Shown piece by piece: positions 1 to 64,000 of a stretch of DNA of 64,000 nt. The translations under genes were made by a program, and so were the position numbers. The stretch is from Bolinopsis microptera (lineage: Eukaryota > Ctenophora > Tentaculata > Lobata > Bolinopsidae). A model generated the notes under the pieces. That model was not told the DNA's origin. It worked only from the letters and a program-made list of their open reading frames with translations, and searched no databases. The stretch spans positions 15,482,962 to 15,546,961 of the forward strand of contig NC_087074.1 of assembly GCF_026151205.1 (NCBI RefSeq), read 5' to 3'. How positions within the stretch are numbered: position 1 is the first letter of the stretch; the number at the start of each line of letters is the position of its first letter.

Positions 1-242
1 GTTAATAATGTTATTGGTTAACATTCTGTTTACCCCTAATAATCACACATATGATTTAAATTAAAACCGACCCAAAATATTTCGTTTCAAATCAAACGTA
101 GATCATCTCAAATCTTGTCTTATTGAAGTATTGAACCAACATCGCCTAATCGATTGAAGTTGGCCCGTTGAAGAACTCATGATATCTCTGTTCTAAATTA
201 TCTTCTCTCTTTGTAGAATCGGGATGGTTCAAGTTTAAAAAT

Positions 243-1733
243 ATGTTTAGCCGTAAGACCCACTTTCCTTTACGAAATCAAGGTAAGATTTCAAAGACAC
301 ATACGGGCTAAATGTACTAGTTTGTTCACGTTAAGAGTGACCATTTTCATTGCAATTTCATCTGCTTTTCTTCGTTCTATCGCTGAAAAATCTCAAGTTG
401 AAAATCTCAAGTTGCTAAATAACTAAAACTGAGTTTTCGAAAAAAAAGAAGTTTTTAACTGAAATCTCGTACGAAATTGCTGCGCTGATGTTATGAGATT
501 TCGCTGTCAATAACATAATGGTGTGTCCTACACGGCAATTTTGTGATATTTGTTTGTGATCATCGATTTTGAAATTTTTCGGTGCCTTTTCAAATTGCGA
601 TCTTGATTTTCAGTGACTGAAATACTTTGTATTTTTCAGACGATTTCAGAGGGCCAAACGCTCAAGTGTACAGCCCAAATACAGCTAGAAGCTACAATCC
701 ACCTCCTGCTAACCCTATGAATACTTTCTCTGGAGGTTTGTTTAAATTGTTCACTTTCCTTATTTAATGTATTGTGTTTTAACTTTTACCACAATTTTTA
801 TTGGTTCAAACTCAGGCTTCCATAAAGATTATCGTGGCCGCCTATTTTGTCATCTGCAGAGAAAACATAAGTTTATAATTAGAATCATTCGTTTCCAGGA
901 GCTATGGGAAGTCCAGATCAGGGCAAGTTTGGTGGAGGAGCTGGAGACTTCAGATATGGCACTCAGCCCAAGGTACTAACACGTGACACGTAACATCTAA
1001 CACGTGACATCTCTTCTTTTAATAGTTTCACTTAAATGTAATCATGCAGAAAATCTTCAAATTGAAAGGCGTATTTATTTTATAGAAGCTGAAACTGAAC
1101 GGCTTAATTAATGGCAACTTAACACGATAGAAATAGAGTTAGCCTGAATCCTCATGCTATAACAAAACCTATCCCACAGAGCCCCGACTACGGCGCTCCT
1201 GACTACGGCTATAACCCCAACAAGTTCAACACATTCGACAGCAAAGCTACCTACAACGACCCTCCCAAACCCTCCTACTCCGGCTTCGACCCACCCAGTT
1301 ACTACGACCCACCAAAAGCCGCATACGACCCGCCCAAAGCGGCGTTCGAACCCCCGCAGTCCCCGAAGGGAGGGTACGGGGGACAGTACGATCAGGGTAG
1401 CAACTTTGATAACACCTCACGATACGAGCAGAACACCATGGACTCTAGATATCGTAAGTTTATATTACATACTAATTTATTGTCCTGTACAATGGTACAT
1501 TGAAGCCATAAGTGAAAATTACACCAATATATTTTGTTTCAATTGTTGAGGTTATAATATCTAGATCCCGCATTTTCTCCGTATGAAAATAATACCCAAA
1601 GTACAGCGCTATTTGGTTCCACTCACACACACACCATACCCCAGGTGGTGATAACGCGTCCAGAGGCTACCCTACTAACGACCGTAACCCATCATACGGC
1701 GGCGGCGGCAACTTCAAGTCCTCCCAATTATAG
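243..1733 (+). CDS. Pro/Gly/Tyr-rich low-complexity protein, five-exon model
   Basis: Function not recognised. Exons 640-735, 899-972, 1180-1453 and 1645-1733 have consensus splice sites and matching phases, and give one continuous frame ending at TAG 1731-1733. The first coding exon is tentatively 243-282, starting at ATG 243 with donor AAG|GTAAGA; a shorter donor at 252 would also keep phase. The product (about 190 residues) is rich in Pro, Gly, Tyr, Asn and Ser. It contains DYG repeats, a run of D/E-PP-K/S motifs encoded near 1260-1370 and a PPSY sequence that fits the PPxY class of WW-domain ligands. No signal peptide or membrane segment is seen. It could be a disordered scaffold or RNA-associated protein, but that is a guess. 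Exons 2-5 are well supported; the start is not. Confidence 0.6.
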
Positions 1734-4450
1734 TGGTATCATTTTATGATACGTCATAGATTTCCCCTTGAACCTCATTTTACGGTTTTTACGTTTTTAC
1801 TTCGAGTTAGGTTGGAATTGGTAACATGGGTTTTTGAGCTGGCCAAAGTCCTCAAATAATCGAGGATTTTAAGGAAAAGGAGACATAGAGACTGATAGTG
1901 TTCCGTTTATATATTTGAATAATATGATATGAATTCCATACTTAATCATATTATATACATTTAGAATCTGAAATATTTTAAGTTCCCGATGTTTTACAAA
2001 TTTATAATTTTAGTTGCCAAGTGCATTGATTGTGCTGTTTTAGTCAATAGCCAGATTTTCAGAAATTTCTTGATCAGATATCAGTTTATAATTAAATGAT
2101 AAATTTTAACCTTAAATATGGGCATGATTTCTTGGAATACATTTATTATTCAGACTTCAGAGGCAGGGATTATTTTTTGTTAATACAAACTCTTTTGTAG
2201 TTTCAAATACAACAGACCACCTAATTTGTAATCTGTTTCTATGAGTAATCATAGATTATTAACCACGCAATGCATGTCATGTTACTTTAGAATTTGTTAG
2301 TGTCGCCGAGTGTTCATTTATGAACAGTTCTTCTCTAAAACATGTGTCAGTGTGCCCAAGTGGTACAGTACATTATTCGTATATGTCCATCACTCTAGAG
2401 TGGTATGTTTGTTCGCTTTAGATACAGCGAGCACGAGTTATGAATGTGATCGGGGTCTCGCAGACCTGATTTATCTTTTTTTTCGGGTTTCTGATAATGA
2501 GATATATTGTCAATGTCAGGGGGTTTGAGAAAATCACAGAGAACAACAAACGATATATTATAACCATTTCTTATCATGTTCAATAATCAATAAAGGATGA
2601 TAGATACTGGAGATAATATTGTCTTTGTTAACAATTCATTATTTGTGACAAGAATTAAAATTGTTAAGATGAGATTTAACATCATAATATGTATATTGCA
2701 TTATAGATTCGATATAAATCTTATTAAAACTGTTATAAGCTATATTGACAACGAAACTTGTTATATAAAATGTACGTTACTGCTCAATTTATTTTATATA
2801 AGAATTTAATGCAGACATAATTTATTTTGTTCTAATTGAATTGAATCACTTTCGCTACCTGTCATGTGTTGTAGCGCGATGCACTACTTAGCTAACTCAT
2901 ATAAATATAATAACTGCGCCACGCATAAAATGTATATCCAAAATCTCAATCACAGATTGACAGATCGTAGCAATGCACTAAACATAGGGTCTGTCGTGAT
3001 ATCATGGATCGCTTAGGTTCCACCAGGATCTGGTAGTCCTCATGATTCTGCGGCCTCTAAGTCTAAATCTAATTAAATAGGTAATAATTATTTAAGTCTC
3101 TGGAGTCTTGACACCACTTTAGGGTTAGACGGGTTCCTGCTAGTATGTATAATTCCGCGAGCAGTTGATTGTTGAGTAATTCTTAAAAAGGAAGTTGATT
3201 AGACTTAATAAGGTTCCATCCCCCTGATGGGAATTCTGGAGCGTGCTTGAATTAAGATAATCAAAATTGCTTTTGCGGATGTGATCGAGAGCATATTATT
3301 AGGAGCATATTATTAGGGGGTGCACCATAAAAATAAACATGCTCGGATTTTAAAAATTTTGTACCATTGTTTTCTAGAGACTGTGAGAATTTTCACAATA
3401 CCAAATTTGTCATACCTTTTTGGAAAGATCAGTGAGTTTCGCCTAGGTGCCATATTTGATGGTGCGCGGCTTTTGGAGCAAAATGACCTGTAAAAGTCGC
3501 GTAATTTGACCAAATTCGTTGATTTTTGTCGTATTATTTGGATATATCTTCAGTTCCTTGAATGAGATCATTCTGAAAATTGGCGACGACCTTCCAATAG
3601 GGCTTTCACAACTGTCCGAAAAATTTGGTGGATCTCGGAGTTGATATAGTGATCAAAATGGGGCAAAATACGCTGCTTTTAGCTGTAACATAATGTCTGA
3701 TGGTTGGATATGCTTTGATACATGTTACGTATCCCGGCGCGAAAAGTGGCATGCAACGTATGTCAAGATATGCTTTAAACTTTTCGGACACTTTCCTTGT
3801 AAGTCTATGTAATGATAGACAGTTTTTGGGTTTTTCCAAATAGTTTCTGATTATTCTGATTTGCGACAAATGATATTGCACTGTTAGGATAAACGACGTT
3901 TCAAAGTAACAACTTCTTATTCATGCTGACAAAATTGGTAAATATGTGAGAAAACTGTCTCATAAAATTTATTAATCAAAAATGGCTAAACGACAACAAA
4001 TTTTTCAAATACTCGACTAAAATTAGAATCAAAATCTATATATATACAACACTACTCGATCTGCTATTCAATACACTTAAAACATCCACTAAACAGCAAG
4101 TACGTGATTGTGATCGTGTGATGGAATGACATGTACAGTGATAACAGATGATTTAAGATGTAAGTGATAACAGATGATAAGGTAAAAGATACAATACATG
4201 TGAGATGGTGTATACACAATGTGAGTGAAAATATAGTGAGTGGTTACTGATTGTGAGCGAGATGTGAAAAAACATTAAAACTTACTACTGCTAGTATGTA
4301 ATGAGTAAGCTTACCAATTTTTGTTGCAATCGGAGGTTGGGAAAGATACTTAATATCTATTTGTTTGAAGAAAATTGTGCTGGCCGAAATTAGCGCTAAA
4401 AAACCATCCTACAGTCGGCACGCGCGGCTCACTGTCGATGGCGCACTACC
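1734..4450. other. Gene-free stretch
   Basis: AT-rich sequence with no convincing exon on either strand. The first part may be the 3' UTR of the preceding gene. An AATAAA hexamer lies at 2589-2594, about 850 bp past the stop. Short open frames here have no splice context or recognisable motifs. Confidence 0.5.
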
Positions 4451-4462
4451 TAATATTATTAC

Positions 4463-4658
4463 TGTCACCAAGATGTAAATCAGATCGAATTGAGACGCCG
4501 TTTGATCTAGTTTCTCGTTCGATCTAATTTCACGTTCGATCTAATTTCTTGTTCGATCTTACCTGGGGACCTCAGGCTATCATGTTCATAGGCGGAATGA
4601 CAGGCTGAGCGCGGCCTAGCCCAGTAAGTTGATCGATCTGATTTACATCTTGGTGACA
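4463..4658. mobile_element. MITE with 26-bp terminal inverted repeats
   Basis: Bases 4463-4488 and 4633-4658 are exact inverted repeats of 26 bp starting TGTCACCAAGATG. A third, imperfect half-copy in direct orientation lies at 4679-4703. Inside are about three tandem copies of an 18-bp unit containing GTTCGATCTAATTTC (4503-4558) and a separate small element at 4559-4627. There is no coding capacity. No clear target duplication was found, so the superfamily is open. Confidence 0.65.
4559..4627 (-). mobile_element. 69-bp miniature element, TTACCTGG ends (copy 1)
   Basis: Reverse-orientation relative of the elements at 5363-5437 and 20008-20085. The three share a GC-rich core reading GCGCTCAGCCTGTCATTCCG or close to it, and an imperfect palindrome CCTGGGGACCTCAGG at one end. 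The ends read TTACCTGG and, inverted, TTACTGGG. It lies inside the MITE at 4463-4658, so it is either nested or part of it. Confidence 0.5.
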
Positions 4659-4733
4659 ATAACTGTCATCAGTCATTGCACCAAGATGTAAAGATCAGAT
4701 CGAAAGCAAAACTTGAGTAGAGATGACGTCATG

Positions 4734-4842
4734 TTGACGGATGTTACTCGTCTAAATTTCTTCGAAGAAGCGCGCGCCGCTTTCTTCTCGAAATATTATT
4801 ATTGCCCGATGGCAAGTGCTACAAAGTAGCGCGCGCCGGGCC
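4734..4842. repeat. GC-rich dispersed repeat, uninterrupted copy
   Basis: Begins TTGACGGATGTTACTCG and ends in a GCGCGCCGGG run. The same sequence recurs at 5663-6006, where it is split after AATTTCTTC by another element. The intact copy shows the pre-insertion state of that site. Confidence 0.6.
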
Positions 4843-4864
4843 AGATCATTAACGATGGTCAAAC

Positions 4865-4971
4865 TTGTATCACGTTGCGACCCCCACGGTCGTTTCACTA
4901 ATTCACTATCGTCCTGACGATACAGGGGGAGCCGCGCACTTCGTGCGCGGCGGGTCATAAAACGTATGACA
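4865..4971. mobile_element. Palindromic MITE family A, copy 1
   Basis: A 107-bp element with ends TTGTATCACG and CGTATGACA. It is flanked by TGGTCAAAC (4856-4864) and AGGTCAAAC (4972-4980), a 9-bp target duplication with one mismatch. It is nearly all hairpin: CGACC/GGTCG, TATCGT-CCTG-ACGATA and GCCGCGCAC-TTC-GTGCGCGGC. Nine-base duplications are typical of Mutator-like elements, so a MULE relative is the best guess. Confidence 0.75.
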
Positions 4972-5005
4972 AGGTCAAACGTCATGCAAACCCTCAATGT
5001 GTCAA

Positions 5006-5094
5006 TTCACATATAATGACATAGCCATGTGTATACGCGTACTCAGTACTGCAGTCGCGCGCTACTGCAAGCAAGAGGGCTCTGGTTAGAGCAA
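5006..5094. mobile_element. MITE family B, copy 1
   Basis: An 89-bp element with ends TTCACATA and GAGCAA, flanked by exact 9-bp duplications ATGTGTCAA (4997-5005 and 5095-5103). It shares TAGCCATGTGT, a TACGCGTACT core and the hairpin CTCT-GGTT-AGAG with the copy at 5783-5889. Confidence 0.7.
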
Positions 5095-5362
5095 ATGTGT
5101 CAATAAACATGCTAAGTTATCATACGTTGTATAAATACGAGTCTATGCGCTATGATTATGACCCACTGCGCACGAGTGCGCGGCTCCTATCCCCTAAATT
5201 ATATTAGGACCGTCGACGAGTCCAGATCCAACTCGGCGCGCGTCCTGGTTTAAGTTATAAACATACAAAAACTACTTAGTTAATAGTAATTAGTACATTG
5301 CTCTATATCATCTATCCAGAGCTCCCTTGCGCGCCCGCCTCCGTGAAACAACTTGTTTAACA

Positions 5363-5437
5363 TTACTGGGCCGCGCTCAGCCTGTTCATTCCGCCTAATC
5401 TCTATTACCAACATTAAAGCCTGGGGTCCTCAGGTAA
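5363..5437 (+). mobile_element. 75-bp miniature element, TTACTGGG ends (copy 2)
   Basis: Ends TTACTGGG and CTCAGGTAA, flanked by exact 8-bp duplications GTTTAACA (5355-5362 and 5438-5445). The core matches copy 1 in inverse orientation. The 8-bp target duplication would suit hAT-type mobilisation. Confidence 0.65.
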
Positions 5438-5692
5438 GTTTAACAACAAACAAGGGCGCCCGCGCGCCCGCAGTGGCGCGAAAGCACATTACATGGTTTA
5501 ATCATGTAGGTGAAATTAGTACATAATCAAGCAAATTAAAAAGTAAAGACTTGATTCACAATGTCGCGTCGATCCTTCGCAGCTCGGCGCGGGGACCAGT
5601 GGTGCATTCCGCCACGCCAATCTAGCGAAGAAGCATTATTGGATGTCCGGCGCGGCCCAGTATTGACGGATGTTACTCGTCTAAATTTCTTC

Positions 5693-5910
5693 TTGTATCA
5701 CGCGGTGACCCCCACTGTCGCTTCACTATAGCGTCTTCGACGCTACAGGGGGAGCCGCGCACTTCGTGCGCGGCCGGTCATATTCACATAGCCATGTGTC
5801 TACGCGTACTGCGTGACGCGCTTGTTTCACAAGTAGATAGCGACGGCGGTCGCGCGCTACTGCAAGCGAGAGGGCTCTGGTTAGAGCAACCGGTCATACA
5901 ACGTATGACA
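5693..5910. mobile_element. Palindromic MITE family A, copy 2, with a nested element
   Basis: Same ends as copy 1 (TTGTATCACG and CGTATGACA). It is flanked by exact 9-bp duplications AATTTCTTC (5684-5692 and 5911-5919). Without the nested family B element and its duplication it would be about 102 bp. Its middle hairpin reads TAGCGTC-TTC-GACGCTA, where copy 1 has TATCGT/ACGATA, so both strands of one base pair changed. Confidence 0.8.
5783..5889. mobile_element. MITE family B, copy 2, nested in family A
   Basis: Ends TTCACATA and GAGCAA as in the copy at 5006-5094. It is flanked by exact 9-bp duplications CCGGTCATA (5774-5782 and 5890-5898) that belong to the host family A element. It is 107 bp long and GC-rich, without coding capacity. 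Confidence 0.75.
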
Positions 5911-6129
5911 AATTTCTTCAAAGTAGCGCGCCCCGCTTTTTTCTCGAAATGTTATGACCCGATCGCACGGCAAGTGCAAAGTGGTACGAAGTAGTTCGCG
6001 CTGGGCGCTATTGGATGTGCTTTCGGTGAATATATATTGTATATATTATTGGGCGCGTCATCTCAAAATGTGATTTTTGAGATTTTTCATTTTGCTAACC
6101 TCATATTTCAAAAATGAAGAACAAGGGCA

Positions 6130-8218
6130 ATATTCTAAAACATAACGTTTTTGCGTGACACTCCAAGGAATGTTGGTAACCAAAACCAATTACCACAGTA
6201 GCACGCACTTTCCGCCAGTTTTTTGGACTGTCTGTATGAAGCCCTGGTGGAGAAGATCATAAAACAGCTGAAATAAACGACACCGTATAGAAAGTTTTGT
6301 CCTTTCAGTGTGACAGCTGATGAGGACAAGGCGAAAAACGCTCAAAACAGCTGATGGATGTGACGATGCCCATATTCCAAACACACGGGCTGGTGGACTA
6401 CAATGCTAGGTTTATTCAGAGATATTTCGTGTCACACCCCTCTGCAACTGATGTGACTGGTTTGGGCCTGGCTGAACTAATAATAAATGAGCTAAAGACC
6501 AAGTTAAACCTCAACCTGCAACACCTGAAGGAGTGTGCTGGTCTTTGTGGAGATGGGCAGTACATCAGAGACCATGTATGTCACCACTTCGAGACCTTGA
6601 TTGGTATTGTCATACGTTGTATGACCCGCCGCGCACGAAGTGCGCGGCTCCCCCTGTATCGTCAGAACGATAGTGAAACGACCGTGGGGGTCGCAACGTG
6701 ATACAAGATTGGTATAAAGCCAGTCATTGAATGTTGGGACCAACCACATGCCGTTGAAATATTATGGAAGTAAACTCTCGGGGATGTGAAGGTTTATGAA
6801 ACATTGAAGGAGAACGTGGAGAGTCTGGTAGTGCTGGTGGCTGGTGCTTGGCATTAGACCTACTTGGAAAAGGCAGCGGCAAAGAAGCTCAGGCCGGCAC
6901 AGCTGAGTGTGCTAAAAGATCTCAAGTTCTGTGGGCATGGCTTGAACCAATTTGAGAATGTGCTCAAAATGCTGGAGGTGCTGATAGGGATGAAAATACT
7001 CCAGACAAGAAGAGATGTTTGGCTAACGACAAATTTAAGCCTAGGATGGCTCTCTGAGTTCTGACAGATTGGTTGGCCTTATTAAAGAAGTGGTCATTCG
7101 TGACTCAGGTCAAAAATCTCAGGATCAATGAGTTTATGAACATGATCCACCTGATGAAGTAGGCGTTGGACCTGATGGGAATAGTAGAACTTGATGAGCC
7201 AACACTCACAGAGCGTTACAGCTTCAAGCGGTTCTTGAAGTTGTATGATGCACTGGATGTTGTGGGTCTTGACCCATTTCGTGTGGCTCCAGTAGAAGCA
7301 CCCAGACCGACGCGGTCTGGTGATAAAAGGATCCAGAGACTCATACACGAATTTGATAATGTCTCAGCAGCAAAGGATATTCCTTACCAGACTGTCCTGA
7401 ATTAGCTAAAACAACTCCAGCAGGCCTTCATCACTTCATCAGACAGCACGAGGCGTATTGGTGGGATGGAGGGAAGGGAAAGGTATGGAACTAGCCAAAA
7501 TTTGCTCTGCTAAAGTCTGCCGGGCTTTCATTAACTTCGTGGCTCAAGAGTCAAGACTCTGTAGCATTGGTGTTCCTCGAGAGCAACAAGGAGGCTAACA
7601 AGCACAAGAGCAAGTGTAACACCAAACTTGATCCTGTGTCACCAGTAGTGTCCCCTTCAGACTTCAAGGACCTGGTGGCAGTGGAATTTTGCCTTCAGGA
7701 ATTATCAAACTTGGTCGATGATGATACGAGGCATCATCTCACTCACCCCAATACCAGAGTACTGCGGGAAGTTTTCAGTGATGCTGCTGATTGGCTCATA
7801 CTATGCCACAGGATTAAACCAACGCTGGACTCCACCGCTCTAGCAATCTTCCACAAGAAAGACTTTTACGAGCGGTGAGAGAAAGGCATCCTTGAGGTAT
7901 TTCTAAAATGCCTTACAGCCTCTGCCAGCAAGGGGATCATAAAAAGCTATTGTTCCGTAATGGAGCACCTGCTCTCAAACTACACGACCTATCGTGAGGA
8001 CGACGATAGCAGGGCCCAGCGCCACATGTATGTTTGCTGAGGAACTGGTCAATGAAGGCTGCCACAGATATTTCAAACTAAGACCTAGACCTGGAGCTAA
8101 GTTTGCGGCAGAAGGGGCCCTTGCTAAAAAGACTGCTAATTCCCTCACAGTCAAAGCCAAGGAGGATAAGTTGAGGAATGACCCTGATAGAAACCCTAAC
8201 TTCCAGTATTTTAGGTGA
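6130..8218 (+). pseudogene. Degenerate hAT-type (DUF4371-like) transposase
   Basis: A long string of open stretches in shifting frames with many stops. The stretch from 6354 carries a GLCGDGQY motif followed, past an inserted MITE, by ECWDQPHAV. This DGQY...WD.aH arrangement resembles the catalytic region of hAT-family DUF4371 transposases. Just upstream, about 6310, SVTADED resembles the first catalytic-Asp region. Further conserved-looking stretches lie at 6864-7064, 7166-7405, 7567-7878 and 7994-8218. The frame is broken by stops and shifts and by the 99-bp MITE at 6608-6706, so the gene is dead. The family call is from motif recall. No terminal inverted repeats of the parent element were found. 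Confidence 0.55.
6608..6706. mobile_element. Palindromic MITE family A, copy 3, inside a transposase gene
   Basis: Reverse orientation, 99 bp, with exact 9-bp duplications GATTGGTAT (6599-6607 and 6707-6715). Removing the element and one duplication restores the transposase frame across the junction, so it entered while or after that frame was readable here. It has the same three hairpins as copy 1. Confidence 0.85.
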
Positions 8219-9807
8219 AGATCCAAATTTTTATGAAAAGCATTAAAATTATTCACAAATCATAACATATCACAACTCACAAATGTTTCTTTTGTCAGTG
8301 TTACTCTATTCTAACAATTTAGATTTAGTTCTTTGTTGTAATCTCTGTACCGTACTGACAATGTTATCTTTTAGGACCAAGTAATCTGACCTGTTACCAG
8401 CACCTCAACTCCAAACTGACTCACTGCCACCAGTCAACCGCCCAGTGAGATCAATAAATCTAGCCTGAGAGAGAGGCCAGAGGGTGTTAATTTATTGTTA
8501 TAATTGTTGTTTGTACAGTATGCTGAGGACTGACGGTTGTAACTTGGGATTGTTTTGACGAGAAAATAGTTTTAAACTGCATGAGCCATTAACTGACATT
8601 TCAAATTTTAATCAAACCTTACAAGTTTCAACTTACGTCTTACATGTTATATTTTGTTGACGTTTTTTACAAGATATAGTGCGCGCAAGAGCAGCTCTTG
8701 TTTTCTGCCCACACGGGATCTGTTACACATGTTCATCAACTGCTGCAGTTATTGTACTCGATAATTGGAGTATTCTAGAAATCGGCATGTTCTTTGTAAA
8801 ACTTGTTAGTGCAAATCGTTGTGTACTTCCATCAAAGGCAGTGTTATTACCTTAAATATCTTCAAATTAATATATAATTATAACCTGCCACATACGTAGT
8901 GAAAGGTGAAGGAAGCTTTTTACTACAACTTTAAAAACATACCCTAAGATTTAAGGACTTCTTTTTCGATGGCTTGACTGTTCCTCAAAGGCTTGTCTGC
9001 GCTATTCATTTTTGATAAGATGCTAGGATATAATTAAGAATTAGATTAAAAACTGTGTACAGTGGCCCACAAAAACACATCATAAGCGCTGACTTTTGAC
9101 CAGCGATAACTTCGGCTAGAATCAGGAACAATATTTTTCCATAGAGTTCAAAGTTCAAACTGAGCAAATTGTAAAACAACTTTAAAATTGAGCGAATAGC
9201 TCGAAAACCAAAGAGCGATTATCATTGTAATACCGAAGCGAGTAAATCAAAAATACAACTTTAAAGTACTACTTTACACTTGCACTGTACTCTAGATGAT
9301 TCTAGGATGCGAAGCTTGCTTCACCTAGAACACATGATGAGCTCCCCTGCTATAGTAGCAAGTGTCTAGACAATTAACCATAGGTATGATGGTGTGAGTA
9401 TCACTAACGGTGGCAGTTTATCAAACGCACTCACTGCCTAGTAATAGGTTTCCGAATGTAATGATGTTAGCGCGTGTGACGTAATTGAATCATTTCCTAC
9501 TTCCTAGTGTCCCATTGGCATAAGTCGTGAAGTTTACTTGTTTTACTTGAAGTTTAATTATTTAATATGTGTAAAAACGACATCAAAAACGCCATAGGCG
9601 ACCATTTATAAATGTTTCCATTTATTTTTAAAAGTTTTTTTTTTATCTAGGGATTTAGAAAAATATGATTTTCAACTACCGTAACCCCAAATTTACATAA
9701 TTGGGATAATTACATAATTTCATACTATAGAATATTTCCATCATATCTGAGCACTTGTTAGCAATTATAATTTCTTTTTTATCCTCATTTCAATTTATAG
9801 GTCAAAA
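8219..9807. other. Gene-free stretch
   Basis: AT-rich sequence. No exon, RNA gene or structured repeat was recognised. Confidence 0.4.
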
Positions 9808-10324
9808 ATGGATATTTCTTGGGAGTCCTCAGAGCAGGTTGGACTAAACGTGTGAGTACTTATCAAAAGCAGAATTCTATTCGGTATTTACGTGGTAAAA
9901 TTCCAAAAATCGTATAATTTGAACGAATAAATGTGGCATAGGAGATTCCCTGTACTCGTTCAAATGTCTCATATGTGTTATGTTTAAACACACACATTAT
10001 GCATTATATTCAGAAACACGAATGAACTCTGAATTTTTTGCTTGGTCTCCGGTCAATAATTCGGCAGAAGAATTCCCTCGCAGTTCAATACAATATCCAT
10101 CTGCTGTCGTGAATTATTTGATACCCTGTTTGCAAGCTATCCGTTCATATAGTTAAATTATATTTTATTTCAGGGAAAAAGCGTTTCAACACAAGATTCT
10201 GGAGAAAAATAGGTCAGTACTGACTCCTTTTTTGGGCTTTGATGCAAACATGATTGAAGTAGAAGGACATGAAATCACTGCTGCGAATCAAATCCAGTTG
10301 TTTGTGCCTTTTGTGACGGACTGA
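9808..10324 (+). CDS. Small two-exon protein, 64 residues, function unknown
   Basis: Exon 1 is 9808-9851, starting ATGGATATTTCTTGG and ending at donor GT|GTGAGT. Exon 2 is 10174-10324, with acceptor TTTCAG and stop TGA 10322-10324. Phases match (2 then 1). The product starts MDISWESSEQVGLNVEKAF and ends QLFVPFVTD. It is soluble-looking and slightly acidic, with no signal peptide or membrane helix. AATAAA-type sequence follows about 160 bp downstream (near 10481). It could be a complete small protein or the 3' end of a longer gene whose upstream exons were not recognised. Confidence 0.5.
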
Positions 10325-10761
10325 ATGAGATCATTAAAGAGCGTAATGTTAGAAATGCAGCGATAACAATGTATCAACGTATTGAAATTAAAATTTCAAC
10401 TTAACACAAAATTATAGAAAAAATTAACAAATTATTTCACAAACAATTTCGCTAAATCAGTGTCTTAAGTCTTATCTCGTAAATAAACAATCATCACGAT
10501 ACAACAGTACACTGTCAAGAAACAATATTTATAAAACGATTTTTCTTCTTTTCACACCAAATCACAAAGTAAATTTCTAAGAATGTTTTTGTCTTTTTTT
10601 TAATCACGCTTGCAAATACAATATTTTTTCCTTTTTAAAGTTTTACATTAAACACTCGAGAGCTTCGTCAGCTACAAACATTCTAAGAGTATTTCTGAAA
10701 CGTTTTGACGTATGTATTTAAAGATCTTATATATCTCAGCTGATTCATCGATAGTTTATTA

Positions 10762-11793
10762 CTAAATGTCTGTGTACCCCCTGACTCTGTGGCGAATGTT
10801 GTAGAAGACAGTGACTGGTAGCCGTAGAACTGTCGATATGTACCCTCTGTAAGTTGCTTTCAGTTCCGGTTTACGCAGGATCAGGATAGTTGGGAACAGT
10901 GCTGCATTTATCAGTGGTAGGGTCAACCTTCCCACCAGCTGAACTTTATAGTCGGGTAACACTAACACGATATCATTTGTCATTAAAAATCTTAATAAGC
11001 TCCAAGAGTAAACCGAAATGCTGGAAAGGTACAGCAAGGATATCAAAAATACCGTGACCGTGACATGGTTTGCAATATCTTGTCGGGGGTCCGCACTTTG
11101 GCTGAAAGCTCTCTTGATGTAAACTATTTGTAAAATCATACAAACAAGTACAATTAAACATGGTAAACACAACTCAAAGAAAGGTGGGATATATATAATA
11201 ATATAGCTCAAATCGAACCTAATTTTGGGATATTTAGAAAAAAGGTAACGGAGTATTTCCTCCAAAGTAGCAGTTCCAATTAATTGTAGAGAACCTAAAG
11301 AAATCCACAAACCTAAGTCCCATTTAGGCAAGTAATATGATATTTTAATTAAATGTAAGCTGTCAAACACGGACAAAACTAGGCCTAAAGATGTAAATAT
11401 AGCAAGACAGACCTTGAAAACACGTCCACGAATCCTGTAGAATGGGTTTATTATATTAATCGTCTTCACAACCGTAAGGGTCATTCCAAGAAATGTAGAA
11501 GTTACATAGCACAGGTTACCAAACGAAAGGTTTGTCACGTAAATCAAGGATGGCATCTTCTCCATACCCAGTAGTGCTATAGATCCCCAGACTATCGCTG
11601 AGTAAGCACTTCCAATGTCCACAGCCGCAATCAGAACGAAAAGGAGGGAGGACAGTCTTTTCAGATCTCTGTAGTAATGATAAATTATCATAGAGTTCTG
11701 GATGATTATGTAAATTGAGAGCGCCAGATTGATTAGGGAGAGACCTTTGAAGTATTTTACTGGGAAATCGTTACCGGTAACGAGGGTTTTCAT
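10762..11793 (-). CDS. Orphan seven-transmembrane receptor, GPCR class A-like
   Basis: Intronless, 343 residues, ATG at 11793, stop at 10762. Seven hydrophobic segments are visible, roughly at residues 18-40, 50-75, 85-112, 127-150, 200-230, 244-268 and 288-308. TM3 is followed by a KTINIINPFYRI stretch where rhodopsin-like receptors have DRY; the first two DRY residues are not preserved. TM7 reads LINAALFPTILILRKPEL, which keeps a Pro and the cytoplasmic basic turn but not NPxxY. The tail is short and basic. A plasma-membrane receptor with unknown ligand is the likely role. Family placement beyond a rhodopsin-like fold is uncertain. Confidence 0.75.
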   Translation of the reverse strand: MKTLVTGNDFPVKYFKGLSLINLALSIYIIIQNSMIIYHYYRDLKRLSSLLFVLIAAVDIGSAYSAIVWGSIALLGMEKMPSLIYVTNLSFGNLCYVTSTFLGMTLTVVKTINIINPFYRIRGRVFKVCLAIFTSLGLVLSVFDSLHLIKISYYLPKWDLGLWISLGSLQLIGTATLEEILRYLFSKYPKIRFDLSYIIIYIPPFFELCLPCLIVLVCMILQIVYIKRAFSQSADPRQDIANHVTVTVFLISLLYLSSISVYSWSLLRFLMTNDIVLVLPDYKVQLVGRLTLPLINAALFPTILILRKPELKATYRGYISTVLRLPVTVFYNIRHRVRGYTDI

Positions 11794-11895
11794 TGCCTGA
11801 ATGAAGAGAGAGTGTATATTTTTTTAAAACAATTTTGGCAAATAGGTACAATACCGACCGGATATTAGCTACAACAAATCACAAGCAAGCGTCCG

Positions 11896-11967
11896 CTGTT
11901 AGAGGCTGTTAGAGGGTTGTTAGAGGGTGGTTAGAGGGTTGTTAGAGGGTTGTTAGAGGGCTGTTAC
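11896..11967. repeat. Short tandem repeat, GTTAGAGGG unit
   Basis: About seven imperfect copies of an 8-12-bp unit GTTAGAGGG(TT), about 100 bp upstream of the receptor start codon at 11793. Confidence 0.8.
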
Positions 11968-12543
11968 CGTAACAGCAGGTCGGCATCGTACGTCTATTTG
12001 TCACAACTTTAAAGAAAAATATGGAACAAAGGATCTGGTGAACATTTAAATGCGAGCCTTTACAAAGTCGTGTGAGACTACTGTCTAACAAATCAAGGTG
12101 CGTATGAAAATAATACAAAGATCAAAAGTGAAAACTGAAACTGAAAATTGAAAGAGTTCATTACCTCGATACTACGTACAAAAGAAAATATACCTTAATA
12201 TATCGGATGTGACCATGAACCGCTATTTGAGTAATTTCGTATTTCGAAAAATATCTGTAATATCTGTAATGTGACACGATCCAAGATTCTTGTGAAAAGT
12301 AATCTAGCACTGGAGCTAACTATGGGGTTAACGTCATAACTGTTTACTGTTCTCAAGAACGTGTATACCTTCACAGTTGATTCAACTGTGGTCAAACGTT
12401 AATGCCCAATGATTTGAGTTCAACTAATATCCTGAGGGCCTTGCCAATCATTTTTAGTTCTTCTTTTGACCTCACCTTATCTTTGACTCTTTGAATACTG
12501 TAGTCGACCAATAAAAGCTCATAACAAATGTGTCCATTCGCAG

Positions 12544-13301
12544 GAGAGACGGCCTCAGGATAGAGTATGAGAAAATGAAGTATGACCTGGGGTTGAGTAA
12601 GAAGACTAAACAGGTCGATGTGTTAAGGAAAGCTATTTCTGAGCTGCAAGTAAGATTTACAGGAATTGGCACAATTTCTGTCGGTAATTTCAATATAATG
12701 ACCAATGACCATGCTAGTAGATGTACTTTGAAGTTTGCTAGAACTGGATAATATAAAATATAAATGCCTCATTTTATTTCTATCATCATGAACCATTGTT
12801 TTTTTAATTATCATTTTACACCTATTTTGAGATTCCTGTTCACTAAATAATGACCCACCAGAAACTGGAAGAATCTTACTTAGAAGTGGAACACCTGAAC
12901 AGAATGAATCCCTCAACTCACACTCTACTATCTCTTCTAGAGGAAATAAGACAGCTTAACAAAGAGGTACGTCTTCTCCTCTCTTAGATTTGGACATTTT
13001 TCTAAAACAGCGATAGCTAATAGTAGTGGACTGAATTTCACTATTTTTACCCTCATTCTTACTATTTCTCACTAATCTGGCATTCTTTACATGCTCGGAA
13101 TATTTGACCATGTTCTCTCAGATCGACAAGCTTGAAGGAGCCTTGAACATAGACACGGCCCCGGTAATGGTGATTTCCCACAAACACGACCCCCTGATTA
13201 CAGAGTCTGTTCAGCTAACAGAGCTGGCGAACTACAGTCCAGAAGAAATAAGGCTACAGGGAGGTTTCCAGCATCAACCCGCTCAGCTTAACTTCATCTA
13301 G
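12544..13301 (+). CDS. Coiled-coil protein, C-terminal three exons
   Basis: Exons 12544-12649, 12862-12966 and 13122-13301 (stop TAG 13299-13301) fit by phase and give about 129 residues. The first two are heptad-like and highly charged, with stretches such as RIEYEKMKYDL and LLSLLEEIRQLNKE that suggest a parallel coiled coil. The last is less regular and ends QPAQLNFI. The first exon enters in phase 2, so at least one upstream exon exists. A candidate ending at 12097 (AAG|GTGCGT) has the right phase, but no start codon was found. The protein is not identified; a ciliary or centrosomal coiled-coil protein is possible. The acceptor before 12862 has a weak pyrimidine tract. Confidence 0.6.
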
Positions 13302-13415
13302 TGGACTGAGTTTTAATTATATGTTAAATTAAATTATTAAATTATATCACAATCGTTCTGAACTATATTTTATTTTGGTATTCCTTAAAATAATGCCGTA
13401 GTTTCATGCGGTTTT

Positions 13416-13509
13416 AGTAGCATTTTTGTGTACTGACAACATTGTGGCAGGTTTTTAATCGAGTAGCATTTTTGTGTACTGACAACATTGTGGCAGGTTT
13501 TTAATCGAG
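13416..13509. repeat. 46-bp direct tandem duplication
   Basis: Two adjacent identical copies of a 46-bp unit beginning GTAGCATTTTTGTGTACTG, just 3' of the coiled-coil gene. Confidence 0.9.
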
Positions 13510-14641
13510 GATAGGTTTTTGTAAAGTCATTCCTTACAACCATCAAATAATTAGTGAATGATATTTTGTTTTATATTACGAAATGTGTCTAACTGTTAAA
13601 CATATGATTTTTTTGTAATTATAGGACGTAAATTATTAAACATTATTTGAATAATTATGATTAAATAATATTCAATGTTCAATCTAAATAATCATAAACA
13701 AACATTTAATAAATTCTCATTCTTATATCCATCGTTATATTATTTATATATTTATTTATCATATGGCTCAATTCTGATTTTAATTGTAACTTTCATTCTC
13801 ACCGGTTATTTCATAGATGATAGATGTCCTGAAGTCCGTGAATTTGTATAATCGCTCGGCCCGCATCATACTCGGGACACTTTTACGGTAACAAAGTGGT
13901 GTAGTAGATATTGCAGGGCGCAAAACAAATTTCGTATAAAAAGTACAACTGCTATCGTAAGCATTTACTGTGACATAAATGCGCGGCACGCTCAACATCA
14001 TAGTTTTTTATCCGAACTGTCACATCAAATTGTAGTGCCGTCTAGCAAGGTACTCAATCACCGGTGAATATTTTAAACACATTTTGGTGTTATTTAAATA
14101 ACTGGTAACTGGTCACTAACTTCGGCGATACTATTTTGTTGTCAATTGGTAAGAAAACTCGTTAGCTACTGTAAGGCGAAATGTAAATTGTAAATCACTC
14201 TAACAACTAACATTAACAAAAACTATAATATAGAAGATAACTGCGATAAGTATTTTTTGATCATTACAGAAAATTAAAGGTAGGTTGCAAAGAAGCATTT
14301 AAAACAGGAATTCAATGAAGATAAGAATAAAAAGTAACTAAAACTAAATAATATTTTAGGTCAGGTACAAGGTTGAAGGTATAATAAACATAGGTAATAA
14401 TGTTTAGAACAGAATCGCACAATTTTTTGAAGGCAGAATTTTACATCCAGTGCTACATCAAATGTCACAATAGCAAATTATAGTTAATAGGTAAATTCTT
14501 TTATTCGATAGTTCAATAAACTATTGAATCTCAAATGTAGAAAATTGGAGATTCTGTTTCACGATTTCAGTACAGTGAACAACTTCAGCGGCAGTCCAAT
14601 AATAAGGCACAATGATAAGCAACAGTACCAAGTGTCAGATC
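13510..14641. other. Gene-free spacer
   Basis: AT-rich spacer between two convergent genes. Nothing recognised. Confidence 0.4.
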
Positions 14642-17600
14642 CTACACTTCACCGCTTGAACCGTTCACTTTCCCTTCCTTTATCTCCATCATCCCGTTCT
14701 CCCCGTAGATCTCCAGCGGGTCGTTCTCCGGAACAGACACCATCCTAGTGAGAGCCGGGGAGCGGGGCCTGGAGCCCCCGGAGCTGGTGTAGGTGAGCTT
14801 GGTGTGAGCGCTGGACCTCGACTGCCCCGACTCTTGCCTCGAAACTAGGTTGTAGTCTATGGATTCGCTCCTAGAGTTCACGTAGGATCGCGGTCGGTCC
14901 GTCTTGGTTATTTTTTGATCTCTGAAATATTGAATGCTATTTTATCGTGGAATTGGTCAGCAGTGGCTTCAATTATAAAGGTAAACTTTGAAACAATGAA
15001 CTTGTCATTTTCACGAATAGCCGTGGCTGCAATGATGTTTCAATTTGAAGTTATTGTATCACTTGAAGTTATGTATCAGTTGCGAAGTAATAAAGAATTC
15101 AGCAAATATTTTGCAAAAATGTGCTTATAATTTTACATTTTAAAGGATGCTGTGCTTCAGCTAAAGCAGTCAGATACGCGACTATAAGTATAGGATATAA
15201 AGATAAAAGTATATATTCTTAATAATAAACGCAGAAGCCAGAGACTGGTTAATTCACACTGAAGCCGTATCACCGTCAATGTAATTGACATGAAGCGTAC
15301 TCCTGTAGTATACATGCTGAAGAGTTGAGACGTACATGCAACATAGAAACAGATAACAGTACACATAATACACATATTTGGGATATTTATGACACATATC
15401 AGGGATATTTATGACATATACCACACGTAATATATTTCTAGCAAGATCACGTTTTGGGAAGAACACGATTCTAAGGTGAGAGTCTAGATTCAAGAAGTCA
15501 GATTTATCAGCCATTTCTGACTCTCAGATTAAGACAGATCGTGCGTTTTTGGCATGCAAAAAGACCTCTTAAACTCTAGGGACTGCAGAATCCTCGGTGT
15601 AGTTACTTAGAACCCGTGTATACCCTGTTTCTTGTCACATATGTCATGCTTACGCTCGATTGCTGTCTCTCCCGGTAAATGGGCCTAGGAGTAAAACTTA
15701 TAAAAAGTACGGTTATTGCGCAGAATTATGTTAACAAATATTTGGTGAGAAGAGAAGTTGTTAGCGTTGAAGAATTGAACTTGTGATTCCAATAGAGAGA
15801 TAGTGGTTTTCTAGCAGTTTCGAAAAAGCTTGATCATGCTGGGAACCCGTAATTTTAGATAGATAATTATTTTGTAATCAACAATGATATTTTAAGTTTG
15901 TATTTGCTGTAAATCAATTTATCTCTCCCTTAGTATATGCAAGAAAATCACTGAAGTCGCTGATCCCTCCATGTTTGTCTCCAATGGGAACTATTGAAGT
16001 GTACAACGGCGATCGAACCGAGGTAAGAACCGAAATAAGAACCGTAATCGAAATAAGATTTTGAGCGTGCTTTCGTGGTTGTTTTTTATTAGTATTCATA
16101 AATCAGTGCAGCAAGTTCTTAGCATTGATCTCAATACTGTATATAAGTGCTCATTGAAGGCTTGAGCTAGCACCCTTGAGCTAGCACCCTAGCTACCTGC
16201 ATTTTCAGAGGGTTAATGGAATGTGAGCAAAGATCGTTTTGGGCCTACCAGGGCCATTATCTTGACCCAAATCGTGACCATTATAGATGGTTATTTTGTA
16301 GAAGGTTAGCTCATCATCAACTATCCTGAGAGGCAAGTTACACGTTCATTATTAAGTTTGACAGCAAGAAAATCATGCCATATAGACATTAGACGGGTTC
16401 CTTTAGAACAAACACCAAACCATGTACAAGGATGCACGATGCAATATAATCCCAAAACAGCAGGTGCGCACTAACTTCTCTTTCGGGTCCAGCCCCAACT
16501 TTATGCTACACTCAAGAATAAACTCTTGAAGTTCCACCCTGCGCCAAGCAAGCTCTCATCATTTATTTACGAGCAAATTTAACTATTCAAACAAAACAAA
16601 ATGTTAATATAGACTAAATAATTCGGCCACCGTGCTATAAGTATACCTCTGAAACAAGGCACACAGTTTATAACTTACCTAAATGGTATTATGATGTCTT
16701 TCCAAGGTTTGAGACAGAGAAGTAAGCAAAATAGGTTAATAAGAAGATCCACATCGTATACAACCGTTAGAACGGTTAGGGGCGCGTTCCAAACTCGTTT
16801 CAAGAGGAGCGAGCATAAGAACGCTAATATATCTGCAATTTAAGGGTCACTTAACAATTTGTTTTTATCAGGAATTGTATGTTGCACATCAAATATTATG
16901 GTATCATGCAGTAGCGTAACGTTGGCGCAAACCCCCCTCCCCCCGCCGAAAAAGCGCCCCTTGTTAGTTGTTGGCGCCCCCTCCCCTCTTAAACTAGAAA
17001 CATAAAATTGGACAAATTAGGTGATTTTAGCTTTTTAGAGGATACGCTGGTAAAATCTCTAAAAACTAAAAAGGTGTGTTTCTAGAGCCAAACGCGCAGT
17101 TTTGCTAGTACCTTAGTTAAGTTTTTCAAAATTGTCCCACATTCAAACGACGATATGGCCCCCCCCCCTAAGATGGCGTCCCCCCCCCTACAGAGCGGGG
17201 TCCTTCGTTACGCCACTGGTATCATGTGGCCCAAAGTTTTGTCAATAAAAATAACATCTGTCTAAGATTTTTATTAAAATATTTGTATAACTAAACTGTT
17301 AAAGATTCATACAATAAGCTCTACTTTAAAATAAGATGACCGACCTGTCCCAGCAGATATAATGGTTAGAAGTCTGCACTTCCTGATATACCCCATGATA
17401 ATGTTCATGGTCTCACTCGCCTCCCCGTCATCTCTACTACTCTTCCATATTGGGTAGGTGAAGAGGAAGAGGAGGGAACTTTGGTAAAACACTAGTAGGG
17501 ATATCGCTGCGGAATTTGTTTGGTCTCAGTTAAACTTTTATTGCAGTGGAATAAAGCTGTGAAACACAATTACAAGTTTAGCTACGACTAATTAATGTTT

Positions 17601-19141
17601 TTTTCAGGTATATATACCTTGACTTGATATATAAAATATCAAGTCAACTGTAAGGGACCAACCTATAGCATAGAAGAAAGCAGACATCTTCTTATGTTTT
17701 CCAGAGTAACATGCCATGTTTTCTATCACATACTCATGTGATTCTGCGTAGGCTGGGGACCCAAAGTAGCTCATGAAGAAACCGTAACCAACTAACAAAA
17801 GAGCTAGCACTACCCAACTGAAAGGTGAGTTTTCAAATATATTTTCTTTGTTTTTTTAAAGCATTACTTATTTTTCTTTACTTATTGTGCTGTCAGTGCC
17901 CAAGTAACAAGTGTTACACAGTGCACGACCTGGCTGCAATGGGTTAATACAGGAAATAGAGGTTACATTACCGTACCCTGATCGCCGTTTCTGTCGGCAG
18001 ACTACCTAGTTATCTTAATCTAATTTTTTTAAATGAAGGGGTCTTATTCCCGCTGTTTTAGGTAATGTGGACGAACATTAAGTTTCCGGGATGGATCATT
18101 CTATTGTTTACCTGAATGCAGCGAGTTTCTTGTTGGTCATTGTCTTTAGCATAGCGTCCCTGTAAAATGCGTGCTGCCTGATCCACAGAAATATGTATCC
18201 TGCAAAAGAAATAAGTCAGGTTTATAAGTGCATTAACATTAGTATACCTTCATTTCATATCCGTGTAAATAAAAATGTTACTCTGATATATATTATATAG
18301 TGTGATAAAACTGATTTATTAAATAGCACAATTTAACAATCAGTTGACAGTTAACTTAGCGAAGTGCGAACAACCCTAACTTAGTTACCACTCAGCAAAC
18401 CTGTTCATTCCACCGCTATAAAACTGCACTCTCCACATCTTGATCTAAAACTTCCAAACAACCACAACAAACTTACCCGGGACAAGAGATGTAAAATAAG
18501 CCATGTGATGAGCAAGTCTCCAGGTCTCGCAGACCTGCCCGTTGTCAGCCATCCTCAGTATCCCCCACTCGTTAATGGACATCTCCACTATCGCCAGGAT
18601 AAAGGCGGTCGTTACAAAACCGTACATAAAGAGACCCCTCCTGCGTGTTACTTGTGGTTCTTTTCTGTGCCTGATAGTTAATATAGTTAATAGTTAATAT
18701 AGTTAATATAATAGTTAATATAGTTAATATAGTTAATAGTACTATGTTTACAGTATGCACTGAAGGGGTATCCTAGAAAGTTTATTGAACTTTTAACATG
18801 CATCCCTCCTCATTTAACCCTCAATTAAGTTTCCTATCATTCGGCTGAGTCGAGGAGGGTAGTTGATGGTGACTGGCTTGAAATTAAGTAATTGTTATTG
18901 GAAACACCGTGGGGTATGTCATTGTTGAGATTCAAATGATTTTAATCAAATTAGTTTACTTTAAACTGTTTCTTGTCGGGTCTAGGACCTTCGGGGATGT
19001 AATTTACCTGTATAAGTAGATGAGAAGAGCGAGAAAGAGGTAGAGAGTGATTGTAAAGTAGATAATCCATATTATCTGAGCTGCTATCCAGTGTGGCTCT
19101 TCGTATGGAGAGTTATATTTGTGTTCTGATGTGTTTACCAT
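14642..19141 (-). CDS. Seven-transmembrane protein with Ser/Arg-rich cytoplasmic tail, seven exons
   Basis: Reconstructed exons: 19008-19141 (ATG at 19141), 18477-18670, 18112-18199, 17663-17817 (or to 17618), 17345-17506, 16679-16832 and 14642-14921 (stop at 14642-14644). All boundaries have GT/AG and matching phases. Hydrophobic segments follow in order: IIWIIYFTITLYLFLALLI, GFVTTAFILAIVE, AYFTSLVPGYIFLWI, WVVLALLLVGYGFF, SLLVFYQSSLLFLFTYPIW, DILAFLCSLL and VVYDVDLLINLFCLLLCL. The last exon encodes a hydrophilic tail of about 90 residues, rich in Ser and Arg, like a receptor C-tail with phosphorylation sites. The protein is of unknown family and has no DRY or NPxxY. Both donors of exon 4 keep phase; the 17618 donor (AAG|GTATAT) looks better and adds 15 residues. 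Intron 5 holds a hAT-type MITE. Confidence 0.7.
16909..17218. mobile_element. hAT-type MITE, 310 bp
   Basis: Terminal inverted repeats CAGTAGCGTAACG and CAGTGGCGTAACG (the latter is the reverse complement of 17206-17218). Flanked by exact 8-bp duplications GTATCATG (16901-16908 and 17219-17226). The CAGTGGCGTAAC end and 8-bp duplication are typical of hAT elements. Internal C-runs (17159-17168, 17180-17188) and no reading frame. It lies in an intron of the 7TM gene. Confidence 0.9.
18674..18740. repeat. AT-rich microsatellite, TAGTTAATA unit
   Basis: About eight irregular copies of (A)TAGTTAATA, at the 3' end of intron 1 of the 7TM gene and running up to its acceptor. Confidence 0.8.
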
Positions 19142-20007
19142 TTCCTGTTGTCAAGGTAACGAATATTATAACGGGTTGTCATGGGAACGGTTAAAACGCG
19201 TTAAGTTGTCAAATCTGATTTCGATTAGCATGTACATAGTATTTTGTAGCAAAAAAACAAATTACAAATAAACTGAAAATGTAAAACGAACAACAAAAAT
19301 TGACAGTCAAAAATATCCATAAACATAAAACATTAAACAATGATATTGATTATGTGGCCACATTTCTGTACTTCCATACAACTTGTATGGAAGTATAGAG
19401 TGAATTCATTGCAAATGTGTACCTTAAAAGCTTACAGCTGGGTTTAATAAGAAAGGTAATTACGGCTGACTACTGGCTGTGAATTCAGGTGTAACTCTTT
19501 AAACTATGTTCTCTATTTACAACTGTCCTCCCCACTCTCCAGATCAACTGTGATGAAATGTGATCTTGAGAGCTGTTCTCCGAATATATTCATTTTTTCC
19601 CGATCCATGACTCAAAGTGCCGAAGGCACAAAAGAGTCAAGGACAAGGGTTAGCGATCGAGGTTTTTTTTGTATATGGTAGCTTTGCGACCGTGCCTGCG
19701 AGCGTGCGTGCGTGCGTGCGTACGTGCCCTCGCCCCCAGTCTAGTTATCGCCCACGTGTCTGCCTGCGCAAAGTTATTTTGCGCGATCATCTGAATTAAA
19801 CAATTGTTGGCGCGCGGTGCTGAAATGTTCAAGTACATTGTTAATTTCACCATGTACGCATCCCGCTAGGGACTAATTGATAGCATTGTATTATTATTTT
19901 GAGTTAGTATTACTATTTTGCACAGATCCGTGTCAGGCTGCATAAACAATAAACATATGGTTACATAGAAATATACACGATTTTCAAATTCAATATAGAA
20001 TTATATC

Positions 20008-20085
20008 AACTGGGCGGCGCTCGGCCTGTCACTCCGCCATATCTGGATGCTTATAAACAGCAAAGACTGGGGTCCCCAGGTGGTA
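20008..20085 (+). mobile_element. Miniature element of the TTACTGGG family (diverged copy 3)
   Basis: The core (CTGGGCGGCGCTCGGCCTGT, then ACTCCGCC) and the right end GGGGTCCCCAGGT match the elements at 5363 and 4559. The outermost bases have diverged and no target duplication is visible. Confidence 0.5.
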
Positions 20086-20532
20086 TGGTTTTAAGAGAGG
20101 TTATCTGAATTATTAGCGGTTTTCTCTTATATATAAATCATCGCAAAATAAATGTTAGATATAAGAGGCAAAAACGAAATTCCTTCCTTGCTCATGGTAA
20201 AAATGGTACTGTTTTACTATTACATATTATCTGGTTTATTATATTCTTAATAAATGTTCAATGTTAACTTTGAGAAGCTAATAATCAATATATATTACAT
20301 ACTATAAAGTATAAAATATTATCCAGGTTCAAGATAACCTTATGGTTTATCGGGCACGTGGTCACCGAGTGGAAAGTAGATACAGTTTTTTGCCAATTTG
20401 GTTAAATTGTACAAAATTTCAAAATTTTGGTCGGAAAATGTTCCCAAGAGTAAGATTGTTGTCTTGTGCCGATCCATAAGCAATTTATAGAACTCCTGAC
20501 AAAACTCGTGCCTTGGGCACTTGTTCGGTCAT

Positions 20533-20627
20533 GAGTATAACTTACCTTATAGTATAGTTCTATTAGTTCTATAACTTACCTTATAGTCTAGTTCTATTAG
20601 TTCTATAACTTACCTTATAGTCTAGTA
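20533..20627. repeat. 36-bp tandem repeat, about 2.6 copies
   Basis: Unit TATAACTTACCTTATAGTCT followed by AGTTCTATTAGTTC, repeated with almost no divergence. Confidence 0.85.
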
Positions 20628-21064
20628 AGATTGATTCATCCTAATCACGCTTATAGTTATACCCAAAATCATTATAACATATTTCATTTTAATGTCCACA
20701 GCGGATAATCAAATAAGTTCATTTTTGCACATTTGCATTTCACCATTAGCACCTGTTTATGTTAAAGCATACAGACTGTAGCTTAAGTGACGAGGAGTGC
20801 ACAACGATATAAAAATTCAACGTTTTTCGAATTACAGCAGTTTACAGCAAATAGAAAACAATTTTCCCAGACTTGCCAAACAATCATCACGTTTAGCTGG
20901 AGAAAATGTGAGTGCGGCGAACAAAACTATGCGAAACCGGATAGCGATTAAATTCTAGACTGTACACAATTACAGTTCTCAAGCAAAACATACAATACAC
21001 GAGAGTGATGATGCTCTGTAAAGCAAGCTATATCACATTGCAAGCATAACAACTGCTCATAATG

Positions 21065-21159
21065 TTGTGAGCTGCAACTTTACTCCGCATGCGTTTTGCC
21101 CAATTTGTCAACTTGACAAATCGGGCAAAACGCATGCGGAGTAAAGTTGCAGCTCACAA
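21065..21159. repeat. Near-perfect 95-bp palindrome
   Basis: Arms of 47 bp (21065-21111 and 21113-21159) with a single central base and one mismatch. There is no loop of the size expected of a microRNA precursor, so a foldback element or an inversion duplication is more likely. Confidence 0.85.
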
Positions 21160-22319
21160 GTCAAGCATTGTCCAAAAAGACCTCAAATTTGGTGGTCAAA
21201 CTCAGAGTCTTAATGGTTATGCCAATTTCTACGAGGTGCAGCTGTTATAATGCCCGAACTAAGAAACCTTATCCAGTAAATATATGATGAAATCTCATAG
21301 AGGTCTATAAAGTTGTTTATATCGCTATTTTGTACTCATGAAATCGAATACCCACCGGCTACCGGATGAACAGTCTCATTCTTTTCCAGCAGAAAGTAAC
21401 GACACAAAACATTCCTAGAGGCCCACAATTAAAACTTTAACACAGCTGACGAACAGTTATCACTGACGAAACGTTTGAGTTCCTAGGCATGAAATTGAAT
21501 GAATCTAATATTTAATCCACAACAGGAATAACTGTATCCGCTAAGTGTCCGAATTGGAGGTCAAATTACGTTCGTGATTAATAACATCATTAATAACATC
21601 ATGGGTCTGCTCATCATAGAATAGTCCAGGCAACATTTTAAAATTATCAGAATGCACGCAACGTGTAAAATGATACACCAACGTAATGATGATATCACCC
21701 AGCTACTCGATATGAAATAATCACATGAACCTGATATTTGAGCTTGTGCACGATAACCGTACGGGGTAAACTGTGAAAGCAAAAAAATTACAGAAACAGA
21801 CGTCTTGATATGTCTTCATATGACATATTATAGAAACTAAGCTAATTTGTAGCCGGAGGTCAGATAGAACCGTACCGCTGTTTTTGACATGGCTTCACAC
21901 ACACACACACATGAGGCTCGTGTTTGAGAAAAGTGAATTGTGCTGAGCAGGGTGGAATTAGTGTTATTAGGAGAGGTATTGGCGGGTGTTCTATTAGTTT
22001 TATTAGTTACTGTAACAGACCACTGCAGCAGGTTTTAGGCGGGAATCGGGATCTGCTGTTTGTGACCTTATCTGAGATCAGTGATTTTCTGTTTGATGTA
22101 AGGTTTTTTTTTAACAAATGTCTCAGACCCATAGCTAGATCTGTGAATTTTAGGCAGACCCACTCGACAGCGGCCAAATTTTGCGCATTATGAGCCCCAA
22201 GCCCGATACCCACTTTGCCTCCCAATTATATTATCATCTCGTAACTTCATAAAGAAGGTTCCGTTATTCATTTAAAGATTAAGTTTTTTCGATTCTGGGC
22301 ACGTAGCCCGACACGTAGC

Positions 22320-22446
22320 CAAGAAATTTGTAGGACAGTAATAATCAGACATCACAATAATACAGAGTTGGGGGGCTAGGGGGGCGCAGCCGGAAAATTT
22401 TTGAGAAATAGGGTGTTCCAGACGACATTTGTAGGACAGCAATAAT
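22320..22446. repeat. G-rich satellite, left fragment
   Basis: One unit of the satellite that continues at 26025-26905. Shared landmarks are TTGTAGGACAGTAATAATCA, CACAATAATACA, a G-run and GGAAAATTTTTGAGAAATAG. It breaks off after CAGCAATAAT at the edge of the 3.6-kb element. Confidence 0.75.
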
Positions 22447-23595
22447 GTAAAATCCGGATTGGAGTATTATTTATGAGTCGCATTGTTGTAATGTATTCTG
22501 GGTAAAATTATCTTTATCCCGGTTGTTGCGACAAGTAAAAATGCTCTTATTAGGGAAAGGAGATTACTCGACGTTTCAATGTAACTACATCGTATTCATG
22601 ATCTAAAAACAAGTGTTAAAAATTCAAAACGTAAAAAACATATATCTGAGGCAAAATTTGTGAACTTTAATTTATTTTTAATCAATCAACTTTATCCAAA
22701 AATTCGATACAAAAAAGTCATAACAAAATTCATAACAAAATTAGTTTATACGACGACAAACTTTTATGGACACGTTCATTGAAGTTTGAGGATATTGGTA
22801 AATATTAGTGACCCTACTAAATGGCACGATGATGTAAAATGTGTCACACTATAAAACTATATAAACCCTCAATGGTTAGGATAATCGTTTCATCCTCTAG
22901 ATAAACGTTGTCGCATAACGATATCTTTATCAGACGATAAGATATCGCTTAAATGCGGCCGGCAGTGAGTTGTAAACTTTGTCACACTATAAAAATGTGA
23001 CAGAGTTTATATGGACCCCTTGTTGCCGTGTTTGACCAAATTTTCGAATTTCAAATTTATAGGATAGTTGCATATGACTATTATCTACATATTTAGCGAC
23101 TTTTTTCGTTAAATGGTAGCACCATGTAAACTCCGTCACACATTTAAGAAATTTATATGAGGGATGTTTATGACATCCTGACAAGAAATGCCGAATAGTC
23201 TAGCATTGTTTTGTGAGCTGAATGTGTTTGGAATTGTTCACATATTTCATTGTTATAGGCAAATACAAATACAGAAGGCAGAAATAGGTAAATTTAGTCA
23301 CATAAATTTGTATGATATCTCAACATGTGTGAAATTGAGTAAATATTAGTATACCATCTTAAACACCCTATATTACGTACTATGGATCAATTAACAATAT
23401 TTCAACCATACGCCGGTCATATAAATTATTATATGGCAGTGATATGTTAACATTGGCAAAATTTCAACACCTGAACAGGGTAAAAATTTGTAAATTTCGT
23501 CACAAAAAAATATTATAACTTTATTTGCTCCGTGTTGGCAAAATAACTAATTTATCGACATAGTGATGGTGATAAAGTAACATTATATACTAATT

Positions 23596-25105
23596 GAGGT
23601 ATGATTCTTCAAAATAGGGGCAAGAAATGTAAATTTCGTCACATACGTAATTTTAAAATTTAGATAGATTTTATTTCCTACCAATAGTCCTTATTATAGT
23701 CGGAATGGATTTATACAAGAAATGTAGAAACCCATGCCAATTTTTCATCACATTGAAACTATACTGTTGGGGCAGGAAAAGTGAATTTCGTCACATTTCA
23801 GTAACTTAGTAAAATTAAACTCAGCATTGTTAAACTTGAGTTCTAATTTGCTGAACAATAACCAACCAATAATTCCTGGAAGAAAATTGAATTTTAACCG
23901 AGGTATGATTCTTCAAAATAGGGGCAAGAAATGTAAATTTCGTCACATACGTAATTTTAAAATTTAGATAGATTTTATTTCCTACCAATAGTCCTTATTA
24001 TAGTCGGAATGGATTTATACAAGAAATGTAGAAACCCATGCCAATTTTTCATCACATTGAAACTATACTGTTGGGGCAGGAAAAGTGAATTTCGTCACAT
24101 TTCAGTAACTTAGTAAAATTAAACTCAGCATTGTTAAACTTGAGTTCTAATTTGCTGAACAATAACCAACCAATAATTCCTGGAAGAAAATTGAATTTTA
24201 ACCGAGGTATGGTTCTTCAAAATAGGGGCAAGAAATGTAAATTTCGTCACATACGTCATTTTAAAATTTAGATAGATTTTCTTTCATATCAATAGTCCTT
24301 ATTATAGTTAGAATGGATTTATACAGGAAATATAGAAACCCATGCCAATTTTTCATCACATTGAAATTATACTGTTGGGGCAGGAAAGGTAAATTTCGTC
24401 ACATTTCAGTAACTTGGTAAAATTAAACTCAGCATTGTTAAACTTGAGTTCTAATTTGCTGAACAATAACCAACCAATAATTCCTGGAAGAAAATTGAAT
24501 TTTAACCGAGGTATGGTTCTTCAAAATAGGGGCAAGAAATGTAAATTTCGTCACATACGTCATTTTAAAATTTAGATAGATTTTCTTTCATATCAATAGT
24601 CCTTATTATAGTTAGAATGGATTTATACAGGAAATATAGAAACCCATGCCAATTTTTCATCACATTGAAATTATACTGTTGGGGCAGGAAAGGTAAATTT
24701 CGTCACATTTCAGTAACTTGGTAAAATTAAACTCAGCATTGTTAAACTTGAGTTCTAATTTGCTGAACAATAACCAACCAATAATTCCTGGAAGAAAATT
24801 GAATTTTAACCGAGGTATGGTTCTTCAAAATAGGGGCAAGAAATGTAAATTTCGTCACATACGTCATTTTAAAATTCAGATAGATTTTATTTCATATCAA
24901 TAGTCCTTATTATAGTTAGAATGGATTTATACAGGAAATATAGAAACCCATGCCAATTTTTCATCACATTGAAATTATACTGTTGGGGCAGGAAAGGTAA
25001 ATTTCGTCACATTTCAGTAACTTAGTAAAATTAAACTCAGCATTGTTAAACTTGAGTTCTATTTTGCTAAACAATAACCAACCAATAATTTCTGGAAGAA
25101 CATTT
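23596..25105. repeat. 304-bp tandem array, about five copies
   Basis: Each unit begins GAGGTATG, at 23596, 23900, 24204, 24508 and 24812, exactly 304 bp apart. Units 1-2 are almost identical to each other, and units 3-5 form a second near-identical group. Each unit contains two GTRAA-N4-GTCACA motifs about 152 bp apart. Confidence 0.95.
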
Positions 25106-25167
25106 TATAATGTATGTAATATGTTAATCACAGACTATTTCATTTCATAATCATTGCATTGTTTCCA

Positions 25168-25387
25168 AATTTAACCTATTTATGATGTCTTATCATTTTG
25201 TGACGATGTTTACATCAACTGCCCTATACTTGAATCAACTGTATCCGTGTATCGTCCTTATATAGAGTTTTCCCGCAAAATTTAACTTATTTACGATGTC
25301 GTATCATTTTGTGACGATGTTTACATCAACTGCCCTATACTTGAATCAACTGTATCCGTGTATCGTCCTTATATAGAGTTTTCCCGC
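25168..25387. repeat. 110-bp direct duplication
   Basis: Two near-identical copies starting AATTTAAC at 25168 and 25278. Each contains TGTGAC-GATG-TTTAC, the inverse of the element's bipartite motif. Confidence 0.9.
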
Positions 25388-26024
25388 CTTCCAAACCAAA
25401 ATCAGATATAAATGATTTCGGAAATTCACCCAGAATTTCAAATTCCATATAATGTGACAGAATTTACATCATTTCCGAATAACCAAGTGCATGTATTAGC
25501 TAACTTTTCAAAACAACATATTTTAGGGCTATGATTGGCAGAAGAACCATCAAATAATGAGTTGAAAGGGTTTTGAGGACACCTCACAGTAGAAAAGAGG
25601 TCTCGTATTCTGAGTGTGACAAAGTTTACGAAATATTGCCTTAAAGCCGTTCGATCCGTGCCCTTTAACCAATGTTGTATCATAATTGTTAGATTGACCT
25701 AATCTACTATATTTCAGACCAAGGAATTATAATTGGGCAGCTATGGTAAACAATGTCACAAAAATGTGACATTTTTTACATTATAGTGCCTAAAAGCAAT
25801 ACATTTTATTTCTGAGCAGTGCATATGGGAGTATGGGTCACGTGGCTAATGTTCAGAACTTATGAACACGCTAGATTAATAGATGCTAAAATTAAGCCAC
25901 TATCGTCAAAAACGCTATTTTAGAAATATACCAATATCCTCAAACTTCAATGAACGTGTCCTTATAGTAAACATATCCCGGTTGTCGCAACAACCGGGAT
26001 AAAGATAATTTTACCCAGAATACA

Positions 26025-26905
26025 CAGCAATAATCAGACATTACAATAATACAAGGTTGGTGGGCCGGGCTGGGGGGCGCAACCCCCGGAAAATTTTTGA
26101 GAAATAGGGTGATTCAGACGACATTTGGCTTTAAAGAAATTTGTAGGACAGCAATAATCATACATCAGAATAATATAAAGTTGGTGGGCAAGGGGAGCGA
26201 ACCCCCAGGAAAATTTTTGAGAAATAGGGTGATTAAAACGGCATTTGGCATTAAAGAAATTTGGGGACAGTAATAATCAAACATCACAATAATATAAAGT
26301 TGGGGGGCCGGGGGGGGGGGGGGGCAGCCCCCCAGAACATTTTTGAGAAATAATGTGTTTTAGACGACATTTGGCATAAAAGAAATTTGTAGGACAGTAA
26401 TAATCAGACATCACAATAATACAAAGTTGGGAGGCTAGGGGGGCGCACCCCCCGGAAAATTTTTGAGAAATAGGGTGATTCAGACGACATTAGGCATTAA
26501 AGAAATTGGTAGGGCAGTAATAATCAGACATCACAATAATATAAAGTTGGTTGGCTAGGGATTGGGGGGGGGGGGGGGGGGGCGCAGCCAATCAGAAAAT
26601 TTTTGAGAAATTATGTGTTTTAGACAACATTTGGCATTAAAGAAATTTGTAGGACAGTAATTATAATCAGACATGACAATAATATAAAGTTGGGGGGGGG
26701 GGGCGCAGCCCCCAAGAAAATTTTTAGAAATTATTTGTTTTAGACGACATTAGGCATTAAAGAAATTTGTAGGACGGCGATAATACAAAGTTGGGGGTGC
26801 AGCCCCCGGAGATATTTTGAGAAATAGGGTGTTTCAGACGACATTTGGCATTAGAAATTTGTAATTTCAGACATCACAATAATACAAAGTTGGGGGCTAG
26901 GGGGA
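26025..26905. repeat. G-rich satellite, about 115-bp unit, 7-8 copies
   Basis: Imperfect tandem units carrying GACATTTGGCATTAAAGAAA, TAGGACAGTAATAATCAGAC, a variable G-tract and AAAATTTTTGAGAAATAGGG. Pure or nearly pure G-tracts of 10-20 nt occur near 26300-26325, 26564-26583 and 26693-26703, so quadruplex formation is plausible. Confidence 0.9.
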
Positions 26906-27099
26906 ACTCAGTACTTGTCACATTGAATTGAATAAGTACATATTGTATAGTGGGATTTGGGAATAATTTACGAAATGCTAAAGTCGATTGCCTGTCGTGT
27001 CGTTTAATCAAACAGTCATAAACACAGCCCACTTACCAGGCGACCATGGGGACTAGGGGGCTTATTTTTTTTGGGGTTCAATTTTTTCCGGGGGTCTTC

Positions 27100-30000
27100 C
27101 CCTTGGCTACGTGTCTGCATTCTAGTTGCCAGACCCACTCTATTAGAGTGCAGACTCAACATTTTGGTTGCCAGACCCACTATTCTAGAGTCCAGACCCA
27201 CAATTCTGGTTGTCATATCTCCTATATTCTAGTTCATAGACCCCCAATTCTGGTTGACAGAGTGAAGAATTACCATTCTGGTTGCAAGATTCACTCTTCT
27301 AGAGAGGAGACCCACTCTTCTAGTAGGTATAAAGTCAAGACCCACTATTCTAAAATGCAGACCCACCATTCTGGTAGCCAGACCCACTCTTCTAAGGCGA
27401 AGACCTACCATTCTGGTTGCCAGCCCCACTCTTCTAGAGTGTAGACGCACCATTCCGATTGCCAGACCCACTATTCTTGAGTGAAGACCCACCTTTCGGG
27501 TTGCCGGACCCACTATTCTAGACTCTAGACTCCAGACGCACAATTCTGGTTGCCATATATCCTATATTCTAGTTTAGACCCCCAATTCTGGTTGACACTT
27601 GACAGAGTGTAGACTTACCATTCTGGTTGCCAGACCCACTCTTCTAGAGTGAAGACCCACTATTCTAGAATTCTTACCCACCATTCTTGTTGCCAGACCC
27701 ACTCTTAGCTAGAGTGAAGACCCACTATTCAAGAATTCTGACCCATCATTCTTGTTGCCAGACCCACTACCCTAAGGTGCAGACCCACCATTCTGATTGC
27801 CAAACTCACTCATCTTGATTCCCTTGATTGCAGACCCACTATTCTGGTTGCCAGACCCACTCTTATAGATTGCAGACACACCAATCTAGTTGCCAGACCC
27901 ACTCTTCTAAAGTGTAGACCCACCAGACGTATTATTCTAGAGTGAAGACCCACCATTCGGGTTGTCCAAACCCACAATTCTGGTAGCCATATCTCCTTTA
28001 TTCTAGTTTATAGACCCCCAAATCTGGTTGACAGAGTGTAGACTTACCATTCTGGTTGCCAGGCCCACTCTTCTAGAGTGAAGATCCACTATTCTAGAAT
28101 GCAGGCCCGCAATTCTGGTTGACAGACCCACTATTCCAGATTGTAGACCCACATTTCTGGTTTCCAGACTCACCCTTCTAGGGCGAAAATCCACCATTCT
28201 GGTTGCCAGACCCACTCTTCTAGAGTGTAGACGTACCATTCTGATTGCCAGACCCACTCTTCAAGGGTGCAGACCCACATTCATGTTGCAAGACCCACTT
28301 CTAGATTTCAGACCCACTAAATTCTAGCTACCAGACTCACTTATAGATTGCAGACCCACCATTCCAGCTGCCAGACCCACTCTTCTCAAGTGCAGATCTA
28401 CCACTCTGGTTGTCAGACCCACTCTTTAAGAGCGCAGACTGCAGACCCACTCTTCTCAAGTGCAGATCCACCATTCTGGCTGCAGACCCACTTTTAGATC
28501 GCAGACCTACCATTCTAGCCGCCAGACCAACTCTTCTCAAGTGTAGACCCACCACTCGGGTTGTCAGACTAACTCTTCAAGGGTGTACGTACACCCACCA
28601 TTCTGGTTGCCAGACCAACTTCTAGATTGCAGACCCACCATTCCAGCTGCCAGACCCACTCTTCTCAAGTCTAGACCCACCACTCTGGTTGTCAGACCCA
28701 CTCTTCAATGGTGTACGTACACCTACCATTCTGGTTGCCAGACCAACTTCTAGATTGCAGACCCACCATTCCAGCTGCAAGACCCACTCTTCTCAAGTCC
28801 AGACCCACCATCGGGTTGTCAGACCCACTCTTCAAGGGTGTACGTACACCCACCATTCTGGTTGCCAGACCAACTTCTAGATTGCAGACCCACCATTCCA
28901 GCTACCAGACCCACTCTTCTCAAGTGCAGATCTAGCACTCTGGTTTTCAGACCCACTCTTTAAGGGTGCAGACTGCAGACCCACCGTTCTGGTTGCCAGA
29001 CCCACTTATAGATTGCAGACCCAACATTCTAGCTGCCAGACCCACTCTTCTCAAGTGCAGACCCACCGCTCTGGTTGTCAGACCCACTCTTGAAGCCTGA
29101 AGGGTGCAGACCCACCATTCTGGTTGCCAGACCAACTTCTAGATTGCAGACCCACCATTCCAGCTGCCAGACCCACACTTCTCAAGTGCAGATCTACCAC
29201 TCTGGTTGTCAGACCCACTCTTTAAGCCTGAAGGGTGCAGACCCACCATTCATGTTGCCAGACCCACGTCTAGATTGCAGACCCACCATTCTAACTGCCA
29301 GACCCACTTCTAGATTGCAGACCCACCATTCTAGCTGCCAGACCCACTCTTCTCAACTGCAGACCCACCACTCTGGTTGTCAGACCCACTCTTCAAGAAT
29401 GCAAACCCACCATTCTGGTTGCAAGACCCACTTTTAGATCGCAGACCCACCATTCTAGCTGCCAGACCAACTCTTCTCAAGTGTAGACCCACCACCCTGG
29501 TTGTCAGACCCACTCTTCAAGAATGCAAACCCACCATTCTGGTTGCAAGACCCACTTTTAGATCGCAGACCCACCATTCTAGCTGCCAGACCAACTCTTC
29601 TCAAGTGTAGACCCACCACCCTGGTTGTCATACCCACTCTTCAAGGGTGCAGACCCACCACTCGGGTTGTCAGACCCACTCTTCAAGGGTGTACGTACAC
29701 CCACCATTCTGGTTGCCAGACCAACTTCTAGAATGCAAACGCACCATTCCAGCTGCCAGACCCACTCTTCTCAAGTCCAGACCCACCACTCTGGTTGTCA
29801 GACCCACTCTTAAAGGGTGCAGACTCACCATTTAGCGGCCAGACCCACGCTTCTCAAGTGCAGACCCACCACTCTGGTTGCCGGACCCACTCTAATAGAG
29901 TGAAGACTCATTATTCTCGAATGCAGATCCAAAATTCTGTTGCTAGACCAACTTCTAGATTGCAGACCCACCATTCCAGCCGCCGGACCCACTCTTCTCA

Positions 30001-30460
30001 AGTGCAGACCCACCATTCTGGTTGTCAGACCCACTCTTCTAGAGTGAAGATTCATTATTCTCGAATGCAGATCCACAATTCTGGTTGCTAGACCAACTTC
30101 TAGATTGCAGACCCACCATTCCAGCCGCAAGAACCACTCTTCTCAAGTGCAGACCCACCATTCTGGTTGTCAGACCCACTCTTCAAGGGTGTAGACCCAC
30201 AATTCTGGTTAACAGACCCACTTCTAGATTGCATACCCACCATTCTAGCTGCCAGACCCACTATTCTCAAGTGCACACCCACCACTCTGGTTGTCAGACC
30301 ACTCTTTAAGGGTACAGACCCATCATTCTGGTTGCCAGACCCACTTCTAGATTGTAGACCCACCATTCTGGTTGCCAGACCCACTTCTAGATTGCAGACC
30401 CACCATTCTAGCGGCCAGACCCACTCTTCTCAAGTGCAGACCCACCACTCTAGGCAACAG
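27100..30460. repeat. 3.4-kb satellite of 21-bp monomers with higher-order structure
   Basis: The basic monomer is close to CAGACCCACCATTCTGGTTGC (21 bp) and about 150 diverged copies are present. The left part (to about 28300) alternates a TTCTAGAGTG monomer with a TTCTGGTTGC monomer. The right part has a longer repeat of about 105-126 bp with TTCTCAAGTG, CTCTGGTTGTC and a TTCAAGGGTG block, some with a GTACGTACAC insert. Because 21 is a multiple of three, open frames of 60-132 codons appear in all registers on both strands, giving 7-residue repeats. All are broken by stops and none has a gene context, so they are not called as genes. Confidence 0.95.
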
Positions 30461-33400
30461 GGGTGAATAATATCAACAAATAAAGATTGTTTAATTTTTG
30501 CAAAAAATTTCTCGTCATGTGACAACCCTTCCCAACCCCCCTCAACCCCCTACCCCTCCCCCCTAAAAAACTCATCGGATTTTTGCTTCCCGCGAACATG
30601 ATTTTTTCTGAAAATTTTTGTCAAGCCAGATCTGTAAATCTATCAAATATGTAAAAAAAAAACCTTAGTTTGATGTTGTGAATATTGGATGATGTGGGCA
30701 AGGCGCCAGTGGATTACAAAGATATCTGCTTAAAGTATTGGTTATCAACAGCAGTAAACACTGTAGAACTAGCTCATAAGTAACAGGGTTAACAAGCGGG
30801 AAAAGAAGCAATAAAAACTGGCTCTGAGTAGCGACCTGATGATGGAATTTTCCTGATTAATTGTAAAATAGATATCTATAATATACTAAACTCAGCATTC
30901 CAGTATGTAGAGTGTAGACTAGAGTATAGACGGATTAAGTCTGTGTAGAATGTAGGATGCAAGAAAATCTGCAATTTGCACACTGCTTAATCAAGGCTGC
31001 AAAGTATGATACCAGTGTTTAATGCATGGTTGTGGATAATGAAGAGGATTCTACCCTATATCTAGTCCATTTCTGGGTCAATTAAATTCTACTGATGGAT
31101 CACATTACTACTGATGGATCACATCACTAATTATACGTCACTAATTGATGATATGATCTGACCCCTGATAATCGATGGTCCCCCTTGGTCGGCCTCACGA
31201 GTTGGAAGTGCGTTTTCTACCAAGAAGTTTTTGCAAAGTTCATACTGTTCATACTGGAAATAGAATTGACAATTAAACAACAATTAAACAACAAAAACTA
31301 AAATTAAACTTCCGAAAAGAGACTTAAGTTGAACTGCCCACAATTGAAAATAATGGCTCGAGCTTGGTTTCTGGCACAAGTTTCCATATAATTGGTCTGG
31401 TAAATGTAGTGAAGGAGACACGTTTCAAACAGGTTTCGTGTGTTTAGCTGATTATAAATGGAAAATTAGATAATATCCCTGATTTAAAGTAATAGCGACA
31501 ACACATTCTTTACATACTTAATCATTGTTTATCATTACTTAATATGATCCAAAAAGCCATATAATAGAAAATTCATGAAGTTTACCTTGAATAGCAATAA
31601 CATAGTTTGTCGCAAAACACATACAAAACAATGAATGAAACTGCAACAGCTAGTAGTATAGTAGTATGAGAAGAAAGAGAAACTTTCGTCTCCTTTTAAA
31701 GAAAGGAGACGACAGTTTCTATTGTATGTTCTGAAAGGCTTTAATACAAAAACACAAAAACAAGGGGCTGTTTGTAAATATTACAAAACTTCAAAACTAA
31801 CACTGAACATTGTTTGATGATGTTTAATGTTCACACTCAGATGATGGACCAAACAAAGCAGCTACTGTTTACACACGTACGTCTCACACACACTACACAT
31901 AACAATTATCGAAACGCACCAAATGAAGTCAATGGCACATGTCTCCGTTGTACAAACAAATAACTCCGTGTGTAGGAATGTAGCAATGTAGCAAGGATAA
32001 GTTTACATTCTACATTCTACACTGGGCAGATCACGACAATACAATAATAAAGTATACGTTATACAATTTACATAGCAATAAACATTACAAGTGTTATAGT
32101 TACGTACCTGATAGAAAAAACTCTATGTTCGGGGATACAAGTGATAAAGATAACTATGGAAACTATGGAAACTATGGAAACTATGAATTCGTTCGAAACA
32201 AACGTAATTAGGTATAATAATATAGTCTTCTCAAGTGCGCGTACATTCTTGAAAGCGGAGTCACCTTATTTTGAAACACGCAATCGATTAACCCAACAAT
32301 AAGCACACAGATATGAGATACGCCCAATCAAGAGTACAAGCGGAATTAGGAATCAGAGTTGCCGCAATTCTAAAAATAAAAGCCAACAGCTCGAGGCCCA
32401 CTTCACTTCGGAAAATCGATTATTAGATCACGATTAACGGGCGTGATGATTAACGGTAAACCAATGTACACTACGAATTACTCACCAAGATATGCGATCC
32501 CAAGATAAGACGAGATATTATGTAAGTCGATATGTTCGGTATCTCGTCTAGAATAATGCTGTCTCTATAACATAGCATGGCTCTGTGGTATCGTAACTAA
32601 CACTAAACCATGACTGACCACTCTTGTAGTATACTCTGGGGCGTTTCAGGGTCACGAGATAAGTCTATAACCACGTGACAGGAGATTTGGGGCACGTGAT
32701 TTAGGGGCCTCGGAAGGGGCGAGATGAATCACGAACTGATGACAGTATCATGATATTATTGTAACGTTAGAACATCACATTGCAACACGATACAGGCGTT
32801 TAGCTGCTAAAAATAACTTGTGAACAGATCGTCATCGTACTGATAACAGTAACACCACTGATGCTCATTGTGTATGTAGGATTTAGATTTTAGGGCTCAG
32901 AGGTCGGCAATTCAAGTTCTGAGTAAACCTTATCATTTGAAATTTGTGCTCTATCCTAAGAACATAGCTTCAACAAATCATAATATTGTGAAAAATTGAA
33001 TAAGAATGTAATGTCTCCTAACCAATCTTCAACTGAACCTAAACATACTCTTTAAATAGTTTATTAAATATATCCTAAGAATGGAGCTTCTCCAAATCAT
33101 ATTGTGACAAATTGTATAAGTAGGTATGCATATTGGGTATAAACATATCGACTGCATAATAACATATTTTAACTGAATTCAAGTTGAAAATAAAAAATTA
33201 CGATGTTTTCATGTAATTGAAAAGGTTTGATCCTTCAGATGTCAGTTGTGAGTATTATTTCCAGTGTTACTAACACCGAGCAGAATAACAAACACATTTC
33301 AAGTTATGTAGTAAACTTCAGCAGACTATACTATTCCCGCATTTGCATTCCTCTTATACATGGCAATACAACTAAAAGGTGTATCAAAAACAACAATGTA

Positions 33401-35660
33401 AGAGCCGATACCGAGACGTAACATTAGGGATTAGATCAGAGAGAGAGTGACAACAACACACAGACACGTCTTCCCGGATCACATTCTACGCTTGATACTT
33501 TATCAGCTACAGTGCGGAGAAAGTAGAACTGAAGTCTTGCTTTTAGGGAAGTATTACAAGCTGAAACATCAGCATAACCGAGAACTTACAAAACTCGTAG
33601 TAATCGTCACTTGATAATTACAAAACATTATGTCACAGTGAAGTCCGAAAGTAACGCAATATCAAACCAAAGTAGTATTCGAAGTATGGATATAACATTT
33701 TACCGTTGCTACAGTTACACTATTATTATTAGTGATCCGCGTTGAAAAGAATGCCAAACATTCACAAGGGAAGAAGGTGCATTAACTCCAACTCTCCAAT
33801 ATGGCTCTAGAGACGATTATAGTTAAACTCCTGAGAAAGGTGGCGGGAAATGGCAGAGTAATCTAATTAAGTAAGGGCCTGAAATACAGAGCCTTGAATA
33901 CAGAGCCTTGTTGTTATGTTAAACGGTAAACAATGTAACGATGAGATAGCGCTAAAGATAATGTTCCTGGTTCCAGTATGCTTCATTACTCATGTCTCAT
34001 AGACGCGGAAACGTCTGAGTCAATAAAAGACAAATTAGTGACAGATGAGCCAAATTGTAATAACAATATTATCATGTGCATTAATTAGCTCCTTATCAAA
34101 ACCAGGTAATTGTGGTGTGGACCAATAAACGCCAGCCCGTAGTGTAAAAGTGTGGTGAATAGCTAGATATAAATTCATTAATTAGCCAATTGACTTCTTA
34201 ATTGGCAAAATAACTCAAGAAAACCCGGTATGCGACGTTTCATCCTCTCATGTTTCATCCTTAACGTTTCACCGACCAATACGTAGCCTTAATTAATCGT
34301 GAATTTACCCACACACCTAACAGTAACCACTAATAACGAAAGCTTAACAGAAAAACTTTATTCAAAACATGGCCGCCGGAGGTGAAATGTCTGGTCCCCA
34401 GTAGTAGCAGCAGTCGGCGGTGATCTGTAATTGAGTTGGCACAGACTCAGCTATTGAACTGTCAGTGTGTTCAACGCGGGGGAGAGGACTGATAACAGAG
34501 TTTCAGATTACTCCTCATCTTGACAGGTGTAATTAAGTAAAACAGGGATTCGCTGTCGCTACTCAGGAATAATATTCCGAATATTCAGCTGTTCAACCTA
34601 ATAAAGTTCATTGTTCAGTATGGTAATGATAGGATATTGGCAGAGGATGGACTGTTTAAACTTTTAAATAATTCGTTCATCGGTTCATCAGAAATGTTCA
34701 GTCATAATTCTTTGGGTGCGGACATTAGATTAATGATCATTTCATATGGTAACTAAACAACATCTCTGGTACTACTACTGAAGTCAGGGGACATAAAAGT
34801 TCTAGTTTCCATAGAAACCACGCCAACAGTGATCGTGCGTGATCTCTTAGAAGGGTGTCAGAACAATCTCTAAATCACAGAGTTATAATTAGTAATGCCT
34901 ACTCGAACACTATAAGTTAATCTAAATCACATGATGATAATGTCTACTCAAGTAAAAACTTCAGGACTGTTTCTATTTTGGCTCGAGATAGAGAGTCATC
35001 ACAACACACAACAAACAAGAAATCCGAGTAAGGAAGTAGATTTCGTACCGTCCGATGTAGGCTAATGTAATATGCAGTGAAAGTATGTGATAATACAAGA
35101 ATCGAGGTATCATTTTTAGCTTAACTTAATAATTAATTTAATAAATGGGAACCGGAAACGATAAGTTAAAATTGATAATAAAGATCAAAATGTTGAGATC
35201 GATCTTATCTTACTTTAGATGAACAGTTTTACATAAACTGCTTTGACAAGAACAGTGAATTTTTACGTCTTAACTCATACATAACCTAAGATCATTTATC
35301 AATGTGTCCACTTGAAAATGACTCTTAGTCTATTGTCAGATGTATACAACACCAAATTGGTGTGTTTTTCTATTTCCTTAGCACTATGTTAGTATGTTTA
35401 AGCTGAGATCTAAAAAGTACGACTAACGACTTTCATGACTGGACTGAATCTCGCCGAACGCCAGCTAACCTGAAGAGACGCAAGCAAAAGCAACACCGAG
35501 TCACACTGTCCAGTTGAGCTTCAAATTATGCGCGTGTGGTTTGGCGCGCGACGGTGGTAACACGTGTACAATATACGTCATCCTACCTCTTGAAACTGTG
35601 TCGGATGGAATAGAAGTGCGAGCAGCGTAGATATTGTGTTGTAAAATCACACCACACTGG
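30461..35660. other. Gene-free stretch
   Basis: Starts with a C-rich patch (30520-30565), then AT-rich sequence. No exon recognised on either strand. A 9-bp tandem repeat (GAAACTATG, four copies) lies at 32151-32186 and a short hairpin at 31679-31719. Confidence 0.4.
31679..31719. other. Short strong hairpin
   Basis: Arms of 18 nt (31679-31696 and 31702-31719), GAAACTTTCGTCTCCTTT against AAAGGAGACGACAGTTTC, with a 5-nt loop and one 2-nt mismatch. Too short for a typical animal microRNA precursor. Confidence 0.5.
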
Positions 35661-35664
35661 GTAA

Positions 35665-36285
35665 AGGATACAAGGGCGGTGGACACAAGAGCGTCACTTT
35701 CCTAAAAGGGTGGACACGAGGGCGAATGATTCATTTTAGTATGGACACGAAGGCGGAACAAAAACCGTCCTAAATGATGGTCATTTTAACTGAGATTACT
35801 GATGGTTTGAAAAATTGAGTGAACACACCTCAGTGAAATTCATCTACTAAAAGTAAATACCTGTTTTGGTACGTACTATCCCTGATCTAAACCCGGGTAA
35901 CCGTTGCGTCAGCGACTGCGATATTTTGAAGACCAAGTTTGTCACATGAACATCTAGGCACTTAGGCAGTGTTTGATTGGTCTAAGCACGTTACCAAACC
36001 CCAAAATCTGCTGCTGAGTTGGCTGAGATATTTAAGAAAAATCTCTCAATTTTTGGCTCGTTTAAATCTGGGTGATTATTTTTCACATCAGTATGTTTTG
36101 TTTCAAATTTACACGTGAGTAGATCCAATTCTTCGAGCTAAGCTTTACCTCAACCTGACTGTTGAGGACATCAAAAGACCTGTTTTTCCATGTTAAAGTG
36201 ATTCATGTGATTCGCCATCGTGTCCACCCTTTTAAGAAAGTACCGCCCTTGTGTCCTACGCCCTCGTGTCCGGTTCCCGGGGAGA
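35665..36285. mobile_element. Element with subrepeat-bearing inverted ends
   Basis: The left end (about 35665-35735) holds GGACACAAG/GAGGGCG units around CTAAAAGGGTGGACACGA. The right end (36217-36285) holds the inverse, TCGTGTCCACCCTTTTAAG and then GTGTCCTACGCCCTCGTGTC. A related right end lies at 40073-40180. No coding capacity, so it is a non-autonomous DNA element of unknown class. Confidence 0.5.
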
Positions 36286-36587
36286 GGCCGTTCTACAAAC
36301 GGATCTTTACGAAAAAGAGCAGTTTCTGTATAAAACACGAATTAAAACTTAAATCAGAGGACATAACTGGTTACAATATTTTTACACAAGACCGTGCTTC
36401 ATCAGATGAAAAATAAAACAAAAATTTCGATCCCTCCTCCCCAATTCGTCAAACAAATTAAACACAGTTATCCGGTGTAAAGTTAACCGAAAGACAATGT
36501 AACGCTATCTGATTCTTTGAATTCGTATGGAGACCATTTGGCATTTTCGCCTCAAGAAATGAAAACAAGTTCACCAGGTTCAAGATC

Positions 36588-36961
36588 CTAAGGGATAAAC
36601 TTGTATTTGCTGGACCAGATGAGCTCTTTCTGTTGTCTCAGGAAATGATAGTAACACGTGACCAGTTCTTCATGCCGATCAACTTCGCTAACGGTTGCTC
36701 TTTTTGACCTTCCTTCAATGTTATAAGCATAAGCTGCTTGTAATCATTCTTTGGTTTATAATCGATCTGACTCAGTGATTTGATTATTTTTTCAATTTTG
36801 GTTTCACTTTTTCCTGTAGACCACTTTCGAGTTAATGTCGTTGTCTCCTTCTAAAAGTTTAGTTAGTCCGAAATCTTCTTCGTGGTCTTTTCAAAGAATC
36901 CGATCATCAAACATGCTAGCAGGAAAGCAGATAGAATGGCTATGAAATTAGCAGCTTTCAT
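36588..36961 (-). pseudogene. Broken small secreted-protein gene
   Basis: On the minus strand, ATG at 36961 opens a convincing signal peptide (MKAANFIAILSAFLLACLMI), but the frame stops after 32 codons. Coding-like sequence continues in two further frames: a stretch ending VVYRKK, a Lys/Ile-rich stretch around KIEKIIKSLSQIDY, and a final stretch ending SSKYKFIP before TAG at 36588-36590. Joining them takes at least two frameshifts. Intact, the protein would have been about 120 residues with few cysteines. No family recognised. A real gene with tiny introns, or assembly indels, are alternatives. Confidence 0.35.
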
Positions 36962-37217
36962 TGCGCGGAGTCATCGGATCTGGCTATTTCTAGGACTTTT
37001 CTTATTAACGATGTCGAAGTAGAATTGTTGTCGCTGATATTCAGATACACTGATCGTGGAACTGGAGCAGCGGAGAGTGGCACTGTAAGTGCCTAGATGA
37101 ACAGGATTCTTCTGGTCATCGTTAATGCGTTTATAAAAGTTTGCGAATGTATAACTGTAAACAGTGATAAAGATTGCAAAGAATGTTTATGGAAAAGTAA
37201 AAATATGATCGCGTGTA

Positions 37218-37895
37218 CAGCAGGGTGTCAGAATTATTGGCGTGTTTGAAATTTTATGTGTATTTTATGATGAAATCAATATTTTTCGACGGGTCATAAC
37301 TTTACTTCTGAATATCGAAATTACAAAATTCAAAAACTGGTCTGTAGACAATCGTCTGAACTTTTTCTTAAATTCAGAATTTTGTGTTGATGTACCTCAA
37401 AACCCATAATTTAGGCCGTTATTTAAAGGGTCGATTCCATACTTGGTTAGATTTACGAAGGAGTAAGGGATTTATGTGTAATTTTTTTTTGGTGAATTTT
37501 TTCTGAAATTATTCTTTAGACTAAAGTGCACAGCTCTTCAGGCGATAGCGAAACATATAGAAAACTATAAATTTTATAAAAGCTCTCTTTCTCCTCTAAC
37601 TGACTCAAGAAAATGTAGTCAGGCGGATTCATCCCGGAATTCAGGGGAAGCAGCCGAAGGCTTCAAGTCCAATTATCCAAATTTTTCTCTTTCGTCGTAA
37701 TTATCGACGAAATTTAACTTCTTTCGGACTTTGTTTTTAGACTGAACTGTAGTATGAAGGATTATCTCTCGACTGATTAAGGACTCCATAGAAAACTGAT
37801 CCTCAGAAGTCAAGTAATGATCGTTTCTAAAAGCTTGGGTAAATTAAAATTTTAAGCAAAATTGTCTGCGCGCCAATAATTATGACACCCTGCTG
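37218..37895. mobile_element. Tc1/mariner-type non-autonomous element, 678 bp
   Basis: Terminal inverted repeats of about 25 bp start CAGCAGGGTGTCA (37218-37242, and inverted at 37871-37895) with one mismatch. They are flanked by TA on both sides (37216-37217 and 37896-37897), the target duplication of the Tc1/mariner superfamily. There is no transposase frame inside. Confidence 0.85.
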
Positions 37896-38516
37896 TACAA
37901 CAGTTAAATAAACTGCGCCATGGTAACCACGGCGCCCACGTGCCGAATCGCGCGACGGTATGATCGCGGTGCGCCTTACGCTGAACTAGATTTGCTGGTT
38001 GATAACTCTACACTAATCTCCCATAATCTCCCCCGAATTACTACCAGTACCACATATCTCTCTTTCTTGTGGTCACTCATGACTCATGTGATCTAAAAGA
38101 TGAACTGCTCAGGTGTTCTGGAGTCTGGACAAGAAACTAGCTCGGAGGAAACATTTCATTTCTGTTAATTATTAAACCAGTCAATTTTAATTTATATCTG
38201 GAATATAAGTTAATTGTTATTGTACTAAGTGATATTGAAGCAGCATTATGATAGTTCCCCATGAATTATTATAATCCTCACCAACAATCCTTGCTGGTAT
38301 ATTGAATAACGTGCTGGCTTGTTTCGCCACATTACGCGATGTCAAGGTGATAGGGGATCAAGTATCACACCATCAATCAGATACCTTCTAACACGTGATC
38401 ATCTCCTCGTCACCGGATCAAAATATCTGATATTGATCACATCTCGTTATCGGGGTGATACATGATCAGTAAGATTCTCCGATAACCAATCTGAGGTATT
38501 GACGAAATGGTAGAAG

Positions 38517-38553
38517 TATATAAACCATCCACGAATCCGAACCTACATCAGTT
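38517..38553 (+). promoter_or_regulatory. Core promoter of kinase 1: TATA box and initiator
   Basis: TATATAAA at 38517-38524 and an arthropod-style initiator TCAGTT at 38548-38553, with 33 nt from the TATA T to the initiator A. The same pair at the same spacing precedes the three other kinase copies. Upstream (38430-38470) lies a shared GATATTGATCACAT...GGGGTGATACATGAT block. Confidence 0.7.
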
Positions 38554-38616
38554 CTTTACATCTTCTACAATCTACATAACTATTAACCCAAATAAGATCT
38601 CCTACGTGATACCAAC

Positions 38617-39417
38617 ATGTCTACATTTGATGATCTCTACACCCTTTCCCGCCAACTTGGATCCGGTGGATTCGGATGTGTCTACAAATGCTATGAACAG
38701 AAAACTGGAGATGCTTACGCTGTTAAATTCTTCTCAGACATGCCCGTTAGTAGAAAGACCTACTCTTCCTCCGACAAGATGAAGATCCCAGACGAGATAA
38801 TCCTGTGGAGAAACCTTCGACACAAGAACGTTATAAGATACGTCCGCCACTTCTTTGAGCGAGGAACTTGGATTGTGGTAATGGAGCACTGTTCTGGTTA
38901 CAAGGACCTCTTCTCCTACGTCAACAAAAGAGAATCCCCCATGTCGGAGAGTACAGCTGCTTCCATCATCTCCCAGACCCTCGATGCTGTGATGTACTGC
39001 CGTTCCAAGAAGATCGACCACAGAGACATCAAAGACGAAAACCTTCTCTACAACCCAAAGACGAAGCATGTCATGCTGATAGACTTTGGTTCATCCTCCC
39101 TTGTCTCCTCAACCTACAACCGTCTCCAAGGAACCGATGTCTACCATCCACCTGAACTGTTTTTGGACGGCAGCTTCAAGTCTACCGATGGAGTTATTTG
39201 GGCGGTGGGATCCCTTGCTTACATCCTGCTAAACGGAGATTGCCCTTACCAAACTCTGGATGACCTGAAAGGCGATGTTCCAATAGTCTGGATGAACGAG
39301 AAGTCTTCTTCCTCTGCTATAAGATTCGTTAGACGTTGCCTCAGAAGAAGACCTGTGGACAGAGAGTCTTTGAGCTTGCTGAGGAAATCTGCTTGGTTGA
39401 AGAATTTTAAAAACTAA
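38617..39417 (+). CDS. PIM-like Ser/Thr protein kinase, copy 1
   Basis: Intronless, 266 residues. The kinase domain fills the protein: glycine loop LGSGGFG (14-20), ATP-binding Lys in YAVKFF (37), helix-C Glu in PDEI (60), catalytic HRDIKDEN (135-142), DFG (156-158) and PPE (178-180). HRDIKDENLL, the IDFGS activation start and the YHPPE loop resemble vertebrate PIM kinases of the CAMK group, which are constitutively active and lack regulatory domains. It would act on cytosolic substrates, which are unknown. The start follows a TATA/initiator promoter by about 65 nt. It is the first of four tandem copies. All catalytic residues are present, so activity is expected. Confidence 0.9.
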   Translation: MSTFDDLYTLSRQLGSGGFGCVYKCYEQKTGDAYAVKFFSDMPVSRKTYSSSDKMKIPDEIILWRNLRHKNVIRYVRHFFERGTWIVVMEHCSGYKDLFSYVNKRESPMSESTAASIISQTLDAVMYCRSKKIDHRDIKDENLLYNPKTKHVMLIDFGSSSLVSSTYNRLQGTDVYHPPELFLDGSFKSTDGVIWAVGSLAYILLNGDCPYQTLDDLKGDVPIVWMNEKSSSSAIRFVRRCLRRRPVDRESLSLLRKSAWLKNFKN

Positions 39418-39660
39418 CATATTGATTTGAATGTATTGTCCAAATATTTTTGTAAATTTGTTAATTCTTTTCATAATCCCTCGATCCAAATCATTTAGAA
39501 GTCTTTTGTATCAAAAGTTAGCAATATTGGGCCAGCTCATGGTCAATTACTCCAAAATAAGGCATCTATGACATTATGTTGCTCCATAAATTGTACATAT
39601 ATTAGTATTACATGGACATTATAGTTAATTTAAGCCTACCTAAAAGTATCTACTATGTTT

Positions 39661-39829
39661 AGAAGCTGAGATAACTATATATGAATAATGAATATAAGTA
39701 TAACACAAATTGGCGTGGCCAAATATCATTCATAACTGATCAAACTACAAGCTTACAAGTGTTTGCTTTAAAAAAACAGTATGTACTGTTATACTTATTC
39801 ATTATTCATATATAGTTATCTCAGCTTCT
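39661..39829. mobile_element. Foldback MITE, 3' of kinase 1
   Basis: Inverted arms 39661-39704 and 39788-39829 start AGAAGCTGAGATAACTATAT and differ only by a 2-nt indel. The loop is 83 bp. A second copy 3' of kinase 2 (44831-44986) shows it was duplicated with the kinase unit. Confidence 0.8.
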
Positions 39830-40395
39830 AGATCTAAGCTTTAACTCAACCTGACATCAAAAAATCCGTTTAATCTTATGTTTAGCCAGTAAAGTCTTAT
39901 CAGATGTAATTAAATAATTGAATAATAATATGGCAACAGCTAAAATGTATTAATTAATCATGAATGTGTATGAAATTAAAAGTAGGTTGACGCTTATAAA
40001 CAAAAGTTAAAATGAAATTGTGTGATTATATGTTACAAGTTTATTACTAGTTCATCATTTAGAACGGTGTTTAGTACCGCCCTCCGCGTGTCCTACGCCC
40101 TCATGTCCTCCGCTTTTGTGTCTACCACATTCAGCATTGTGCCTGGTTCCCGATCTGCTTCAACGTCCTCGTGTGGAATGTTATTTAGCTTAGCTTTTCA
40201 CTCTACTTGCTACTGTCAACTGGGAAATGGCTCGTTAGTTTCAACGAATAAACAGATAATTTCCAAGTTTTTTCATGAAATATTGGGAGTTTTAAAATAA
40301 AATTTAACGTACATAGTGGTTAACGTTTTTCGTGCAGCGAAATTTTCTGACTATATTCAGTAATTTATTTTTGAATTTAATTTTGTTATTAAATT

Positions 40396-41370
40396 GGAGC
40401 ATTTCAAGGAGATGCACTATCAGGTAATCTATTTACTGTTGTTGAAGCCGCTGCACTTATTCACCTCAGATCTGTACTCTCCCAAGTATCATCAACACCT
40501 TACCCAGTGAATCATCCAATCCCTAATCCTCCTATCTCAGAAGAATTCATGCCACTCGAAACAGGATACTCTGATGATATTGACTTTAATAACACTGAAC
40601 TTGCTCCACTCAAAGAAATGCTTCCTATCGCTAAAGATATATTCCAGCAGTGGGACCTTCATATCAATTCTTCCAAGACTGAATTTGTCCATTTTTATTT
40701 AGCAGATCCTAAACCCACTGTTAAACGCAAGGTGATTGTTGGAAAAGTGTATAGAGGTGATGAAGAGTGGCGCTCTAACAAAACTTTAGGATCGTTGATG
40801 TGCACTGTTAAGGATATCAAGAATCGAATATTCCTTGGTAATGTCGCCTTTAGTAAATTTCAGAAAGTTTGGATGAAGAGCAAGATTTCAGTCCAAAGGA
40901 AGATCAAAATCTACGAGGCACAAGTAGTCTCTATTCTACTCTACAACTGCAACTCCTGGGCTGCACCACTAGCTTCGTTGAATGAACTTGATATTGCTCA
41001 TCGCAAACACCTCCGAAGAATCCTCAACATCAGATGGCCTACTCGGGTTATTTCTAATGAGGCACTCTATGCTCGTTGTTATGTCACTCCCTTGTCTGTG
41101 AGAGTCTCTAAGTTTCGATGGAGAATGTTAAGACATATCTTAAGAGGACAGGAAGACTCACCAGCATACACCTCTATGTTATTTGCTATAAATTCTGATA
41201 TTTTTATGGAAGGGAGACGGGGTAGACCATGTTTAAACTTATTAGATGTTATTAGAAAAGACTTGACTAGTAGAAATCTTGATATTAGACTTAAAAATTT
41301 GACTGATTTCGAAGACCTTAGATTTTTAGCTTTAGATAGGGAGGAGTGGAAGAAGTTAGAAGATGGTTGA
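40396..41370 (+). mobile_element. 5'-truncated LINE (non-LTR retrotransposon), reverse transcriptase C-terminal part
   Basis: Open from just after a stop at about 40390 to TGA at 41368-41370 (about 324 codons). It begins inside the RT domain with FQGDALSGNLF (the PQG motif region), then the active-site motif GYSDDIDF (a YADD variant), an NSSKTEF motif and the thumb-like LLYNCNSWA region. The typical C-terminal KHLRRILNIRW and GRPCLNLLDVIRKDL follow. The 5' part (endonuclease and RT fingers) is missing, as is usual for abortive reverse transcription. A TACTACTACTACTATTA tail near 41458-41474 looks like a microsatellite-type LINE 3' end. It sits between kinase 1 and cathepsin 1. The clade is not assigned. 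Confidence 0.8.
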
Positions 41371-41740
41371 TGTTTTTGTTTTCTTTTTTATGCGTTTTGA
41401 TATCTATAAGGTGCCTAGGATGCTCTTTTAAAGAGATATTTCGTACTTTGAAAGATTTACTACTACTACTATTAAATTGTCATATTTATAATATATATAA
41501 GTAAAAACTTAAAAAGCGATTTGACGAAGTGAAACACAATTTATGAGCTCATTTCATTTTGAAATTTCATTACATGAAAATTATCTTCATAGGAGGATCT
41601 TGGCGGACTGCACTTCAGTGTAAACCCTTTTGTTAGTTGATGTAATGACCTGGTTCTTTCCTCTTGTACTGAAATAATCCTTCTGTTGGTAAATCTCCCA
41701 CATTCCTGAGTCCTGACTGAAGCAGCTTTACTCTCAAACC

Positions 41741-42736
41741 CTAGATCAGCGAAGTCTGGTGTGGATCCGTACAGGACTCTTTTTGTCCTGCTGCGTCGTA
41801 TATCGTGATTTGTCCCTTTCTAAAGCACTTCTTGCTGCCTGTTGCCTTGGGGTCGAAGCAGCATCCCTTATATTTGCAGCTACTCTCTGATAGTATGTTG
41901 TTGTCGAGGCACAGAGTACGATCTGCAGGGTGAGTGTCCGAACACACATGTCACATCCCAGTAAGGGTTAGATCTCCAGTCAATGTGCATTCTATAAGCA
42001 GACACAAAGCACAGGTTACGTTGACCGCGGTCGAAGAAAGCATATCCTCCTCGTCCCCATAAGTATCCCCAACTGTTTTTTATCTTGAAGAAATCAACCC
42101 CGTACCCAGAGACTACAACTGCATGGTTAGGGCTGGGGTCCACGCCAAATCCCGTCCCGTGGTAAAGACCAAGTAGAATTGGAACTGCAAGGAAGCATAG
42201 ATATAGACCACTGCAGGACCTTCTTCAAGCAGAGCCTTGACCAGGCCGTTATCAATTCTATTGTCAACCGTGCGAGCGTATGGTTTTGCTCTGGTGAGAG
42301 CATTAGGGAGAGGGTTCTTCAGGTCATCACACACTCCATCCCTTCCCTCGTATTCCTTGTCTGCTCTGAGGGGAAGGTAACCATGATTGGAGGATTTAGT
42401 CACAGGACTGTTTTTTCCAGCCCAATTAATAGCAGTATCACTCCACCCTCCACGGCACCCGTCCATGTGTTTGAAAGTGCTGTCCAGCAGGGTCTGCTCC
42501 GACAGTTCCTTGTACTCGCCGTGCTCTATGATGTGGAGCCCCTCCATCGCAGCTACTGCAGCAAAACTCCAGAAACTTCCACACCCACCTTGGTTCCTGA
42601 CAGGGGTCATCTCCCACAGCTTCTCAACTTTGTAGTCACTAGTCACCCAGGTTCCAGGTCCACACTCTCTTCAGCCTGTGTTCAGTTGAAGTCCAAGGTA
42701 GCTCTTCTTTTCCTTATCACCCAGAATCCAGATCTG
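41741..42736 (-). pseudogene. Papain-family cathepsin with C-terminal trefoil domain, broken copy 1
   Basis: The remnant covers the mature peptidase C1 domain and a P-type trefoil domain. The active site reads CGSFWSF where papain-family enzymes have CGSCWSF, so the catalytic Cys is Phe, and LLDSTF has Ser for a disulfide Cys. The His (PNHAVVVSGYG) and Asn (KNSWGY) regions are present but in another frame after an apparent one-base loss near 42165. A further shift near 41947 precedes the trefoil (spaced Cys, KGCCFDP, 41741-41947). The signal peptide and most of the I29 propeptide are deleted: sequence equal to copy 2 around 45325 is joined to sequence equal to 45597. The intact ancestor would have been a secreted cysteine protease with a mucin-type trefoil tail. 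Confidence 0.8.
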
Positions 42737-43420
42737 TGAGTAAGAATACTTGCTATTTATTCACCCGTGAACAGAATTAGAGGCAGCTGTCCTGGATAGA
42801 AGTGCGCACTCAATTTTTAATTTAATCATTTCTAATTACTAGGGTTTATAAACCTATGTTTCTTAGAAGCTTGAAATTTTATGGGGAGCGTCTTGTTTGA
42901 CAAGTTGTTGTAAACTAATTCACAGTTTATGCTTTAGAAATAACACTTTTAGTGGCGTCTATTGAATGAATATGACAATAGAGAGGCCTCAAGTGTATTT
43001 AATTTTACAACATATGCTGTCCTAACATGAAATAGATTAACACTGTTATCTTGATATAGTCGAGTCAAAGCTGCAAATGCAAACTTTTTGCTGTTCAGTC
43101 CAGAAAATACGGAATTAATATTGAAATATGTAACCAGCGACCGTATACCTTATTGGACGTTATTTGACCGGATATTGAGTGAACGGAAATACTTTTGAAC
43201 GGACAATACACATTAAAATGAACGTTAGGGCCTCCAGAATCAAATTAATGTCCGTTGAAAGGTAAGGTACATTGTCTACCGTACACTTATGTTATTGAGC
43301 CATAACTGACATTAGCTTATAATGTAATATTAAAAGTACCTATTGCTCTTGTGTTAAAATAAAGCATAATGTGCTGCTAACAATAATTATTTTTGCGTGC
43401 TGTGACGTGATGTCAAGGTG
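42737..43420. repeat. Duplicated cathepsin-kinase spacer, copy 1
   Basis: Nearly identical to 45597-46245. Both lie between a minus-strand cathepsin and the next plus-strand kinase, so this is the divergent promoter region of the duplication unit. No exon inside. Confidence 0.85.
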
Positions 43421-43673
43421 GAAGGGGATAATATATCTCGTTCTTAACACACGATCACCCTCCGGTCATGCTATTGATCAGATGTTGTAAGTATGCACTA
43501 TGCAGCGTGTTATGCGAGACGTCTGAACTGTCGAATATCTGCAATATGTTATTGATCACATGTCACCTCGTCATTGGGTGGAAATATCTGATATTGATCA
43601 CATGTCACCTCGTCATCGGGGTGATACATGATACTCCCATACCCAATCCGAGGTATTGACAAGCTGATGGCGC

Positions 43674-43710
43674 TATATAACCCACCCAGAAATACGACTC
43701 TCCATCAGTT
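43674..43710 (+). promoter_or_regulatory. Core promoter of kinase 2: TATA box and initiator
   Basis: TATATAA at 43674-43680 and TCAGTT at 43705-43710, with 33 nt from T to A. The upstream block TGATCACATGTCACCTCGTC occurs before kinases 2 and 3. Confidence 0.7.
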
Positions 43711-43760
43711 ATTTTCTTCATCTACATCAACTAACATCATATCTCTTACTTTTTATCAAC

Positions 43761-44561
43761 ATGTCCACATTTGGTGATCTCTACACCATTTCTCGCAAGC
43801 TTGGCTCCGGTGGATATGGAACTGTCTTCAAGTGCTACGAGCGCAAAACTGGAGATCCATATGCTGTTAAGTTCTTCACTGATGACCGGGTGAAAAGAAA
43901 GACCTACTCTTCCTCCGACAAGATGAACATCCCAGACGAGATAACCCTTTGGAGAAACCTTCGACACAAGAACGTTATAAGATACGTCCGTCACTTCTTC
44001 GAGGGAGGAAATTGGATTGTGGTAATGGAACATTGTTCTGGTTACAAGGACCTCTTCTCCTACGTCAACAACAGACCCTCCCCCATGTCGGAGAGTACAG
44101 CTGCTTCCATCATCTCCCAGACCCTCGATGCTGTGATGTACTGCCGTTCCAAGAAGATCGACCACAGAGACATCAAAGACGAAAACCTTCTCTACAACCC
44201 AAAGACGAAGCATGTCATGCTGATAGACTTTGGTTCATCCTCCCTTGTCTCCTCCACCTACAACCGTCTACAAGGAACCGATGTCTACCATCCACCTGAA
44301 CTGTTTTTGGACGGCAGCTTCAAGTCTACCGATGGAGTTATTTGGGCGGTGGGATCCCTTGCTTACATCCTGCTAAACGGTGATTGCCCTTACCAAACTC
44401 TGGATGACCTGAAAGGCGATGTTCCAATAGTCTGGATGAACGAGAAGTCTTCTTCCTCTGCTATAAGATTCGTTAGACGTTGCCTCAGAAGAAGACCTGT
44501 GGACAGAGAGTCTTTGAGCTTGCTGAGGAAATCTGCTTGGTTGAAGAATTTTAAAAACTAG
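43761..44561 (+). CDS. PIM-like Ser/Thr protein kinase, copy 2 (mosaic)
   Basis: Intronless, 266 residues, all kinase motifs intact (glycine loop LGSGGYG, YAVKFF Lys37, HRDIKDEN, DFG, HPPE). The first ~110 residues and the promoter match pseudogene copy 3 almost exactly. From about residue 115 to the stop, and through the 3' flank, it is near-identical in DNA to copy 1. This pattern indicates gene conversion or unequal crossing-over in the duplicated array. Function is as for copy 1: an apparently active cytosolic kinase with unknown substrates. Confidence 0.9.
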   Translation: MSTFGDLYTISRKLGSGGYGTVFKCYERKTGDPYAVKFFTDDRVKRKTYSSSDKMNIPDEITLWRNLRHKNVIRYVRHFFEGGNWIVVMEHCSGYKDLFSYVNNRPSPMSESTAASIISQTLDAVMYCRSKKIDHRDIKDENLLYNPKTKHVMLIDFGSSSLVSSTYNRLQGTDVYHPPELFLDGSFKSTDGVIWAVGSLAYILLNGDCPYQTLDDLKGDVPIVWMNEKSSSSAIRFVRRCLRRRPVDRESLSLLRKSAWLKNFKN

Positions 44562-44830
44562 CATAATGATTTGAATGTATTACCCAAATATTTTTGTAAA
44601 TTTGATTTGTAAATTCTTTTCATAATCCCTCGATCCAAATCATTTAGAAGTCTTTTGTATCAAAAGTTAGCAATATTGGGCCAGCTCATGGTCAAATCAG
44701 GTCAATTACTCCAAAATAGGGCATCTTTGACATTATGTTGCTCCATAAATTGTACATACTAATATTAGTATTACATGGACATAGGACATTATAGTTAATT
44801 TAAGCCTACCTAAAAGTATCTACTATGTTC

Positions 44831-44986
44831 AGAAGCTGAGATAACTATATATGAATAATGAATATAAGTATAACTGATAACACAAATTGGCGTGGCCAAA
44901 TATCGTTCATAACTGATCAAACTACAAGTGTTTGCTTTAGTAAAACAGTATGTACTGTTATACTTATTCATTATTCATATATAGTT
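44831..44986. mobile_element. Foldback MITE, copy 2, truncated
   Basis: Same as 39661-39829, but the right arm ends at ATATAGTT and is fused directly to cathepsin sequence at 44987. The fusion marks a duplication breakpoint. Confidence 0.8.
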
Positions 44987-45548
44987 GACTGTTTTTTCAG
45001 CCCAATTAACAGCAGTATCACTCCACCCTCCACGGCATGCCCGTCCATGTGTTGAAAGTACAGTCCAGCAGGGTCTGCTCCGACAGTTTCTTGTACTCGC
45101 TGCGCTCCTTGATGTGGAGCCCCTCCATCACAGCTACTGCAGCAAAACTCCAGCAACTTCCACACCCACCTTGGTTTCTGACAGGGGTCATCTCCCACAG
45201 CTTCTCAACTGGGTAGTCACCCAGGTCCACACTCTCTTTAGCCTGTAGAGGAGGAGCAGGTTCGGCTGTATGGTTCAGTTGAAGTCCAAGGTAGCTCTTC
45301 TTTTCCTCATCACCCAGATCTGCGAACTGTGTTAAGTCTGCCACCCACTTTTCCTGGCTGGAGTTGATGAGTTCTATCTCAGCAGCGGACTTCTGGAAGT
45401 TTCTGTATCGATCAATTTCGCTTCTCAGACCGGCGTAGTTCTTGTTATACTTTGCTTTCCAGTCTTTGAAGGTACTTCTTAGGTCTTTCTCAGCGGAGGA
45501 GCAGTGTGCTGCTACACAGATGAGGACAACTGTAGCTTTAATCATCAT
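44987..45548 (-). pseudogene. Papain-family cathepsin, truncated copy 2
   Basis: ATG at 45548 opens a signal peptide (MMIKATVVLICVAAHCSSA), an I29 inhibitor propeptide (about residues 27-80) and the start of the mature domain. The active site is intact: Gln126 in RNQGGCG and Cys132 in CGSCWSF. Small indels near 45050-45060 shift the frame after LLDCTF, compared with copy 1. The remaining sequence stops at 44987, where it is joined to the foldback MITE. His, Asn and trefoil regions are absent. It supplies the N-terminal half that copy 1 lost, so the two together outline a secreted cathepsin-trefoil protein. A short secreted propeptide fragment could still be made, but no protease. Confidence 0.8.
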
Positions 45549-45596
45549 TCATCGTAGTTCGATTAAAGTATCACGGTAAAACGTGGATACCTCTAT

Positions 45597-46245
45597 GAGT
45601 AGGAATACTTGCTATTTATTCACCCGTGAACAAAATTAGTACCAGCTGTCCTGGATAGAAATGCGTTAATCTCACTCAGTTTTTAACTCAATCATTTCGA
45701 ATAACTAAGGTTTATGAACCTATTTTTCATAGAAGCTTGAAATTTTATGGGGAGCGTCTTGTTTGACAAGTTGTTTTAAACTAATTCACAGTTTATGCTT
45801 TAAAAATAACACTTTTATTGGCGTCTATTGAATGAATATGACAATAGAGAGGCCTCAAGTGTATTCAATTTTACAACATATGCTGTCTTAACATGAAATA
45901 TATTAACACTGTTATCTTGATATAGTCGAGTCAAAGCTGCAAATGCAAACGTTTTGCTGTTCACTCCAGAAAATACAGAATTAATATTGAAATATGTTAC
46001 CAGCGACCGTATACCTAATCGGACGTTATTTGACCGGATATTGAGTAAACGGATATAATTTTGAACGGACAGTAAAATGAACGCGCGCTAGGGCCTCCAG
46101 AATCAAATTAATGTCCGTTGAAAGGTAAGGTACATTGTCTACCGTACACTTATGTTATTGAGCCATAACTGACATTAGCTTATAATGTAATATTAAAAGT
46201 ACCCATTGCTCTTGAGTTAAAATAAAGCATAACGTGCTGCTAACA
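45597..46245. repeat. Duplicated cathepsin-kinase spacer, copy 2
   Basis: Near-identical partner of 42737-43420 with a few small deletions. Confidence 0.85.
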
Positions 46246-46501
46246 AGGTGAAAGGGATAATATATCTCGTTCCTAACACACGATCACCCTCCGGTCATGC
46301 TATTGATCAGATGTTGTAAGTATGCAGCGTGTTAATGTTATGCGAGACGTCTAAACTGTCGAATATCTGCAATATGTTATTGATCACATGTCACCTCGTC
46401 ATTGGGTGGAAATATCTGATATTGATCACATGTCACCTCGTCATCGGGGTGATACATGATACTCCCATACCCAATCCGAGGTATTGACAAGCTGATGGCG
46501 C

Positions 46502-46538
46502 TATATAACCCACCCAGAGATACGACTCTCCATCAGTT
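46502..46538 (+). promoter_or_regulatory. Core promoter of kinase pseudogene 3
   Basis: TATATAA at 46502-46508 and TCAGTT at 46533-46538, 33 nt from T to A as in the intact copies. It still looks functional despite the broken coding region. Confidence 0.65.
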
Positions 46539-46588
46539 ATTTTCTACATCTACATCAACTAACATCATATCTCTTACTTTTTATCAAC

Positions 46589-47388
46589 ATGACCACATTT
46601 GGTGATCTCTACACCATTTATCGCAAGCTTGGCTCCGGTGGATATGGAACTGTCTTCAAGTGCTACGAGCGCAAAACTGGAGATCCATATGCTGTTAAGT
46701 TCTTCACTGATGACCGGGTGAAAAGAAAGACCTACTCTTCCTCCGACAAGATGAATATTCCAGACGAGATAACCCTTTGGAGAAACCTTCGACACAAGAA
46801 CGTCATCAGATACGTCCGTCACTTCTTCGAGGGAGGAAATTGGATTGTGGTAATGGAACATTGTTCTGGTTACAAGGACCTCTTCTCCTACGTCAACAAC
46901 AGACCCTTCCCCATTTCGGAGAGTACAGCTGCTTCCATCATCTCCAGACCCTCGATGCTGTGATGTACTGCCGCTCCAAGAAGATCGACCACAGAGACAT
47001 CAAGGACGAAAACATCCTCTACAACCCCAACACGAAGCATGTCATGCTGATAGACTTTGGTTCCGCCTCCTTCGTCTCCTCCTCCTACAATCGTCTCCAG
47101 GGAACTGATATCTACCATCCTCCTGAATTCTTCTCGGACGGAAGCTTCAAGTCTACTGATGGAATTGTTTGGGCCCTGGGTTCTTTTGCTTACATTCTGC
47201 TTAACGGAGATTGTCCCTACGATACTCTAGAGGACTTGAAGGATGACGTGCCGATAGTCTGGACGAACGAGAAGTCCTCTTCGTCTGCTATAAGATTTGT
47301 GAGACGTGCTCTGAGAAGACGACCTGTTGATAGAGAACCATTGAACCTGCTGAGGAAATCTGCCTGGCTGAATAACTTTAAGAAATAA
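46589..47388 (+). pseudogene. PIM-like kinase, copy 3, one-base frameshift
   Basis: ATG at 46589. The frame runs 124 codons, then shifts because TCTCCCAGACC of the intact copies is TCTCCAGACC here (about 46944). The remainder, from TLDAVMYCRS through HRDIKDEN, DFGSA and HPPEFF to the stop at 47388, is fully open in the next frame. There is no other lesion, so loss is recent, or the deletion is an assembly error, or the frame is bridged. The C-terminal half is of the same type as copy 4 (NILYNPNTKH, EFFSDGSF) rather than copies 1 and 2. Confidence 0.85.
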
Positions 47389-48558
47389 GATATTGATTTG
47401 TATGTAATAAGATATTGATTGCATGTAATATACTTTGTAAATAATTTTATTAATTTATTTCATAATTCATCAATACAAATTTGCGTTATTTCATTTTTAA
47501 CTTTAAGACGAAAAGATCGTTAATAAACTAAATATACCATCTCTGGTCATGTGTTAGGAATTATAGTCCAGTAAATGTATATTACATTTTCGCCCTTTTG
47601 ACTCACGAGGTGAATAATAGGAAAGGTCTACTCCAGAATAATTTATTGTTATAATATCAAATACTTATCTCAATTCTAGATATTCATATCTTAAGAAATG
47701 ATGACTACCTCTTAAAACACAATTGGCACAGTATTGCTGCTGACTGAGTGGCAGGGTACGGGTATTTGTTAGAATATTAAAAGGCAAGATTCCTACCTAT
47801 TTTATTAAGTTTCTTACTGGAACCAACTTGTTTGGTTACAGAAACTTCGGCCGAAGTTAGTTTACAAGAGATCGTTCACAATATAAGATGCTGTTTTTTA
47901 GCTGTGCAATACCTCGTCAGGCCATTACCCCATAACTATTAACTATGGATCCTTTTTATCGATAGCACGCGTTATCATAATATATATTTCAAAATCTTTA
48001 ATGGTTCTTATACTGATAAATGAGGTAAGTGAGATTCACAGTTAATAACTTCTCGCATAAGTTTTCATATTGATATACATTGTCTGGTGTAAACTTATTT
48101 TATTGAGCCATAAATGACCTTCAATTGTGTTGCATTCTAACAGTACCTGTTGTTCATGTATCACTATCAATACATGTAATTGTATCAATTCAGCCGTGTT
48201 ACGAGCTAGACGTGATGTCAAGGTGATAGGGGATCAATTATCGTGTCAGATTATTAAAAAGAAAGATAGGCAATAGTGGATCAGATACATTGTGCAGAAA
48301 TCGTGATCCTGCTCTGGTCATGGCCATTGATCAGATGTTGAAAGTGTGCGTGTTATATGAGTCTCACGTAAACGTCTCACATAATTTGAGACGTCCAACT
48401 CGTACAGTCTAATATCTGCAGCATGTTATTGATCGGGTAGAATATCTGATATCGGGGTAGAATATCTGATATCGATCACATGACATCCGGGTGATACATG
48501 ATCGCTTAGATACTCCAATAACCGATACGGATATGACGTATCGACAAGCTGATGACGG

Positions 48559-48595
48559 TATATAAGCCACCAGGAAATACGACCCTTCATCAGTT
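48559..48595 (+). promoter_or_regulatory. Core promoter of kinase pseudogene 4
   Basis: TATATAA at 48559-48565 and TCAGTT at 48590-48595, again 33 nt from T to A. The distal flank is diverged from the other copies, so the shared core spacing stands out. Confidence 0.65.
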
Positions 48596-48651
48596 ATTTC
48601 CTTCAACAACTATCCACTGAAATCAGATCTCCTTTACTACCTTTTATCAAC

Positions 48652-49451
48652 ATGCCTACATTTGATGATCTCTACACCCTTTCTCGCAAGCTTGGCTCCG
48701 GTGGATATGGAACTGTCTTCAAGTGCTACGAGCGCAGAACTGGGGATCCCTATGCCGTTAAGTTCTTCACAGATGACCGGGTGAAAAGAAAGACCTACTC
48801 TTCCTCCGACAAGATGAACATCCCAGACGAGATAACCCTTTGGAGAAACCTTCGACACAAGAACGTCATCAGATACGTCCGTCACTTCTTTGAGCGAGGA
48901 AATTGGATTGTGGTAATGGAACATTGTTCTGGTTACAAGGACCTCTTCTCCTACGTCAACAACAGACCCTCCCCCATGTCGGAGAGTACAGCTGCTTCAT
49001 CATCTCCCAGACCCTCGATGCTGTGATGTACTGCCGCTCCAATAAGATAGACCACAGAGACATCAAGGACGAAAACATCCTCTACAACCCTAACACGAAG
49101 CATGTCATGCTGATAGACTTTGGTTCCGCCTCCTTCGTCTCCTCCACCTACAATCGTCTCCAGGGAACTGATATCTACCATCCTCCTGAATTCTTCTCGG
49201 ACGGCAGCTTCAAGTCAACTGATGGAGTTGTTTGGGCTCTTGGTTCCCTTGCTTACATCCTACTGAACTCAATTTCTCCCTACCCGAATCTGGATGACTT
49301 GAAAGATGATGTTCCGGTAATCTGGATGAACGAAAAGTCCTCTTCGTCTGCTAGAAGATTCGTGAGACGAGCTCTGAGAAGACGACCTGTGGATAGAGAA
49401 TCATTGAGCCTGCTGTGGAAATCTGCTTGGTTGAAGAATTTTAATAAATAA
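48652..49451 (+). pseudogene. PIM-like kinase, copy 4, one-base frameshift
   Basis: ATG at 48652. GCTTCCATCATC of the intact copies is GCTTCATCATC here (about 48998), a one-base loss 10 nt before the position of the copy 3 lesion. Downstream sequence is open to the stop at 49451 and keeps HRDIKDEN, DFGSA and HPPE. NGDCPY after the activation segment is replaced by NSISPY. As in copy 3, everything but the single shift looks selected as a kinase. Confidence 0.85.
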
Positions 49452-50162
49452 GATGTTAAATTGAGTAATATATTTTGTAAATAGATGAATTTATTAAACC
49501 ATGGTTAATCATGTTTATAATTTATTATATCAACAATCGTCGCTAATTGTTAAAGCCAAATAATACGCAGCCGATATTTGGTTTTGAGACAATGATCATT
49601 GAAAATAACTTAAATATTATTTAAACAATAACATCTGAATCTGTAAGATATTACATGTAAATACATTTGTAAATTTATAACTTGTAAAAATCTGTGATTT
49701 GGGAATATTCTTTGTTCTGTAACGAATACTACCGTATAACCACAATAAGATTATCAGTTAAGTTCCAGCGGACTGCGGTATAGTCGTTTGTAGAATAAAA
49801 ACTTATTTCAACGCAACACTTTATGCTTAATTTTTCTATAAAAATCATCTCATATATAAATCAGTGGATGGTTGGTTCAGTTATTCTCTCGCTGGTAAAT
49901 TTGTCGGTTCCTTTGGTCCTTCCTTAAATCATTATTGTGACGTAATCAAAATTATGGTTTATAAAAATCGCAACCATTGACATTGTTTGCTAGAAGAGGT
50001 TTTAGTTACGAATCATTGTGTTACTTTGTTACTATGAGTTATTAAAGTATTAAGCTCCTGTTTGGAAAATAACTAGGTCGGCCCTTCTGCTGTTGGGTCT
50101 CGGTATAATTCTCGTTGTCAACATCAAATAACCATATCCCTGCAATTTGCATCCGTACTCGT

Positions 50163-50263
50163 AATTATAACGTTGATATTTAAAGTGAACTACTATGATA
50201 CCAAGTCAATGACTGGACTGTGATTACCGATTAGATTGCTGTAAACCTTAGTGGTTCACATGG
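50163..50263. repeat. 100-bp direct repeat, copy 1
   Basis: Near-identical to 50911-51012; both contain GTGAACTACTATGATACCAA. The 650-750 bp between them is unrelated. Confidence 0.85.
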
Positions 50264-50910
50264 TTCACATGGTTGACAGACACGTTCCAAACGTGCGTGC
50301 TGCAGGCCGGGCAATCACTCGTCATCTAAACATCTCTATTGTCACTGATTTCGGGTATTCGTTACAGTTGACACTAACAGTGACAATTTACAATGCTCTT
50401 TTTCACAAACCATTTGATAACGTACGTTGGAATCAGGTTTAGGATTGTTGTGAGATACTGAAAATGTCCGAATCAGATACAGATTCGGATTTGAGAACCA
50501 CGTATAGTCTCCTGTTTACGAATTTCCTTATTTCATATCCTTTTAATAAGAGTTAAACTGCTGGTGGGCCCATAAGTCAGTATGCAAACGTTTGTGCTTT
50601 TAAAATAGCCATGTTTGAGAATTGCAGTTATAACTTAGCACATGGCATACTGTAAGTGTAATTACACATTCTGTCGCAAAACATTTGAACATTCGACTTT
50701 TGGAGTAATTCTTCGAGAAATAGTCCTTCGGTAAAATATGTGTTACATTTTTTTCTTATGGCTATGCTATTTTTAAAGTTTCCGATCATCCAACTGTTTA
50801 ATGAAGAATTCCATGGTCATCCTCTCCTTACCTTGTTTGGATATCCGTCAACAGTCCACCTTCTCAAACGTTAAATAACCATGCCTCAGCAGTTTCATTT
50901 AATCACGCGG

Positions 50911-51012
50911 AATTATAACGTCGATACTTAAAGTGAACTACTATGATACCAAGTCAATGACTGGACTGTGATTACCGATTAGATTGCTGTAAACTTTAGT
51001 GGTTCACATGGT
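50911..51012. repeat. 100-bp direct repeat, copy 2
   Basis: Partner of 50163-50263, with a few substitutions. Confidence 0.85.
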
Positions 51013-51094
51013 GCTGCACCGGTCAGGAATTTATTGCGGTCGTGTCGGTCATCTAAAGATTTTTATTGGCACTCCAAGTTCAACTTGTATGAGT

Positions 51095-51161
51095 GTTATT
51101 ACTTGTTACTGTTAGCTACAAATACTTGAAGTATTCACAGCTAACAGTAACAAGTAACAAC
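51095..51161. repeat. 67-bp palindrome
   Basis: Arms 51095-51127 and 51129-51161 match at 29 of 33 positions around one central base, with a core TTACTTGTTACTGTTAGCT. No loop, so a foldback repeat is likelier than a microRNA precursor. Confidence 0.7.
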
Positions 51162-52158
51162 GCTTTCGTAACCATATTCAATAACATTTGTTAGATTCGA
51201 TTATATGATTAATCAAATTTAAAAACATTAAAAATGATTAGATTTGGATCTGGATTAGACAAAAGCGTAGTCTCCAAATATTCCCATGATTGCAGACCCT
51301 GTAATTACACGGGAGTTAAACTTCGTACTTTACTTTTAGTATCACAAGCGGTCGTACTGTCCAAAACTATGTTTAATTCAACTACGATCTGCATTATCAC
51401 ACAGCTCGTTATTATATCACACACTGTTTAATGTTTGTACGAGTGTGAACGTGTTTAATCACTCACATAACCATTACTATTATACAAAGAAGAATAGCAT
51501 GCAATTGCTTCTTTATCAGGCCGTCTGCTATCTGATCTATAGAAAGTTCTAGTGGGACAACTTGTCCCACTGACTGTACCTCTGATTTGAGGAGAGAGAC
51601 CTTAATTCTTATTCCGTTTTCATAACAACGACTGTTGGCAAACATTCCGGCTACCTCGTGACACATGTTTTTGTGGCTCTCGTTTTATAAACACAGTTTT
51701 AAAGGTCGCGCTCTCTCTGATCAAGGCAGTAAATGTTTTGGTTATAATTCGAGTGTGCTTGTCGTAACATATTATCGTAACATATTATTATAGCTGTAGT
51801 GCAGCTGTTAGATTTGCTGTGAGATGATTCTTGTTGAGATTTTGTGGGTCGTTGTTGTTGATTTTATTATTGGTTTGTGGTATTGGTTCTATGTTGCTGT
51901 GACAAACTTAAGTTTGTTAGCATGCAAGTGCTGGTTATCGGCGCGGTGTTGAGGTAGCGAATATAGGTTTAAAGTGCTGCTGGATAAGATGCATAATGGC
52001 TTTGCAAAGTTGTGACGTTAACTTATCATTGTTGGCATTATTTTGGACTTATTCATTGTTACAGCATACAGAAGATTCCTTTAAATTAAATGCGGAATAA
52101 ACATTTTTACTTTTATTATTCTCAAACAGTCCATCTTCATTATAATATGTTCCAGGTA

Positions 52159-53382
52159 ATGAGTAAGGCCAAGAACGTAGCAACAGACTTTTCCAAAGCA
52201 GAAAACGAAAACTCGGTTGATGTTCTTATCAGAAGATTCAAGGCGGGAGATCCAGAGGTCATGTATGAGAAAATTCAGGTATCTCCCGATCATCATGCTA
52301 AATCTTTACAGTTCCATCTTCTTTTTTTCTGAGTCGATCCACGGCTCAAAGCTTTGGGATCAAGCCCGTTTTCATTTAATTCCATTGTAAATTATTTACA
52401 AAAAATACTTTCTCAACAATTATTCTGACAGAGTTCAGCCGAGCTAGCAGTCGACTCTCTAGACGGAGACCCCCGAATAGCAAAATACAGCATCTCCAAC
52501 CTTCCTTCACCACACTGGTCTGTTGAAGAAAGATTAAAACCTCTCAACCCTTTCTATCAGGACAAAACTAAGGTTAGGATTGAGAATAAGGGTTGTGCCA
52601 GTCTTTGTTGGTTATGATATCTAATTTGAAACAAAATTTTAATTTTTTTTAATTTTCAGACTCTCAGTCTCAGTTATGGTATCGGAGTTTGATTTTAATT
52701 AATCTATCTCCAACACAACTAAAGTTAGAGTTTATTTTGGTCGCTCCCTTATTTGCAATTTCAGAAGAAAATGTTCATACCAAACATTGAAGCCGAACCA
52801 ATTAATCCACTCATGGCCAGACAAAGCTCCTCTGAAAAAGCTGCTGCTGAAGCGAAGACACTCAGGGAAACACGTGCTGCCCTTAAAGAGGCGGAGAAGA
52901 AGATTCTTATCACAGCTATCAAGAAAAATTCCTCTGTGAGTTCTCAATTTCAACTCAACATCTTTGTAATTTGTATCTAACGGTTATTATAACAATTTAT
53001 AGTCGTATAATATTCTTGTTAATGATCGTAAATTATAAGATAAAATTCAATTTTGTCATTTGCCTATCGTGTAAGCTTGTTAGGCTTCACCACGAATATG
53101 GATATTTAAACTGAAAATTCAGTCATAGCATATCGCATATTGCATATCGCAGACATAGCATATCGCATGATTGCACGATGCACAAGAACAATGTGCTTTA
53201 CATTAAATATCGCAAATTGATCACTATTTTCTGATTCTAGCACGCGTATGAATGCAATTTAATCCAAATTCTTGTGTCTAAGCTCGCATTATTTTCAGGA
53301 GAAAACATTCCGGAAGCACTCATCAAGCATGCCGATTTCGTACAACGAATTTATCGCTACCCAATCCAAGACTTACGTATAA
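52159..53382 (+). CDS. Four-exon protein of unknown function, 171 residues
   Basis: Exons 52159-52278, 52432-52572, 52765-52935 and 53299-53382 (stop TAA 53380-53382) are all phase 0, with good acceptors and donors. The product starts MSKAKNVATDFSKAENENSV and is hydrophilic. It has a segment DGDPRIAKYSISNLPSPHW and NPFYQDKTK, a Lys/Glu/Ala-rich helix from KAAAEAKTLRETRAALKEAE, and a C-terminus ending IATQSKTYV. No signal or membrane segment is seen. The start was chosen at the first ATG after a CAG/GT that may itself be an acceptor, so a further 5' exon is possible. The layout resembles small ciliary proteins, but I do not recognise the family. It converges on the minus-strand gene at 53640. 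Confidence 0.7.
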
Positions 53383-53639
53383 TATTGATCACTTAATCAT
53401 CAGTGAATATAATATTATGATTCGATTTGTTATCAATGAAACGAATTAGCTTTGGGATTTCCAGAACCTCTTGGAGTTACATCAGGCGGTGTAACCAGAC
53501 CCACACTGATGGATTATACTTATAGCTGGATTATCATCGACTGAACTTCAACCATTGATCTCTATGATAACTGCGTGGTAACACTTTACAATGATAATTC
53601 AGCTCTTAACTTTACATAAGAGATTTAGTAAGATTTGTA

Positions 53640-55642
53640 TCAAGTCATTGTAAATCGTCTGTCAATAGAAGAGGAACCGGAAGGAGGCAACCTAAACTGC
53701 GAGGTACTCCTACTACTCCATGGCTCTTCAGAAGATCCGGCAGGGATGGTGTTTGGTAGACTGGTATTTTCTGCAACTGATAGCTGCTGCCGGAGTCGTT
53801 GTAACTCCAGCTCCATTTGCTGAAAATGGGCATCCTGAGGGGTTGTTTAACTTTACATGTTTAGCTGAAATAACTTTGCTTGTTATTGCAAGCTTGATGG
53901 CTAATGGGGCGGCTTTTTAAAGCAGATTATCTCTAAATTTGCTGATTTGTCACATTTTCACGATTTTATCAAAGCATTTTTAAAATGCCTCTGTTTTATT
54001 TATTCAATTATGATTGTCAACATCTCTCAAGTTTAGCACATTCTACCAGGAAATTACCTGATAATTCCAAGTAGGACGGCGTTCTGTCCACTCCCGTTTA
54101 AGCTCACTCCCCTTCTTATTCGCCTTCTCTCCCACCTTTCGTATGGCTTTGAACACCCTGCCCTCCTTAACAGGCCTCAAGTTCCCATGAGCCGGGGTTC
54201 CCTTCTTGGAGCTGTGTTTCAAAGTCATCCCCAAAGTGTTCGAACAGAAATCAGCGAAGAAGGGAGACCAGTAGATTTGGAAACAAGTGCAGTCGAACAG
54301 AGGGTATTCGTAATCTTCCTCCTCGTCCACAGGAGGTTGAGGTGCGAGGTAAGGTGGTTCTCTGAGAGGAGTGAGTGGTGGAACACCTGGTCCGGAGAAA
54401 GAGCGTGGTGGCATGATATCTGGAGGAGCTGCTTTCAATTCTCCTGATACGATCCGCTCTTCTGAAACAAAACCGTAAATTAATGTCACAATGTAGCAAT
54501 GCCAGCTCGTAGATACTTGACAAAAAATATAATATTTCTCACTATATTAGCGAGATGCACAAGCTGTAGACGTGGCACTGAATATCGGTGTTCGAGGTTG
54601 AACTGTATAAGAATTAAATCTCTCACGATCGTTGAACTCCTCCAGGCCATGGTCGCGATTAGGTGTGGTTTCATCATTACATTAACTTTAAGGGCGCTAG
54701 CCCTTTGTGGAGCCAGAAAAGATGTTTTAAAACATTTCAAATGTCTCCCCTTTGATTTGTGGCATGGGAAAACTAACTTTGCCCCGAGGTCATCATTTTA
54801 AAGTCTTTTTGATATTTATACATTTCAGATATTATAGGTGCATATAGCGCCCGATGTAATTGCTATGACCAGTTTACTGGTCAACTGGTGTTTCGGTGTC
54901 CCTAATTATGTTTACACTCGGTCACTTGTCAAGGCAGGTAAGGTCATTCGGCGAATTTTATTCGAAATAAAATGTTGTATTTGTGTAACATTTTGAAAGT
55001 TTATTGATACAAAATTAAAAAAGTAAAATGTCGGTGGTATCCAAAAATAGTTCCCTAGGCTGGTAGCTGACCTGGTAAATTAAGAACGGACTGTCCCTCG
55101 GAGGTGCTTCGTCTTAAGAACCCACCACCCCTCCCTCGATGTGATCCCCCTGTCTTTCCCTCTCCAGGATTATGCGAACCTGCCATCCGTTCCCCGGAAT
55201 CGTGTGATATCTGTGCCCCGTGTTCCTGTTCGATTGTTTCTGATGTTCTTGTCTGGGAACCCCGCAACCCCTGACTTCTTCTGTCCCCCCATGGACTCAA
55301 GGCCGGCACTGGTCTGCTGTATTCGGGTTTTCTTCCAGCATCACTTCTTCTATACCCTCCTGTGATTTAAAAAACATTCTTTAGACTTAGTGATTGAACA
55401 AAGAGGCCTGAAACAAATGTGCACACTTCATCACACTCAATTTCAAGCTGTATTATTAACAACAGCACTATCTATGATCTTGTTATGACTATTTTACCAC
55501 AAACCAGAAGTAGAGGAATGAGACATCTAATTCCAATCTCTCACAAGCGCAATCAGAACATTTAAATGCCCTCGGTCGGTCAAAACAAGTCCAAAATAGC
55601 TAACGTAAAACATGTACCTGTAAAATAATTGAGTTTTGACAT
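53640..55642 (-). CDS. Four-exon protein of unknown function, 298 residues
   Basis: Exons 55618-55642 (ATG 55642, MSKLNYFT), 55072-55359, 54058-54461 and 53640-53819 (stop at 53640-53642). Phases match throughout and every site has a good consensus. Residues about 9-104 are basic, Ser/Gly/Arg-rich and probably disordered. A proline-rich, then acidic stretch (PPVDEEEDYEYP) leads to a Cys/aromatic-rich segment (FDCTCFQIYWSPFFADFC) and a Lys/Arg-rich part. A short coiled coil (MELELQRLRQQL) and a Ser-rich tail ending RRFTMT follow. The Cys/aromatic stretch is the most domain-like part. No family recognised. Confidence 0.7.
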
Positions 55643-58600
55643 TGAAATTAGCTGATCAATGCTGGAGGACTCCAAGCAAATTGAAACTTTTGGCGGGTCA
55701 TTACGTCCAATTCGATACAACAGCAATCACGTGCCAAAATAACACCAAGGCCAAGCAAGGGGGCAAACAAAACAGTGCCCACCAAGCTTTGGACAATGAA
55801 CAATTTACAAGCAGTATAACCATTGTTTAGGTCCGTGGTGGTACCGTTGAATGGGACAATTAGCGTAACTGAATATTTAGCTGTCTAGACTTGAGAGCAA
55901 TTATTGTTTGTGCGAATTGTTCATTGACTGGGTGCTTTGAAGAACTAAGCAGTGAGGCGGACAACAGCAAGAACTCCTATACCGCAACATCTAATACCAT
56001 GCTACTTTCACTCGTATTATACCTATGTACTGCACACACGTGCAGTGAAAGTGAAACTACACACAAAGCTGAAGGCTTAGTAAAGCAAAGTAGAGTAAAA
56101 TTCATATTTAAGTTGAATTTAAAGCGGTTCTGTTTACTGAGTGATTATACTATTGGTGCTGCATACTACTAGTATTTGTAGTAGTATATAAATTCAAATA
56201 GGGCTGATTTTAGAAACTAGAAAAATTCATAGGACAATTTTGACGGTAAATTTGTACTTGACGGTTTGTATTTGTATTTGTATTTGTAATTTTGTAATTT
56301 TGTAATTTTGTAATTTTGTACTTTATCACGTAACCGCAAATGAGCAATTAATTTAGTACATTATGCGCAAATATTAAAGTTATTTTGTAAATTGTAGTAT
56401 TACATAGATTCTAGTAACATTAAACACTGAGTATACAATAATTTTATTGTTAGGTTAGCAAGACCAAGAACCACAATATAATAGGAAAGTCTTAAAATGT
56501 GCGCATACTAAAAGAAACTTGCACTAGTACTTAATACTTATACTATTACTTAAAGTAGCACCAGTAGAGGGAAACAGCCACCACAGTAAAGGGGCACACG
56601 CACACGCACACGCACATGGACGATAAGGTTAAAGCTAACAGGCACTTAGTTAGGAAAGCACTTAGTTTCCCTTGCACCACTAAGTGCACGTTCAACTATA
56701 ATAAGGGGGAAACCATTATTCCGACTACATCCAACTTGAGATTATCTTTTCGTCATTAAAATTAGTTATTCCGCCCCGGCCCACTGTTAACTGTATGATT
56801 ATAACAATAAAGTCGACCATAATTATAGCTAGATTAAGGTAGGTTTAGTAATACTATTTCCGATAACAACTAATTGATTAGACCATCCCTAACGGCTAGA
56901 CGATAGTTTCTTGCTAGCAAATAGACCGCTAAAATTATTAAATCCTATCACCCTGTCTGGTCAACTATTTTAATGTTAGTCGTTGGAATAATAAACTACA
57001 ACAGGAAAACGTATTGTAATTTATCTTAGTACTAGTAGCCTACTGCAGTTACCTATCATCCTGTCTAGAAAGGGATTTTGCATTATTTATCACAAAAACC
57101 TTTCGCCTTGTCAGTTGCCTGGAGACGAATTCTGACTAAGACAACAGACTACTAGTACTATAATGTATAACTACTAAAACATAAACTAATCCTCGTTTTT
57201 AACCAGATCTAAATGCTCAATTTGAAATTCCATTTCAAATTGGAGGGAAAGAAAAAAAAACTTCATATTATCACTTGCTAAAAAACGTAAGTTTGATTAA
57301 AAGTGTTAATAGTTATCGCAACTCTCTTATTTCTGTGACTAACACTAACTAGAACTGTAACACTATAAGGTCAAAAGCAGAGTGGGGCAGGCTGCGGCTA
57401 CAAAGAACCTGCAAGCCGTGATCGAAGGCGCAGAAACGCAACTAGTTACTGATCGCTGGATATAGAGAAGGGGTTAATGGCGGCAGAGTGTACACAATAT
57501 GTGCAGCCAGGTGTACTTTAAAGCTGTACGATAAGGGCATCAGCCCGGCTTAAAGTTAATGCATAATATAAATATTCCTTCAACTTAGCAGCGTTTTCTC
57601 ATTTTATATGCGCCTATGATACCTATGACTATGATAAACTTGCAATGTTGCTAGTGCTAAGTAATCGGTGATATTGAAACTTTAAGATTAATTGTTGATC
57701 TGGTTTGAGTAGTATTAATTTCTAATCCAAAATGCGGTCTTACAGAACATTATCTAGAGGTCTAAAGCTAGCGCTCAGTTGTAAAAGTAGTACTTGACAA
57801 TTAGGTGATAAAAGCATCTGTAACTGTAAATATAAAGGTGCGTTCTTAGAAAGAATATCTCTTGATCCAAACTCTTCATCCACAACATAGTATGATAGTG
57901 AAATCATCAATAAAGAGATGTATGATTAATCGGGTCTCGGGAAGCTAGTTGTATGCTATTTTTGTGCAGTACTTGCAACGAAAAAGTCTTGTATGAAATT
58001 GGTCCGCTGTTTAATAGTCGCATATTGATCAATAATGATTGGAAAGAAATTGTTTTTTGACTGTAGCCAAGCCAAATCAGGTTTAAAATATGATGCAAAA
58101 TCATTGAATACATGGGCCAGGGTGGGATCACAAAGGATTTTTAGTTTTCGACAATCGACAATCAATGATCTTTATCCACGTCATCTCACATTTAGGTAGT
58201 TCCCAACAGGGGAAGGCTACATAACAATTTCTATACAATAAGTGCAGTGTTGACAAAAGCTAAGCTAATTAAATATCAATTTTTAATACGAATATGTCTG
58301 ACAAATTACCCTTCTTCTGCGACAATGAGTTAAACGTTGAATTTATGGTGATCGTCTAATACTCTACAGTCTACAAGAACTGTTAAAGATAAAGGCCAAA
58401 AATTAATTGGGGTCGCAAGTCGCGTTAGTATTTTATTTTATAAGGTACAATGTAATTATAAGGTACAACTATTGATACCAACCCGGTTTCAGCACCCTGG
58501 AGCTAGTTAGAAACACCAACAATGTGACCTAACTCGCCAGTGACTTGACCAATTGAACTCGAATAAGTTCAAAATATACAGTGGCAGCTGTGTAGGGAGA

Positions 58601-59890
58601 TATATTGATGAAGGAGCGTTTAGCCTGCCTATTTATCTCACATTGCCTGGGACCTGGGATAACCAGGTGCTGCCGTCTAAATAATACCTATTTGTGGAGC
58701 CCCTGTGTGACTAATGACTCATACTAATACGGGTCCCATAAGGTCCCCAAATTTTACTTTTTATAAACTTATAAAGGGAATCAGAGTCGTTAGTTAATTA
58801 TTTGCTAGTATTAGTTTGTTAGGAGTGGGGTAAAGCACCTGTGAGTGTATGCTGTACTTATAAAGTCATGTGCTATGAATTATCTATTATAGTAGATCAT
58901 CCTGTGAAGATGTTCTTTTGGAGAACTGAGTTAGACAGGTTCAACCTGTCTCTTTCAAATGATATCAATGCATCATAGATAGGACCGGAAAATTAAGAAT
59001 AACGACAGAAGTGCTCCCGATTTTTAGAGGTTTTCTCGTGATAGTACTCCAGTAGTATGCTACTTAGTAAAACATCTGTACTTGTGAGCACTGGTTGATG
59101 AGGCTAAAGCATAAGTTTCATACATTACTATTCAAATTATTATCAGCTCGTATATCAGTGGAATCAACCAGGTTCCAACATACTGTTTAGGACAAAAATA
59201 TAGTTTCGAGGGAAAGGACTTATTTGGTCACTATTTAATTACTTGTTCATGTTTTATCAGTGATCTTCACACCTTAATTGTTGATCAACTTTTGATTGTG
59301 TAATGCATACTTATGACTTATTGACGATTTGAGTCGTTGTAACTTCTATAAAATTATCTTTCTTATTTGGGATACAAATTTAAACAGCAAAATGATCATC
59401 AAATCGTTAAAGAAATCAAAACAGCACATAAAAATGTAAAGTTAACACCACCTAGTCTACGCGATTTAACGATCATCCTCACTCAATCAGGAGTTCATAT
59501 GCATCAATCTATGACTAACATCGCGACGATACACACAGATCACGGGACGCAAAGTTACGAAATAACCACCGTTTAACACTTTGGTGGGGCCCGAAAGTAC
59601 AATGAAATGAAAGAAATCAGTGAGGGGGTATGAAGATATCATGCATATGTCATGGATTCTAGAGACCCTTTGCTTACTAACCAGTAACCACCCAGTCGAC
59701 CAATCTATTATATAGAAGTAGTATTGGAATGTCTATAGAGCAGCGAAAAGTTTAACATTTCCAAAGCATGCACTGAAAATTGCCAGAAAAATTAAACCCC
59801 TCCTTTCTTCTATCAAATATCAAACTCTAACAATCGAAAGTTAAAAGTTAAAATCCTCAAAGATCAGTAAAACAGTGTCCCACAGTGTCC
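55643..59890. other. Gene-free stretch
   Basis: No exon recognised. It contains a TTTGTATTTG/TTTGTAATTT minisatellite (56265-56320) and a short ACACGC run near 56592-56615. The rest is plain AT-rich sequence. Confidence 0.4.
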
Positions 59891-62800
59891 CTACTCCTCC
59901 TCCCCTGGTCCCTCCTGTAGACGAGCTCTAAGTCCTGTAGCGTGCTGGAAACTTGTTCTACACATAGGACAGGTAGATTTACCGCTTGTACTGAACCATT
60001 TGTAGAGACAGGCACTGTGGAACTTCTTCTTGCACGTCTTGCAGCATGGTTTTGGGAGCGCTTTCTTTGGACCTTGGACCTGGAGACAACAATTTTAGAT
60101 AAAGAGAAGTATTTATGAACAGTTACGTTTAACTAATGAATGATATAAACCGTCACCTTAAACCGCGAAAGTAGACTAATAACAGATAAAAAAGCAAACT
60201 GGTATATCACAGAATGACTCACCACAGAGAAGCATATCATACAGCTTTCTAACCCTTCAAACTGTCTGTCCATGTTCTTTCTCCAATGTTCCAGCGCGTC
60301 AACAATCGAGGAGTTTTGGTTTTGGAACATGCTAGTCATTTGAAGCATCCAGGACCTCCATGTACCCACCGGTACGCCTACTTGTCGCTCACAGCTTACA
60401 GTAGGTGGTGAGAGTGGGTGACTGAAATGAAGATCAGTCAGTGACAGAATTATCGACAGAAACTAATCATTTGTAAAATTGGAAGAAGTTGTTTTATCAG
60501 CTGAGCTTTAAAGAAATTCATAAAGACCACTTATATACAGTCTCACTTACTTGGGAGCAATGAAGATAATAAGGTCCGCAGTAATGTCATCCATCGTGTA
60601 CGTGGCTACTACCTCTCTAACAACCGGTCTTGGTTTGATCTGAAAAAAAAATTGAACGGTTTAAACTTAGCCGGCGGTATGCTGATTGATAATACTGTAA
60701 TAGCTAATTACTTAAATTACATGGAATTATCATGCATGACATAATTCGCTAATTTAGTAAAGCGTTGCGTAACATTCACAAGCTAGAAAAGCGTGCCGCC
60801 GCTTTCTGGCAAATCGAAGCTGCGCGCAAAAGAAATGTGCGTTTTTGAATGCTGACAAGTATTTAAAAATGCATTCGGTTTCGCGGGTGACAAAAAGTAA
60901 CTTTTACTTTTACTTTTAAGATGACTTTTACTACATTGTAGTGTGTACCATAATTCTCGAACTTACCACAAGAGTTCCGTCATCAGAATCCATCCGCACG
61001 TTCGTTTCTGACTTAATCAATGTAGGAGACACAAACGCACAAACATATTTCTCGACGGAAATCGTCAACTCTTTTCCGAGTTTCTTCCACCAATTCCTCA
61101 GCAAGGCAGGGAACACCTCAGCAATCCCCATAAAACAAGAACTAGCGAGTTGGTGAGACTCAAAACTAGTACATTTAGCTATATCATCCATTGGCACTAT
61201 CTCGTACTTCTTTGACGAAAACTTGATCAAGTATACAATGTTATCGAGGAATTCGGTCAGGATCTGCTTGCTTCTCAGGAATTCAACATGTTCTCGGAGC
61301 ACATCCGATGGTTGCCCAGACTCGCTAATCAACAGCAATGTCCATATATGGGCTGACTTGACCAGTCTGTTCTCGTACTCAGCTTCCGATTCAAAGTTTA
61401 CTAAATCTATTTTCGAGAGAGCTTCAAGGAAGATTACTGGAGGAGAAGCAAACTCGGCCATCTCTTCGTCCACAACTACGCTGTTATCTGGTTTTGCAGG
61501 GAAGAGGTTCTGGCAGTGGAGTAAAAGGTAGAATAAGGACGTTTGTGTTTCGTATGGTAGTGTATTATAACAACTCATGACATAATCAAAACATTCATCA
61601 AATGTGATACCTTCATTCTTATTAAGAGCTGATCTCATAAAGCTTTTAACAGAGGCAGGTGGTGCCAGTAGGATAACCGGTGAAAGGTACGAGGCAGTTT
61701 CTGGTGAAGACAAGGATAATATCTTGTCGTGTAAAACAAGAGCTAAATCCTGAATTCCAGGCTCATAGAAAGCATCCCAATCCTCAATTATACCCTGGAA
61801 TTTCTCCAGCTTTTCAACTTTCAAACAATCACGTGAAGTTTTATATAACTCGGTAAAGGACACCAGTGAAGCAGTGAGATGGTATTTTTCTTGGCTGGTG
61901 GGAGAATCTGATAAAATATCCAGAGTGGCTTGTAACGTGGCTGCAGTGGAGTTTAGCACAAATTGGATATCTTCCTCCGCAGTTGAAGACGACTGGAAAA
62001 GGATGGGTAGAAATATTGAAAAGATGCGAGCTGTCATTTGGTGGTCAATGTTCTCTGCTTCAAAGCAGGACACTGTTAGAAACTCAAATATTTCCTCGTT
62101 ATTTGGGGTTTTTGAAGCTGTAAAATTCAGGTAACACAGACGTTCCTTGACGGTTAACTCAGCGTCTTTCTTTTGATCAATAAGCTTCTTCAACAAGTTG
62201 TCCTCAAAAGCAACTGCGAGGCTAATTAACGATTCTAAAGACATCTTTTCTAACCCTTCAATCTTGCTCCAGTCTATTTTAAAACCATGGTTGACCAAAT
62301 CATTGACTGCATAAATGACAAACATATTACTTTTGCGAACAAGTTCGTTCAACACTCCATAACAAAGCTCTTCTCGGATTTTGATAGACTTCAATATTTT
62401 ACTCGACATATCAGCCAGTCCATTAGATGTAAATTCGTAGACGATGAACTTCACCAAATGTTCCACACTTGCCACGCCCAAAACACCAGCCGAACTGGAG
62501 ATGAATTCCAGACATGTTTTAAACAACAGTGCCTGACTCTCACTCCACATATCACCCTCACTAAACTGACCCATGTTCAAAACAGCGTATTTCTTGTGCA
62601 GATCCATTAAGAGGGACATGTCCACCACTAACTTGGGTAGTTTACCCACACAGTAACTGATAACAACTTCTGGAATGTTCTTGAACACGTGCAACATACA
62701 CTCAGTCACTTCTACTGGATATTTGTCCAGAATGTTGGTTATCTTTGTCATTATCATTTCTGAGAAATCAGGACATTGTTCGGTGATGTTCTTCAATACT

Positions 62801-63909
62801 GGTGTAAGTGTCTTAAGACATTCTCCAGTGAATCCTCTGCTGAGTATAAGTTCGATTGTAGCGAGATCAGAATCTGAAGCTTTGCTCCATTTAATCACCT
62901 TCAACAAAGTTACGAGCTTATCACTGAGATCAACTTCTGATGCGGTCGTGTTAACGAAATTCATCAGATGATTTCCCAGTTCTGGAATGCGTTCTGCCAA
63001 AGCAGCTAAATTGCACACAACGTTTTCGAATTGTTCACATGTTTCCCGGTCCAAAGAATCGAACATCTCAGTCATCAGACCAACAGGTAAGAAAACCGTG
63101 TCTGTGGTACAACCTGTCTGTATTTTCAAGAATGCAGAGAATGCCACAAAACTATGTTGGAAAGACTGAACTAAAGTTCTGATGAGATTATCACACGGAC
63201 CATTGGAATTATGCATGAAGTGATAAAATACCTCACATAGTCGAGATATTTTTGAAGGTGTGTACTCAGAATTAGAGAAATGTGGTATAAACAAGCCGTT
63301 AGTAAGGTTGATCAGCGCCACATCAGTTGATACTCCTTCAGTAAGTTTAGCAAACAAAACATCTGATAACCCACTAAATCGCTCCATCATGCGAACAACA
63401 TACTCAAAATTCCCACTGGCTAGCTTATCCTGGCACTTTCCAGCAAGTAATGCTACACAGTCGTCCTCATTACCAATCTCTACAAATATCCACCCTATAC
63501 AAAGTGTGTTGTTGATCTCAAACTCGTTTTGTTTTATGTTGTTGAGAACGATTTGACAGGTTTCAGAGTAGTTCTCTGTGTTTGATATGGTGATTTTTAG
63601 TGGGCTTATCATATCTTCTTTAGGTGTTACAGTTGCTGCTGTTAGAGTTGCTATCATCGCTCCAATCTGAAGTGGGATAAGAAATATCAAAATTCATTCC
63701 GTACGATAGTAAAGTTTATCATCCTTCATACCGCGACAAAGAAACTATAGAACTATATAAAGAATTATAGATCACCCTCGCAAGCACTTACAGAAGACAA
63801 CGAAGATTCTGGTATTCCAAAAGAATGCTTATTCTTGATTTCACTTGATATAGAGGCTACAAACGTCAGTAATGAAGTTTTCTCCGGAATTCCTTTGCAC
63901 TGATTCAAA
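59891..63909 (-). CDS. LTN1: Listerin, E3 ubiquitin ligase of ribosome quality control (C-terminal part; gene continues past the window)
   Basis: Exons 63792-63909, 60967-63666 (one 900-codon exon), 60551-60639, 60223-60421 and 59891-60079 (stop at 59891) give the last 1,097 residues. The big exon is helical and HEAT-like. Exons 3-4 encode an RWD-type region ([20 protein letters not shown], then [15 protein letters not shown]). The RING spans the last two exons: CMICFSV / [18 protein letters not shown] / CPMCR, matching the listerin RING closely. Listerin binds stalled 60S subunits with NEMF and ubiquitylates the nascent chain. The conserved HEAT N-terminus is missing because the window ends; the first exon here enters in phase 2. 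An unusual 18-residue extension (ending LQEGPGEEE) follows the RING, where listerins usually end soon after CPLCR. Confidence 0.93.
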
Positions 63910-64000
63910 CTGAAACAAGATTCAGACGATTATAATACAACTTTTCCGGTTGTAGAAAGATATAAAAATTATCAATTCAACGTGAAAGAAAATTCAGAAT

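Follow-up and report, generated by a model that had tools for sequence, protein, structure and literature searches.

Three-box site arrays in two sister transposon families of the ctenophore Bolinopsis microptera show a coordinated A/T contrast suggestive of two recognition codes

Transposons of the Ac/Ds and En/Spm kinds carry many short subterminal sites in both arms, which are bound by an element-encoded protein and are also present on non-autonomous copies. To our knowledge, for neither of them has it been reported that orthologous sites of sister families switched a letter in a coordinated way. The element described here shares with both the many short sites in both arms and the non-autonomous carrier, and differs in its motifs and in the length of its target-site duplication (TSD). 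The closest parallel is provided by the VANC/VANDAL motifs. Work on the targets of VANC21 and VANC6 in Arabidopsis VANDAL elements describes C-type and T-type forms of VANC motifs in related subfamilies, and motif change via tandem repeat formation (Hosaka et al. 2017, PMC5735166); VANC/VANDAL is also treated, together with the activation of Spm by TnpA, in Sasaki et al. 2023 (PMC10398659). Set against these elements, our locus is similar in that a short, family-specific motif is concentrated in one transposon family in dense, same-orientation, non-coding tandem repeats, and in a subtype switch between related families, for which co-evolution with an element-encoded protein (here a putative one) can be proposed. 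Unlike the single short motif of those elements, ours has three spaced boxes; its dispersed orthologous sites also differ base by base, whereas there the motif accumulates through tandem repeats; and its carrier is non-autonomous.

Three further systems share some features with the element. Sola2 transposons have a 4-bp AT-rich TSD of the form AWWT (ATAT, AAAT, ATTT) and terminal inverted repeats (TIRs) reported at 12, 13, and 21 bp (PMC3627910); a 4-bp AT-rich TSD and TIRs are also found here, with AWWT fitting 16 of 25 TSDs, all of them ATAT, whereas our TIR measures 33 bp. We recognized no Sola2 transposase in the copies and searches examined, in which reading frames were mostly judged by eye, and therefore do not file the element under Sola2. 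The apparently non-autonomous Tetris foldback transposon of Drosophila virilis holds internal tandem repeats of ~220 bp within its TIRs that seed satellite DNA (PMC4079207); our element is likewise non-autonomous with internal tandem repeats, but its array lies internally and no genomic satellite was seen among the matches listed on C1. In coral CMITEs, for which piggyBac-like transposons have been implicated, the interior is more conserved between families than the TIRs (PMC2872659). Both they and our element are non-coding and conserve something in their interior that is suspected of serving transposition; unlike in CMITEs, the TIRs here are well conserved, and single boxes are kept rather than the whole interior.

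The window, a 64-kb stretch of the Bolinopsis microptera genome, had drawn attention in an earlier note for a two-part motif, GTAAA-N4-GTCACA, said to be repeated about 20 times. We found 19 exact matches, all within 22834-25779, and some 20 sites on the arms and inner array, in agreement with that count; at up to two mismatches the window held 48 matches, compared with a mean of 25.65 and a maximum of 38 in 100 shuffles. The motif fills a 3,194-bp non-coding DNA transposon (22768-25961), which is a young non-autonomous element of a family that we call W. Its 33-bp TIR is perfect (element positions 1-33 are the reverse complement of the right end), TTAT is duplicated on both sides, and no stop-free frame reaches at least 90 codons. 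Among 25 copies of W and related families with both ends, chosen from those fetched, 24 had a perfect 4-bp TSD, and the 25 TSDs read ATAT in 16 cases, ATAA in three, TTAT in two, and four other words once each; T preceded and A followed the TSD in 23 of 25 copies each, giving the target T[ATAT]A. Left ends (the best 40 of 1,179 candidates) and right ends (the best 40 of 1,181) were 98-100% identical to the window copy, suggesting recent mobility of the family. TIRs, a TSD of fixed length, many copies, and no transposase of its own are what characterizes a non-autonomous cut-and-paste element. Elements of the piggyBac and Kolobok groups target TTAA, found among none of the 25 TSDs, and Harbinger, hAT, Mutator, and Tc1 were discounted because of the TSD lengths generally associated with them. 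Rfam gave no match in the window at gathering score, and we found no description of the element among the open-licence papers listed; its TIR letters recur in 97 papers, of which the 15 listed have titles on unrelated subjects. The parts of the window copy are as follows, with sites named by element position.

22764..22767, no strand: left target-site duplication TTAT (copy ends compared)
22768..25961, + strand: the entire family W element, a non-autonomous DNA transposon of 3,194 bp
22768..22800, + strand: left TIR, 33 bp, matching the right end reverse-complemented
22823..22848, + strand: tripartite site 67, GGCA-N7-GTAAA-N4-GTCACA
22901..22915, + strand: degenerate site 134, ATAAA-N4-GTCGCA, without box 1; GCTAA-N4-GTCACA in family B
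22961..22986, + strand: tripartite site 205, the outer of the two facing sites on the left
22996..23010, - strand: site 229, the inner of the two facing sites on the left, ATAAA-N4-GTCACA, without box 1
23115..23140, + strand: tripartite site 359, box 1 GGTA
23277..23302, + strand: tripartite site 521
23446..23460, + strand: broken site 679, GTTAA-N4-GGCAAA in W; GTTAA-N4-GTCACA in B
23479..23504, + strand: tripartite site 723, box 1 GGTA
23596..25104, + strand: inner array; each 304-bp unit holds two sites, 152 bp apart
25167..25387, - strand: right-arm 111-bp tandem repeat, one inward site per unit (25199, 25310)
25453..25467, - strand: site 2686, without box 1 at the usual distance
25615..25640, - strand: tripartite site 2848
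25736..25760, + strand: tripartite site 2979, right face-to-face pair; T-type in older relatives
25765..25790, - strand: tripartite site 2998, right face-to-face pair
25929..25961, - strand: right TIR, 33 bp
25962..25965, no strand: right target-site duplication TTAT (copy ends compared)

The sites face inward from both ends: on the + strand at element positions 67, 205, 359, 521, and 723 and then through the 304-bp array, and on the - strand at 2432, 2543, 2686, 2848, and 2998, which bears out the orientation described earlier (+ on the left and in the array, - on the right). Of the coordinates given for them before, 22834, 22972, 23126, 23288, 23490, 25453, 25615, and 25746 were exact, while those placed at 25205 and 25315 lie at 25199 and 25310 (-). 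Some 200 bp inside each end sits one face-to-face pair, 205/229 on the left and 2979/2998 on the right, in which the second site points outward; both pairs are as previously described, at 22972(+)/22996(-, with one mismatch) and 25746(+)/25765(-). Further in, each arm has two inward sites at a distance of 162 bp from each other (359 and 521 counted from the left end, 333 and 495 from the right), and the intervals of about 150 bp noted earlier were a fair description, given that successive sites lie 111, 138-162 (152 in the array), or 202 bp apart. Compared with each other, the two arms share little apart from the TIR and the sites. Elements vary in how many array units they hold; two of the ten array sites in the window copy read GTGAA instead of GTAAA, and the right arm of one long copy (L015) carries seven sites at 111-bp steps.

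Genome-wide, GTAAA-N4-GTCACA occurred 3,230 times in the 264.65 Mb searched, compared with 252 for a reversed-pattern control, whereas variants with gaps of N5 to N7 combined gave 584 against 680 in the control; with these at background, the N4 gap is fixed, as the earlier note had claimed from the window. Background frequency outside the element and variation of the gap in other copies, which that note held to count against the motif, did not occur: N4 was kept in the other copies read as well as genome-wide, and solitary motifs made up 16 of 100 among the matches listed (C1 to 14.4 Mb), which scales to ~290 per genome, near the control value of 252. Two solitary matches that we read (L028) lay outside any family sequence.

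The motif consists of three boxes, of which the two-part motif recognized previously is the middle and the end. GG[CT]A stands 10 or 11 bases ahead of box 2 (GTAAA) at 11 of the 15 site types examined, where window base frequency predicts ~1% each by chance, and GGCA-N6/7-GTAAA-N4-GTCACA was found 1,994 times genome-wide and never in the reversed control. The site types without box 1 are the degenerate ones, 134, 229, and 264, together with 2686, which has GGAA nearby.

A second large family, B, was found at L031, a complete element adjoining another TIR. Its left arm recurred in 39 further copies 96-98% identical to L031 (best 40 of 1,099 candidates) and its right end in 39 further copies 97-99% identical (best 40 of 1,218). 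Left arms of W and B were 77.8-79.2% identical in the copies compared, and the family majorities matched in 79.8% of the 856 columns on the left and in 88.8% of the 643 on the right. The TIRs differ jointly at both ends, with GAAG in W and TGAG in L031 and L052. The site positions are common to both families. At position 3 of box 2, however, the family majorities read A in W and T in B at all 12 of 12 dispersed orthologous sites; counted letter by letter, 179 of 180 cells in W held A and 90 of 94 in B held T, and the two B cells with A at site 723 reflect, in our reading, where the local alignment put its gaps, since the copies concerned have GATAA. The comparison drew on eight B copies, of which L034 is incomplete; it left out site 679 (broken in W), site 264 (degenerate), and the 152-bp array sites, and let one 111-bp unit (2543) represent both. 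Exceptions to the T-type were GTAAA at one array site of L033 and at one right-arm site of L037. The T-type motif GGCA-N6/7-GTTWA-N4-GTCACA occurred 1,497 times genome-wide, compared with 0 in the control.

Between W and B, GTCACA (box 3) differed in 1 of 72 columns, the N4 spacer in 10 of 48, and the flanks in 39 of 286 (34 of 226 without columns in neighbouring sites); the GGCA zone differed in 4 of 47, which is not clearly under the flank rate. The probability of 12 changes at 12 sites is 4e-11 at the first flank rate (39/286), 1e-10 at 34/226, and 5e-9 at the left-arm average of 20%. Nor was the change limited to that one base, as columns around it also exceeded the flank rate: of the 12 sites, seven differed at position 4 of box 2, four at position 2, and seven in the base just ahead of the box. 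Since copies within a family are related, W versus B is a single contrast, and its units of evidence are the 12 sites, not the copies. Because the sites had been picked by their resemblance to GTAAA in W, we recounted with places picked by GTCACA alone (in nine of the 15 W copies and seven of the eight B copies), which gave 14 places and again A versus T at 12 of 12; at these 12, B had GTCACA throughout and W had either GTCACA or GTCGCA, and the other two were a B place without boxes and site 679, which in W is broken and still reads GTTAA (T), and in B is an intact GTTAA-N4-GTCACA.

We recognized no autonomous element or transposase in the copies fetched or in the genome searches (best ~40 candidates each); most frames were judged by eye, and three frames, all from L012, were scanned against Pfam, none reaching the cut-off. 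Long W copies (L011-L014 at 5.0-8.9 kb and L016 at 3.6 kb, from a set fetched without a 6.9-kb copy at 15.20 Mb on C1) were rejected as partners because foreign inserts lie inside them, with reverse-transcriptase-like frames, as judged by eye, in L011 and L013, while the insert of L012 is a distinct element with inverted repeats and a CXC-like frame; L015 (4.0 kb), subjected to a frame scan only, had no frame of 90 codons. Loci at which the TIR is followed by non-family letters (4 + 17 matches, 8 of the 21 fetched) were mostly old, interrupted, or truncated copies; at one of these eight, an end abuts the family B copy L031, and another, L041, is a TIR remnant next to an unrelated repeat. Nine loci with odd clusters or single sites on C1 comprised eight old or truncated relatives and the aforementioned L028, which has no family sequence. 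Right ends of B shared three loci with the 40 left ends, too few for finding long B copies. With no partner found, the protein that we invoke below is an inferred one.

The same layout with T for A at every dispersed site compared leads us to propose two coexisting recognition codes. The explanation that we regard as the best, and as reasonably probable, is that a partner-encoded protein docks on the sites and that each family was retuned to its own code. The ~20 three-box sites on the arms and array, mostly facing inward, would be where a sequence-specific protein docks, one encoded by an autonomous partner and primarily its transposase, which would gather on the arms and draw the two ends together. 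One protein would contact all three boxes across ~26 bp, and two versions of it with different preferences would exist, each family having been tuned, one site after another, to the version that it uses. The earlier note had suggested binding sites for a dimeric or two-domain protein such as a transposase; a protein of the element making several contacts is supported by the spacing, the inward arms, and the A versus T contrast at 12 of 12 sites, and that it is the transposase is our inference. The main alternative, which we think unlikely if worth keeping in view, is that the sites instead attract a VANC-like anti-silencing factor encoded by the element, in which case the density of sites in non-coding DNA would target the loss of silencing to one family. 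Many sites do lie far from the ends, inside the inner array, and a short motif in one orientation, dense in non-coding tandem repeats and switching subtype, matches the signs of VANC targets (PMC5735166). Those targets reportedly evolve via tandem repeats, whereas the differences here are base by base, at 12 orthologous sites that lie dispersed, and the inward layout on both arms would suit the joining of ends better than a role in anti-silencing.

Within families, inserted copies showed no extra conservation of the site core over its flanks, in W (11 of 1,980 letters changed in the core versus 88 of 13,318 in the flanks, Fisher P 0.76) or in B (13 of 1,034 versus 120 of 6,172, P 0.17), in a count that skips columns with fewer than three letters and has low power because the copies are young. 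Between W and B, box 3 is strongly conserved. Such conservation between families together with none within them is as expected if the sites matter during movement, and supports, at low power, the view that selection acts during transposition of source elements and not on inserted copies. This bears on the proposal that the sites serve the host in place, recognized by one of its own transcription or chromatin factors (a CENP-B-like centromere protein among them), which we consider very improbable. The regular spacing of ~150 bp over part of the element would suit it, and single boxes presumably resemble known host factor sites; the inserted copies, however, lack conservation in place (at the low power just given), and one such factor would leave unexplained why two families in one genome differ in letters at every site compared. 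Nor did the CENP-B-like or centromeric role raised by the earlier note find support in the evidence at hand, which is partial: A-type matches listed ran on C1 to ~16.4 Mb and T-type matches on C1 from ~1.3 to 14.0 Mb, in element-sized clusters or as single sites, and no long satellite array appeared among the first 100 matches listed per search (C1 to ~16.4 Mb, with centromeres unplaced).

Older relatives of the two families carry mixed states. Site 2979 reads GTAAA in 15 of 15 W copies and GTTAA in all six fetched A2-type right ends that carry it (L039, L040, and the inner right ends of L045-L048), and L029, at 84% identity to W, has A at most sites, with GGTTC at 2998 and GCGAA and TTCAA at two right-arm sites. 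On the side of B, site 134 reads GCTAA in eight of eight young copies and GCAAA in the three of three older B-like copies that carry it (L043, L051, L052), and site 359 reads GTAAA in L051 and GTTTA in young B copies. L050, about equidistant from W and B, has T at nine of nine orthologous-looking sites, leaving out a stray GTCACA at 4377 and an offset GTCACA at 4606. Older relatives thus appear mixed or T, whereas the young families are each near-uniform, and the ancestral letter could be either. Given these mixed states, the A/T change was not one event, which, together with the position of the 12 sites in mutually different flanks and the rates of change (39 of 286 in flanks, 1 of 72 in box 3, and 12 of 12 at position 3 of box 2), leaves little credence for a functionless contrast that arose through gene conversion among sites or by chance in one family ancestor, even though inner arrays vary in unit number and share sequence among units in tandem-repeat fashion.

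The element belongs with the binding-site arrays of DNA transposons, and what sets it apart is a putative coordinated code switch between sister families. That these families diverged into two recognition codes, with each compared dispersed site switched at the same base while its neighbours drifted and older relatives stand half-switched, is a reading that we hold at about even confidence. If true, the two families would preserve a base-by-base fossil record of a DNA-binding protein changing its specificity over a target of many sites, and the switch would form a barrier to cross-mobilization between them. Such a record would address the open question of how a protein that binds many sites shifts its preference when each single-site change should be harmful, given that 12 orthologous sites, two near-uniform end states, and part-switched relatives in one genome would make the order and rate of switching measurable, and the A-type and T-type pair would lend itself directly to a binding assay. 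Light may also be shed on the way in which sister transposons cease to share a transposase.

The family W element, a non-autonomous DNA transposon at window positions 22768-25961, is flanked at close range by a second inverted repeat, the two parts of which (22464-22534 and 25982-26052, 71 nt) are 85% complementary. Since this outer repeat lies just beyond the transposon ends, the window copy appears to have inserted into a different element with inverted repeats. Elsewhere in the genome, one family W copy (locus L012) itself carries a 3.8-kb insert, which is another inverted-repeat transposon; this insert has frames with a CXC-like cysteine motif, with the Pfam TCR match (E 0.35) falling below the cut-off.

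To the right of the element, a tandem repeat of approximately 120 bp with long G runs in its units spans 26024-26900, and by eye the left flank at about 22330-22440 is similar to this G-run unit. A minisatellite of approximately 3 kb follows at 27118-30451, built on a 21/42-bp unit and marked by strong strand asymmetry, with a GC skew of -0.33 over 28001-30000. Further right, the stretch 38617-49451 apparently holds a tandem gene cluster: it has four protein-kinase-like frames, and two cathepsin-like frames lie among these on the opposite strand, all named by eye.

The subfamily of relatives at L045-L048 has two right ends arranged in tandem (e.g., L048:111-3737); the inner right end has a damaged TIR and a T at site 2979, a member of the right face-to-face pair, and in L048 the outer right end bears the ATAT duplication. 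At another locus, L040, a 25-bp minisatellite (3429-3743) adjoins an element, is located outside it, and contains GTTCACTCCGTCACA, which fits the T-type pattern (GGCA-N6/7-GTTWA-N4-GTCACA) with one mismatch. In the sister family B, site 521 is present three times at C1:12308497-12314560 in the B. microptera genome, and its recurrence at steps of 2,389 and 2,391 bp suggests that an element was tandemly duplicated there.
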